DNA of 40,301 bases, taken from assembly GCA_944388705.1 (NCBI GenBank), contig CALXJU010000012.1:1-40301 (forward strand), written 5' to 3'. This document shows, piece after piece, positions 1 to 40,301 of this stretch (positions are counted from its first letter, which is position 1; each line of letters begins with the position of its first letter). The notes beneath the pieces were generated by a model. That model had not been told where the DNA came from. It was given only the letters and a program-made list of their open reading frames with translations, and made no database searches. A program made the position numbers and the translations under genes. Source of the DNA: an uncultured Clostridia bacterium (GTDB lineage Bacteria; Bacillota; Clostridia; TANB77; CAG-508).

Positions 1-51
1 TCAATGCAATTGTAAATATGTTACGACAAATATTATATACTATCACAAATA

Positions 52-618
52 TTATGTCAAGTTTTTGTCGTTGTTTTTTGGATATCTAATAGCTTGTATA
101 CCAAAATCATCTTTTAAATGATTTAATAAATCCATTAAATTTTTAACTTCTGAAACCCTAACATTTCCAGGATTTATTCTTTCTGCCATTAATATAGGAT
201 ACCATTGATTTGTAGCATATACTTCTGATTCAGTTGGTGATGGAATATAATATATATACATTAATTTTTTATTCATGGCTGCATACATAATTTCACCGAT
301 TGTACCTGCAGTAATTTTTTCTTGTAAAAATGCTACTAAAATATCGATTTCTGGAATTATTTTGAATTCCATATCAGCAATTAACTTAGATGATAAGGAA
401 GGTTTTCCATGTTCATCTGCATAATAAAATGATGGCCATCCGTAAGAATATTTATTATTCAATTTGATAGGATCAAATGGCATTAATATTTTTTTACTAT
501 CTACTAGAAATGTACGGTAATCCTTTTCTAAATCTAATTCTTGCGTTTTTGGATCTATTATCATACTACCTGCAAAATATATTTTTTTATTGCAATCTTT
601 TTCATTATTTGTTTTCAA
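52..618 (-). CDS. Nucleoside 2-deoxyribosyltransferase-like protein, TTG start
   Basis: Probably a member of the nucleoside 2-deoxyribosyltransferase fold family, whose enzymes cleave or exchange the N-glycosidic bond of deoxynucleosides or deoxynucleotides. The start KKIYFAGSMI (residues 11-20) fits the first strand of that fold. TAGTIGEIMYAA (103-114) fits the GTxxE segment, in which Glu109 would be the nucleophile. The start is decided by the sequence: GAGGAGA lies just upstream of a TTG whose first base is at 618, two bases beyond the stop of the preceding gene. A longer reading from an ATG at 669 would overlap that gene by 50 bases and has no such site. Last gene of the four-gene operon. 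The family assignment rests on motif and length (188 aa); substrate unknown. Confidence 0.62.
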   Translation of the reverse strand: MKTNNEKDCNKKIYFAGSMIIDPKTQELDLEKDYRTFLVDSKKILMPFDPIKLNNKYSYGWPSFYYADEHGKPSLSSKLIADMEFKIIPEIDILVAFLQEKITAGTIGEIMYAAMNKKLMYIYYIPSPTESEVYATNQWYPILMAERINPGNVRVSEVKNLMDLLNHLKDDFGIQAIRYPKNNDKNLT

Positions 619-619
619 T

Positions 620-2134
620 TTATTTCTCCTCAATTCCCTGAAAATATTTTTTATTTTTCCACGCTTCATCTATTAAATATAGTTTTCCTTTTTCATCTGT
701 TTCAAACATTTTCATTTTTTTCATCATATTTTTTATTTCTATTATGTTTTGTTTATTTTCTTCCAAGATTTGATGTTTTAATTTTTCCGTTTCTTTTCTT
801 GTTCTTATACGTTGTTTAGTAAAAAAAGAATTTTTATCAAATTTTTCGAATATATCCAATGTATCAAAGGTATTTTCGTAATAAACTACTGAATTTGATG
901 TATTTGTCCTTAAATATTTCAAACCTGTTTCTTCACCAATAAGTAAACGTACATATGGTGGTTTTCCTGTATATTTGTTATTCAAATAGAAATTTTTATT
1001 ATTGTCAATAAAATAATCAAATCTTCCTTTTTTCTTTTGTTTGAAGAATTCATCATACCCTGAAATCTTTTCAGCTTCCATTAATTCAACACAATTTTTT
1101 GTATTTTCTTCTGACAATTTATGTGGTATTACATGAATATGAGCATGCATTGCAGAATTTTTTTCTAACAATGAATTCCACTCAGTAGAAATCCTTTCTA
1201 ACTCTTTTTCTTGTTCAGAATAAGGAAGCGAATCTATATATTTTAATCTATCTGACCTAAATTCTTCATATTGCTGTGCTCCATGTTCTGTAACAATTGG
1301 GAAAAAACCATTTCTTTCCTTTAAAAATTGTGTTACTTTTTTAAGAATACTAATAAAATCTTTACGTTCTTTAGCATTAAATTGTAATGATGATACAAGA
1401 AACCTCTTAGGACAGATGTTTACATGTCCTGGTACTATTGTTTTATCATTGGCCATAACAACCATAGTATCATTTTCAGCAATAATGTTTTCATAGAATG
1501 GGTTTGTTTGAAATTCTCTATTAGCTAAATAGTTATTTATTGCTTTCAAGCACCAATGATTTGTATGCGAATAATCTAATCTATCATCACCAAATTTTTG
1601 TATTGACATTCGATTTTTAATATTTTTTTCTAATCCAAAATATTTCATTGCATATTTAACTGATTCTTCTAATGAACCACTAGTAGATGTATTTACTATT
1701 GGCACATGGAATTTTTGAGCAATTTTTATATTGATATTTATCCAATATTCGTTATCATACCAAGTAGATTCATCTTCATGTCTTGCTTTTAATCTTGAGA
1801 TAGTATCTTCTAAATTGGCATAGCACATAACTAAAGGTATTTGTTCAAAATATTTTTTAAACTCATCCCATCTTTTTTCTGGTAAAGCACTAATTGGTGT
1901 TATTAGTCCTCTATCAAAAATTGTATCTTCTTTACACTCAAGTGCTTTATCAAGTGCTTTTTTTGTCATATTTATAAGTTCATCTTCTTTAACAGATAAA
2001 GGTTCTATATCATATTGAATACCATATTCACTAAAAAAATGACAATATCTTATTCCCAATCTTTTAGCAATCTCCTTTGCTACTGATGTTTTTCCAGATC
2101 CATCATAACCTTCTAACATAAAAATTTTTGCCAT
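620..2134 (-). CDS. P-loop nucleotide kinase fused to a HIT-type hydrolase domain
   Basis: A 504-aa two-domain protein. Residues 1-170 look like a thymidylate-kinase-type P-loop enzyme: Walker A GYDGSGKTS at 9-17, and FDRG at 73-76 where this family carries its DR motif. Residues about 205-345 look like a HIT domain: VVMANDKTIVPGHVNICPKR (225-244) is the usual N-terminal strand-turn with PGH, and HAHIHVIPH (330-338) is the histidine triad His330, His332 and His334. A region rich in charged residues follows (about 345-504), with no recognised motif. Known families: dNMP kinases phosphorylate nucleoside monophosphates, and HIT enzymes hydrolyse or transfer nucleotidyl groups. The combination suggests activation and trimming of one nucleotide, which is inference. 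The gene stops two bases before the start of the deoxyribosyltransferase-like gene, so the two are probably translationally coupled. Confidence 0.75.
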   Translation of the reverse strand: MAKIFMLEGYDGSGKTSVAKEIAKRLGIRYCHFFSEYGIQYDIEPLSVKEDELINMTKKALDKALECKEDTIFDRGLITPISALPEKRWDEFKKYFEQIPLVMCYANLEDTISRLKARHEDESTWYDNEYWININIKIAQKFHVPIVNTSTSGSLEESVKYAMKYFGLEKNIKNRMSIQKFGDDRLDYSHTNHWCLKAINNYLANREFQTNPFYENIIAENDTMVVMANDKTIVPGHVNICPKRFLVSSLQFNAKERKDFISILKKVTQFLKERNGFFPIVTEHGAQQYEEFRSDRLKYIDSLPYSEQEKELERISTEWNSLLEKNSAMHAHIHVIPHKLSEENTKNCVELMEAEKISGYDEFFKQKKKGRFDYFIDNNKNFYLNNKYTGKPPYVRLLIGEETGLKYLRTNTSNSVVYYENTFDTLDIFEKFDKNSFFTKQRIRTRKETEKLKHQILEENKQNIIEIKNMMKKMKMFETDEKGKLYLIDEAWKNKKYFQGIEEK

Positions 2135-2178
2135 AATATATTTTTCTCTCCTAAATTATTTTTTATTTTGATATTTTT

Positions 2179-2904
2179 TCAATTCTTTATATTTTCTTCG
2201 CTAGTTGTTCGTGTCCAAACATTAGTTATTTCACCATCGGGAAACATTTTCCAGGCTTTAACATTATTTTTTATAGCAGGTCTATCACAACGTAGGATAA
2301 CATGTCCTCTATATATTTGTGCTGCATGAAATTCGAAAGCCCTTACAAATTTTGAATTTGGTAAGTCATCTAAATAGTCAACATTTTTTCTTTGAACACA
2401 CCAGTCATTTGCGAAATTTAAAGTGGAAAATTTAAGATAATATCTTTTTTCATATTTATCAATAAACTTGTCTAAATCTGACATGGTTGGAAATCTTTCT
2501 TGCCATATTATTGTACTTAATGTTATATCAGATTTATAATCTAATTGATTAGGAAGTTCAGTCTGACCATAGTATGAAACATTAAAACTATCTACTATTT
2601 CGTCTAACTCTTTCATGACTGATGGATTATCATAATTCGTTGTCAAAATCAAATTAAATCCATATTCTTTTATTTTTTTTGCAATTTTTACAACATTTGG
2701 ATGTTCTGTTGGCTCTCCTCCTGTTAAAATAATATCTTTAAATCTATTTTCAATAGCAAAATTCAAAGCCTTCTCCACATTTTGTATCGTTATATACTCT
2801 TCTCTACCACGATATTTGTCTGTACAAAATGGACATGCTCTTCTACATTTATGGGTTAATACAATTGTCATATAGTCGGTATCCTTAGTTTCAAGTTTAT
2901 ACAC
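2179..2904 (-). CDS. Radical SAM protein
   Basis: A short (241 aa) radical SAM enzyme. The cluster motif is HKCRRACPFC at 19-28, with Cys20, Cys24 and Cys27 in the CX3CX2C pattern that holds the [4Fe-4S] cluster and SAM. TGGEPTEHP (61-69) is the GGEP SAM-binding segment. Two isolated later cysteines (NDWC, LRCD) do not make a clear SPASM cluster. The preferred start is the GTG at 2904, eight bases after AAGGAG at 2913-2918; the GTG at 2913 overlaps that site and is too close. It lies between the unknown 273-aa gene and the kinase-HIT gene in one operon, so a nucleotide or nucleoside substrate is plausible but unproven. It lacks the N-terminal pattern I associate with viperin. Confidence 0.85.
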   Translation of the reverse strand: MYKLETKDTDYMTIVLTHKCRRACPFCTDKYRGREEYITIQNVEKALNFAIENRFKDIILTGGEPTEHPNVVKIAKKIKEYGFNLILTTNYDNPSVMKELDEIVDSFNVSYYGQTELPNQLDYKSDITLSTIIWQERFPTMSDLDKFIDKYEKRYYLKFSTLNFANDWCVQRKNVDYLDDLPNSKFVRAFEFHAAQIYRGHVILRCDRPAIKNNVKAWKMFPDGEITNVWTRTTSEENIKN

Positions 2905-2953
2905 TTCTTTCACTCCTTCATTTTTCTAATCTATGATGTTTATAGTACATATA

Positions 2954-3775
2954 TTAATCATCTAAGTTTTGAAGAATCATTGGTTCAAAAATATCATCTA
3001 AAAAGCGTTGTTGCAAAGTATCTGACATATTTCCAGTATAATATCCTCCACCATCTAACATTTGTATTCCAGAATATATTCCATCAACAAATAGGATGTC
3101 ACCATTTTGTTCGTCTAATGCCATTTTTACTGGCTTTTCTTCAACCCAAACTACATCTCCGTTTTTATGTATTTTTCCGTCTTTTAATTCAAAACTATCT
3201 TCTACAAAAGCATACAATTTAATTCTAATTCCAACTTGACCTGTTTCTTTATCTCTATATCTTGGATACTCAGTCCATTTAGGTGTATTACTAAAGTCAT
3301 TCCACTTTTTAGTATCAAATATATAGTTTAATCCATCTAATTTTTCTAAATTATGATTTTGAAAATTCTCTTCAAACCTTTTCGCATCACTTTCACAAAA
3401 TGCATCTTGAGCATATGAGCTACATTCTATTTGAATCCAATTTTCTCCTCTATCAGTAATATTAGGAGATTTTATAATTTTAGCAAATGAACTAGAATAT
3501 GGCCTCACTATACAACTTCGATGTTTTGGTTCGTGAGCACCTCTTTGTGCAGTTTTACGTGATACTTCAACAGCATGTCCTAATCCATCTGCTGAAGACG
3601 TTTGATACCACCATGACTTTCTATCTAATGTTTTGAATATATCTTCACTAGCTATTCCTCCTAATATCTGTGCTAAAAATGTAGGATGACATAGTTTTCC
3701 TTTTTCTTTAATATATGCATGTAACTTATTTTCTATAAAAAATTTATCTTCTGTGGCTAAAGTAAAATATCCCAT
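2954..3775 (-). CDS. Uncharacterised protein, first gene of the radical SAM/kinase-HIT operon
   Basis: A 273-aa soluble-looking protein with no signal peptide or membrane segment. I do not recognise the family. It is rich in aromatic and charged residues. A central stretch holds RSCIVRPYSSSFAKI near residues 87-101 and a small group of cysteines (IECSSYAQDAFCES). The C-terminal part (about 205-273) reads like a compact beta-rich domain: GDVVWVEEKPVKMALDE, then YSGIQML and YTGNMSDTLQQRFL. The ATG at 3775 follows AAAGGTAG and a near-consensus promoter. Being first in the operon, it may be the substrate-recognition or scaffold partner of the enzymes that follow; this is inference from position only. 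Confidence 0.6.
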   Translation of the reverse strand: MGYFTLATEDKFFIENKLHAYIKEKGKLCHPTFLAQILGGIASEDIFKTLDRKSWWYQTSSADGLGHAVEVSRKTAQRGAHEPKHRSCIVRPYSSSFAKIIKSPNITDRGENWIQIECSSYAQDAFCESDAKRFEENFQNHNLEKLDGLNYIFDTKKWNDFSNTPKWTEYPRYRDKETGQVGIRIKLYAFVEDSFELKDGKIHKNGDVVWVEEKPVKMALDEQNGDILFVDGIYSGIQMLDGGGYYTGNMSDTLQQRFLDDIFEPMILQNLDD

Positions 3776-3807
3776 TTTTTTCTACCTTTCTTTTAAATTA
3801 TGTATTT

Positions 3808-3836
3808 ATATTACTATAATCTAATAGTTTTGTCAA
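3808..3836 (-). promoter_or_regulatory. Sigma-A-type promoter for the radical SAM/kinase-HIT operon
   Basis: On the minus strand TTGACA (3831-3836) is followed by a 17-base spacer and TAATAT (3808-3813). This is a full-consensus -35 with a one-mismatch -10 at ideal spacing, 33 bases from the ATG at 3775. It marks the four genes down to 52 as one transcription unit. Confidence 0.8.
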
Positions 3837-3870
3837 ACCAAAAATTAGGCACTGGACAAAGTTTATATAT

Positions 3871-3923
3871 AAAAAAATTTCTTATTCAATTGAAACAATA
3901 AAAGTCAAATTGAATAAGAAATT
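3871..3923 (-). terminator. Intrinsic terminator after endonuclease V
   Basis: A 16-bp perfect stem, AATTTCTTATTCAATT at 3876-3891 paired with 3908-3923, with a 16-base loop. On the minus strand it is followed by a run of T (3871-3877). It lies just after the stop of the endonuclease V gene and separates that unit from the operon promoter at 3808-3836. Confidence 0.85.
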
Positions 3924-3940
3924 ATTTTAATGGAAAATTT

Positions 3941-4645
3941 CTATCTTGTATCTAAAAATTTCTTCCTAAGTTTATGGGTTTCAATATCCGCAAAACGAGT
4001 AGGAATAGGTATCCTACTTTCCTTATTAACGCAATGCATAATTATTGTTTTTGCATTTTCTAAGGACATATAGTTTCCAACTGAAACAAATATAGGTTTA
4101 CAGTTTTGTCTAGTTCTTAAAGCAATTCCCAGTATTTCATTGTTTTTGCTAACTATGTTAGTACTTGCTCCAATGTAATTGTCAGGCATATCAAAACTCA
4201 AATTCTCTTCTACACGAAAAAAAGTTTTAGCTACACCAATACACGGCTTATTTAAATAAAATGAAGCATGTGTGGCAATCCCTATTCTTTTAGGATGTAA
4301 TATGCCATTACCGTCAAAAATGAAAATATCAGGCGTAGCTTCTATTTGTTTAGTAGCTTCTAATACCAAAGGGAGCTCACGAAAAGATAAAAAACCTGGG
4401 TGATACTCAACATCTACTTCCCCAATATATCCAATTTCTTGAATAATGTTTAAAGTATTATAATCCATTATAATTATACTACAACAACCATATTCTTGTA
4501 TTCCTATTTTGGTATATGCTACATCAACTCCTGCAACGTACCGTATCTTTGAGCAATCCAGTGGTTCTTGACAAAGCCGATCCTGAAAATATTTTTGTTT
4601 TTGTAACCATTTTAACTTAATCTCGGTTTGTTTTTCATTTTCCAT
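3941..4645 (-). CDS. nfi: Endonuclease V (deoxyinosine 3' endonuclease)
   Basis: Cuts DNA (and, in some members, RNA) one base 3' of deoxyinosine and so starts repair of deaminated adenine. The 234-aa length is normal. The family motifs are present: RYVAGVDVAY (35-44) with Asp41, YHPGFLSFRE (81-90) with Glu90, and FDGNGILHPKRIGIATH (110-126) with Asp111, the three metal-binding acids expected in the family. CIGVAKT follows. The ATG has a GAGGTGAT ribosome site. It starts 35 bases downstream of the NrnA-like gene, so the two probably share a transcript, with a strong hairpin terminator afterwards. Confidence 0.95.
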   Translation of the reverse strand: MENEKQTEIKLKWLQKQKYFQDRLCQEPLDCSKIRYVAGVDVAYTKIGIQEYGCCSIIIMDYNTLNIIQEIGYIGEVDVEYHPGFLSFRELPLVLEATKQIEATPDIFIFDGNGILHPKRIGIATHASFYLNKPCIGVAKTFFRVEENLSFDMPDNYIGASTNIVSKNNEILGIALRTRQNCKPIFVSVGNYMSLENAKTIIMHCVNKESRIPIPTRFADIETHKLRKKFLDTR

Positions 4646-4679
4646 TATATCACCTCATCTTAATATCAACAATACATAT

Positions 4680-5687
4680 TTAGTTACCTAAGATAGCTGT
4701 AACCAAAAGTTTAAATATATGATTTAAAGTTGTCTCAGTAGTGTCAGAAATAGTCATTTTAAATCCAGCAGAATTTGAATGACCGCCCCCTTGCAAAAAG
4801 ATCTTTCGCTCTACCATTAAAGCACAAATATAATTCAAGTCAACATTTGATAAAGTAGTTCTCATAGAACCTTTAATTTCATGATTTTCATTTTCAATCA
4901 ATAAAACTAAAGTGTTACAAGGAACCATATCTAATATTTGCTGAATAATTGCTTTATGGTTAACTGTTTTTAAATTGTACTCTTCTGGGTTTAAATCTGA
5001 TTGAAGAATATAAGTACATCCAATCCCTTGGTTAATAATCAATCTTTTAATAGTTAAACTTGCTAAAATTTGGGTTCTAACATCTACATTTCTCAATTGT
5101 TCTTTGATATTTTGAATATCAACACCTACTTTTTTGCAATAGCTTAAAATGTCTCTACATTCATCAGTAACATTTAATGTCAAACCAATAGTATCAGACA
5201 TAATACCAATAGCGACACATCTGAGAAAAGAATTACTATTTTGCTCGCACATATACATATGAAATTCTCTATATATAATGCAAGTACATGATGTAGCAGA
5301 TGTGTCGATTATATAGTTCTCAGTTCCCATTAAATTTCCAGAAACTTCATGGTGATCAATGATAATACACTGTTGAGATGAAAATTCTCTCAATAAGTTA
5401 CTTCCTTCCACCCTTGAATAATCAGAACAATCTACAATTATGACTAAATCATGATTGTTCATCGTACAATTCTTTGTCAGAATGTTATGCTTGTCAATAA
5501 AAGACAAATCTTTACTTATATAAGGTATAAATACCTCAATATTTTTAGGATCTTTTCCTAAACTAACAAGCAAATAATACATAGCAATTGAACTAGAAAT
5601 TGCATCACCATCTGGTCTAACATGTGTAAGAATTAAAAATGTTTTGGCCTGACAAACATTATCCATAATTTTTTTCCGTACATCCAT
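4680..5687 (-). CDS. nrnA: DHH/DHHA1 phosphoesterase, NrnA-like (nanoRNase / pAp phosphatase)
   Basis: A 335-aa DHH-family enzyme. Known members degrade 2-5 nt RNA and dephosphorylate pAp or cyclic-dinucleotide products such as pApA. Motifs in order: LTHVRPDGDAIS (20-31) with Asp26 and Asp28, VDCSD (85-89), IDHHE (110-114), and the DHHA1 substrate motif GGGHSNSAGF (300-309). All expected metal and substrate residues are visible, so it should be active. The start follows AAGGAGG. The NrnA call against a c-di-NMP-specific GdpP-like role rests on the absence of membrane, PAS or GGDEF domains. The gene sits upstream of endonuclease V on one likely transcript. Confidence 0.88.
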   Translation of the reverse strand: MDVRKKIMDNVCQAKTFLILTHVRPDGDAISSSIAMYYLLVSLGKDPKNIEVFIPYISKDLSFIDKHNILTKNCTMNNHDLVIIVDCSDYSRVEGSNLLREFSSQQCIIIDHHEVSGNLMGTENYIIDTSATSCTCIIYREFHMYMCEQNSNSFLRCVAIGIMSDTIGLTLNVTDECRDILSYCKKVGVDIQNIKEQLRNVDVRTQILASLTIKRLIINQGIGCTYILQSDLNPEEYNLKTVNHKAIIQQILDMVPCNTLVLLIENENHEIKGSMRTTLSNVDLNYICALMVERKIFLQGGGHSNSAGFKMTISDTTETTLNHIFKLLVTAILGN

Positions 5688-5944
5688 TTAGTAGTATCCT
5701 CCTTCTTTGATTACATAGTTATTTTACACCTAAAATATGTACTTTGTATAAAATATCTTCCCTCCTTTGTAATTTTATATTTTCTTATGTGAGTCAATTT
5801 CTTTCGTATAAAATGGCAGATAATATCTATTCCATTAATATAAGAATTAAAATTAATTAATTCTTGTATCGTATTTTTAAATTTAGTTAATTTTACTATT
5901 TTTTTTAATTTCTGTCAATTAGTAATAAGTTCTATATCCTTTTT
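5688..5944. other. AT-rich intergenic region upstream of the NrnA-like gene
   Basis: About 250 bases of very AT-rich DNA between the start of the NrnA-like gene and the GC-rich structured element. I see no convincing reading frame. A minor AT hairpin (AAGAATTAA at 5842-5850 with TTAATTCTT at 5857-5865) is present. No promoter with both good boxes at 16-18 base spacing was found, although the NrnA promoter must lie here. Confidence 0.4.
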
Positions 5945-6056
5945 TGCAGGATCAGGGAGACGTCTCGTATCCCGATAACTACCTAAAAGCGTGGCTTTTA
6001 GCAGGGTGCTCTTTAAAAATGGAGTCGACTTTTGTACGTCTCCACTTTTAAGCAAA
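5945..6056. ncRNA. GC-rich structured element, candidate non-coding RNA (strand unresolved)
   Basis: An island far richer in G and C than the flanking DNA, with no open frame. On the plus strand it folds as three consecutive hairpins: GGGAGACG/CGTATCCC with a TCT loop (5955-5973, one mismatch), CTAAAAGC/GCTTTTAG with a GTG loop (5983-6001, perfect 8 bp), and a long stem CTTTAAAAATGGAG (6011-6024) with CTCCACTTTTAAG (6040-6052). GGAGACGT (5956-5963) is also exactly complementary to ACGTCTCC (6036-6043), which would make a competing fold or pseudoknot. A hairpin with T-rich flanks on both sides follows at 6061-6086. I cannot assign a family. It could be a plus-strand RNA ending in that hairpin, or a leader of the NrnA-like gene on the minus strand. 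Confidence 0.5.
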
Positions 6057-6060
6057 AAAC

Positions 6061-6086
6061 AAGCATAAGCCTTTCAATTTATGCTT
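6061..6086. terminator. Hairpin terminator between the structured element and the HTH gene
   Basis: AAGCATAA (6061-6068) pairs with TTATGCTT (6079-6086). On the minus strand the stem is followed by GTTTTTTG, a good U-run for ending transcripts that come from the HTH gene. On the plus strand it is followed by a looser T-rich tract (ATTTCATCTTTTTATTT), so it may also end a plus-strand RNA from the structured element. Confidence 0.6.
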
Positions 6087-6238
6087 ATTTCATCTTTTTA
6101 TTTAACTTCTTCTTTTAACTTAATGCCATTCTTTAATCCTGCCAGATTATATTTTTTATGAAAGTAATAACTCTCATACATGCTTATCCTAACATCACCT
6201 CTATTTGTTTGTGATATTAACTTTGTTAAAATTATTAT

Positions 6239-6691
6239 TCAAGTCTTTTCTAAAAATAAATTATTTGCATATAAACTATTCCAATCAAAGTCACTATAAT
6301 CTCTATTAGATTTATGTTTTGACTTATTATAATATATTTTATTATTATTTATTATATCTTTAACATCTCTGTTAACAGAATTCTTATTAATTTGTTTATA
6401 GGTATTTACATATCTATTAGTAGGTGTAATTTTTCTAAAAGCTATTTCTTTTGAATTCTCCTTACAAATTATTTGTACATTTATATATCCTTTTTTCTTT
6501 AATGAATTAATAATTCTTGATGCTTGTACATTACAGATATTCAATAACTTGCTTATATATGAATTAGACATTATACAATCGTTTTCTTTACTTAAAGATA
6601 AAATCATTGAAAAGATTGTTTTTTCTTTATCATTTAAATTCTTATCTACTAACACTTCATATGGTATCCATATCCCTTTAAATTCTTTCAA
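6239..6691 (-). CDS. Helix-turn-helix protein of the plasmid/phage replication-initiator type
   Basis: A 150-aa protein. Residues 1-75 match the HTH module common at the N-terminus of plasmid, phage and ICE replication proteins: FKGIWIPYEVL, then NDKEKTIFSMILSLS, then a winged helix with NSYISKLLNICNVQASRIIN and KKKGYINV. The rest is polar and asparagine/lysine rich, ending in SDFDWNSLYANN, a tail I associate with such proteins. The only available start is a TTG at 6691, two or three bases after AAGGAG, which is unusually close, and an in-frame stop lies just upstream; translation may be weak. No integrase, relaxase or other replication gene is near, so it is either a lone regulator or a remnant of an element. 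Confidence 0.55.
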   Translation of the reverse strand: MKEFKGIWIPYEVLVDKNLNDKEKTIFSMILSLSKENDCIMSNSYISKLLNICNVQASRIINSLKKKGYINVQIICKENSKEIAFRKITPTNRYVNTYKQINKNSVNRDVKDIINNNKIYYNKSKHKSNRDYSDFDWNSLYANNLFLEKT

Positions 6692-6722
6692 TACTCCTTT
6701 TTCTTTCTAACCAATTGCTCCA

Positions 6723-6738
6723 CACAATCGATTCTGTG
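6723..6738. promoter_or_regulatory. Near-palindrome upstream of the HTH gene, possible operator
   Basis: CACAATCGATTCTGTG reads almost the same on both strands around AATCGATT, with one extra base on one side. It lies 32-47 bases upstream of the HTH start, where an autoregulatory operator could sit. Binding is inference. Confidence 0.3.
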
Positions 6739-6924
6739 CCATTTAAATATAAAATTAGATTAACTTATCGATACTAAAAAATTTAAGCAATATCAGACTT
6801 TTTATTTATTCATCCAAAGATGATGACTTTACGGGGGTCTTTGCCTTATTCCATAGTAATATATAAACTTTTTGTTATATCTATAAATAAAGAATGCACC
6901 AAACAGGACCGTCCCCTTTTGAAA
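6739..6924. other. Non-coding spacer between the HTH gene and the 6S RNA, with a REP-like fragment
   Basis: No supported gene. It holds a short G-rich patch (ACGGGGGTC at 6831-6839) and, at about 6895-6920, sequence whose minus strand reads GGGGACGGTCCTGTTTGGTG. That resembles the GGGGACGGTTCT-type dispersed repeats I recall around RAYT/IS200-like transposases in Firmicutes. Only one copy is present here and no transposase is near. Confidence 0.3.
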
Positions 6925-7146
6925 CAAAAAAAGAAAAGTCCCCGCCTTAGCCGTAAGTTGATTGAATTTTTAAGGACCTGCCCTCGACAGGTGGGTTCCG
7001 TCTTAAGTACTCCTGGGCTTCTTACTACTCGAAAGTGTAAGCTTGCACGCCATACCTAAAGATTATGGTCCCTCTTTTAAACTTGTAGGTTCTAAAAATT
7101 CTGTGCTACACGCACTATGCAGGGCTTTTCTTTTTTCTTTATTGTT
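6925..7146 (-). ncRNA. ssrS: 6S RNA
   Basis: 6S RNA binds the housekeeping RNA polymerase holoenzyme by mimicking an open promoter and damps transcription in stationary phase. Seen on the minus strand: closing strand AAAAGCCCTGC (7119-7129) pairing with GCGGGGACTTTT (6934-6945), about 195 nt in between, a central region with TAGAACCTACAAG, a GC-containing terminal hairpin with a TTCG loop near 7017-7042, and a 3' central hairpin ACCTG/CAGGT within GGAACCCACC...GGTCCTTAAAA. This order matches Firmicutes 6S RNA as I know it. A T-run after the closing stem (6925-6933) ends the RNA, and a good promoter precedes it. It is separate from YqeY, which lies upstream on the same strand. Confidence 0.82.
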
Positions 7147-7152
7147 ATACTT

Positions 7153-7181
7153 ATTTTAGCATATAAAATAATAAATTGCAA
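7153..7181 (-). promoter_or_regulatory. Promoter of the 6S RNA gene
   Basis: Minus strand TTGCAA (7176-7181), 17-base spacer, TAAAAT (7153-7158). The start point should be near 7146, about 17 bases before the closing stem of the RNA. Confidence 0.6.
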
Positions 7182-7298
7182 CTATATTATAGTTTAAATC
7201 TTCGATATTTTATATACTATATTTATTATTTCTTTAATTTATTTGTTTATTCTCTCTCTTTTAAATTTTTTCAAATATCATATTTTTCCAATTTTATT
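7182..7298. other. AT-rich gap between the 6S promoter and YqeY
   Basis: Just over 100 bases of AT-rich DNA downstream of YqeY. I see no gene and no clear terminator hairpin. Confidence 0.4.
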
Positions 7299-7742
7299 TT
7301 ATAATCCCATTATTTCTTTTGCTACTTCATTTATAGTTTTTCCATCTGCTGCAGCTCCCATTTTAGCTTTTGCTTCTTTCATTATAGCTCCCATATCTTT
7401 CATTGTTGTAGCACCGATTTTTGAAATTATTTGTTCTAATTCTGTTTTTATTTCTTCTCTACTTAATTGTTTTGGTAAATATTTTTGTAATACTTCTATT
7501 TCTTCATTTGTTTGGTCTATTAAATCCTGTCTATTAGCTTTTTCAAAATCTTTTAATGCATCTTTTTTTGTTTTTACTTCTTTTGCTATTATTTCTAATA
7601 TTTTATCATCTTCTACTTGAATTCCTTTATCTTTTTCTATTTGTAATATTCCCGCTCTTACCATTTGAATTGTATTTTTTCTTACTTCTTCTTTATTTTT
7701 CATTGCAGATTTTAAGTCTTCCATTAATTTTTCTTTTAACAT
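7299..7742 (-). CDS. yqeY: GatB/YqeY domain protein
   Basis: A 147-aa protein with the whole-length YqeY family pattern: MLKEKLMEDLKSAMKNKEEV at the start, TIQMVRAGILQIEKDKG (24-40), LQKYLPKQLSREEI (84-97), and MKDMGAIMKEAKAKMGAAADG towards the end. The family shares the C-terminal tRNA-binding fold of GatB and is thought to act in tRNA-dependent amidation or tRNA binding; the biochemical role remains uncertain. The ATG is preceded by AAGGAGGAG. It stands alone, downstream of the Rsm22-like gene. Confidence 0.92.
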   Translation of the reverse strand: MLKEKLMEDLKSAMKNKEEVRKNTIQMVRAGILQIEKDKGIQVEDDKILEIIAKEVKTKKDALKDFEKANRQDLIDQTNEEIEVLQKYLPKQLSREEIKTELEQIISKIGATTMKDMGAIMKEAKAKMGAAADGKTINEVAKEIMGL

Positions 7743-7859
7743 TTTATCTCCTCCTTAAATGAAAATCTCTTTTTATTTTCATATTTCAAACTTTCATTAC
7801 GAATTTTTTCCATTTACGGAACTTTTTCATAATAATCATATCAATTTTTATCAATTTAG

Positions 7860-8807
7860 TCAATATAATATATCACCAGCATCTAATTTTTTTACTTTTT
7901 TATAAATTTGTCCATCTTTTTTTGTAATTGTTCTTTCTTCTATTCCATTCGGCGTACATAATTTTATTTTAATATGTCCTTGTCTTATTTGAGGATGTCT
8001 TAATATTCTTTCTTTTCCATTGTTTTCTTGTGTTTTTGAAAAAGCTATATATGAAAATTTTTCATCTTCATATCCTAACTCACCTTTTTTACTCAATCTT
8101 TGAATTCCAGTTCTTGCGACTCTTACATAAAAACTACACCAATCATCTTTTGGTAATCCACATTTTCCTTGATGACTACAAGGTGCTATTATTTTTGCTC
8201 CTTGTTTTAGTAAAATTTCTCTTGCATGTAATATGTTTTTAGAACCTGCTGGTGTTCCTGGTTCTATAATTACTAGTATTTTTTCAGTTGCTTCCCATAA
8301 TTTTAATATTGCATTTTCTTTTTCAGGCAATTCATTTATCATATATGATGTTACAATAATATCAGTCTTTTCTTTTATATCATCTTTTAAAATGTCAAAT
8401 TCTTTCCATTCTGTATCTTTTAATTTTGTGTTTTTCATAAGTTCTTTTCCAGTATTTATCATCACTTTTTCTCTTTCAAGACATGTTATTTTATCTAAAT
8501 CTATTAATTCATTTATTGCCCAAGTTGCAGAACCTGTTCCTGCTCCTACATCTAATAAACTTGATATTTTTTCATTATTTATTTCTAAAACTTGTTGAAA
8601 AACTGAATATACTGCACAATATGTTGATGGCATTCTTGATATTGAATATGCTATTGCTTCTTCTTGCTCAGTTAAAAGTTTTTTTGTTCCATCTGTATTT
8701 TGCCTATATCTCTTGCTTATTATTTGTGAATTTTCAATTATAGATGTAACATTATTTTCTTCTATTTGTTTTTCTATTGCTAATCTTAATTCTTGTGGAA
8801 TTTCCAT
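7860..8807 (-). CDS. Rsm22-family (METTL17-like) ribosome-associated methyltransferase-like protein
   Basis: A 315-aa class I SAM-fold protein of the Rsm22 family, which associates with the small ribosomal subunit in mitochondria and many bacteria. The SAM motif is DVGAGTGSATWA at 86-97, after the family signature YSISRMPSTYCAVYSVF (54-70). A cysteine set follows: Cys210 and Cys216 (APCSHQGKCGLP), Cys224 (DDWCSF) and Cys284 (KLCTPNG). The spacing resembles the four iron-sulfur ligands of METTL17 as I recall them, so a [4Fe-4S] cluster is likely. The start follows GAAGGAGAAAAG. It leads into no obvious operon partner downstream. Confidence 0.88.
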   Translation of the reverse strand: MEIPQELRLAIEKQIEENNVTSIIENSQIISKRYRQNTDGTKKLLTEQEEAIAYSISRMPSTYCAVYSVFQQVLEINNEKISSLLDVGAGTGSATWAINELIDLDKITCLEREKVMINTGKELMKNTKLKDTEWKEFDILKDDIKEKTDIIVTSYMINELPEKENAILKLWEATEKILVIIEPGTPAGSKNILHAREILLKQGAKIIAPCSHQGKCGLPKDDWCSFYVRVARTGIQRLSKKGELGYEDEKFSYIAFSKTQENNGKERILRHPQIRQGHIKIKLCTPNGIEERTITKKDGQIYKKVKKLDAGDILY

Positions 8808-8823
8808 CTTTTCTCCTTCAAAT

Positions 8824-9564
8824 TTAAAACATTATCATTTTTCCATTTTTACTTAACCAATTATCTATTTGATTATAATCGGGCATGTATTTTTCTGCTA
8901 ATTCATAAAATTCTTTATTATGTTCTTTATGTACCATATGGCAAAGTTCATGTACAATTATTGAATCTACAGCTTTTTCTGGTAGCATTACTAGTCTTGA
9001 TGAAAAATATAAATTTTTCTTACTTGGCATACAACTTCCATACCTTGTTGTTGCATCCCTTACTTTTACGGAATTATATTCTAGTCCTGTTACTTTACTC
9101 CAGTATGGTAATTTTTCTGATATTATTGCTTCTGTATTATTTTTTAATAATTTCTTTATTAAAATATCTACATTTGGTTTTACTTCCTCTTCTTGTATAT
9201 CTTGTGGTAAAATAATTTTCATTACTTGATTAGTTTCATCTATTTTGATTCCTAGTTTTTTTGTGTTTTCATACTCTCTTTTTATTGTAAATTCTATTCC
9301 TTTATAATAGAACTTTTCACCTGTTTTCCATTGTTTTATTGTTTGAATTTCTGATGATAATATTTTTTCATATTTAGTATATATATCATTTTCGTTTTCT
9401 TTTATTATTTTCGAAAGATTTTTCAAAGATAATCTAGTTGGTTTTGTTATATTTAACACATTTCCTTTAAAATATATCTTAACTGTTTTAGCATTTCTAT
9501 AATTCTTAATATTTATTGGTATTTCTTTGTTTTTTACAATTATATAATTTGATTTTGTTGTCAT
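8824..9564 (-). CDS. YgjP/SprT-like zinc metallopeptidase-family protein
   Basis: A 246-aa protein of the YgjP (DUF45, M48-like) family. The zinc site is HELCH (205-209) plus His215 in HKEHNKEFYELAEKYMPDY, the usual HxxxH...H arrangement with Glu206 as the catalytic base. RYGSCMPSKKNLYFSSRLVMLP (174-195) contains the RWGSC-type family signature. The N-terminal 100 residues form the beta-rich part (YFKGNVLNITKP). Substrate is unknown in the family. The ATG at 9564 is one base after the stop of the next gene upstream, so the two are co-transcribed. Confidence 0.88.
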   Translation of the reverse strand: MTTKSNYIIVKNKEIPINIKNYRNAKTVKIYFKGNVLNITKPTRLSLKNLSKIIKENENDIYTKYEKILSSEIQTIKQWKTGEKFYYKGIEFTIKREYENTKKLGIKIDETNQVMKIILPQDIQEEEVKPNVDILIKKLLKNNTEAIISEKLPYWSKVTGLEYNSVKVRDATTRYGSCMPSKKNLYFSSRLVMLPEKAVDSIIVHELCHMVHKEHNKEFYELAEKYMPDYNQIDNWLSKNGKMIMF

Positions 9565-9565
9565 A

Positions 9566-10267
9566 CTATACCTCTACTGTTCCTCCATAATCTATTACTT
9601 CTAAATTCTCAAAATCTATTATTTTAAGATTTCTATCAGTTATAAAATTTCTAATTACATTGTTATTATCAATTTTATTCAAATCTCCGAAAACCATTAC
9701 ATTATCACCAATTCGTGATATTGCACCACCTATAAATCCATTTTTACTACTATATCCATATTTATTTAACAATTTTATATTTGGTTCGTAATCTAAAAAT
9801 AATACATTTATATTTAAACTTTCAAGGATTTTGCAAAGTCCTTTATCTGTTACGATTGCACTATTGTCATCTATAACAGCTATTGAACAATTTGTATATC
9901 CTTGTGTTGTTTGTATTAGTTCATATCCACTTTTTATTAATTCTTGTTGTACCCTTTTATCTGTATATTTGAAGTTATGAATTGCATATTTTCCTATTGT
10001 ACATACATTATATTTTATGTCAAATGGATATTCTGCTTCAACGTTATCTATTCCTTGTTCTATATTTGGCAACTCTGGCATGTAAATATATTGTGTTGGG
10101 TCAACTACTACTTTTTCTCCAGTTTTACATGCGAATATGTCTACATGTGATGAAATTTCTGTATATACTTCTTCACTTTCTTTTATTTCAATTAGTTCAT
10201 ATCCTAATTCTTTTAATTTTTCTTTTTCTATACTTCTCATTCTTTCATCTATCATTAAATATTTCAT
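9566..10267 (-). CDS. Uncharacterised clostridial protein, probable GME-fold (DUF6873-like)
   Basis: A 233-aa cytosolic protein. The pattern of repeated alpha/beta units, with TTQGYTNCSIAVIDDNSAIVTD near 118-139, NGFIGGAISRIGDNVMVFGD near 175-194 and a final DYGGTVEV, resembles the GME (amidinotransferase/deiminase propeller) proteins annotated DUF6873 in Clostridia. I cannot point to a full Cys/His/Glu catalytic set, so enzymatic activity is open. It starts after AAAAGGAGAAAG, 12 bases beyond the FAD dehydrogenase gene, and runs straight into the metallopeptidase gene. Confidence 0.5.
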   Translation of the reverse strand: MKYLMIDERMRSIEKEKLKELGYELIEIKESEEVYTEISSHVDIFACKTGEKVVVDPTQYIYMPELPNIEQGIDNVEAEYPFDIKYNVCTIGKYAIHNFKYTDKRVQQELIKSGYELIQTTQGYTNCSIAVIDDNSAIVTDKGLCKILESLNINVLFLDYEPNIKLLNKYGYSSKNGFIGGAISRIGDNVMVFGDLNKIDNNNVIRNFITDRNLKIIDFENLEVIDYGGTVEV

Positions 10268-10279
10268 ATCTTTCTCCTT

Positions 10280-11839
10280 TTATTTTCCTTCTAAAATTTT
10301 TATTGCACATTTTATTCCATCTATTGCTGCTGTCATTATTCCTCCTGCATACCCAGCACCTTCACCACAAGGGTAAAGTCCCTGTACATTTATAGAATTT
10401 AATGTTTCTTTATCTCTTGTTATTTGAACTGGTGATGAGCTTCTCGTTTCTACACCTGTTAATAATGCATCATTTTCTCCAAATCCTTTTAACTTTTTGT
10501 CCAATTCTGGTATTGCTTCTTTTAATGTTTCTGATACAAATTCAGGTAATATTTCATTTAAGTTTGACATTGTTACACCAGGTCTATATGTTGGTTTGAC
10601 TTTTCCTATATTTGTTGTTTTTATATTCTTGATAAAATCTCCAACCTTTTGAATTGGTGCATTATAATTTCTTCCGCCTAATTCAAATGCTTTTTTCTCT
10701 AATTCTTCTTGAAAGTACATTCCATCTAGTGGTGAATTTTTATAAAAATCTTCTACCACTACATTTACTAATAATGCACTATTTGCATTTTCTCCATCAC
10801 GTGCAAAATTACTCATTCCATTTGTTACTATTGAATTTTCTTCTGAATTTGAAGCCATTACTTGTCCTCCTGGACACATACAAAATGTATAACATGTTCT
10901 TCCGTTTTGTGCGTGATATACTAATTTATAATCTGCTGAAGGTAATTGTAGTTTTGTGATTTCTCCATATTGTGCTATATTTATATCTTTTTGCAAATGC
11001 TCTATTCTTACTCCTACCGCAAAATTCTTTGGTGCAACTTCAACTCCTTTTTCATATAGTTTTTTGAATGTATCTCTTGCACTATGTCCAATTGCCAGTA
11101 TTACTGCATCTGTTTCTATTTTTTTAGAACATTTTACTGATTTTATCTTATTGTTTTCAATTTCAAAATCTGTTACTTGCTCATTGAATAGTACTTGTCC
11201 TCCATTTGCTATTATATATTCTCTTATGTTTTTTACTATTTTTACTAAATTATCTGTTCCTATATGTGGTTTAGCTGTATATAATATTTCTTCTGGTGCT
11301 CCAAACCTTACGAATTCTTCTAATACTTTTCTTGAATATATACTTGAATTTCCTGTATTTAATTTTCCATCTGAAAATGTTCCTGCTCCACCTTCTCCAA
11401 ATTGTATATTTGAATTTGGTTTAAATTTTCTATTTATAGTAAATTCTTCTACATCTTTTATTCTTTCTTCTACACATTTTCCTTTTTCTAGTATTATAGG
11501 TTTTATTCCATTTTCTATTAATATTAGTCCTGCAAATAATCCTGCTGGACCTGCTCCAACTATTACAGGCTTTATTTTATTTGCTCTTTTAACTTGTATT
11601 TCTGGAAATTTATATTTTTCTACTTTTTCAAATTTGTTCTCTTTTTTACTGTCTTTTAGTTCTATGTCAATTGCATAATTATAGTGTACATTTTCTTTTT
11701 TCCTAGCATCTATTGATTTTCTATATATGTACCAATTTTTTACTTCTTCTGGCTTTATTTTATTTTTTGATATAGCTTTTAAAAATACTTGTTCATCTGA
11801 TAAGTTTTCTTTTATTTTAATATCTTTTATTCTTATCAT
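10280..11839 (-). CDS. FAD-dependent dehydrogenase (uncharacterised NAD(P)/FAD oxidoreductase, COG2509 type)
   Basis: A 519-aa flavoprotein. It has an N-terminal extension of about 85 residues typical of this family (LSDEQVFLKAISKNKI, then YIYRKSIDARKK). The Rossmann FAD motif is VIVGAGPAGLFAGLIL (93-108), and the characteristic GEGGAGTFSDGKLNTG lies near 148-163. The C-terminal part carries GLYPCGEGAGYAGGI, the second FAD-binding segment. The reaction is unknown for this family; it is common in Firmicutes and usually housekeeping. The start is preceded by AAGGAGAAATTAA. It heads a run of three closely spaced genes down to 8824. Confidence 0.88.
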   Translation of the reverse strand: MIRIKDIKIKENLSDEQVFLKAISKNKIKPEEVKNWYIYRKSIDARKKENVHYNYAIDIELKDSKKENKFEKVEKYKFPEIQVKRANKIKPVIVGAGPAGLFAGLILIENGIKPIILEKGKCVEERIKDVEEFTINRKFKPNSNIQFGEGGAGTFSDGKLNTGNSSIYSRKVLEEFVRFGAPEEILYTAKPHIGTDNLVKIVKNIREYIIANGGQVLFNEQVTDFEIENNKIKSVKCSKKIETDAVILAIGHSARDTFKKLYEKGVEVAPKNFAVGVRIEHLQKDINIAQYGEITKLQLPSADYKLVYHAQNGRTCYTFCMCPGGQVMASNSEENSIVTNGMSNFARDGENANSALLVNVVVEDFYKNSPLDGMYFQEELEKKAFELGGRNYNAPIQKVGDFIKNIKTTNIGKVKPTYRPGVTMSNLNEILPEFVSETLKEAIPELDKKLKGFGENDALLTGVETRSSSPVQITRDKETLNSINVQGLYPCGEGAGYAGGIMTAAIDGIKCAIKILEGK

Positions 11840-11855
11840 TTAATTTCTCCTTATT

Positions 11856-12221
11856 TTATGTAATTAATCCAATTACAAATAATATAATTTTAATTAATAT
11901 ACTCATTTGGGCAATTCCTGCTAAGTTTCCTGTTATAAATCTTCTTAAATTTGTTGATTCTTTGATTTTCTTAAATTGAATAAACCAGTCTAAAAACATT
12001 ATAGCAAGGAATACAAAATCCAAATACAACGGTATTCTTAAACCACATATATAAATTATTATTCCTATTATTTGACCTGTTAAAATTCCTGTACATCTAC
12101 TACATATTGGAAATTGCCAACCTTTTATACTAAAGCTTCTATCTTCTCTTTGATGACATCCACTTCTATTTCCTAATCTCATTAGATATGCCCATATTTT
12201 TATTTTTGTACTCTTTTTCAT
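11856..12221 (-). CDS. DUF2085 membrane protein
   Basis: A 121-aa integral membrane protein. GNRSGCHQREDRSFSIKG and PICSRCTGILTG (about 16-47) are the DUF2085 signature with its conserved Cys-His and CxRCxG motifs, followed by three hydrophobic helices. Role unknown; the cysteines suggest metal or haem handling but this is only inference. Its ATG overlaps the stop of the zinc-ribbon gene (TAATG), so translation is coupled to that gene. Confidence 0.85.
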   Translation of the reverse strand: MKKSTKIKIWAYLMRLGNRSGCHQREDRSFSIKGWQFPICSRCTGILTGQIIGIIIYICGLRIPLYLDFVFLAIMFLDWFIQFKKIKESTNLRRFITGNLAGIAQMSILIKIILFVIGLIT

Positions 12222-12427
12222 TAAAATCTATTCCCACAATCATTACATATATTTGTTGTTTTTGTAGTAGTTGTTGTGTCTCCTGTATTACATAATCCAC
12301 ATAGTATTCCTGGCCATCCAAATAATAAGTAACCGCAACATGCATCTCCACCGTCAAAACCTTTTGTATGTGTTTTTGTATCTATTATACTTGATATATT
12401 TTCACTTCCGCATCTAGGACATCTCAT
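12221..12427 (-). CDS. Small zinc-ribbon protein
   Basis: A 68-aa protein with MRCPRCGSEN at the start and CNDCGNRF at the end, two CXXC knuckles forming a zinc ribbon. Between them lie a glycine/cysteine-rich hydrophobic stretch (GDACCGYLLFGWPGILCGLC) and a TTTTTKTT run. The middle looks like a hydrophobic hairpin, as in other small zinc-ribbon membrane proteins. AAAGAGGT precedes the ATG and an extended -10 promoter lies just upstream. It overlaps the DUF2085 gene by one base. Confidence 0.75.
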   Translation of the reverse strand: MRCPRCGSENISSIIDTKTHTKGFDGGDACCGYLLFGWPGILCGLCNTGDTTTTTKTTNICNDCGNRF

Positions 12428-12461
12428 ATTTTTACCTCTTTCTTTTTATAATTATTTTTTA

Positions 12462-12470
12462 TTATAACAT
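12462..12470 (-). promoter_or_regulatory. Extended -10 promoter of the zinc-ribbon/DUF2085 unit
   Basis: The minus strand reads TGTTATAAT, a full extended -10. No good -35 stands at 17 bases, but TAGTAAAATT lies where it should be. The same 5' block and -10 recur before the HEPN gene (15358-15366). Confidence 0.5.
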
Positions 12471-12531
12471 TAATCTTTGAATTTTACTATACATTATTGA
12501 ATTTTTCCTTCGCCTTTTAAAGTATTTTTCC

Positions 12532-12558
12532 TTTAAGGTTCCAAATTGGAACCTTAAA
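12532..12558. repeat. Palindrome 1 of 3 (GGTTCC type)
   Basis: TTTAAGGTTCC (12532-12542), loop AAATT, and its exact complement (12548-12558): 11 bp perfect. First of three tandem palindromes with the same design but different stems. It lacks a long T-run on the minus strand and so is not an obvious terminator there. Confidence 0.85.
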
Positions 12559-12612
12559 TTTTGAAAATTTGAAACAAAAATCTTTTAGAAATTATTATCT
12601 TCTAATTTTGAA

Positions 12613-12633
12613 GTGGTCACAAATTGTGACCAC
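12613..12633. repeat. Palindrome 2 of 3 (GGTCAC type)
   Basis: GTGGTCAC (12613-12620), loop AAATT, GTGACCAC (12626-12633): 8 bp perfect. Same layout and loop as palindrome 1, stem changed on both arms. No T-run follows on either strand. Confidence 0.85.
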
Positions 12634-12659
12634 ATAATTTCTATCTTTGTTCAAAAAGA

Positions 12660-12680
12660 AAGGTCGCAATTTGCGACCTT
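12660..12680 (-). terminator. Palindrome 3 of 3 (GGTCGC type), likely terminator of the anti-sigma gene
   Basis: AAGGTCGC (12660-12667), loop AATTT, GCGACCTT (12673-12680). On the minus strand the stem is followed by TCTTTTTG, so it can end transcription from the ECF sigma/anti-sigma operon, which stops 45 bases upstream. Confidence 0.7.
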
Positions 12681-12724
12681 CTTAAAGAATAATCGTTAAG
12701 ACCTTCTTTTTTTCTTCTTATTAT

Positions 12725-13975
12725 TTATCTATCTATTTTCTCCAATTCTATTGTAACAGGATTTCCCCAATAATATAATACAAGTTTTAATTTGTTTGAT
12801 GCATCATATTTTGTTAATTCAAAAGTCTCATAAAAGTTGTATTTGTCTCCATCAATATAATTACAATTATGCCTTCTACTTGGGCTTGTACTAGCATAAA
12901 ACTTTTCTCCATTTTCATTACTTATATATGAAACTCCATCAATCTCATTTTCTTTATTATTATATGGTAATAATCTAATTGGTCTTAAAGTATCAAACCA
13001 CTTTTCAAATTCATCCATATTCATATATGTTGCATTTTCTTTTGGTTCTGTGTTATTTTCTGTAACTACTAAGGTTTCCCAATTTTGGTTGAAATATCCT
13101 TCTTCAGGTTTTTTTATATTATTTATAGTCATTCCAATTTCAAATCCTGTTTCTGAAAGAGTTGTAGTATAAATATCTATGTCTTCATTATCACAGCTGA
13201 TTACTTTATAATATTCTTTTGTTCTATTATACATTTCTTCTGGAACATCAACATCTATATTCCAATTTCCAATTAAATGTATTTTATTTTCACCTGTTTG
13301 TAATTCTATTGTTGTAAATTTGTAATTTAATTTTTTACTTTTAGGAAAATTATCATTATCTATATAAATATTATATGTAAAATTTATTATTCCATTTTCT
13401 TTATTATGATTATTTATAAAACTATTCATTCCACAATTAAAATAAGTTTCTTCATCATTTGCACTAAATAAAATTCTATTTTCTTCATCTGTTATATTTA
13501 AATCTTTAAATATTATATTATCTATATTATCTAAATCTATTGTTTCGTTGATTTTGGAATCTATTTTAATTTCAAAATGTGTACTAATATTTAAATCATC
13601 CATTATAAAATCTGATATTTTTGCTTCTACATTAATATCATTTAGTATTACCTCATTATTTCCGTCTGTTACATTAGAATTTGAATTTAAATATTCCATA
13701 TCAGTTTCTGCGATATAACCATTTTCGACTGCTGTATCTATACCTTTTCCAAGGTTAAAACTATTAATAATTTTATCAAAATTTGTAGCAAAAGCTACTC
13801 CTGACATTAGAGTAATACCTGTACATATTGTTGCTATTAGTTTCTTCTTCAGATTGTACCCCCTCCATTCTATTTTTTCATTATTTAATGTGTTTCTAAC
13901 TATATTTTTATATTTTATTGGGAGTTCAATTTGCTCAGCTAACGTGTTCTTTATCTTCTTTTCTATATCTTCCAT
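12725..13975 (-). CDS. DUF4179-type anti-sigma factor, membrane-anchored
   Basis: A 416-aa single-pass protein paired with the ECF sigma factor. The cytosolic N-terminus (1-45, MEDIEKKIKNTLAEQIELP) would hold the sigma-binding part. One hydrophobic helix (LIATICTGITLMSGVAFA, about 46-63) is followed by a long extracellular domain rich in Asn, Asp and Glu. This layout and the NLKKKLIAT junction fit DUF4179 proteins. The start is the ATG at 13975, seven bases after GGAGGAG; an upstream frame start at 13993 lies before that site and is rejected. The gene overlaps the end of the sigma gene by 41 bases, which ties their expression together. The sensed signal is not visible. Confidence 0.8.
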   Translation of the reverse strand: MEDIEKKIKNTLAEQIELPIKYKNIVRNTLNNEKIEWRGYNLKKKLIATICTGITLMSGVAFATNFDKIINSFNLGKGIDTAVENGYIAETDMEYLNSNSNVTDGNNEVILNDINVEAKISDFIMDDLNISTHFEIKIDSKINETIDLDNIDNIIFKDLNITDEENRILFSANDEETYFNCGMNSFINNHNKENGIINFTYNIYIDNDNFPKSKKLNYKFTTIELQTGENKIHLIGNWNIDVDVPEEMYNRTKEYYKVISCDNEDIDIYTTTLSETGFEIGMTINNIKKPEEGYFNQNWETLVVTENNTEPKENATYMNMDEFEKWFDTLRPIRLLPYNNKENEIDGVSYISNENGEKFYASTSPSRRHNCNYIDGDKYNFYETFELTKYDASNKLKLVLYYWGNPVTIELEKIDR

Positions 13976-14495
13976 TATACTCTCCTCCTTCATATTTTTC
14001 TTTTAATTTGTTTTTTGTTCTTGATATCCTACTCCTTGTTGCACCTTCTGATTCTTTTAATATTTTACTTATTTCTTTTGTTGTTAGATTTTCAAGATAA
14101 TATAGAATTAATGATAGCCTTTCTTTATAACTTAAATCTTTTATCAATATAAAAAAATCCAAATTTTCTATGCTTTTTTCTCCATCAATAGAATATAAAT
14201 CTTGTATTGTTTCTTCATTGTATTCCACATTTTTTATTTTCTTATTTTTTTTATATATTTTATTGCAATTATTAATTAGAACTTTTATCACCCATGTTTT
14301 AAAGTATTCTGGATGTTTTATCTTTTTTATTGATTTAAATGTTTGTATTATTGTTTCTTGAACAGCATCATTTATATCATCTTCACAATATAATCTCATT
14401 TTTGCAATTTTATATAAATCATATTCTATGCTAATTATTAATTGTGTAAATGCTTCTTTGTCACCTTTTTTAGCTTGTTCTATTAGTTCTTCCAT
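13935..14495 (-). CDS. ECF-type RNA polymerase sigma factor
   Basis: A 186-aa extracytoplasmic-function sigma factor. Region 2 runs from about residue 1 to 80: MEELIEQAKKGDKEAFTQLI, DDINDAVQETIIQTFKSI and PEYFKTWVIKVLINNC. Region 4 covers about 110-170: LSYKERLSLILYYLENLTTK and the HTH EISKILKESEGATRSRISR. The ATG at 14495 is used because GGAGG lies five bases before it; the frame is open to an ATG at 14534 but that lacks a site. Followed by its anti-sigma factor, with which it overlaps. It probably controls its own promoter (candidate at 14542-14568). Confidence 0.9.
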   Translation of the reverse strand: MEELIEQAKKGDKEAFTQLIISIEYDLYKIAKMRLYCEDDINDAVQETIIQTFKSIKKIKHPEYFKTWVIKVLINNCNKIYKKNKKIKNVEYNEETIQDLYSIDGEKSIENLDFFILIKDLSYKERLSLILYYLENLTTKEISKILKESEGATRSRISRTKNKLKEKYEGGEYNGRYRKEDKEHVS

Positions 14496-14541
14496 TTTTT
14501 CCTCCATCTTTATATGTACATATATTCGATTCATCTATTAG

Positions 14542-14568
14542 AGTCTACAACATTTGTTTTTTGTTGCA
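14542..14568 (-). promoter_or_regulatory. Candidate ECF autoregulatory promoter
   Basis: On the minus strand TGCAAC (14563-14568) and TAGACT (14542-14547, followed by CTAAT) are 15 bases apart, about 47 bases upstream of the sigma start. TGxAAC is the usual type of ECF -35 box. The -10 assignment is weaker. No sigma-A promoter of quality is seen here. Confidence 0.35.
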
Positions 14569-14583
14569 AAAAATAAAAAAATA

Positions 14584-14613
14584 ATAGAGGCAAAATTAAA
14601 AACTTTCCTCTAT
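14584..14613 (-). terminator. Terminator after the nucleotidyltransferase gene
   Basis: ATAGAGG (14584-14590) pairs with CCTCTAT (14607-14613), extended inward by AAA/TTT past one bulged C. The minus strand continues into a T-rich tail (TTATTTTTTTATTTTTT). The plus strand is also followed by T (AATTTTTTTA), so it may work both ways. Confidence 0.75.
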
Positions 14614-14631
14614 AATTTTTTTATTTGCTAC

Positions 14632-14958
14632 TTATGCTACTTTTATTCCAGTATCTATTACCTCTTTAATAAATGGTGTTTCTGCATTTTTATAATCTTT
14701 AATTCTTATTAAATGTGGCTCAATTCTCGTATCTATCTTTCTTCTTAATTTCATTAAATTTAATTCTTCGTCAAATATATCATTTTCAAAATCATCTGTA
14801 ATAATAGCAATATCAATATCACTGTTTTCGTTATTTGTTCCTTTTGCATAAGAACCAAATAAAATAATTGCATATACTTTGTAATTCTCACAAATTTTTT
14901 CTACATATTTTTGTACTATTTCCATTATTAATTTGTTGTCAATAGATTTTTCAACCAT
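14632..14958 (-). CDS. MNT-type minimal nucleotidyltransferase (antitoxin-like)
   Basis: A 108-aa minimal nucleotidyltransferase. The motif is FGSYAKGTNNENSDIDIAI (about 34-52), the GSX10DXD signature, with both catalytic aspartates present; the third acid may be Glu in RIEPHLI near 77-83. In HEPN-MNT pairs such proteins neutralise the HEPN partner, in characterised cases by AMPylating it. The ATG lies seven bases after GAGGAGG. The gene overlaps the upstream HEPN gene by 31 bases, the classic arrangement of this module, and a hairpin terminator follows. Confidence 0.88.
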   Translation of the reverse strand: MVEKSIDNKLIMEIVQKYVEKICENYKVYAIILFGSYAKGTNNENSDIDIAIITDDFENDIFDEELNLMKLRRKIDTRIEPHLIRIKDYKNAETPFIKEVIDTGIKVA

Positions 14959-15329
14959 ATTCTAACCTCCTCTATATTTTTTAGTTGTTGTTCTGTATAT
15001 TCATCTGTGCATTTTAAATAAAATTCTTTTTTATAATCATCATATCTAGCATTCATATTAAACCTTGTAATTGTATCAAGCAAATCTTCTTGTCTTTCAG
15101 TAAGTTCCAATTCTGTTTTTTCTGCTAAATGAAGTAAATCATGACTCTTTGGTGCATAAGGTGCATTTTTATTGTTTTTAGCATAAAGTGCTTTTAATAA
15201 TTTTTCTATTACTAAATGTCCAAAAAACAAACAATAGCTGTTTTTCTTATTGTTATGTAATACATTCATTACATTATAATCTTCGTCAGAACTTTCAATC
15301 CAGAAATTCATTAAATCTATATTATTCAT
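14928..15329 (-). CDS. HEPN-domain protein (toxin-like partner of MNT)
   Basis: A 133-aa HEPN four-helix protein. Recognisable segments: FWIESSDEDYNVMNVL (9-24), FFGHLVIEKLLKALYA (35-50), APKSHDLLHLAEK (59-71) and FNMNARYDDYKKEFY (about 90-104), the last with the NARYxDY family block. The ribonuclease motif RX4-6H of active HEPN toxins is not present anywhere in the protein. Many HEPN/MNT pairs of this subtype lack it, so it may not be an RNase. It is the first gene of the pair and has an extended -10 promoter upstream and GTGAGGAAA before the ATG. Confidence 0.85.
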   Translation of the reverse strand: MNNIDLMNFWIESSDEDYNVMNVLHNNKKNSYCLFFGHLVIEKLLKALYAKNNKNAPYAPKSHDLLHLAEKTELELTERQEDLLDTITRFNMNARYDDYKKEFYLKCTDEYTEQQLKNIEEVRIWLKNLLTTN

Positions 15330-15357
15330 ATAATTTCCTCACTTTCGACCTATTATT

Positions 15358-15366
15358 ATTATAACA
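15358..15366 (-). promoter_or_regulatory. Extended -10 promoter of the HEPN-MNT pair
   Basis: Minus strand TGTTATAAT, about 30 bases before the HEPN start. The upstream block TAGTAAAATT is shared with the zinc-ribbon promoter at 12462-12470. Confidence 0.5.
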
Positions 15367-15411
15367 TTAAAGCTGAAATTTTACTACATTTTAGCAATAA
15401 TATTTTTTAAT

Positions 15412-16431
15412 TTAGTGCATTTCAACAAAACTATTTTTAGGAAAAATCAACTTAACTTCTGTTTTCTCATTCTCAATAGAATTAAGTTGAATACCAATTC
15501 CCAATTTATCACATAACTTTTTACATAGATATAAGCCAATTCCAGTAGACTTTTTGCCTAAAATTCTACCATTTGTACCCGTAAAACTTTTTTCAAAAAC
15601 TCTTTCAACTTCTCCTTCTTTAATTCCAATTCCGTTATCAACGATATACAAAATAGTATTTTCTTTATTTTGTTTAGCAAAAATCTGGATTTCACTATCA
15701 TAATTTTCTTTTTTATATTTAATACTATTTTGAATAATCTGGTTCATAACAAATACTATCCATTTGCTATCAGTACTAACAATTACATCAATATCATGAA
15801 TGTTAATTTTTATTTTTTCTTGTATTAAGATATTTTTATTTTTCTTAATTACTTCATTTACAATTTCATTTAAATTATGTTTTTTTATACAATAATCTTT
15901 TTCAACAGTATTACTTCTTGCATAAAATAATGCTTGTTCTGTATAATTTTCGATTTTGTCTAGTTCTTCATCTATACTAAGTGTTGCAGTTGATTTATTG
16001 TTTTCTACAATCATTTTACTTGCTGCTATTGGTAGTTTTATTTCATGAATCCATAATTCTATATAATCTTTATAATCTTCTTGAATATATTTATATTTAT
16101 TAACATTTTCTATCATAGATTTATCAGTTTCTTCTAAAACTTCTTTAAGTATTCTTCCCTCAATAAAACTAGGTTTTTTAATTATTTCAGAAATAAGATA
16201 TTTGTCTTCTAATTCGTCTAAAATTTTTAATGTATAATTATAGAAGTGTTTTTTAGTATAAAATTCTATAATTACACCTATGAAATAAGCAAGAAATATT
16301 GCTATTGGTACATATATTTGTAAAATTAATCCAAATGAATATATTAATAATAATATTTCTATTGTTATTATCGCAAATATTAACAATACTATTGTTAATA
16401 TTTTTTCTTTTATAAAATCTTTAAATCTCAT
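15412..16431 (-). CDS. Sensor histidine kinase, BceS-like
   Basis: A 339-aa kinase with two closely spaced transmembrane helices (about 13-34 and 37-57) and almost no extracellular loop, the form of intramembrane-sensing BceS-type kinases. Catalytic motifs: LWIHEIKLPIAA (126-137) with phospho-accepting His129, N-box MNQIIQNSIKY (229-239), G1 DNGIGI (265-270), F-box FEKSFTG (279-285), G2 STGIGLYLCKKL (295-306). Known BceS kinases act with a peptide-antibiotic ABC transporter (BceAB), but none is encoded in this window. It follows the response regulator by 10 bases. Confidence 0.9.
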   Translation of the reverse strand: MRFKDFIKEKILTIVLLIFAIITIEILLLIYSFGLILQIYVPIAIFLAYFIGVIIEFYTKKHFYNYTLKILDELEDKYLISEIIKKPSFIEGRILKEVLEETDKSMIENVNKYKYIQEDYKDYIELWIHEIKLPIAASKMIVENNKSTATLSIDEELDKIENYTEQALFYARSNTVEKDYCIKKHNLNEIVNEVIKKNKNILIQEKIKINIHDIDVIVSTDSKWIVFVMNQIIQNSIKYKKENYDSEIQIFAKQNKENTILYIVDNGIGIKEGEVERVFEKSFTGTNGRILGKKSTGIGLYLCKKLCDKLGIGIQLNSIENEKTEVKLIFPKNSFVEMH

Positions 16432-16441
16432 AATATACCTC

Positions 16442-17113
16442 TTAATTTAAAATATAACCTTGTCCTCTTTTTGTTTCTATTAACTCTTTTAAATCAAGTT
16501 CTTCTAACTTATTTCTTAATCTAGTCATATTTACTGTTAAAGTATTATCATCTATAAAGCTTTCACTATCCCATAGATAACTCATTATTTCTTCTCTTGA
16601 TACTATCTGACCTCTTTTTTCTACTAAAAAATGAAGAATTTTTAATTCATTTTTTGTAAGTTCTAATATTTTACCATCTTTTTCTATTGTACTTTTTGAT
16701 AAATTCAATATAAATTGTTTGCAATCTATTTTATTCTGATTTGTTTCTACTATATTTGTTCTTCTCAATATAGAAGATATTTTAGCAAGTAAAATCTGTA
16801 TATTAAATGGTTTTGTTACATAATGGTCTGCTCCATAATTCATACTTAATAATTCATCAATTTCATTATCTCTGCTAGTTACCATTATTATTGGAATTTG
16901 TGAAACTTTTCTGACTTCTTTACATATATATTCTCCATCAGCAAATGGAAGGTTTATATCTAATAATACTAAATCAGAATCTGATTCTAATATTTCATTT
17001 ATTGTATTATCAAACTTTTTTAATGAACTTGCTTGATATCCATTTTTATTTAAAAATATTTCTAATTCATTTCTTAATTTTTCGTCATCTTCTACAATTA
17101 ATATTTTTTGCAT
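16442..17113 (-). CDS. OmpR-family response regulator, BceR-like
   Basis: A 223-aa regulator. Receiver domain 1-120: acidic pocket VEDDEK (7-12), phospho-accepting Asp52 in VLLDINLPFADG, MVTSRD and the conserved lysine in VTKPFN. Winged-helix DNA-binding domain about 130-223: LTKNELKILHFLVEKRGQIVSRE and the final TKRGQGYIL. Partner of the kinase that follows. The ribosome site (AGGAG) sits inside the last codons of the RsmB-like gene and the ATG comes one base after its stop, so it must be translated from the same message. Confidence 0.92.
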   Translation of the reverse strand: MQKILIVEDDEKLRNELEIFLNKNGYQASSLKKFDNTINEILESDSDLVLLDINLPFADGEYICKEVRKVSQIPIIMVTSRDNEIDELLSMNYGADHYVTKPFNIQILLAKISSILRRTNIVETNQNKIDCKQFILNLSKSTIEKDGKILELTKNELKILHFLVEKRGQIVSREEIMSYLWDSESFIDDNTLTVNMTRLRNKLEELDLKELIETKRGQGYILN

Positions 17114-17114
17114 T

Positions 17115-17999
17115 TTATAAACTCCTCTTTTTTATTTTTGCTACAAAAAAGCCTTCATATAATTTACTTGGACATACACAAAGTGTTCCTTCAATTTTAG
17201 TAGGTAAAGTTGGAATTCCTGGTATTTCTTTAATTGGCACTATATCTACTTTTGATAAGAACTTTTTTAATATATTTTCATTTTCTTGTTCTAATATTGA
17301 ACATGTTGAATATACCATTTCTTGTCCAGGTTTTAAAATTTTTATTGCTTTTCTTAATAGTTCTTCTTGTGTTTTAGCTGACCTTTCTATCAATTCTTGT
17401 GTAAATTTGGTTTCAAATATGTTTGTTGTTCCACTTCCACTACATGGTGCATCTAATAAAATTTTATCAAATGAGAAAAAGTCATCTAATTTTCTTGCAT
17501 CTTCTACCATTATATTTACACTTCTTACACCTTGTTTTTCTAAATTGTATTTTAATCTTTCTGCTCTTATTTTATTTTTTTCACATGCAGTAATCATAGC
17601 ACCATTGCCTGTTAATGCTGCCATCTGTGTTGTCTTTCCTCCAGGTGCTGCCGCCATATCTAATATATTTTCATCTGCTTTTGGTTCTAAAATAATTGGT
17701 GGCAACATAGATGATAAACTTTGTAAATATATTTCTCCTTTTTCATATATTTCAAGTTTTTTTATTTCTTCTTCTCTTACATTTTCTATTATTAATGCAT
17801 CCTGATACCATTCTACTTCTTTAAAAATAATGTGAGCCTTTGTAAGTTCTTCTATTACTCTTGTTTTATTAGCTCTTATTGTATTTACTCTTAATGTTAC
17901 TGGTCTTTTTTCTGAATATCCATTTATTATCTGTTCAGTTATTTCTTGTCCATATTGTTTTAATAATTTTTCTTGTAAAAATTCAGGGATTTTTTCCAT
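17115..17999 (-). CDS. RsmB/NOP-family rRNA (cytosine-C5) methyltransferase
   Basis: A 294-aa NOL1/NOP2/sun enzyme that methylates cytosine C5 in RNA, probably rRNA. SAM motif ILDMAAAPGGKTTQMAA (112-128), motif IV DAPCSGSGTT (183-192) with Cys186, and motif VI VYSTCSILEQEN (229-240) with the catalytic Cys233. The N-terminal PVTLRVNTIRANK (33-45) is the usual family start. No extra PUA domain, so it is of the short type. It stands between the HD hydrolase and the two-component genes with only one base on either side, pointing to one operon. Confidence 0.9.
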   Translation of the reverse strand: MEKIPEFLQEKLLKQYGQEITEQIINGYSEKRPVTLRVNTIRANKTRVIEELTKAHIIFKEVEWYQDALIIENVREEEIKKLEIYEKGEIYLQSLSSMLPPIILEPKADENILDMAAAPGGKTTQMAALTGNGAMITACEKNKIRAERLKYNLEKQGVRSVNIMVEDARKLDDFFSFDKILLDAPCSGSGTTNIFETKFTQELIERSAKTQEELLRKAIKILKPGQEMVYSTCSILEQENENILKKFLSKVDIVPIKEIPGIPTLPTKIEGTLCVCPSKLYEGFFVAKIKKRSL

Positions 18000-18000
18000 T

Positions 18001-18564
18001 TTAGTTCTCCATCATTTTATCTATTTTTTCTTCATCTTCTCTCATTGCTATTATTGTTTTTTCTAATAATTCATCTAATTCCCATCCTAACATTTCTGCT
18101 CCTTGTTTTATTGTTTCTCTTGAACATCCTGCTGCAAATTTTTTGTCTTTAAATTTTTTCTTTATACTAGAAAGTTCCATGTCTTGTACACTTTTTGATG
18201 GTCTCATTTTTGCTGCTGCCCAAATTAATCCTGTCAATTCGTCTGTTGCAAATAATATTTTTTCCATTATATGTTCTGGTTTTATATCTGAACATATACC
18301 ATATCCATGACTACATATAGATTTGATTATACTTTCTTCTACATTATTTTCTTTTAACAATTCTACACATTTTTTACAATGTTCTTCTGGATATAATTCA
18401 AAATCTATATCATGTAATAATCCTACTATTCCCCAATAATCTTCATCTTCTCCTAACTCTTTTGCAAAATATCTCATTACGCCTTCTACTGTTAATGCAT
18501 GTCTTATATGAAACTCCTCTTTATTATATTTTTTTAATATTTCTAATGCTTCTTCTCTTTTCAT
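18001..18564 (-). CDS. HD-domain hydrolase
   Basis: A 187-aa HD-superfamily metal-dependent phosphohydrolase. Visible ligands: His22 region (FHIRHALTVEGVMR), HD pair His51-Asp52 in VGLLHDIDFELYPEEHC, and His86 in SICSHGYG. A conserved FATDELTGLIWAAAKMRPSKSV follows, a segment typical of small HDIG proteins in Clostridia. Substrate unknown; a nucleotide is likely. Its stop and the RsmB-like start are only a few bases apart (TAAAATG). Confidence 0.85.
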   Translation of the reverse strand: MKREEALEILKKYNKEEFHIRHALTVEGVMRYFAKELGEDEDYWGIVGLLHDIDFELYPEEHCKKCVELLKENNVEESIIKSICSHGYGICSDIKPEHIMEKILFATDELTGLIWAAAKMRPSKSVQDMELSSIKKKFKDKKFAAGCSRETIKQGAEMLGWELDELLEKTIIAMREDEEKIDKMMEN

Positions 18565-18588
18565 TTCATTACTTCCTTCCTTTTTACG

Positions 18589-19095
18589 TTATTTTATCAC
18601 AAATTCTATATTTTTTCCAATATTTATAGTTGCATCTTTTTCTAGTACTTCAAATATTTTTTTCATTTTTTCCTTTTCAATTGCAATACATCCTGCTGTT
18701 GGTCTATTTACACTACAATGCAAAAATATTGCACTTCCTTTTCCAGGTATATTATTGGGATTTGTTTTTAACTCAATTGCATATTCATATTGTTTTGGAT
18801 ATTTAATTAAATGTTCTGCACTTTTCCAATCCACTTGAGTTTTTGTTATATCAACAAGTTGGTTGTAATATTTTGAATTAATGTCATCTATCCAATATAA
18901 ATTTTCATTGATTTTTACATAATTTTCTTTTAAAATTTCATGTGTTCCAAATAATATACCTGTTTTATATACACCTATTGGAGTTTTTCCATCTCCTTCT
19001 TTTTTATCTTTTGTAAAACCATTTCTACCTATAAATGCTTCTGTTTCGAAAATCTCTTTATTTTCTAATAGACATTTGAAATTAGTCTTTTCCAT
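18589..19095 (-). CDS. L,D-transpeptidase (YkuD) domain protein without an obvious signal peptide
   Basis: A 168-aa protein. GDGKTPIGVYKTG (34-46) and FLHCSVNRPTAGCIAIEKEKM (124-144) match the YkuD fold, with the catalytic Cys136 in the TAGC motif and His126. YkuD enzymes form or edit 3-3 crosslinks in peptidoglycan. The N-terminus (MEKTNFKCLLENKEIFETEA) is not hydrophobic, so no export route is visible; many Clostridia carry such leaderless versions and their site of action is unclear. Good ribosome site AGGAG before the ATG. It lies between ABC-F and HD genes with short gaps. Confidence 0.85.
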   Translation of the reverse strand: MEKTNFKCLLENKEIFETEAFIGRNGFTKDKKEGDGKTPIGVYKTGILFGTHEILKENYVKINENLYWIDDINSKYYNQLVDITKTQVDWKSAEHLIKYPKQYEYAIELKTNPNNIPGKGSAIFLHCSVNRPTAGCIAIEKEKMKKIFEVLEKDATINIGKNIEFVIK

Positions 19096-19114
19096 TTACA
19101 ACAACTCCTATTAT

Positions 19115-20599
19115 TTAATATGCTAATTTTATTATTTTTGTTGCTATATTTTTTACAAATGTCTCATCATGCTCTACAAATATTATTGTAGGTTTATATT
19201 TTAGTATAACTTCTTCAATTTGTATTCTTGTTAATATATCTATATAATTTAGTGGTTCATCCCATATATAAATATGTGCTGATTCTGTAATACTTCTTGC
19301 TATTAATACTTTTTTCTTTTGACCTTCACTAAATTCTCTTATATCTTTTTCAAATTCATTTTTTGAAAATCCCATTTTTGAAAGCATTGCTTTAAATATT
19401 CCTTCATCTATTTTATATTCTGTCGCCATTTCTCTTAATGTTCCTTTTAACTCAGCAGTACTTTGTGATACATATGAAATTTTTAAATCATTTGCTATTT
19501 TTATTTGTCCATTATATTCAATTTCTTGTCCTAGTATTAATTTTAATATACTTGATTTTCCTGCACCATTTTTCCCGACTATAGCAATTCTATCTTGATT
19601 TTCTACTTCAAATGAAATTGGTTTAAATATTGGAATATTATTGTATTTTATCTGAAAATCGTCTGCAACAATCAATTGTTTTTTCTTACTTTCTAATGGT
19701 TTTATTGTTAATACATCATTTCTATCTATATTATTTAATAATCCTGTTTTTTCTTCTATTGCTTTTTCTATTCTATTTTCCATTACTTTAGATTTTTTCA
19801 TCATTTTGGCTGCTTGATGACCTATATATCCTCTATCTACACTTGAACCTGAATTTGTTGTACCATATTTAGTTTTTTCCACTTTATCTGACCATTTTGC
19901 TGTATTTCTAGCTGCTACTTCTAGCCTGTTTATGTCTTTTTTTAGTTTTTCGTTTTGCATTATTTCAAAATTATCTTGTCTGTTTTTGTTTTCTTGCCAT
20001 GTACTAAAATTTCCTTTTTGAATTTCTATATTTGTATTATTTATTGATATTATGTGGTCTACTACTTTGTCTAAAAAATTTCTATCATGTGATACTAATA
20101 TAAATGATTTTTTATTTTTTAAATATTCTACTAGATTTTCTCTAGTTTCAATATCTAAATGTGTTGTTGGCTCATCTATTAATAAAAAATTGTTTCCTTT
20201 TAAAAATAAACCTACTAGTTGTATTTTGATTTGTTCTCCTCCACTTAATGTATTAAATGGTCTATATAATATTTCTGCATCTGCTTTTAATAAATTTATT
20301 TCTTTTATAATTTCCCAATCTTCTGCATTTGGTGCAATTTCTTGTACTATTTCTATAGACATTTTTTCTTTGTCATGAATTTCTGATGGAAAATAGTCAA
20401 ATTCTACATGTTTACTTATTGTTCCTTGATAATGATATTTTCCTCTTAATAAATTTAATAATGTAGTTTTTCCTTTTCCATTTCTTCCTATTAGCCCTAA
20501 CTTCCAATCTGTATCTAGATTGAATGTTATATTTTCAAATACGTTTTCTATACTTCCTTCATATCCAAATGTTAGATTATTTACTTGTATTATTGACAT
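19115..20599 (-). CDS. ABC-F ATPase of the Lsa/CplR type (putative ribosomal protection protein)
   Basis: A 494-aa protein with two ATP-binding cassettes and no membrane span. First cassette: Walker A GRNGKGKTT (38-46), signature LSGGEQ (118-123), Walker B LLIDEPTTHLD (139-149). Inter-domain linker about 190-310 with DRGYIGHQAAKMMKKSK (255-271), a segment shared with Lsa-type proteins. Second cassette: GKNGAGKSS (342-350), FSEGQKKK signature and WDEPLNYIDI. ABC-F proteins of this branch bind the ribosomal E site and displace lincosamides, streptogramin A and pleuromutilins. The exact resistance range cannot be read from sequence. Good ribosome site GGAGG; it is followed by the L,D-transpeptidase gene. 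Confidence 0.87.
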   Translation of the reverse strand: MSIIQVNNLTFGYEGSIENVFENITFNLDTDWKLGLIGRNGKGKTTLLNLLRGKYHYQGTISKHVEFDYFPSEIHDKEKMSIEIVQEIAPNAEDWEIIKEINLLKADAEILYRPFNTLSGGEQIKIQLVGLFLKGNNFLLIDEPTTHLDIETRENLVEYLKNKKSFILVSHDRNFLDKVVDHIISINNTNIEIQKGNFSTWQENKNRQDNFEIMQNEKLKKDINRLEVAARNTAKWSDKVEKTKYGTTNSGSSVDRGYIGHQAAKMMKKSKVMENRIEKAIEEKTGLLNNIDRNDVLTIKPLESKKKQLIVADDFQIKYNNIPIFKPISFEVENQDRIAIVGKNGAGKSSILKLILGQEIEYNGQIKIANDLKISYVSQSTAELKGTLREMATEYKIDEGIFKAMLSKMGFSKNEFEKDIREFSEGQKKKVLIARSITESAHIYIWDEPLNYIDILTRIQIEEVILKYKPTIIFVEHDETFVKNIATKIIKLAY

Positions 20600-20610
20600 T
20601 TTTCCTCCAC

Positions 20611-21417
20611 TTATTTTATTAATTTTTCTAAAAATACTGCAACTCCATCTTCCTCATTTGTTAGTGTAATTTCATTTGCATATTTTTTCACTTCTTCATT
20701 TGCATTTCCCATAACTACATTATATCCTGCAACTTTAAACATAGATATGTCATTATAGTCATCTCCTATTGCAATAGCATCTTTTAAACTTATATCTAAA
20801 ATTTCACATAATTTTTTAATTGCATTCCCTTTATTTACTTCAATATTAGCAATGTCATAATAAATTGTTCCTTCTCGCGGTGCTTTAGGGTCTATAAGAC
20901 TTTTATGTTGATTTTTAATTTCTACATTTTCTACTTTTTCTATATTTTCTTTTAAAGGTTTTACTTTTTCAAAATCTGTATCTTCTATTAAACATTGTTC
21001 TATATTATTTTCATTTACAAAAGTTTCTATATCTGTTTTTAATTCAGTTTCTGAGCCATCCATTTTTCTTAATTTACTTACTACTTTTATTGGACCAACA
21101 TTCATTACCAATCTTACCCCTGCTTTTATTGCAATATTATATAGTTCTATACATGCTTTTTTATCCATAGAACTTATATATAAGTTTTTAGATTGTTTAT
21201 AATCATAAATATTAGCTCCATTTGATGTTATAACATATTGGCTTGCACCACATTCTCTACTAACATCTTCTGTAAATTTTTGTGGTCTTCCAGAACACAA
21301 AACAACTAATATGCCTTTTTGTGTTACTTTTTTTATTGCAGAAATTGTTCTCTTTGTTAGTTCTCTTTTACTGTTTCTTAATGTTCCATCTATATCTATA
21401 AATATTACTTTATACAT
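20611..21417 (-). CDS. Cof-type HAD-IIB family phosphatase
   Basis: A 268-aa haloacid-dehalogenase-superfamily hydrolase. Motif I FIDIDGTLRNSKRELTKRT with Asp8 and Asp10, motif II LVVLCSGRP (about 35-43), and the C-terminal motif IAIGDDYNDISMFKVAGYNVVMGNA with its acidic pair. The cap sits between, so type IIB. Members dephosphorylate sugar phosphates, nucleotides or FMN; substrate here unknown. AAAGGAGA precedes the ATG. It is 11 bases upstream of the ABC-F gene on the same strand. Confidence 0.92.
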   Translation of the reverse strand: MYKVIFIDIDGTLRNSKRELTKRTISAIKKVTQKGILVVLCSGRPQKFTEDVSRECGASQYVITSNGANIYDYKQSKNLYISSMDKKACIELYNIAIKAGVRLVMNVGPIKVVSKLRKMDGSETELKTDIETFVNENNIEQCLIEDTDFEKVKPLKENIEKVENVEIKNQHKSLIDPKAPREGTIYYDIANIEVNKGNAIKKLCEILDISLKDAIAIGDDYNDISMFKVAGYNVVMGNANEEVKKYANEITLTNEEDGVAVFLEKLIK

Positions 21418-21440
21418 TTACAAAATCTCCTTTAAATAAA

Positions 21441-21475
21441 ATATAGTGTACTTCATTTTTACGAGTACACTATAT
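21441..21475 (-). terminator. Terminator after the cysteine-rich gene
   Basis: A perfect 12-bp stem, ATATAGTGTACT (21441-21452) with AGTACACTATAT (21464-21475), 11-base loop. The minus strand continues TTTTATTTAAAGG. It separates the ATPase/cysteine-rich pair from the HAD gene. Confidence 0.8.
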
Positions 21476-21483
21476 CATATTTT

Positions 21484-22200
21484 TTATTTTTTCTCAATAT
21501 TAAATTGTTGAATAATCCATTTTACAACTTCTGTTTTTATATCTAGATATTCTTCTCTATCAAATTGCATATTTGCAATACAAAATCTACGATTTGAAAT
21601 ATGTGAACAAAACATACATTCATGTAATGAGTTACAGTCCCGAATAAAAAATGAATTACTAATTTTATCTGAACATATTACATTATAACTGTTGGAACAA
21701 TTATTAGAATCTGCAACTCTAATAGAATAATTACAGTTTGAACTTCTTTGACAAGCAATTATATATTCTGAATTTGCACATCCATCTGTAAAAATAGTAT
21801 TTTTACAATTTCGACAATCTTGACTTCTATATACATTTTCACATCTATAAATTGTATCACTTTTTGATATATTTATACTATCATAATATCTTTCTGTTGT
21901 TGTATAATTTACCTTGTCCCATAATTTTAGAATTTCATCTAAAGAATTTATTTCTTTTTTTGGTCTTATCCAACCTTTATATTCATCATATTTTCTCATA
22001 TTAGTTTGACTTATGTATTTATTTGAATTTGTTGAAGAAGCCCATGTTTCATTTCCTGTAACTGCATCTATAACTCTATTTGGAAGTCTTATATCAAAAG
22101 CACATTCTGATAATAATTCTTCTATTTCCATAGGACTTTTTTGTTCAAATATTTCCATAAATATTTCATCAATAACTATTTTACATTGTTTTTGGTTCAT
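21484..22200 (-). CDS. Cysteine-rich repeat protein, partner of the HerA/VirB4-like ATPase
   Basis: A 238-aa protein. The first 110 residues are ordinary soluble sequence (WDKVNYTTTERYYDSINISKS at its end). The next 90 or so residues hold twelve cysteines, each unit about 8-10 residues long with alternating Cys and Ser/Asn: YRCENVYRSQDCRNC, then DGCANSEYIIAC, then NNCSNSYNVIC. Such a ladder suggests a short right-handed beta-helix or metal-bound coil. Similar proteins are sometimes called caib/baif family in databases, a label without functional meaning. The ATG at 22200 follows GGAGG by five bases. It lies 16 bases after the stop of the ATPase gene. Confidence 0.6.
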   Translation of the reverse strand: MNQKQCKIVIDEIFMEIFEQKSPMEIEELLSECAFDIRLPNRVIDAVTGNETWASSTNSNKYISQTNMRKYDEYKGWIRPKKEINSLDEILKLWDKVNYTTTERYYDSINISKSDTIYRCENVYRSQDCRNCKNTIFTDGCANSEYIIACQRSSNCNYSIRVADSNNCSNSYNVICSDKISNSFFIRDCNSLHECMFCSHISNRRFCIANMQFDREEYLDIKTEVVKWIIQQFNIEKK

Positions 22201-22216
22201 ATTTTCCTCCATATTT

Positions 22217-24097
22217 TCAGTTATTTTCTAGATTTACTCTTTTTCTTGAAGCTGATTGTTTTTGCATTATCTCTTTTAATGAGTTTTGAGTTTCTATATT
22301 AAACCCTTTTTTTATTTTTTCTTCTTTTTTGAAAATTTTATTTTCTTTCAACATAACTTTTTTTCTAGGAACTGGTATAAAGTCAATTGTTTTTCCTTTA
22401 AATGCTGAATACAAACGTCCATCTTTTCCTATTCTTACAACACATTCTCTATCTGCTAATTCTGTAATGATTTTAATTCTATTTATATGTGTGTTTTTTA
22501 CCGCAACTTCCATTTTTATATTATTTTCTAATAGCATTGCATCAATTCTGGATACTCTAAAAACAAAGTAATTTACGACATTAGTAAAAATCGCTTTTTG
22601 CAAATTACTACTAATTTGTTCAAAATATTGTCCTGCTAATATTAATGAAAGATTATATTTTCTTGCTTCTGATAAAAATCTATTTATTATAGGATTTTCT
22701 ATAATAGAAACTTCATCTATAACCAAAATAATATGTTCATCAAATGTATGTGCTTGTACTAATTGTAATATTGATTGCATTGCAAAACCTGCTATTGTTT
22801 TAACAATATTTAGTCCTAATGACATTTGGTCTAATGATAATATAGTTACAAAATTATTTTCAATTTCTTGTTTTATATTCTTTGTTTCATCAGCATTATT
22901 AAATGCAGGAAGTAATTGCATTTCATCTATAAAAGCAACAATCGGTGCAATTGCTTCTTGATATGATTTTGTTTTTAGTTCATTAAAATCAACTCTAAAA
23001 AATTCTATTATATTTATTTGTATTGTATTTTGAACTTCTTTTATAATTTTATTTCTATATTCAATTTCTGTAAGTAATTTTCTTAAATTTACTAAATTAA
23101 ATTCTCCTTTTTCTAGTAATAAAAGTATACTATATCTTAATACTCTTTCTAGTTTTGAATTATATCTATCTGCAATGATATTTTTAAATATACTCATTAT
23201 TGATTCTGTAGAAGATAATACATCTTCTGTTCCATTTATAAATAAATTTATACTATTTTCTTCTGTCTTAAAATCTATTACATTACTATTTTCTAAACCT
23301 CCAATATCTTCTTCTAAAGAGCTGTGTGGGTCAATTACAACTATTTTATATTTATTTTTGTTAAAATTGTCTTTTGATAAATTTTTTACCATTGCACTTA
23401 TTAATTTAGATTTACCTGTACCACTTGCTCCTATTACAATTGAATGTTTTGCAAAATCATAATCACTATGTTTTAAATATAATTCTTCTTGTAAGTATGG
23501 AAATACATCTGCTTTTAATAATGCTTTTTCTTTATCACTATTTAGCAAGTTTATTACTTTTTTCGTTTCTAAATATCTTGCTCCATCTTTTTGATAAAAA
23601 AATCTTGAGTGTATACCAAAATCTATACTTACAAATTCATTTATACTAGAATTCCAAAAAAGTTTTCTTTGTATTATTTTATTTTCATCAGTTGTAAAAT
23701 ATAATTTTGTAGTTGATAAATAATTATTATATTTATACGGATAAAATGTAATTTTTACTTTTTTGAGTTTTTGGTTTCTTTTGGCTTCATTCCTATCATA
23801 TACATCTAATACTGTTTTACAATCTGAAATTAATATATGTGGCATCTGAAGAATTGCTTTTTCCTGTAAATTTATATCTACTTTTTTAAATAAAAATTCA
23901 CCTAGCTCTCCCAAAACAGGCGGCAACATTCTTCTTGTTTCTATAAAATATCTTACATAGTTTTTTTCTATATATATCCATAAATTCCATGTTCTTAACA
24001 TTCCATTTATTTTAGATATCTTATAAAATAATTTTATCCATTCAGTTTTATCTACATATTGTGATGTTAAATAAATCTCAAACACATTCTTTTTCAC
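22217..24097 (-). CDS. HerA/VirB4-like DNA-pumping type ATPase (DUF87/TraD-like)
   Basis: A 626-aa P-loop ATPase of the HerA-FtsK group. The N-terminal 210 residues are alpha/beta without transmembrane helices. Walker A VIGASGTGKSKLI (221-233), VVIDPHSS (253-260), Walker B ILVIDEVSII (457-466) with Glu462, and the sensor Gln490 in LILAGQYFEQI. The C-terminal tail is basic. Such enzymes move DNA or protein through type IV secretion or pilus machines. Neither relaxase nor other secretion genes are in the window. Starts with GTG after AGAGGG. Operon with the cysteine-rich gene. The annotation as conjugative is not warranted from this alone. Confidence 0.72.
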   Translation of the reverse strand: MKKNVFEIYLTSQYVDKTEWIKLFYKISKINGMLRTWNLWIYIEKNYVRYFIETRRMLPPVLGELGEFLFKKVDINLQEKAILQMPHILISDCKTVLDVYDRNEAKRNQKLKKVKITFYPYKYNNYLSTTKLYFTTDENKIIQRKLFWNSSINEFVSIDFGIHSRFFYQKDGARYLETKKVINLLNSDKEKALLKADVFPYLQEELYLKHSDYDFAKHSIVIGASGTGKSKLISAMVKNLSKDNFNKNKYKIVVIDPHSSLEEDIGGLENSNVIDFKTEENSINLFINGTEDVLSSTESIMSIFKNIIADRYNSKLERVLRYSILLLLEKGEFNLVNLRKLLTEIEYRNKIIKEVQNTIQINIIEFFRVDFNELKTKSYQEAIAPIVAFIDEMQLLPAFNNADETKNIKQEIENNFVTILSLDQMSLGLNIVKTIAGFAMQSILQLVQAHTFDEHIILVIDEVSIIENPIINRFLSEARKYNLSLILAGQYFEQISSNLQKAIFTNVVNYFVFRVSRIDAMLLENNIKMEVAVKNTHINRIKIITELADRECVVRIGKDGRLYSAFKGKTIDFIPVPRKKVMLKENKIFKKEEKIKKGFNIETQNSLKEIMQKQSASRKRVNLENN

Positions 24098-24139
24098 TAT
24101 AATCCCTCTAATATATATTTTATCAGGTAGTTACGAAAA

Positions 24140-24175
24140 AAGACTGACTTTTTCCTTTCAAAAAAAGTCAGTCTT
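24140..24175 (-). terminator. Terminator of the AraC-type gene
   Basis: AAGACTGACTTTTT (24140-24153) pairs with 24162-24175, 14 bp perfect. The stem overlaps the last two codons and the stop TGA (24168-24170) of the AraC gene. Minus strand ends in CGTAAC after the T-rich arm; T-run lies within the stem. Confidence 0.7.
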
Positions 24176-24962
24176 CTATTGGTATTAAAAAATCTGTTAC
24201 ATTATCATGATAAATTTCAAGTTCAGGTAAATCTCTAAAATTATATTTTGCATTTGGCATAAATTCTTTGTAAAATATTTCTGAGGTATTTTGAATTTCT
24301 TCTGGTTTTTGTGAGTTTATTTTTATCTGTATCCATCTACTTTTAGGAATTACTACTTTTTCCATTTTTTTAATTATTTGTTTATCATACATTACCCAAT
24401 ATGCTTTTACAAATCTTCTTTCTTTATCATAATATTCTACCATTCCATATGGTGGTTCTCCATATTTATTTTCATGTTCTTTGTAAAACTTTGGTGCAAC
24501 TTTTCTTATCTCCATATTTGTAGTAATTATATTTTCTCCATATAAAGTCATTTCTTCCTTTTCTACTATTTTATAATCTATATTTTTATTACATTCATAT
24601 CGTTCATTAAAATGTAATTTTGTATACATTTTTAATTTCTCTGGATTTTTTCTTACTTGACTTGGTTTTATTCCATGAAATTTTTCAAATGCTCTTGAGA
24701 ATGAAGTAGCATTATTATATTGATATTTTATAGCTATATCTACTATTTTTTCTTTGTCTAAATACAATTCTTGTCCTGCATTTGATAGTCTTCTATTTCG
24801 TATATATTCTGAAAATGATACATTACTTATTATTGAAAATATTCTTTGAAATGTATATTCACTCATTCCTATCATTTTTGAAATTTCTTGTAGTTCTATT
24901 TTTTCTTCTAAATGTTCTTCTACATATTCTATTATTTTATTTAATTCTACATATATATTCAA
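24168..24962 (-). CDS. AraC-family regulator with a GyrI-like effector domain
   Basis: A 264-aa regulator. Residues 1-105 form the double helix-turn-helix of AraC/XylS: IELQEISKMIGMSEYTFQRIF (first HTH) and IVDIAIKYQYNNATSFSRAFEKFHGIKPSQVRK (second). Residues about 120-264 form a GyrI-like small-molecule-binding domain (YKIVEKEEMTLYGENI, then EIYHDNVTDFLIPIED). In this group the effector domain commonly binds cationic or xenobiotic compounds. The start is a TTG at 24962, seven bases after AGAGG. No target operon is evident; it may regulate itself or the divergent plus-strand gene starting at 25129. Confidence 0.88.
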   Translation of the reverse strand: MNIYVELNKIIEYVEEHLEEKIELQEISKMIGMSEYTFQRIFSIISNVSFSEYIRNRRLSNAGQELYLDKEKIVDIAIKYQYNNATSFSRAFEKFHGIKPSQVRKNPEKLKMYTKLHFNERYECNKNIDYKIVEKEEMTLYGENIITTNMEIRKVAPKFYKEHENKYGEPPYGMVEYYDKERRFVKAYWVMYDKQIIKKMEKVVIPKSRWIQIKINSQKPEEIQNTSEIFYKEFMPNAKYNFRDLPELEIYHDNVTDFLIPIED

Positions 24963-25054
24963 TTTGTTACCTCTTTAACTATTATTTTTATAATGATATC
25001 ACAATTAAACACTAATATCAATACTTCTATTTAGAGTATTGTACTTTACATAAT

Positions 25055-25083
25055 TTGACTTTTGGATAAAATTTTGTTACAAT
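25055..25083 (+). promoter_or_regulatory. Promoter of the plus-strand gene
   Basis: TTGACT (25055-25060), 17-base spacer, TACAAT (25078-25083), 45 bases before the ATG at 25129. It lies in the divergent gap with the AraC gene. Confidence 0.7.
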
Positions 25084-25128
25084 TATATTTGTAACTATTT
25101 GTTAAACAATATAGAAAGGACGGACAAT

Positions 25129-25722
25129 ATGAAAAAGAGTATTTTAACAACTGATGAGATGGAAAAAATTCGGGGTTTAGCAAAAGAAATTTCTAAGAGT
25201 TCCTATCTTGTTGAGTTGATTTCCGCAATTTTATGTGATATTGTAAAAAGCGGAATTATCAACATAACAGATTCTTTAGTTTCTTCTGTAGAAGATTTAA
25301 ATCCCGATTACGAAGATGACATCCCAGTTCCGGTTATTGAGTTTCTGAAAGAAAATATTGTAAAAAGAGGAAATCGTCAGACTGGAAACAAAACAGTTCG
25401 TCTTGCACGTATTTGTTTTTTTATTGATGAAATACGTGCAGACATTTTACGAAAAGTTAAACAGTCAAAAGACATTTCCTGCGACGATTTAGCGGGATAT
25501 TCAGAAATTTTTAACATGAATTATATAAAAAGTAATTTTTCTCATGTTGAAAAACCGAATGAAATTCGCTTAATCATTGCAACTGCTTTAAGTGACTATG
25601 ATTACAATTGTTTGTTATCAGGAATGCCTGATTATATTGACGCACTTTATGATTTCTTTAAGCAAGCCACAAAAACACAAGTGAAAAATATTTTTGAGGC
25701 TTACAATTTCATTTATTTTTAA
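25129..25722 (+). CDS. Uncharacterised protein, only plus-strand gene, foreign-looking composition
   Basis: A 197-aa soluble protein I do not recognise. No signal peptide or membrane helix. It is mostly helical by composition, with NRQTGNKTVRLARICFFIDEIRADILRKV centrally (about 87-115) and a Tyr/Phe-rich C-terminus. The start is the ATG at 25129 after AAAGGACGG; an in-frame ATG at 25099 precedes that site and is rejected. Codons use more G and C (CGT, GCG, CCG, GAC) than any neighbour, where A/T-ending codons dominate. Own promoter and hairpin make it a self-contained cassette, most likely acquired. It diverges from the AraC gene. Confidence 0.7.
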   Translation: MKKSILTTDEMEKIRGLAKEISKSSYLVELISAILCDIVKSGIINITDSLVSSVEDLNPDYEDDIPVPVIEFLKENIVKRGNRQTGNKTVRLARICFFIDEIRADILRKVKQSKDISCDDLAGYSEIFNMNYIKSNFSHVEKPNEIRLIIATALSDYDYNCLLSGMPDYIDALYDFFKQATKTQVKNIFEAYNFIYF

Positions 25723-25740
25723 TTTAAAATGTCCGCATTT

Positions 25741-25766
25741 AGGGGAAAGTTCGATAACTTTCCCCT
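25741..25766 (+). terminator. Hairpin after the plus-strand gene
   Basis: AGGGGAAAGTT (25741-25751), loop CGAT, AACTTTCCCCT (25756-25766): an 11-bp perfect GC-richer stem. The T-run after it is weak (GGTTCTATTT). Its composition matches the gene rather than the surroundings. Confidence 0.7.
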
Positions 25767-25847
25767 GGTTCTATTTAATATTTTGCATTCCGCTTTATCT
25801 TATATAGTCATATAATTCACCATCTTAAGTATTTTAATTTAATTTTA

Positions 25848-27173
25848 TTATCCAGCACTAGAAATGTATGGATAAATATACAATTCTCCTTCTTTGGTTA
25901 CATATATTTGTATAATTGCATCCATTTGAATTGTTCCATTCATATTTACATCTTTTATTTTTTTATTATACATTTCGAGTTGTTCATTATCTGTTATACA
26001 AATTGGTATATAACTATTTTGATTTGTCCCATTTGTTAATTGTCCATCCCAATTTGCTCCCCATGTATATACTTTTCCTTCACTATCTATTGCTATTACT
26101 GTATAACTACTTTGTAGTTCTACAATATTTTTTCCATTTAATGCATTTCCTTCTATGTCACTTATACATATTGGTACATTACTATCTTCGTTTGTTTCAT
26201 TTCCTAATTGGCCATAGTTATTTTCTCCCCATGTATATACTTTTCCATTGCTATCTAAGGCTATCATTGTAACATAACCACTATGTTGAATTTTTTCTAT
26301 CTTCTTTCCATTTAATACATTTCCTGATATATCGCTTATACATATTGGTTCATTACTACTTACATTTGTTCCATTTCCTAATTGGCCATATCCATTATTT
26401 CCCCATGTGTATACTTTTCCTTCACTATCTATTGCTATCATTGTATCATCATTACTTTGGATTTTCTTTATATTTTTTCCATTTAATGCATTTCCTGATA
26501 AGTTACTTATACATATTGGTATATTACTATCTTCGTTTGTTCCATTTCCTAATTGGCCTCTATAATTATATCCCCATGTATATACTTTTCCTTGATTGTC
26601 TACAAAATAATTGTATCTTGATTCTTTTATTCCATTTGTTGTTATTACTTCTGCATCTGTTATTTCTATTTTTTGTATAACACTAAATTGTACATCATCA
26701 ACATAATATACTGTTCCATCTGCTGTTTCTACTGCCAATCCTTCTCCACAAGCTGTCGCATAAACTATTTTCTTCGCTTCTTCCGGCGTTAATTCTCCTT
26801 TTTGTGTTATACTTCCATCTTGTTCTACTTCATAACTTCTTCCACTTTCATATGTTACTATTAATATTCCACTTCCTGTTACTGTTGCTTCATCTGTATA
26901 TTTATCAATTTCTGTTTGTAGCTCACTACTTGTTATTTCACTTGTATCTCCTCTTGATATTTTATCTCCTCTTACTGCTGATACTGATAATGTTATAATT
27001 TCTTTTTCTTTTCCTATTTCTGTCTGTAGTTTTGATTGTTGGGCTTGCGTTATTATCCCATTTTCTCCTGTTAACATTGATATACTTACTCCTGCTAATA
27101 TTAGTAATACTGCAATTGTTACAACCAATGCAATTAGAGTGATTCCATTTTTATTTTTTAGTTTTCCTTTCAT
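25848..27173 (-). CDS. Pilin-like surface protein with RCC1-type repeats
   Basis: A 441-aa protein. KNKNGITLIALVVTIAVLLILAG (7-29) is a type IV pilin-like leader: cleavage would fall after Gly10, leaving ITLIA at the N-terminus and a hydrophobic helix. The usual Glu at +5 is Ala, as in many clostridial proteins of this group. Residues about 195-400 hold four RCC1/BNR-like repeats of 56-58 residues, each with GKVYTWGxNxxGQLGNGTN and PICIS; such repeats build a beta-propeller. Residues 45-180 link the two. Probably exported and exposed at the cell surface, perhaps as a minor pilin or adhesin. RBS AAAGGAGG. An unusual array of palindromes lies upstream. Confidence 0.8.
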   Translation of the reverse strand: MKGKLKNKNGITLIALVVTIAVLLILAGVSISMLTGENGIITQAQQSKLQTEIGKEKEIITLSVSAVRGDKISRGDTSEITSSELQTEIDKYTDEATVTGSGILIVTYESGRSYEVEQDGSITQKGELTPEEAKKIVYATACGEGLAVETADGTVYYVDDVQFSVIQKIEITDAEVITTNGIKESRYNYFVDNQGKVYTWGYNYRGQLGNGTNEDSNIPICISNLSGNALNGKNIKKIQSNDDTMIAIDSEGKVYTWGNNGYGQLGNGTNVSSNEPICISDISGNVLNGKKIEKIQHSGYVTMIALDSNGKVYTWGENNYGQLGNETNEDSNVPICISDIEGNALNGKNIVELQSSYTVIAIDSEGKVYTWGANWDGQLTNGTNQNSYIPICITDNEQLEMYNKKIKDVNMNGTIQMDAIIQIYVTKEGELYIYPYISSAG

Positions 27174-27200
27174 TTTTTTCCTCCTTTGAATTCTATTTTT

Positions 27201-27228
27201 ATTATATAATTTATTAAGATATTTGCAA
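27201..27228 (-). promoter_or_regulatory. Promoter of the pilin-like gene, -35 inside a palindrome
   Basis: Minus strand TTGCAA (27223-27228), 16-base spacer, TATAAT (27201-27206), 28 bases from the ATG. The -35 is the centre of a 22-bp perfect palindrome at 27215-27236. Confidence 0.6.
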
Positions 27229-27236
27229 ATATCTTA
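27215..27236. promoter_or_regulatory. Perfect 22-bp palindrome over the -35, possible operator
   Basis: Arms TAAGATATTTG and CAAATATCTTA, no spacer. A symmetric repressor or activator site is plausible since it covers the -35 of the pilin-like gene. It abuts the left 29-bp inverted repeat without a gap. Confidence 0.55.
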
Positions 27237-27415
27237 TTTCGTTAATTATTCTAATTAAAGATTTTTTTATTTATTTTTAATTAGTATTTTCAATATTTTT
27301 ATTAATTAAACAATTGCTTTAATAAATTTAGAATTTTTTATAAATATCTTGATTTTATTAATTTTTATTGATATAAGTATTTTATTAAAATCTTTAATTA
27401 GAATAATTAACGAAA
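27237..27415. repeat. 179-bp segment bounded by perfect 29-bp inverted repeats (invertible element or MITE candidate)
   Basis: The arm at 27237-27265 (starting TTTCGTTAATTATTCTAATT) is exactly complementary to 27387-27415. The 121-bp interior is non-coding and AT-rich. No clear target-site duplication flanks it. Either a phase-variable invertible segment, a MITE-like insertion, or a large cruciform. An interior plus-strand sequence TTGCTT (27316-27321) followed 18 bases on by TTATAA could act as a promoter pointing away from the pilin-like gene in this orientation. Confidence 0.75.
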
Positions 27416-27436
27416 ATTTATAAAACTTCTCATAAA

Positions 27437-27460
27437 AAAAAGAAGGTAAACCTTCTTTTT
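27437..27460 (-). terminator. Terminator of the HD-domain gene and its cluster
   Basis: AAAAAGAAGG (27437-27446), loop TAAA, CCTTCTTTTT (27451-27460). A-rich on one side and T-rich on the other, so it can act in both directions. It lies 13 bases after the stop of the HD gene. Confidence 0.85.
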
Positions 27461-27473
27461 GCACTTCTATAAA

Positions 27474-28757
27474 TCATTTTAAAAACGTCTCAGGATTATT
27501 CTTTAATAATGCAATTTCTTCTCTAAATTCTATTAATTCCTCTTTAGTAAAATATTTAAAGAAATATTCTAAATCTTTTTCAACTAAGTATTCTTTAATA
27601 TAAATATAACATTCTCTCAAAAGATTTAAGTAAAAGTTTTTGTTTTTTAATTCATCAATATTTTCAATTTCTAGAAATCTTTTAAATCTATCTTGATAAA
27701 TTGAAGTAATTGTTTTTATAGAATTATAATTGTGAAAATATCCCACTTCTATCCAAAGTTTCATAATCCCTAACATCTTATCAACAATTTCTGATATATA
27801 TCCTTCAGCACCATGTTTATATTCAGAAATTATATTATAAAGATTTTTTCCAATTTTTCCTTCTAGTTCTTTTTCATCATTTTCTTCAATTTCAGCAAAC
27901 ATTTTCTTTGTTACATCATTATAATTCTTAATTTGACTTACTATTTCAGTTCCTTTAAATTCTCCAAAATCATGAAACAATGATTTAACTATAATTCTAT
28001 AAATATCTATATTTTCTTTTAATTCTTTATTACAATATTCTGCAAATAATAAACTTATTATGGTTACTGAATATTGATGAAATAATACATTTTCTGGAAC
28101 TAGTGTTACAAATATTGAATATCTATATACATCTTTTAAATTTAGAACAACATTCATCAGATTTCCATATTGACTTTCATTAAACTTATTATCAATTATT
28201 AAATCTATTATCTCTTTCTTTTCTTTATAAAAATGAGAGTCTTCATTCATATTGTTTAGTTCACTAATAATTTTATTTTTAATATCATCAAAAAGTGAGA
28301 CAATCTCTTGGTTTCCTCTTAAAAACATTTTTCCAAATATTGCATAGTCAGCAACATTTTCCAAAAACATTAAAAGTTCACTATATTTGTTCAATTTAAT
28401 AGTTTTATAATTATATTTTAATTTTTGCATAATTCTATTTTTATATTCGAATTTGTCTATTATTAATTTATCAAGTATTTCATGATAAAGTTGGATTTTA
28501 GATTTATCAGATATTTCAAATGCTAAATTTCCAGTTTCTCCATATATAATTTGTTTTAATAAATAATTACACAAAACGTCTGTAACTTCTTGTCCTTTTT
28601 CATTTCTATCTTCAATTATTTTTATAAATAAATATATTGTAATCATAGATTTATCTATAATTGTATATTTATCATTATAAGTTTGATAAATTTTAGAATT
28701 ATAACTGTCTATACTAGATAAATATATTTTGAATAAATCTTCTATTATATCATTCAT
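27474..28757 (-). CDS. HD-domain phosphohydrolase, YfbR-like
   Basis: A 427-aa, mostly helical protein. An HD domain lies in the middle (about 223-340): FHQYSVTIISLLFAEYC, then KSLFHDFGEFKGTEI carrying the His-Asp pair, and ISEYKHGAEGY. This arrangement resembles the YfbR/HD_3 5'-nucleotidases. The long N-terminal region (1-220) is not recognised. Chosen start is the ATG at 28757, after GAGGAAGTG; a GTG at 28766 is two bases from that site. Last gene of the nine-gene cluster, followed by a strong terminator. A nucleotide substrate is inferred from family and neighbours. Confidence 0.72.
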   Translation of the reverse strand: MNDIIEDLFKIYLSSIDSYNSKIYQTYNDKYTIIDKSMITIYLFIKIIEDRNEKGQEVTDVLCNYLLKQIIYGETGNLAFEISDKSKIQLYHEILDKLIIDKFEYKNRIMQKLKYNYKTIKLNKYSELLMFLENVADYAIFGKMFLRGNQEIVSLFDDIKNKIISELNNMNEDSHFYKEKKEIIDLIIDNKFNESQYGNLMNVVLNLKDVYRYSIFVTLVPENVLFHQYSVTIISLLFAEYCNKELKENIDIYRIIVKSLFHDFGEFKGTEIVSQIKNYNDVTKKMFAEIEENDEKELEGKIGKNLYNIISEYKHGAEGYISEIVDKMLGIMKLWIEVGYFHNYNSIKTITSIYQDRFKRFLEIENIDELKNKNFYLNLLRECYIYIKEYLVEKDLEYFFKYFTKEELIEFREEIALLKNNPETFLK

Positions 28758-28775
28758 TATATTCACTTCCTCATA

Positions 28776-29897
28776 TTAATTTACATTATTTTCATCATTT
28801 AATAGTCCATAAACCATAGCTATATCTGTTGGTACAATATATTTTGCCTCTATTGCTTCTGCTACTACTAATACAAATGCACACATTGCTCTTGTAGCAT
28901 ACCACCAATCTGGGTCATTCACTCTATTTCTTATTTCATCTAATGATATTGCTTTAAAATATCTTTCAGTCTCACTTTTTCTTGTTTCAATATCCATCAT
29001 AATTGGTGATGCATCATCTTTATACAAAGTGTTTTCTTCATATTTTATTCCAGAATTTCTTGCAAATTTTTCATGTCCTCCACCAGCTAATATTAATATA
29101 TCTGCTCTTTCTTTAGGTAAGTTCAATTTTTCTTTTATAAATTGTTTTACTTCTTCAATATCAGTTGTGGCATAGTCTTCTGCTAAATCAGGAAATTCTT
29201 GCATTACATCTATTACTCCGATTTTTGTATTAACACTTTCTTTTATTCCTTTATCATATATTGCAATTTCAGTAGAACCTCCTCCACCAATGAAAACACA
29301 TACTTTATCTTTTACAAATCTTGTAGTTCCGAAAACTGTTAATTCATTTTCTTTTTCTTGAGAAATAATATTAAAATCATATCCAGTTTCATTTTTAAAT
29401 CTATTTAAGAAACTATTTTTTTCATCTTCATTTAAGTTTCTAAAAATGCTTGTACCACATACATATATATTTTTAGAAATAGATTTTGCATCTTTTATAA
29501 TTTTTATTAATTCTACAATATCACTTTCTCTTAATTTTTTATTTTCATTATAATGTTTTTTAAAAAATATTGTTTTTTCCTCTATTCTTTCAATATTTTT
29601 TCCATCAAATTTATCTATTTTTGTACATGTTGAACCAACTTCTACTATTATTTTTTCTATAATTTTTTTAGTATAAGAACAATCAGCTATAACTGCTTTA
29701 TTATATTTTTTAGCATTTTCGATAACGTTTTCTACTAAGTTCCTTGCAATCCCTTGTCCTTGATATGAATCATTAACTTCTGTATGTATTATGTTCCAAT
29801 ATTCTTCTTTTTCTATAAAATCACATTCTCCTATTTGAATATTATCATCATATGCAATTGCTCTGTTTTCGTTTTTATCAAATATTATTTCAACCAT
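28776..29897 (-). CDS. GNAT acetyltransferase fused to a Ppx/GppA-like domain
   Basis: A 373-aa fusion. Residues 1-82 match a small GNAT acetyltransferase: IIHTEVNDSYQGQGIARNLV (36-55) with the QxxGxA acetyl-CoA loop and VIADCSYTKKII. Residues 83-373 match the Ppx/GppA sugar-kinase-fold phosphatases: IIVEVGSTCTKID (83-95) as the first phosphate loop, NIYVCGTSIFRN, ISQEKENEL where the catalytic Glu is usual, and FIGGGGSTEI (202-211) as the second phosphate loop. Family members hydrolyse polyphosphate or pppGpp. I do not know this fusion as a standard architecture. Start at the ATG 29897, after AAGGAGG. In the same cluster as the HD, RdgB-like and Nudix genes. Confidence 0.75.
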   Translation of the reverse strand: MVEIIFDKNENRAIAYDDNIQIGECDFIEKEEYWNIIHTEVNDSYQGQGIARNLVENVIENAKKYNKAVIADCSYTKKIIEKIIVEVGSTCTKIDKFDGKNIERIEEKTIFFKKHYNENKKLRESDIVELIKIIKDAKSISKNIYVCGTSIFRNLNEDEKNSFLNRFKNETGYDFNIISQEKENELTVFGTTRFVKDKVCVFIGGGGSTEIAIYDKGIKESVNTKIGVIDVMQEFPDLAEDYATTDIEEVKQFIKEKLNLPKERADILILAGGGHEKFARNSGIKYEENTLYKDDASPIMMDIETRKSETERYFKAISLDEIRNRVNDPDWWYATRAMCAFVLVVAEAIEAKYIVPTDIAMVYGLLNDENNVN

Positions 29898-29938
29898 AAT
29901 TTCCTCCTTACTTTGCAAATAAACTTTTTTATTTTAAT

Positions 29939-30535
29939 TTATATGTTATTGGTTATAAATTCAACTACATCATTTATATTGTCTTTCTTTTTATATGTTT
30001 TTTTATCTTCATCGGTTAGCTCTACTAAATACTTGTTATATTCTGGAACAATTGTAATAGAGTCTAATGGATATCCTGGATTTCTTTTTTGACATGGTTT
30101 ATCTACAAAATAGAAATGGTCTTTACTCCATGAATATTCTTTTATTCCTTTATCACTACAAATTACCATTCCATAAACCCATTTTGCTGTTAATTTTGTT
30201 CCATATTCTTTTACTAAATTAGTATAATATTCTATCATTTCTTCATCATTTAATTCTTTACCATTTATTCTTCTTACATGTGTTCCTGGTTGTTTGTCTG
30301 ATGGCAATTCTTCTATAAATAAGTTATTATCCATTCCAATTGTTGGCATTTTGGTTTTATCAAAATATGCTTTTGCCTTGATATATGCGTTTTCAATTGC
30401 ATTTTTTCCACTTTCTTCTATATCTAATTTGAAATCCAAATCTTTTATTGTAATTAATTCTATTCCTTTTGTTTTTAATATTTCTTTATATTTTCCAACT
30501 TTTGCTGGGTTTGTTGTTGCAAATAATACTTTCAT
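29939..30535 (-). CDS. RdgB/HAM1-like non-canonical purine NTP pyrophosphatase
   Basis: A 198-aa member of the Ham1/RdgB family, which hydrolyses ITP, dITP and XTP to the monophosphates and keeps deaminated purines out of nucleic acids. FATTNPAKVGKYKEIL (5-20) is the N-terminal T/SxNxxK motif, ESGKNAIENAYIKAKAY (41-57) the second, and TIGMDNNLFIEELPSDKQPGTHVRR (70-94) the third, slightly divergent (IGMDN in place of the usual ADDSG). HFYFVDKPCQKRNPGYPLDSI near the end fits the base-recognition segment. Since the core differs from canonical RdgB, substrate range may too. RBS TAGGAGA. It lies 9 bases downstream of the Nudix gene. Confidence 0.82.
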   Translation of the reverse strand: MKVLFATTNPAKVGKYKEILKTKGIELITIKDLDFKLDIEESGKNAIENAYIKAKAYFDKTKMPTIGMDNNLFIEELPSDKQPGTHVRRINGKELNDEEMIEYYTNLVKEYGTKLTAKWVYGMVICSDKGIKEYSWSKDHFYFVDKPCQKRNPGYPLDSITIVPEYNKYLVELTDEDKKTYKKKDNINDVVEFITNNI

Positions 30536-30544
30536 TTTTATCTC

Positions 30545-30964
30545 CTAACTATTATTAAATAATTGTTTTTTGTGAATTTCTGCTTGTTGTAACATATGTC
30601 CTATATTACCTTCTCCTGCAAATTTATTTATATCAAAAAAGTTTTCATTTTTGTCGAGCCAAAAAAGTTTGTTTACTTCTTCTATTAATTTTACATCTTT
30701 GTTCAATTTTCCTGTATATACTTCTAATTCCATATCTGACATTTCGTATTGAAAGTTCATAATATGAGTTAATTTGATATCTTTATTAGTTATTCCTGTT
30801 TCTTCTTGTAATTCTCTATATGCTGCATGTAATTCGTCTTCATCTTTTTCTACTTTTCCACCAACTAAATTGAATTTTCCTTTATATGGTTCTTTTTCTC
30901 TTTTACACATTAGTATTTTATTTTCATCTTTATCAAAAACTAATATTACATTTAATTTTTTCAT
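30545..30964 (-). CDS. Nudix hydrolase (MutT-like)
   Basis: A 139-aa Nudix enzyme. The Nudix box is complete: GGKVEKDEDELHAAYRELQ EETGI spans residues 35-58, with Gly36, Glu42, Arg50-Glu51, Glu54-Glu55 and Gly57 in the canonical places. Members cleave nucleoside diphosphate derivatives, often oxidised (d)NTPs. The start is the ATG at 30964, seven bases after AAGGAG; an ATG further up at 30991 overlaps the kinase gene and has no site. In the nucleotide-handling cluster. Confidence 0.9.
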   Translation of the reverse strand: MKKLNVILVFDKDENKILMCKREKEPYKGKFNLVGGKVEKDEDELHAAYRELQEETGITNKDIKLTHIMNFQYEMSDMELEVYTGKLNKDVKLIEEVNKLFWLDKNENFFDINKFAGEGNIGHMLQQAEIHKKQLFNNS

Positions 30965-30980
30965 AATTTTCTCCTTTATT

Positions 30981-31544
30981 TTATAAGTCAAACTTTTCTT
31001 TTATTATTTTTGCCACTTCTTCAGGTGATAATTTCTCATTATTTATTTTTATATAGTTCTTGAATATTTTTTCTCCTTCTCCTTGTTCAGAGTTAAGTTT
31101 ATGCTTTGTCATGGATTTAATCAAATCATTTTCACTCCATTCCAAATCTCTTTTAGAAGCTTTATTTGCTAATCTATTTTCTGTTTTATTTCTTTTTAAT
31201 CTTTCTTCTAGTGATGCTTCTAATTCCACTACATATGATTCTTCAAAAAGTTCCATAAATCTATTTGCTTGCTCTATTTCTATTTGAAAGTCTTTTCCAA
31301 AATCAAAACATGCTGTAAATATAATTCCTTTTTCTTTACTTTTAGCAAATTCTTTAAATATTTCATATCTAATAACACTATTCATTTTTAAAAAAGTTTC
31401 TTTATCATAGTCAAATATTAATCTAACCATTTCTATTGTCATGTGATTATGTAATAATTTATATCCTGTAATTTTTGATAATTGTTGTCCAACTGTCATT
31501 TTTCCTACTGCTTGCGGTCCTATTATTAATACAAATTTCGGCAT
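30981..31544 (-). CDS. P-loop kinase-like protein (AAA_33 type)
   Basis: A 187-aa small kinase. LIIGPQAVGKMTVGQQLSKITG (6-27) is the P-loop; the GKM in place of GKS/T is common in this family (GPxAVGKMTVG). HNHMTIEMVRLIF (32-44) and FTACFDFGKDFQIEIEQANRF follow, then LEASLEERLKRNKTENRLANK, a lid-like arginine-rich region. Related to shikimate/AMP-type small-molecule kinases; substrate unknown. Ribosome site AAAGGGGGAA. It lies 16 bases upstream of the Nudix gene. Confidence 0.8.
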   Translation of the reverse strand: MPKFVLIIGPQAVGKMTVGQQLSKITGYKLLHNHMTIEMVRLIFDYDKETFLKMNSVIRYEIFKEFAKSKEKGIIFTACFDFGKDFQIEIEQANRFMELFEESYVVELEASLEERLKRNKTENRLANKASKRDLEWSENDLIKSMTKHKLNSEQGEGEKIFKNYIKINNEKLSPEEVAKIIKEKFDL

Positions 31545-31578
31545 TTTACATTCCCCCTTTAGTAATTTTGTATTGATT

Positions 31579-32115
31579 TTATTTTAACCTTTCATAATAC
31601 TTTTTCAAAAAATTCCAAGGTCCAGTTTTGTCTGTAATACCCTCGAAATTGTTATTAATTCTATCTAATATTTCTTGTTTACTGAACCATTTTATTTCTG
31701 ATACTTCATCTTCTTGTAATTTTATATTTGAAATATCTATCTCTTTTGCAATTATATAACATTCATTATAATGATTATTTATTATATTGTCTTTAATATT
31801 AATAGATGTTGAACCTACTAAATATTTCACTTCGTTTTCTGCAACTTCAATACCTAATTCTTCTTTGATTTCTCTTATTAACGCTTGACTTCCAAATTCT
31901 CCTGCTAAAACATGACCACCTGCTGTAATATCCCATAAATCTGGCCATAACTTCTTATTTTTACTTCTTTTTTGCAATAAAACATCTCCATTTTTGTTAA
32001 ATATAAATCCATATATTGCTCTATGCCATAAACCTTTTTCATGACATTCTTCTCTTGTAGCTATTTCTCCAGTAAATTCACCATATTTATTTAATACATC
32101 AAAATATTCTTTCAT
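31579..32115 (-). CDS. Nudix hydrolase, IPP-isomerase-like subgroup
   Basis: A 178-aa Nudix protein. Residues 1-40 (YFDVLNKYGEFTGEIATREECHEKGLWHRAIYGFI) show the N-terminal pattern shared with isopentenyl-diphosphate isomerase-like Nudix proteins. The Nudix box runs from 67 to 89: Gly67, Glu73, Arg81-Glu82, Glu85-Glu86, Gly88. Members act on NDP-sugars, cap-like or coenzyme pyrophosphates; the isomerase subgroup requires extra residues not evident here. RBS AAGGAGA. Second Nudix gene of the cluster. Confidence 0.88.
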   Translation of the reverse strand: MKEYFDVLNKYGEFTGEIATREECHEKGLWHRAIYGFIFNKNGDVLLQKRSKNKKLWPDLWDITAGGHVLAGEFGSQALIREIKEELGIEVAENEVKYLVGSTSINIKDNIINNHYNECYIIAKEIDISNIKLQEDEVSEIKWFSKQEILDRINNNFEGITDKTGPWNFLKKYYERLK

Positions 32116-32160
32116 ATTCGTTTTCTCCTTTTTCTTATCAAATATTTTTTTGATTTTTTA

Positions 32161-33228
32161 TTATCTATCTGTTAAGTCCCCATCAAATCCGTAAATCTTC
32201 TTACATAATGGTTCTTTTCTCTTTCCGCTATATACAACTACTTTTTCTAAATCTTCATATATACTATGCAGTTCTATTCCATAGTTTTTCATTGTTTCTA
32301 CACTCAATTCTTTAAAAGCAGGACAAGGTCGTATTGTTCCATCATATTTTATAACTAATTTTTCAGTTCCTGCTGTACATAGATGCGATATTCTTCCATT
32401 AAGTGGAATTCCAATTCTAATTTTACCACTATAACGTTCTTTTTCTTTTTTCAATATTTCTGAAAATTCTTTTAGTTCTTCTTCGCTTAGCATTAATTCT
32501 TCTTTGTTATCTCTCCCTCTACCTTGAGGAACAAAATTTAATATACTTATATTTTTTACTTTTGATATTTCTAAACATTCAATTATATCAGGGAATTGTC
32601 TATAATTTGGTTTCATTGGTATAAAATGTACGTCAACATTTAGTCCTGTTAGACTAGCTCTTATTAAAGAATCCATTAAACATGTATTTAATCCTTTTCT
32701 CCCCATTAATTCATTATCAGTAGTTTCTTCAAATGCTTGCCAATCAAATACAATTTTGTCTAATCCTAATTGTTTTAATGTTTCAAACTCCTGTCTTGTT
32801 ATCGCTTCAAATTCTTTTGGTCTTAAACATCTATCATAATATGCTTTTACATTTCTTTTTAACCTTTCATTCCATGGCTCATGTTCTTCTATTTCTTGTA
32901 AATCTTTCTCACATTTATCTTTAATGTATTCTATTACTTCTGGTGGAATTGCATTTGCTCTTTTTATTCCACTAGTAAATATAACTGTTCTAATACCATT
33001 ATCTTTACAAAACTTAACCATTTCAAATAAATTTGGATGTAAAAAGGGTTCTCCTCCAGAAATTGAAATTTCTTCTATTCCACCTTGTTTTATAAAATGC
33101 ATCACTGCTCTTTTAAATTGTTCTAATGTAATTATTGTTTGCTTCTCTGGTGATGAATTTGAAGAACAAAACTTACAATTGTTTGGACATGTCTGTATTA
33201 TTTCAAAACATAAATCTTTTAGTATCAT
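32161..33228 (-). CDS. Radical SAM protein with C-terminal cysteine motif
   Basis: A 355-aa radical SAM enzyme. FEIIQTCPNNCKFCSS (8-23) holds the cluster cysteines Cys14, Cys18 and Cys21; SISGGEPFLHP (55-65) is the GGEP motif. The C-terminal part has HLCTAGTEKLVIKYDG, then RPCPAF and PLCKK, a cysteine pattern like a SPASM/twitch auxiliary site. SPASM proteins often modify peptides or sugars, but no precursor peptide is evident next to it. AAGAGAGAA before the ATG. It lies in the nucleotide-handling cluster, and its substrate is not clear. Confidence 0.85.
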   Translation of the reverse strand: MILKDLCFEIIQTCPNNCKFCSSNSSPEKQTIITLEQFKRAVMHFIKQGGIEEISISGGEPFLHPNLFEMVKFCKDNGIRTVIFTSGIKRANAIPPEVIEYIKDKCEKDLQEIEEHEPWNERLKRNVKAYYDRCLRPKEFEAITRQEFETLKQLGLDKIVFDWQAFEETTDNELMGRKGLNTCLMDSLIRASLTGLNVDVHFIPMKPNYRQFPDIIECLEISKVKNISILNFVPQGRGRDNKEELMLSEEELKEFSEILKKEKERYSGKIRIGIPLNGRISHLCTAGTEKLVIKYDGTIRPCPAFKELSVETMKNYGIELHSIYEDLEKVVVYSGKRKEPLCKKIYGFDGDLTDR

Positions 33229-33264
33229 AATTCTCTCTTTCCTATTTTAATACCTGTAAAAAGG

Positions 33265-33933
33265 TTATTTTTTATGTATCAATATGTGATAATGATATGA
33301 ATCAAATACTTGATTGTTTTCTTCATGATAATCTATTACTTGATATATTGTAATAATTTCAAAGTCTTTAAATAATTTTTTTGCTAAATTATAGTCTACA
33401 TAGAAATGTGGTACTTTATATTCTGGTCCTTCTTCCATTTTTAACCTTGTATTCTCATCAACTAAAGGCCAATTTTCCTGTTTAAATCCGAATGTATCTT
33501 TTGAACCTAGTGTCAAATAACATTCTCCATCTTTTTTCATTACCCTATAAAGTTCTTTTATTACCTTTTTCATTCCTTCTGTATCAGTATGAGAAATTAC
33601 ATTTCTAGAATAAATACAGTCAAATTTCTCGTCTTTATAAGGTAAGTTAAGCATATCTCCAATTTTATAATCAAATATTAAATTTTCTTTATCTGCCCAT
33701 TCTCTAGTTCTCTTAATTGCTTCTTCACTTATATCAAAACAACTAACATTAAAATTATTTTTACCGAATAAAATAGAATGTCTTCCTAATCCACAACCTA
33801 AATCTAAGAATTCTTTCTTTTCTTGAGAGCTCCACCTGTTCAATAAATAATAAGATTCAATGCTAGGTTCTTTCCAAATTTCAGTTTGATTATCTTGTAC
33901 TATTTTCCAGTTCCATCCCTTTGATTCTATCAT
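33265..33933 (-). CDS. Class I SAM-dependent methyltransferase
   Basis: A 222-aa methyltransferase. Motif I FLDLGCGLGRHSILFGKN (about 43-60) and motif II NVSCFDISEEAI (about 63-74). IYSRNVISHTDTEGMKKVIKELYRVMK marks the post-motif helix and LYRVMK pattern of the Methyltransf_11/25 fold. The start is the ATG at 33933 following AAAGGA; an upstream in-frame ATG at 33972 is unsupported. Substrate unknown. Positioned between the GNAT and radical SAM genes. Confidence 0.88.
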   Translation of the reverse strand: MIESKGWNWKIVQDNQTEIWKEPSIESYYLLNRWSSQEKKEFLDLGCGLGRHSILFGKNNFNVSCFDISEEAIKRTREWADKENLIFDYKIGDMLNLPYKDEKFDCIYSRNVISHTDTEGMKKVIKELYRVMKKDGECYLTLGSKDTFGFKQENWPLVDENTRLKMEEGPEYKVPHFYVDYNLAKKLFKDFEIITIYQVIDYHEENNQVFDSYHYHILIHKK

Positions 33934-34011
33934 AATATTTTTTTCCTTTCTTATTTTGCTACATTCTATCATAGAAAATATAAAAAAGAAAGGCTTTTTA
34001 TAATAATAAAT

Positions 34012-34037
34012 ATGGAGATTAGAACACTAATCTCCAT
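34012..34037 (-). terminator. Hairpin at the end of the GNAT gene
   Basis: ATGGAGATTAG (34012-34022), loop AACA, CTAATCTCCAT (34027-34037), 11 bp perfect, touching the stop codon of the GNAT gene (34038). Minus strand continues ATTTATTATTAT, a weak tail, so some read-through into the cluster is possible. Confidence 0.65.
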
Positions 34038-34604
34038 TTATTTTTGGATATTTTTATTTCGTATATAACTCTCTGTAAACTCACTTTCTAAAATATCCAT
34101 TGTTATAGTATCATAATAATTACCATTGATAAATCTATTTTCACGAATTCTTCCTGTTTCCTTGAAACCACATTTTTTATAACATTTTAATGCTCTTTCA
34201 TTAAAACTCATTAACTCTAATTTTACACTATGTAAATTCATATAGTTAAAACCATAATCTAATAACAATCTTATTGCTTCTGTACCATAACCTTTACTCA
34301 AATAATCTTTGTCTCCTATAAAAATCCCTAATGTTGCTGTTCTATGCGTATAATTTATTCTTTCTAGTCCCACAGTTCCAATTAATTTATCTCCATCTAG
34401 AGTTATGATAGAAAATGTAGCTTCTGGATTATAATTTTGTTCTAAATGTTTTCTTTCTCCTTCTAATGACATAATTTGTCCGCTTCTGCCTGTATAATCA
34501 GTTACTTCAAAATCATTCATCCATTCTGTAAATTTTTCTAAATCTTCAATGCTTCTTGGAGATAAATATATTCTATCTCCTAATAATTTTTTAAAATATT
34601 TCAT
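34038..34604 (-). CDS. GNAT family N-acetyltransferase (RimJ/RimL-like)
   Basis: A 188-aa GNAT enzyme. LGDRIYLSPRSIEDLEKFTEWMND (8-31) is the typical RimJ/RimL start. DKDYLSKGYGTEAIRLLLDYGFNYMNLHSVKLELMSFNERALKCYKKCGFKETG (97-150) contains the acetyl-CoA loop (KGYGTEA) and the NxRAxxxYxKxGF motif. Substrate may be protein N-termini, a nucleotide-amino sugar or an antibiotic. AGGAGG precedes the ATG. It is the first gene of the minus-strand cluster, though a hairpin separates it from the methyltransferase. Confidence 0.9.
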   Translation of the reverse strand: MKYFKKLLGDRIYLSPRSIEDLEKFTEWMNDFEVTDYTGRSGQIMSLEGERKHLEQNYNPEATFSIITLDGDKLIGTVGLERINYTHRTATLGIFIGDKDYLSKGYGTEAIRLLLDYGFNYMNLHSVKLELMSFNERALKCYKKCGFKETGRIRENRFINGNYYDTITMDILESEFTESYIRNKNIQK

Positions 34605-34639
34605 TCATGCCCTCCTAATTGTCAAATTTTACTTCATAT

Positions 34640-36346
34640 TTATTTTTCTTCTTTCTTTGGTTCTTCTTGCTTTTCTTCTGCTTTTTGTTCAGTTTTCGTT
34701 TCTTCTTGTTTCTTTTCTTCAGGTTGTTCTGTTTTATTTTCTTCTTGTTGTTCTTCAGGCTTTTTATTTAATTTTTTCTTTATTTTCTTTACAATTATTA
34801 ACACTACAATCACTACAAGTAATACTCCAAAAGCAACCAAACCGATTATAATATAATTATTATAAGTAAAAGTAAACTCTATATTTCCTCTTACAAAATC
34901 AATTTTATGAATAGGCTCATCTACTTTTTGATTTGATATTTTGTTTGTTGAATCTGGTAAAATGTATTCTACTTCTATTTGTGATGGTTGTAATGTACCT
35001 TCTATTATAGTATTTACTTCAAGTTCTTCTTTAATGTTTGATTTTAGGAAAAATATAAATTTATTTTCAAATTCAAATTCATTTTTTCCTGATATAATTT
35101 CTGAAGTCTTTTTTTCTAATCTATCTATTGTAAGTGATTTAAACTCTATACTATAACATCTTATTGTTCCTTCATCATAAATATTTAATGTCATTCCTTT
35201 TGATAGTTTGTTTTTAAATTTTTCTTCTAAAACATCTTTATAATAATTTGCATTTTCTAATGGTAATTGTAAAATAATCTTTCTTTCTATTTCTCCATAC
35301 ATCGTTATTTTTGTACTTATTTTTATATTTTCAAATGTAATTGGTCTTTCATATGTAAATATCATATTTTCATCTTTTCTTTGTAAAGTAATAACTTTAT
35401 TATTTATATTAACAGCTGTATCTTCTTCTTTTTCAATATTTTCATAAATTTCTGGGCATGTAATTCTTTGAGAAATTGAACCATTTTCTGTTAATAATTT
35501 TTCATTATCAATACTCTCTTCATAAGTAATTTTCATTTTTTCATCTGTGCTATATTCTTGTTTTTCTGTTATTAATACTGATACATTTAAAGCTTGCATT
35601 GTTTTTTCTGATAATTCTTCTAAACTATTAGCATCAAATGATACTGTTATTCTAATTTTTGAATTTTCTTTAACTTCTCCTATTTTCTCAAATCTTTCTT
35701 TTATTTCTTTAATATCATTTTCCTCATCTGTATCTACTGTGACTGTTATTTCTCTTGAATAATCTGATATATTATTGATTACTGTTTGTATTGAAACATT
35801 TGAGAATAAAATAACATCTTGTTTTTCTCTTGTGTCAATTGCTTCTTTTGTTTCGTATTTTGTTTCTCCTAGTTCTAATGTACTATTATTAACTGTGAAA
35901 AATTCTTGTATATTTCCTTCTACTAACATGTCTTCTGCTTCTAATTGATTTTTCACAAAATTTGTTAATTCAATTGATTTAAATCCCTCTACTATATTTA
36001 TTTTATCTCCTTGTTCATTCATAATTGCTGGTTTATATCCCAATAATTCTGTTAGTCTTTCAACATATTCATCATATGTTGAAAAACTAAAATTCATTGT
36101 AAATGTTATTGTTTTGTCTTGTGTTTTTAGAGTGTATTCTAACCATGTTGGTCTACTTTTTCTAAGTGCTAATTCAAAACCTTCTCTTCCTCCACTTACA
36201 TAACTATTAATATCTGATTCATCTATTTCTATAATCAAATTTCTTGTACCTGTAAATGTATTATCTTCTGCTTTTACAATGTATGAACTAGATAAAATTA
36301 TAAAAATACCTATTAGACAAATGATTAATTTATTTAATTTTCTCAT
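34640..36346 (-). CDS. Secreted, C-terminally membrane-anchored cell-surface protein
   Basis: A 568-aa protein of unknown function. Residues 1-26 are a signal peptide (LIICLIGIFIILSSSYIVKA). The extracellular part is beta-rich and repetitive at the level of TF...SL..IT pattern without a named domain. A single helix (about 497-519, IIIGLVAFGVLLVVIVVLIIV) is followed by a 49-residue low-complexity tail of Glu, Lys, Gln and Pro (EEQQEENKTEQPEEKK and similar). No LPXTG. Ribosome site AAGGGGGAA. It follows the large surface protein gene by 20 bases on the same strand, probably in the same operon. Confidence 0.75.
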   Translation of the reverse strand: MRKLNKLIICLIGIFIILSSSYIVKAEDNTFTGTRNLIIEIDESDINSYVSGGREGFELALRKSRPTWLEYTLKTQDKTITFTMNFSFSTYDEYVERLTELLGYKPAIMNEQGDKINIVEGFKSIELTNFVKNQLEAEDMLVEGNIQEFFTVNNSTLELGETKYETKEAIDTREKQDVILFSNVSIQTVINNISDYSREITVTVDTDEENDIKEIKERFEKIGEVKENSKIRITVSFDANSLEELSEKTMQALNVSVLITEKQEYSTDEKMKITYEESIDNEKLLTENGSISQRITCPEIYENIEKEEDTAVNINNKVITLQRKDENMIFTYERPITFENIKISTKITMYGEIERKIILQLPLENANYYKDVLEEKFKNKLSKGMTLNIYDEGTIRCYSIEFKSLTIDRLEKKTSEIISGKNEFEFENKFIFFLKSNIKEELEVNTIIEGTLQPSQIEVEYILPDSTNKISNQKVDEPIHKIDFVRGNIEFTFTYNNYIIIGLVAFGVLLVVIVVLIIVKKIKKKLNKKPEEQQEENKTEQPEEKKQEETKTEQKAEEKQEEPKKEEK

Positions 36347-36366
36347 TTAATTTCCCCCTTATTTTC

Positions 36367-39045
36367 CTAATTCATGTCATATCTGTATAATACTTTTGTA
36401 TCATTTGAGTCTATTTGATAGAAGTATAATACATTATCTGTTGTTTCCATGCTACAATTTTCCATTTGACATCTAAATGTCTCATTTGGAAATCTTTTTA
36501 CTTCTGTTTTGTTGGCTAAATTTGCATCTAATTTATATAATACAACATCATTTTCTTCTTGGTCAAAGAAATACCAATCTCCTGAATCTGATTCTGAAAG
36601 TGTAAACATTGCATATTTACTTTTTACAGTTGTTATTGTTCTCATTTCTCCATTTGGTGTTCCATATACATTTAAATTATATCCACTATAATCTGGTAAC
36701 TGTGTTTGTGTTACAATTCCAAAACTTTCATTTTTCCATCCTGAACTTGTTTCTGTTGGTACTTGTATTGCTCTATCTTTACTCATAAACAAATTTTCTG
36801 TTGCTGTTGGTCTTGTTCTGCCATATGCATAGAATTTTTGTGCTACATAATAATTTCCTTGGTCAGATATATAATATTGCTCTACAGTTGGTTCTGAACC
36901 ATATTCATGTATTATGTTTTTATCTTTTCCTACTACATAATAATAGTTATCTGCCATTCCTAAAAATCCCAATCCTAGTCCATCATCTAATGTTGTTATG
37001 TAAAAATTGCCATCATCTTGTTCTATCATTAATTGAACTTCATTATCAAAACTTCTAAATTCATCTATTTCAGAATTACTTCTATTATATCTATAAATTT
37101 TCTTTTCTTCATCTTTTGCTACATAATAGATATAATTATTGTCTTGTGTTAATACATATGAAACATTTTCTATTACTGTTTTATATAATGGTTTTTCTTT
37201 ATCTATTCTAACTACATCTGTTCCTCCATCATCTGAAAATACTGTTACATATATATAACTATCATCTATTGCACATATTTGGTCAAATTCTTTAGTATAT
37301 ATTGTTTGTTTTTCTTTATCAGTTTTATCTTCTTTTATTAATTGTCCATATGATGTTTTATAGTAGTTATTCTTAGTATCTTCTGCACTTACCTGTCCTG
37401 TTTTCATTATGTCTTTGTTATAGTGTGATGGTGATAATTCTCCTAATTCTAATAATGTTATATCTAATAATGTTAATTGTTCCTGTATTGATAATGGTAG
37501 AATTTTATTTTTTAATTTAAATTTTATATCTAAATCTAATAGTTTCAGATATACTCTTGCATGACCTTCAAATTTTTCTTCATGTGTTAATTTTGTATCA
37601 TCTTTTGTCCACTCTATTCCTGCTGATAATGAACCTATAAAGTCTGCTTCTACTCCTACTTTTAATATTGCTAAATCTATAATATTTGCAGAACCTATAT
37701 TTACCATTGCATCTATTCCTGTATTTAAATCTCCTGCTGTACTAATTTCCCCTTTAAGGTTTAATGTTGATTTTTCTTCATTATATACTTCTTTATTTTC
37801 AAATTTCCATTCATCATTTTCTACTATATTAAGTTCATTTATTGTTTCTGATTCATAACTATAATCTAATGATAATCCTATTTTTACATTTCCTTGAAAA
37901 TCTACATATACCATTATTCCTAATGATATTGGCATAGATGTTTTAAAATCTTCTATTGACCCTGATAAGTTTGTAGGGTTTGTTATTACTGTGAACATTT
38001 TTCTTGTTCCTACATCCATATAAAATAATGGTATTAATTTTTCTTTTACTCCACATATGTCAGCTATTCCTAGTTTTGTTATTGTTTCTTCTCCACCAAA
38101 TTCTGTTTCTACTCCTGTTTCAAATCCAAATGATGATGTGATTTTTTTATCTATATTAAATTGTAAGTCATGTATTCCTCCAAAAAAATCCCAATCAAAT
38201 ACTGTATCAAAATTTACATGCTCGAAATTTAATTCTCCATTTATTTTTAAATATATGTTTTTTAATTCTTCTTCACTAATTTCACTTTTGCGTAAATATT
38301 TTATTAGACTTTGCAAATGTTCAGATAAATCTGCTTCTAATGCTAGTTTACCACTTAAACTTTTTTGGTCTACTGGCTTTATTTCTGCACTTTCAATTTG
38401 TAAATTTGTTAAGTTATCAACTGTTGCTTCTTGAGTGTTATCTAATTTTTGTACTGTTGAACCTGTGCTTTCCCCTAAATATGTTACATTTACACCTTCC
38501 ATTGGTTTAATGTTTTTTAAGTTATCTTCTGTTAGTGTTTCACTTAAATCTATATCTACCATATCAAATATTTCATCTACTTTTGGTGTTTCTGTTACTA
38601 ATGTTGTTTTTCCATCATTTTCTGTATTTGATACTACTTTTCCAAAAAATGCTTCTTGATATGGTGTTGAACTATCTCCTTCTAAATAAAATATTTCTCC
38701 TTTTGTTAATTCTTTTATTTTTTCATTTGCATTATTTATTATTGCTTGTGTATTTCCATTTTCTAATAGAGTAACTTGTTCTATTGAACTATTTACACTT
38801 TTTGCTTCATCTCCAACAAGTGTTTCTATTCCATATGATAATAATGCTACATCTTCATTTTCTTCTTTTAGTTTTTGGATTTCTTCACTATAACTTTCAG
38901 CTTTCTTTTCTGCTGTATAGTCATTTATTTTTGCTTTGAAATTATATCTTACTTGATATGATACTATTAATGCTACAAATAATATTACAAAAATTATTAA
39001 AACAATTAAAAGTTTTTTTCCTATCTTTTTTAGTTTTTCTTTCAT
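36367..39045 (-). CDS. Large membrane-anchored extracellular protein, C-terminal propeller-like
   Basis: An 892-aa protein. Residues about 9-30 form the only hydrophobic helix (LLIVLIIFVILFVALIVSYQ); the remainder should be outside the cell. A region of about 60-200 is helical and polar. 230-560 is beta-rich. The last 300 residues show repeated aromatic pairs (DDSYIYVTVF, DNNYIYYVAKDEEKKIYRYN, DNYYYVVGKDK, DVLYFYQIDS-like), suggesting a beta-propeller of the DUF5050 kind. Function unknown. The ATG at 39045 follows GAAGGG at a usable distance; a TTG upstream at 39069 lies before that site. Neighbours are also envelope proteins. Confidence 0.72.
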   Translation of the reverse strand: MKEKLKKIGKKLLIVLIIFVILFVALIVSYQVRYNFKAKINDYTAEKKAESYSEEIQKLKEENEDVALLSYGIETLVGDEAKSVNSSIEQVTLLENGNTQAIINNANEKIKELTKGEIFYLEGDSSTPYQEAFFGKVVSNTENDGKTTLVTETPKVDEIFDMVDIDLSETLTEDNLKNIKPMEGVNVTYLGESTGSTVQKLDNTQEATVDNLTNLQIESAEIKPVDQKSLSGKLALEADLSEHLQSLIKYLRKSEISEEELKNIYLKINGELNFEHVNFDTVFDWDFFGGIHDLQFNIDKKITSSFGFETGVETEFGGEETITKLGIADICGVKEKLIPLFYMDVGTRKMFTVITNPTNLSGSIEDFKTSMPISLGIMVYVDFQGNVKIGLSLDYSYESETINELNIVENDEWKFENKEVYNEEKSTLNLKGEISTAGDLNTGIDAMVNIGSANIIDLAILKVGVEADFIGSLSAGIEWTKDDTKLTHEEKFEGHARVYLKLLDLDIKFKLKNKILPLSIQEQLTLLDITLLELGELSPSHYNKDIMKTGQVSAEDTKNNYYKTSYGQLIKEDKTDKEKQTIYTKEFDQICAIDDSYIYVTVFSDDGGTDVVRIDKEKPLYKTVIENVSYVLTQDNNYIYYVAKDEEKKIYRYNRSNSEIDEFRSFDNEVQLMIEQDDGNFYITTLDDGLGLGFLGMADNYYYVVGKDKNIIHEYGSEPTVEQYYISDQGNYYVAQKFYAYGRTRPTATENLFMSKDRAIQVPTETSSGWKNESFGIVTQTQLPDYSGYNLNVYGTPNGEMRTITTVKSKYAMFTLSESDSGDWYFFDQEENDVVLYKLDANLANKTEVKRFPNETFRCQMENCSMETTDNVLYFYQIDSNDTKVLYRYDMN

Positions 39046-39077
39046 TTTTTCATTCCCTTCTTTTTTCAATATATTAA

Positions 39078-39130
39078 AAAGACCATATTTGAAATTGTTG
39101 ATGTTTTCTACATTTCAAATTATGGTCTTT
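39078..39130 (-). terminator. Terminator after the YIP1-like gene
   Basis: Arms AAAGACCATATTTGAAAT (39078-39095) and 39112-39130 pair along about 17 bp with one bulge. Minus strand continues TTTTTAATATATTG, so it can end transcripts from the YIP1-like gene at 39137. Confidence 0.75.
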
Positions 39131-39136
39131 ATGTTC

Positions 39137-39847
39137 TTATATTGATATTCCTAAAAAGCTAAATACGAATACTGCTATATAGTATACAACTTCAACTTTT
39201 ACAAATGCTTTTAATGAGTTTTCTTTTTCTTTAAACATTTCTTTTATTACGAAAAACATTAATACTGTTGATATTACATTTAATAATGAATATATTGGAC
39301 TTGTTATATATGACATTCTACTACTTATGTATGTTAAAAATCCTAAACATGCTGATATTACATATGGGATTTTTGCTATTGCTACTGCTGTTATTGCTTT
39401 TGTTAATGGTTGTTTATGCTCTTTATTTAACATATGAATTACTATTGCCATTACTAACACTTCTAATATTGGTGCTAATAATAATTTTAATACACTTAGT
39501 GCATTAAATGTATAATATTCATGTATTAAAAAGTTTAATAATTGTTTTATTAATATTATTGCAACCCATATTCCTACTACAAATAATGCTGTTTTATAAA
39601 ATTGATTTTTATCATCATCTACTATTTCTTTTATTGTTCCTACTGGGTCTTTAAATAGTTTTCCTAAAAGTCCTTTCCCTTTTTGTGCTTCTTCTTTGAA
39701 GTTCATGTTTTTAATTTGTTCTTTTGTTTGTTTAAATGCTTCTGCTGCTTCCTTTTTTAATTCTCCTTCATTTTTTACTTGTTCTTTGTTTTCTTCTGTT
39801 GTTTTATTTTCTTCTTGTTCGATGTTTTCATTTTTATTTTCTTCCAT
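39137..39847 (-). CDS. YIP1-like membrane protein with a charged N-terminus
   Basis: A 236-aa protein. Residues 1-75 are an acidic Glu/Lys/Asn-rich, coiled-coil-like region (EENKNENIEQEENKTTEENK and on). From about 85 there are five hydrophobic helices: FYKTALFVVGIWVAIILIKQ, LLLAPILEVLVMAIVIHML, AITAVAIAKIPYVISACLGF, SLLNVISTVLMFFVIKEM and VVYYIAVFVFSFLG. The order and the AxAxIPY motif fit YIP1/YIPF-like bacterial membrane proteins. Function unknown. AAAGGGGGT ribosome site, near-consensus promoter upstream. Together with two surface protein genes downstream. Confidence 0.7.
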   Translation of the reverse strand: MEENKNENIEQEENKTTEENKEQVKNEGELKKEAAEAFKQTKEQIKNMNFKEEAQKGKGLLGKLFKDPVGTIKEIVDDDKNQFYKTALFVVGIWVAIILIKQLLNFLIHEYYTFNALSVLKLLLAPILEVLVMAIVIHMLNKEHKQPLTKAITAVAIAKIPYVISACLGFLTYISSRMSYITSPIYSLLNVISTVLMFFVIKEMFKEKENSLKAFVKVEVVYYIAVFVFSFLGISI

Positions 39848-39878
39848 TTTTTTACCCCCTTTTTATTTTTATATTAAT

Positions 39879-39907
39879 ATAATACACTTTTTTTTGTTTT
39901 TTTTCAA
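39879..39907 (-). promoter_or_regulatory. Promoter of the YIP1-like gene
   Basis: Minus strand TTGAAA (39902-39907), 17-base spacer consisting almost wholly of A, TATTAT (39879-39884). The A-tract spacer is unusual but boxes and distance are good; 32 bases from the ATG. Confidence 0.6.
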
Positions 39908-39932
39908 TATTTTTTTGCTTTTTTCTTATTTT

Positions 39933-40034
39933 TTATTTATAAAATCTTAAAATAACATTTTTTCCTAGTCCATATGCAATTCCTGATTCGATATGTGCTG
40001 CTTTCCCAGTTGGTAAAGTTTGTTTTTTATTACA
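39933..40034 (-). pseudogene. Remnant of a nucleoside deoxyribosyltransferase-like gene (C-terminal part)
   Basis: A 33-codon open stretch ending in TAA at 39933-39935 reads TLPTGKAAHIESGIAYGLGK followed by NVILRFYK. This matches the C-terminal motif of NDT/DUF4406-type proteins (LPxGxxAHxExGxAxGxGKxV). A stop codon lies just upstream in this frame and no start or ribosome site exists, so it is a fragment. It differs from the intact NDT-like protein at 52-618, being of another subgroup. Confidence 0.6.
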
Positions 40035-40139
40035 TCTCAGTTATATCAAGCATTTTTGCACTTTTTATTATTCTGCATTTTCTCTGTATATTTTGGCTGT
40101 TTACAGAGGACTGAAAACTTGTTTTTCTATGTTGTTTAC

Positions 40140-40158
40140 GAGATACACTCTGTATCTC
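40140..40158. repeat. Small perfect hairpin
   Basis: GAGATACA, loop CTC, TGTATCTC, followed on the plus strand by TTTCCTGCCTTTTA. It lies in non-coding DNA. It could be a relic of a terminator. Confidence 0.5.
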
Positions 40159-40213
40159 TTTCCTGCCTTTTAGTAATATTATTTAATTTTTTATTTTACA
40201 AAAATTCATGAAA

Positions 40214-40301
40214 CGAATTTTTCGATTTTTTCGTAATATAAAAATCTATATTACGAATTTTTTGATTTTTTCGTAATATAAAAATCTATATTACGAATTT
40301 T
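40214..40301. repeat. 40-bp tandem repeat running off the right edge
   Basis: Two full units of 40 bases and the start of a third, nearly identical (first changed at one C/T). Each contains the hairpin CGTAATATA...TATATTACG and the spacer GAATTTTTTGATTTTTT. It extends past the window, so its full length is unknown. The surrounding 39848-40301 holds no gene apart from the relic at 39933-40034. Confidence 0.8.

Follow-up and report, generated by a model that had tools for sequence, protein, structure and literature searches.

To our knowledge, only a handful of natural pathways to modified free nucleotides have been described, and those that are known have yielded nucleoside antibiotics and antiviral nucleotides. 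MilB, BcmB and BlsM belong to the pathways for mildiomycin, bacimethrin and blasticidin, respectively, the last of which also employs a radical SAM protein, BlsE, while DNPH1 is an N-glycosidase that acts on hydroxymethyl-dUMP. Prokaryotic viperins (SAND), whose product is a ddh-nucleoside triphosphate, have a kinase neighbour at a part of their loci, and PADLOC includes a model for such kinase-associated viperins. In the case of oxetanocin A and albucidin (OxsB and AlbB), PMC7074753 gives dAMP, dADP or dATP as the substrates of OxsB. The operon presented here, for which no published description was found among open-licence PMC papers, may well make a chemically modified nucleotide and carry its own predicted clearing enzymes, a reading to which we give roughly an even chance.

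The window, a stretch of 40,301 nucleotides that constitutes an entire contig of an uncultured Clostridia bacterium, carries on its minus strand four tightly packed genes, which encode, in order, a protein of 273 residues here called u1 (2954..3775), a radical SAM protein, a kinase-HIT fusion and a glycosidase-like protein, separated by 49, 44 and 1 bases. The operon is preceded by a promoter, TTGACA-17-TAATAT (3808..3836, minus strand, read from 3836 to 3808), which agrees with the consensus at 10 of 12 positions, and further upstream by a terminator-like hairpin with an A+T-rich stem and a T run (3870..3929, minus strand), identified by fold calculation (-19.3 kcal/mol, z -5.0, with none of 200 shuffles folding equally well) and missing from the output of a simple terminator scan. 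Promoter-like matches are no commoner in the window than chance would have it (34 against 31.9 expected in shuffled sequence), but in the congener G030 the first gene of the operon is likewise preceded by TTGACA-17-TATTAT, within surrounding sequence that has diverged. The genes, their order and their spacing are as given in the preliminary description, which had placed four close-set genes behind this promoter with a terminator upstream. Comparison with G030 yielded dN/dS values of 0.08 to 0.15 over five segments of the four genes, which are under purifying selection.

The contig ends at base 1 and truncates the operon there. Bases 1..51 hold part of a second promoter-like site on the minus strand (60 to 32) and bear no visible likeness to the start of the gene that follows in G030, where three further genes lie downstream: an FAD oxidoreductase, a HAM1-type NTP pyrophosphatase and a 245-residue protein of unknown family. 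In the genome to which the window belongs, the first two have only weak relatives, located elsewhere (26% and 33% identity). That the four genes form the front part of a longer operon is one component of the explanation that we favour, and shares the even chance given to that explanation as a whole. An endonuclease V gene adjoins the operon upstream, and another lies near a cousin operon in L056; since the stretch of G030 that was read has none, this gene was not counted as an operon member. For DNA hypermodification, which the preliminary description had also named as an example, the evidence speaks neither for nor against; no other DNA-acting partner was noticed.

The fourth gene (52..618, minus strand) probably starts at the TTG at 616-618, behind GAGGAG, rather than at the ATG at 669 within the kinase gene, and would then encode a protein of 188 residues. 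The model of this protein (pLDDT 86.7) has MilB, BcmB and DNPH1 as its closest PDB entries, with moderate Foldseek TM-scores of 0.45-0.56 (query length) and an rmsd above 5, and its identity to MilB and BcmB is 16-18%. In an alignment of the window protein with 69 of 120 listed relatives (571 proteins being reported), Glu109 is conserved in all 70 sequences, and Ser/Thr103 and Gly105 in 69 of 70; by their spacing, these residues match MilB Glu103, Ser97 and Gly99, and a profile alignment with BcmB places the same S-x-G-T-x-x-E stretch in register. De novo TIM-barrel designs, which top that profile search through repeated weak stretches, were disregarded. The preliminary description had called this protein deoxyribosyltransferase-like; however, it scores 15.8 bits against Pfam PF05014 (nucleoside 2-deoxyribosyltransferase), below the gathering score of 28.8, although a relative in L034 reaches 33.3 bits. 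In view of the model and the retained catalytic Glu, the protein is better read as a predicted nucleoside 5'-monophosphate N-glycosidase. It shares with MilB, BcmB and BlsM a fold and the catalytic and phosphate-binding positions, but no thymidylate-synthase-like or peptide-adding gene was noticed in the window operon, and we know of no kinase-HIT fusion, HAM1 or FAD oxidoreductase in the mildiomycin, bacimethrin or blasticidin clusters.

The kinase-HIT gene (620-2134, minus strand) encodes a P-loop nucleoside or nucleotide kinase domain in residues 1-173 (1616..2134), recognised by Pfam AAA_18 (32.6 bits, cut-off 29.4) and by the P-loop GYDGSGKT, followed in residues 184-436 (827..1585) by a HIT domain (PF01230, 24.3 bits, cut-off 21.5) with its HxHxH motif present as HAHIHVIPH (1121-1147). 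The AlphaFold model of the fusion was unusable (mean pLDDT 49.8). The radical SAM protein (2179..2904, minus strand, from a GTG start within an open reading frame that extends to 2913) is a member of its superfamily by PF04055 (49.9 bits, cut-off 29.5), by the CX3CX2C motif (CRRACPFC at residue 20) and by a GGEP motif. Its matches fall on the generic core (MoaA, NrdG2, PqqE), and a PDB profile search named PqqE, MoaA and, among the weak matches, BlsE. A role in RiPP maturation was weakly rejected, as no precursor-like gene was noticed among small open reading frames that were seen without a systematic search. The first protein, u1, has no family match in Pfam, NCBIfam, PADLOC or PHROG and no credible match to PDB sequences; it is related to the N-terminal domain of proteins of 640-740 residues in the same genus, and could perhaps be an accessory protein with a ligand-binding or regulatory role.

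Larger sister clusters from uncultured Bacilli (L014-L017) provide evidence that these proteins belong together. Orthologues of the radical SAM protein (66-70% identity), the kinase, the HIT domain and the glycosidase-like protein are grouped in all four, which answers the co-occurrence check proposed beforehand. In these clusters a B12-binding radical SAM protein carries the kinase as its N-terminal domain, which matches the window kinase at E 5e-81 to 1e-87, and a paralogous radical SAM protein carries the HIT domain as its C-terminal domain, which matches that of the window at E 6e-52 to 2e-61; the L014 HIT protein contains HSHTLIIPH and is not matched by Pfam HIT. The window-type set and cousin loci with PnuC-type importers are linked by seven kinds of domain fusion, and fusions of this sort suggest which proteins work together. 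Conserved grouping and fusions support the earlier reading of the genes as a functional set directed at nucleotides, here found to be conserved, and contradict the idea of unrelated housekeeping genes run together by chance, which was rejected. In L016, read except for part of the sequence upstream of the cluster, a T-box leader sits outside the cluster.

The B12-binding radical SAM protein is present in all four sister clusters, which carry as many as four radical SAM domains together with an FAD oxidoreductase; a methyltransferase is present in three of the four. The nearest solved structure to the B12-binding protein is OxsB, a point of likeness to the oxetanocin A and albucidin systems, although the similarity is to a large superfamily, and it scores 151 bits against the BchE model, under the cut-off of 481; it differs from those systems in being fused to a kinase. 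Neither the window operon nor that of G030, as read, has the B12-binding protein of an OxsB-type pathway, and no OxsA-type HD phosphohydrolase was identified. Also absent from the window operon are the methyltransferase and two further small radical SAM domains found in the larger clusters, so the two forms may differ in chemistry and in product.

In the pathway that we favour, the radical SAM protein, aided by the FAD oxidoreductase where present, would alter a nucleotide in its sugar or its base, the kinase domain would phosphorylate the substrate or the product further, and the HIT domain would remove or transfer a nucleotidyl group. HAM1 would hydrolyse unwanted triphosphate to the monophosphate, and the fourth protein would split the N-glycosidic bond of a 5'-monophosphate with release of the base, as in the MilB and BcmB reactions. 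The product could serve as an antimetabolite, as a cofactor or as a signal. These roles derive from family membership, and the explanation is weakened by the lack of FAD oxidoreductase and HAM1 genes on the window contig.

It is further weakened by cousin loci that favour uptake and salvage over synthesis. Glycosidase relatives occur in 15 of 336 genomes, and the neighbourhoods in G068, G1103, G090, G1132, G1016 and the window were read, leaving out nine genomes with matches at E 3.8e-5 to 7.6e-4; many near relatives in the protein database have no readable neighbourhood. Distant glycosidase relatives lie behind or are fused to a PnuC-type importer in nine of 16 loci read (L034, L035, L038, L054-L056 and L082-L084). 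The glycosidase family is common to these operons and the window type, as are, in some cases, HAM1, NrtR-like regulators or weak relatives of the 245-residue protein, but the former have an importer in place of the HIT domain and the B12-binding radical SAM protein; their kinases form a second family, with no link at E 1e-3 to that of the window, and the radical SAM proteins of L034, L035, L082 and L083 differ from that of the window. According to PMC7749635, PnuC relatives transport nicotinamide riboside, thiamin, riboflavin or, by prediction, deoxynucleosides. The set could take up or recycle an unusual nucleoside, or a vitamin resembling a nucleotide, and turn it into a base or cofactor that the cell can use, while the radical SAM protein would strip off a decoration. 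The NrtR-like regulators at seven of the 16 loci and the CoaD-like nucleotidylyltransferase and CoaE-like kinase of L056 fit this idea as well; however, the six window-type loci have no PnuC relative in the compared stretches, no riboswitch beside the operons reached the gathering score, and the multiple radical SAM domains, FAD oxidoreductase and methyltransferase of the sister clusters suit synthesis better. Salvage is the main rival reading, though considered rather unlikely.

Sanitation alone, in which HAM1 and then the N-glycosidase would destroy damaged or foreign nucleotides and the radical SAM protein would repair or degrade a base, could explain why one operon holds both HAM1 and a DNPH1-like glycosidase, and some HIT enzymes are indeed nucleotide hydrolases; it is nonetheless improbable, as it has no need of a dedicated kinase, an FAD oxidoreductase and several radical SAM proteins.

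An antiviral role, in which a chain-terminating nucleotide would be made by the radical SAM protein and activated by the kinase, had been given as an example in the preliminary description, which also held that this protein is not viperin-like. As at viperin loci, a nucleotide-type kinase domain lies in the gene next to it; the radical SAM protein has weak matches to PADLOC pVip models (40.1 and 30.8 bits) and the kinase one, over its P-loop part (residues 1-31), to VakA (20.1 bits); and the distribution is patchy, the full kinase-HIT protein occurring in two of 146 genomes of the genus, a count that leaves out three weak matches. However, the viperin model NF038283 (cut-off 180 bits) is not among the best 25 of 43 NCBIfam families matched by the window protein, the 25th being at E 0.0022, and gives 29.3, 34.7 and 39.3 bits with three small L014 radical SAM proteins, for two of which (34.7 and 39.3 bits) it is the best NCBIfam match. 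Membership in the viperin family was rejected on this cut-off; viperin is also not listed in the PDB profile search, an absence that by itself excludes nothing. A PADLOC scan of ten proteins (eight neighbours on the visible side of the locus and two operon members) gave no convincing match, a single one reaching 31 bits to mad2, and no relatives of the kinase-HIT, glycosidase or radical SAM proteins were found in viral contigs or in phages, where the L014 radical SAM protein was among the queries, nor of kinase-HIT in plasmids. With other partners than at viperin loci, among them a glycosidase and HAM1 that would be expected to degrade such a compound, the antiviral proposal lacks support and is very improbable.

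Synthesis of a modified nucleotide thus remains the preferred reading. These loci could tentatively represent a hitherto undescribed family of nucleotide pathways based on radical SAM chemistry, in uncultured Bacilli and distant relatives, a proposal we rate somewhat short of even, in which fusions of kinase, HIT and radical SAM domains have been recombined, and HAM1 and the N-glycosidase would act as a safeguard against its product entering nucleic acids. The gene set is compact, conserved and testable, and has a B12-dependent sister form, in bacteria that have been little studied; the glycosidase and HAM1 provide two simple assay handles that could name the substrate.

On the minus strand of the window, which is one complete contig, lies a real and conserved nucleotide-pathway operon, of which no description was found in the open-access literature searched. 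Its four genes span positions 3775 to 52, separated by gaps of 49, 44 and 1 bases, and encode u1 (2954-3775; 273 aa), a radical SAM protein (2179-2904), a kinase-HIT fusion (620-2134; 504 aa), and a glycosidase-like protein (52-618) predicted to be a nucleoside 5'-monophosphate N-glycosidase, which shows marginal similarity to nucleoside deoxyribosyltransferases; the deoxyribosyltransferase label given to this last product in the preliminary description is not retained. The promoter and upstream hairpin reported there are both present in the window sequence. Judged on consensus alone, the promoter is no better than chance; in G030, a genome of the same genus, however, the corresponding first gene is preceded by an identical -35, a spacer of equal length (17 bases) and a similar -10 (TATTAT). 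The stability of the hairpin far exceeds that of shuffled sequences, and dN/dS values of 0.08-0.15 between the window and G030 indicate purifying selection on the gene segments compared.

A perfect TTGACA-17-TATAAT, set within a CGACAAA...TTTGTCG palindrome, occurs where the fourth gene ends (32-60) and is directed off the contig; something else may begin here. An endonuclease V gene lies beside the operon (3941-4645), and another, identified by sequence, is found near a cousin operon (L056:2682-3425), while none is present in the G030 stretch read. Further along, the minus strand carries a 6S RNA (6935-7128; 82.2 bits) and a second run of nucleotide-type genes (27474-34604), named by eye as HD-like, HAM1-like, two NUDIX, kinase-like, radical SAM and methyltransferase, of which the radical SAM (32161-33228) is a weak relative of that of the operon.

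The operon probably extends beyond the four genes visible in the window. In G030, where these four genes are divided between two contig ends, three more come next, encoding an FAD oxidoreductase, a HAM1-family pyrophosphatase and a protein of 245 aa. The window contig stops 51 bases past the fourth gene, its end sequence displaying no visible match to G030, and searches of the source genome of the window turned up no more than weak relatives of the FAD oxidoreductase (window gene 10280-11839, 26%) and of HAM1 (33%).

When a 714-aa relative was used to scan named genomes, it matched four assemblies, titled as uncultured Bacilli, Tenericutes or Bacillales, all of which share one cluster. In this sister cluster, a radical SAM-HIT protein is encoded together with another radical SAM, a glycosidase-like protein with 66-69% identity to that of the window, a B12-binding radical SAM carrying a fused kinase, an orthologue (66-70%) of the window radical SAM, and an FAD oxidoreductase; the three sisters whose contig extends far enough continue with HAM1 and a methyltransferase. 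In an all-against-all comparison, the window kinase pairs with the N-terminal domain of the protein that contains the B12 radical SAM (E 5e-81 to 1e-87), and the HIT half of the window fusion with the C-terminal domain of the radical SAM-HIT protein (E 6e-52 to 2e-61); all three of the small radical SAM domains are mutual paralogues. This comparison confirms the domain correspondences, so the window operon is a condensed form, with kinase and HIT joined directly. The co-occurrence check upholds the clustering of radical SAM, kinase, HIT and glycosidase in all four sisters, leaving out u1, which the same comparison did not find there. A 237-aa gene in two sisters (L014 and L015) encodes an NrtR-like regulator, and in L015 one continuous frame also spans the radical SAM and FAD oxidoreductase.

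The protein u1 matches no Pfam, NCBIfam, PADLOC or PHROG family, and within the genus it is related, at 23-28% identity, to the N-terminal regions of larger proteins that carry a Walker motif by eye, a reverse-transcriptase-like frame being located next to one such locus. Two near-identical 738-aa proteins with a u1-like domain and Walker motif (L028:3383-9536 and L006; by eye) lie near a 243-aa reverse-transcriptase-like frame, and differences between relatives are, by eye, concentrated mostly in one stretch of the u1-like domain, features that recall the variable proteins of diversity-generating retroelements. u1 itself does not look like a diversified protein, since full-length close copies are 84-91% conserved and inspection by eye shows no hot spot.

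The window radical SAM protein has intact motifs, and in sequence it resembles MoaA, NrdG2 and PqqE only in their general core. The viperin-like logic initially proposed is not supported: viperin models match the radical SAM proteins weakly and locally, and although viperin is the best NCBIfam model for two L014 paralogues, the score is a fifth of its cut-off. The genomic company is more telling. A DUF402 gene (Pfam, above cut-off) adjoins seven of the eight more distant radical SAM relatives found in the genus, L074 being the exception, and a paper describing a ribonuclease with a DUF402 domain places nucleoside di- and triphosphatases and FomD among DUF402 proteins (PMC11602121). In these seven loci (L075-L081), the radical SAM paralogue and its DUF402 neighbor look like a further small nucleotide system based on radical SAM; in two of them, DUF402 carries a fused GNAT acetyltransferase domain. 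For the B12 radical SAM of the sisters, the best-scoring NCBIfam model is BchE and the nearest solved relative is OxsB, an enzyme of the route from dAMP, dADP or dATP to oxetanocin A (PMC7074753).

The operon has a rare and scattered distribution. Among the 146 genomes of the genus that were searched, two contain the full kinase-HIT protein (that of the window and G030), with three further weak matches; the close radical SAM is found in the same two of 146, and u1, at 91% or more, in the same two of 94, each with distant relatives in eight more. Of 391 genomes sampled from the class, one contains the window-type glycosidase (plus two distant relatives), as does one of 395 from the class of a Bacilli genome with the larger cluster (plus one distant relative). 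The kinase-HIT, glycosidase and radical SAM proteins (for phages, the radical SAM of L014) gave no match in the phages or viral contigs searched, nor did the kinase-HIT protein match the plasmids searched.

More distant glycosidase relatives occur together with a PnuC-type importer in nine loci, whose varying partners include a second small-kinase family, NrtR-like regulators, HAM1 and, in four, a different radical SAM. A tenth cousin, L057, keeps company with purine-synthesis-like genes and a kinase; in this run (2132-7800; some names by eye), the glycosidase relative lies among adenylosuccinate-synthetase-like, SDR and formamidase-like genes, a HisG-thymidylate-kinase fusion and a PurC-like gene, possibly a separate purine-analogue cluster. 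A tally of the 16 loci read gives P-loop kinases in 12, radical SAM genes in 10, HAM1 in nine (three or more contigs stop too soon to judge), PnuC in nine and an NrtR-like gene in seven; none of the 16 was seen to combine PnuC with HIT. The cousins contribute four kinds of fusion (glycosidase-kinase, kinase-NrtR, radical SAM-glycosidase and PnuC-glycosidase), and kinase-HIT, kinase-B12 radical SAM and radical SAM-HIT bring the total to seven. In L084 (3998-6580), the opposite-strand neighbor of the PnuC-glycosidase gene encodes a u1-like 502-aa protein.

The fusion of these domains to one another suggests that the partner proteins act together, and the families of the named partners act on nucleotides or perform radical or redox chemistry. 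The original general idea of a nucleotide-directed gene set stands. The PnuC importers of the cousin loci make salvage of an unusual nucleoside the main rival explanation. The most economical reading of how the operon likely works is a pathway of nucleotide modification by radical chemistry. In such a pathway, a nucleotide would be altered by radical chemistry, the kinase and HIT domains would set its phosphorylation, and HAM1 and the N-glycosidase would remove the triphosphate and monophosphate.
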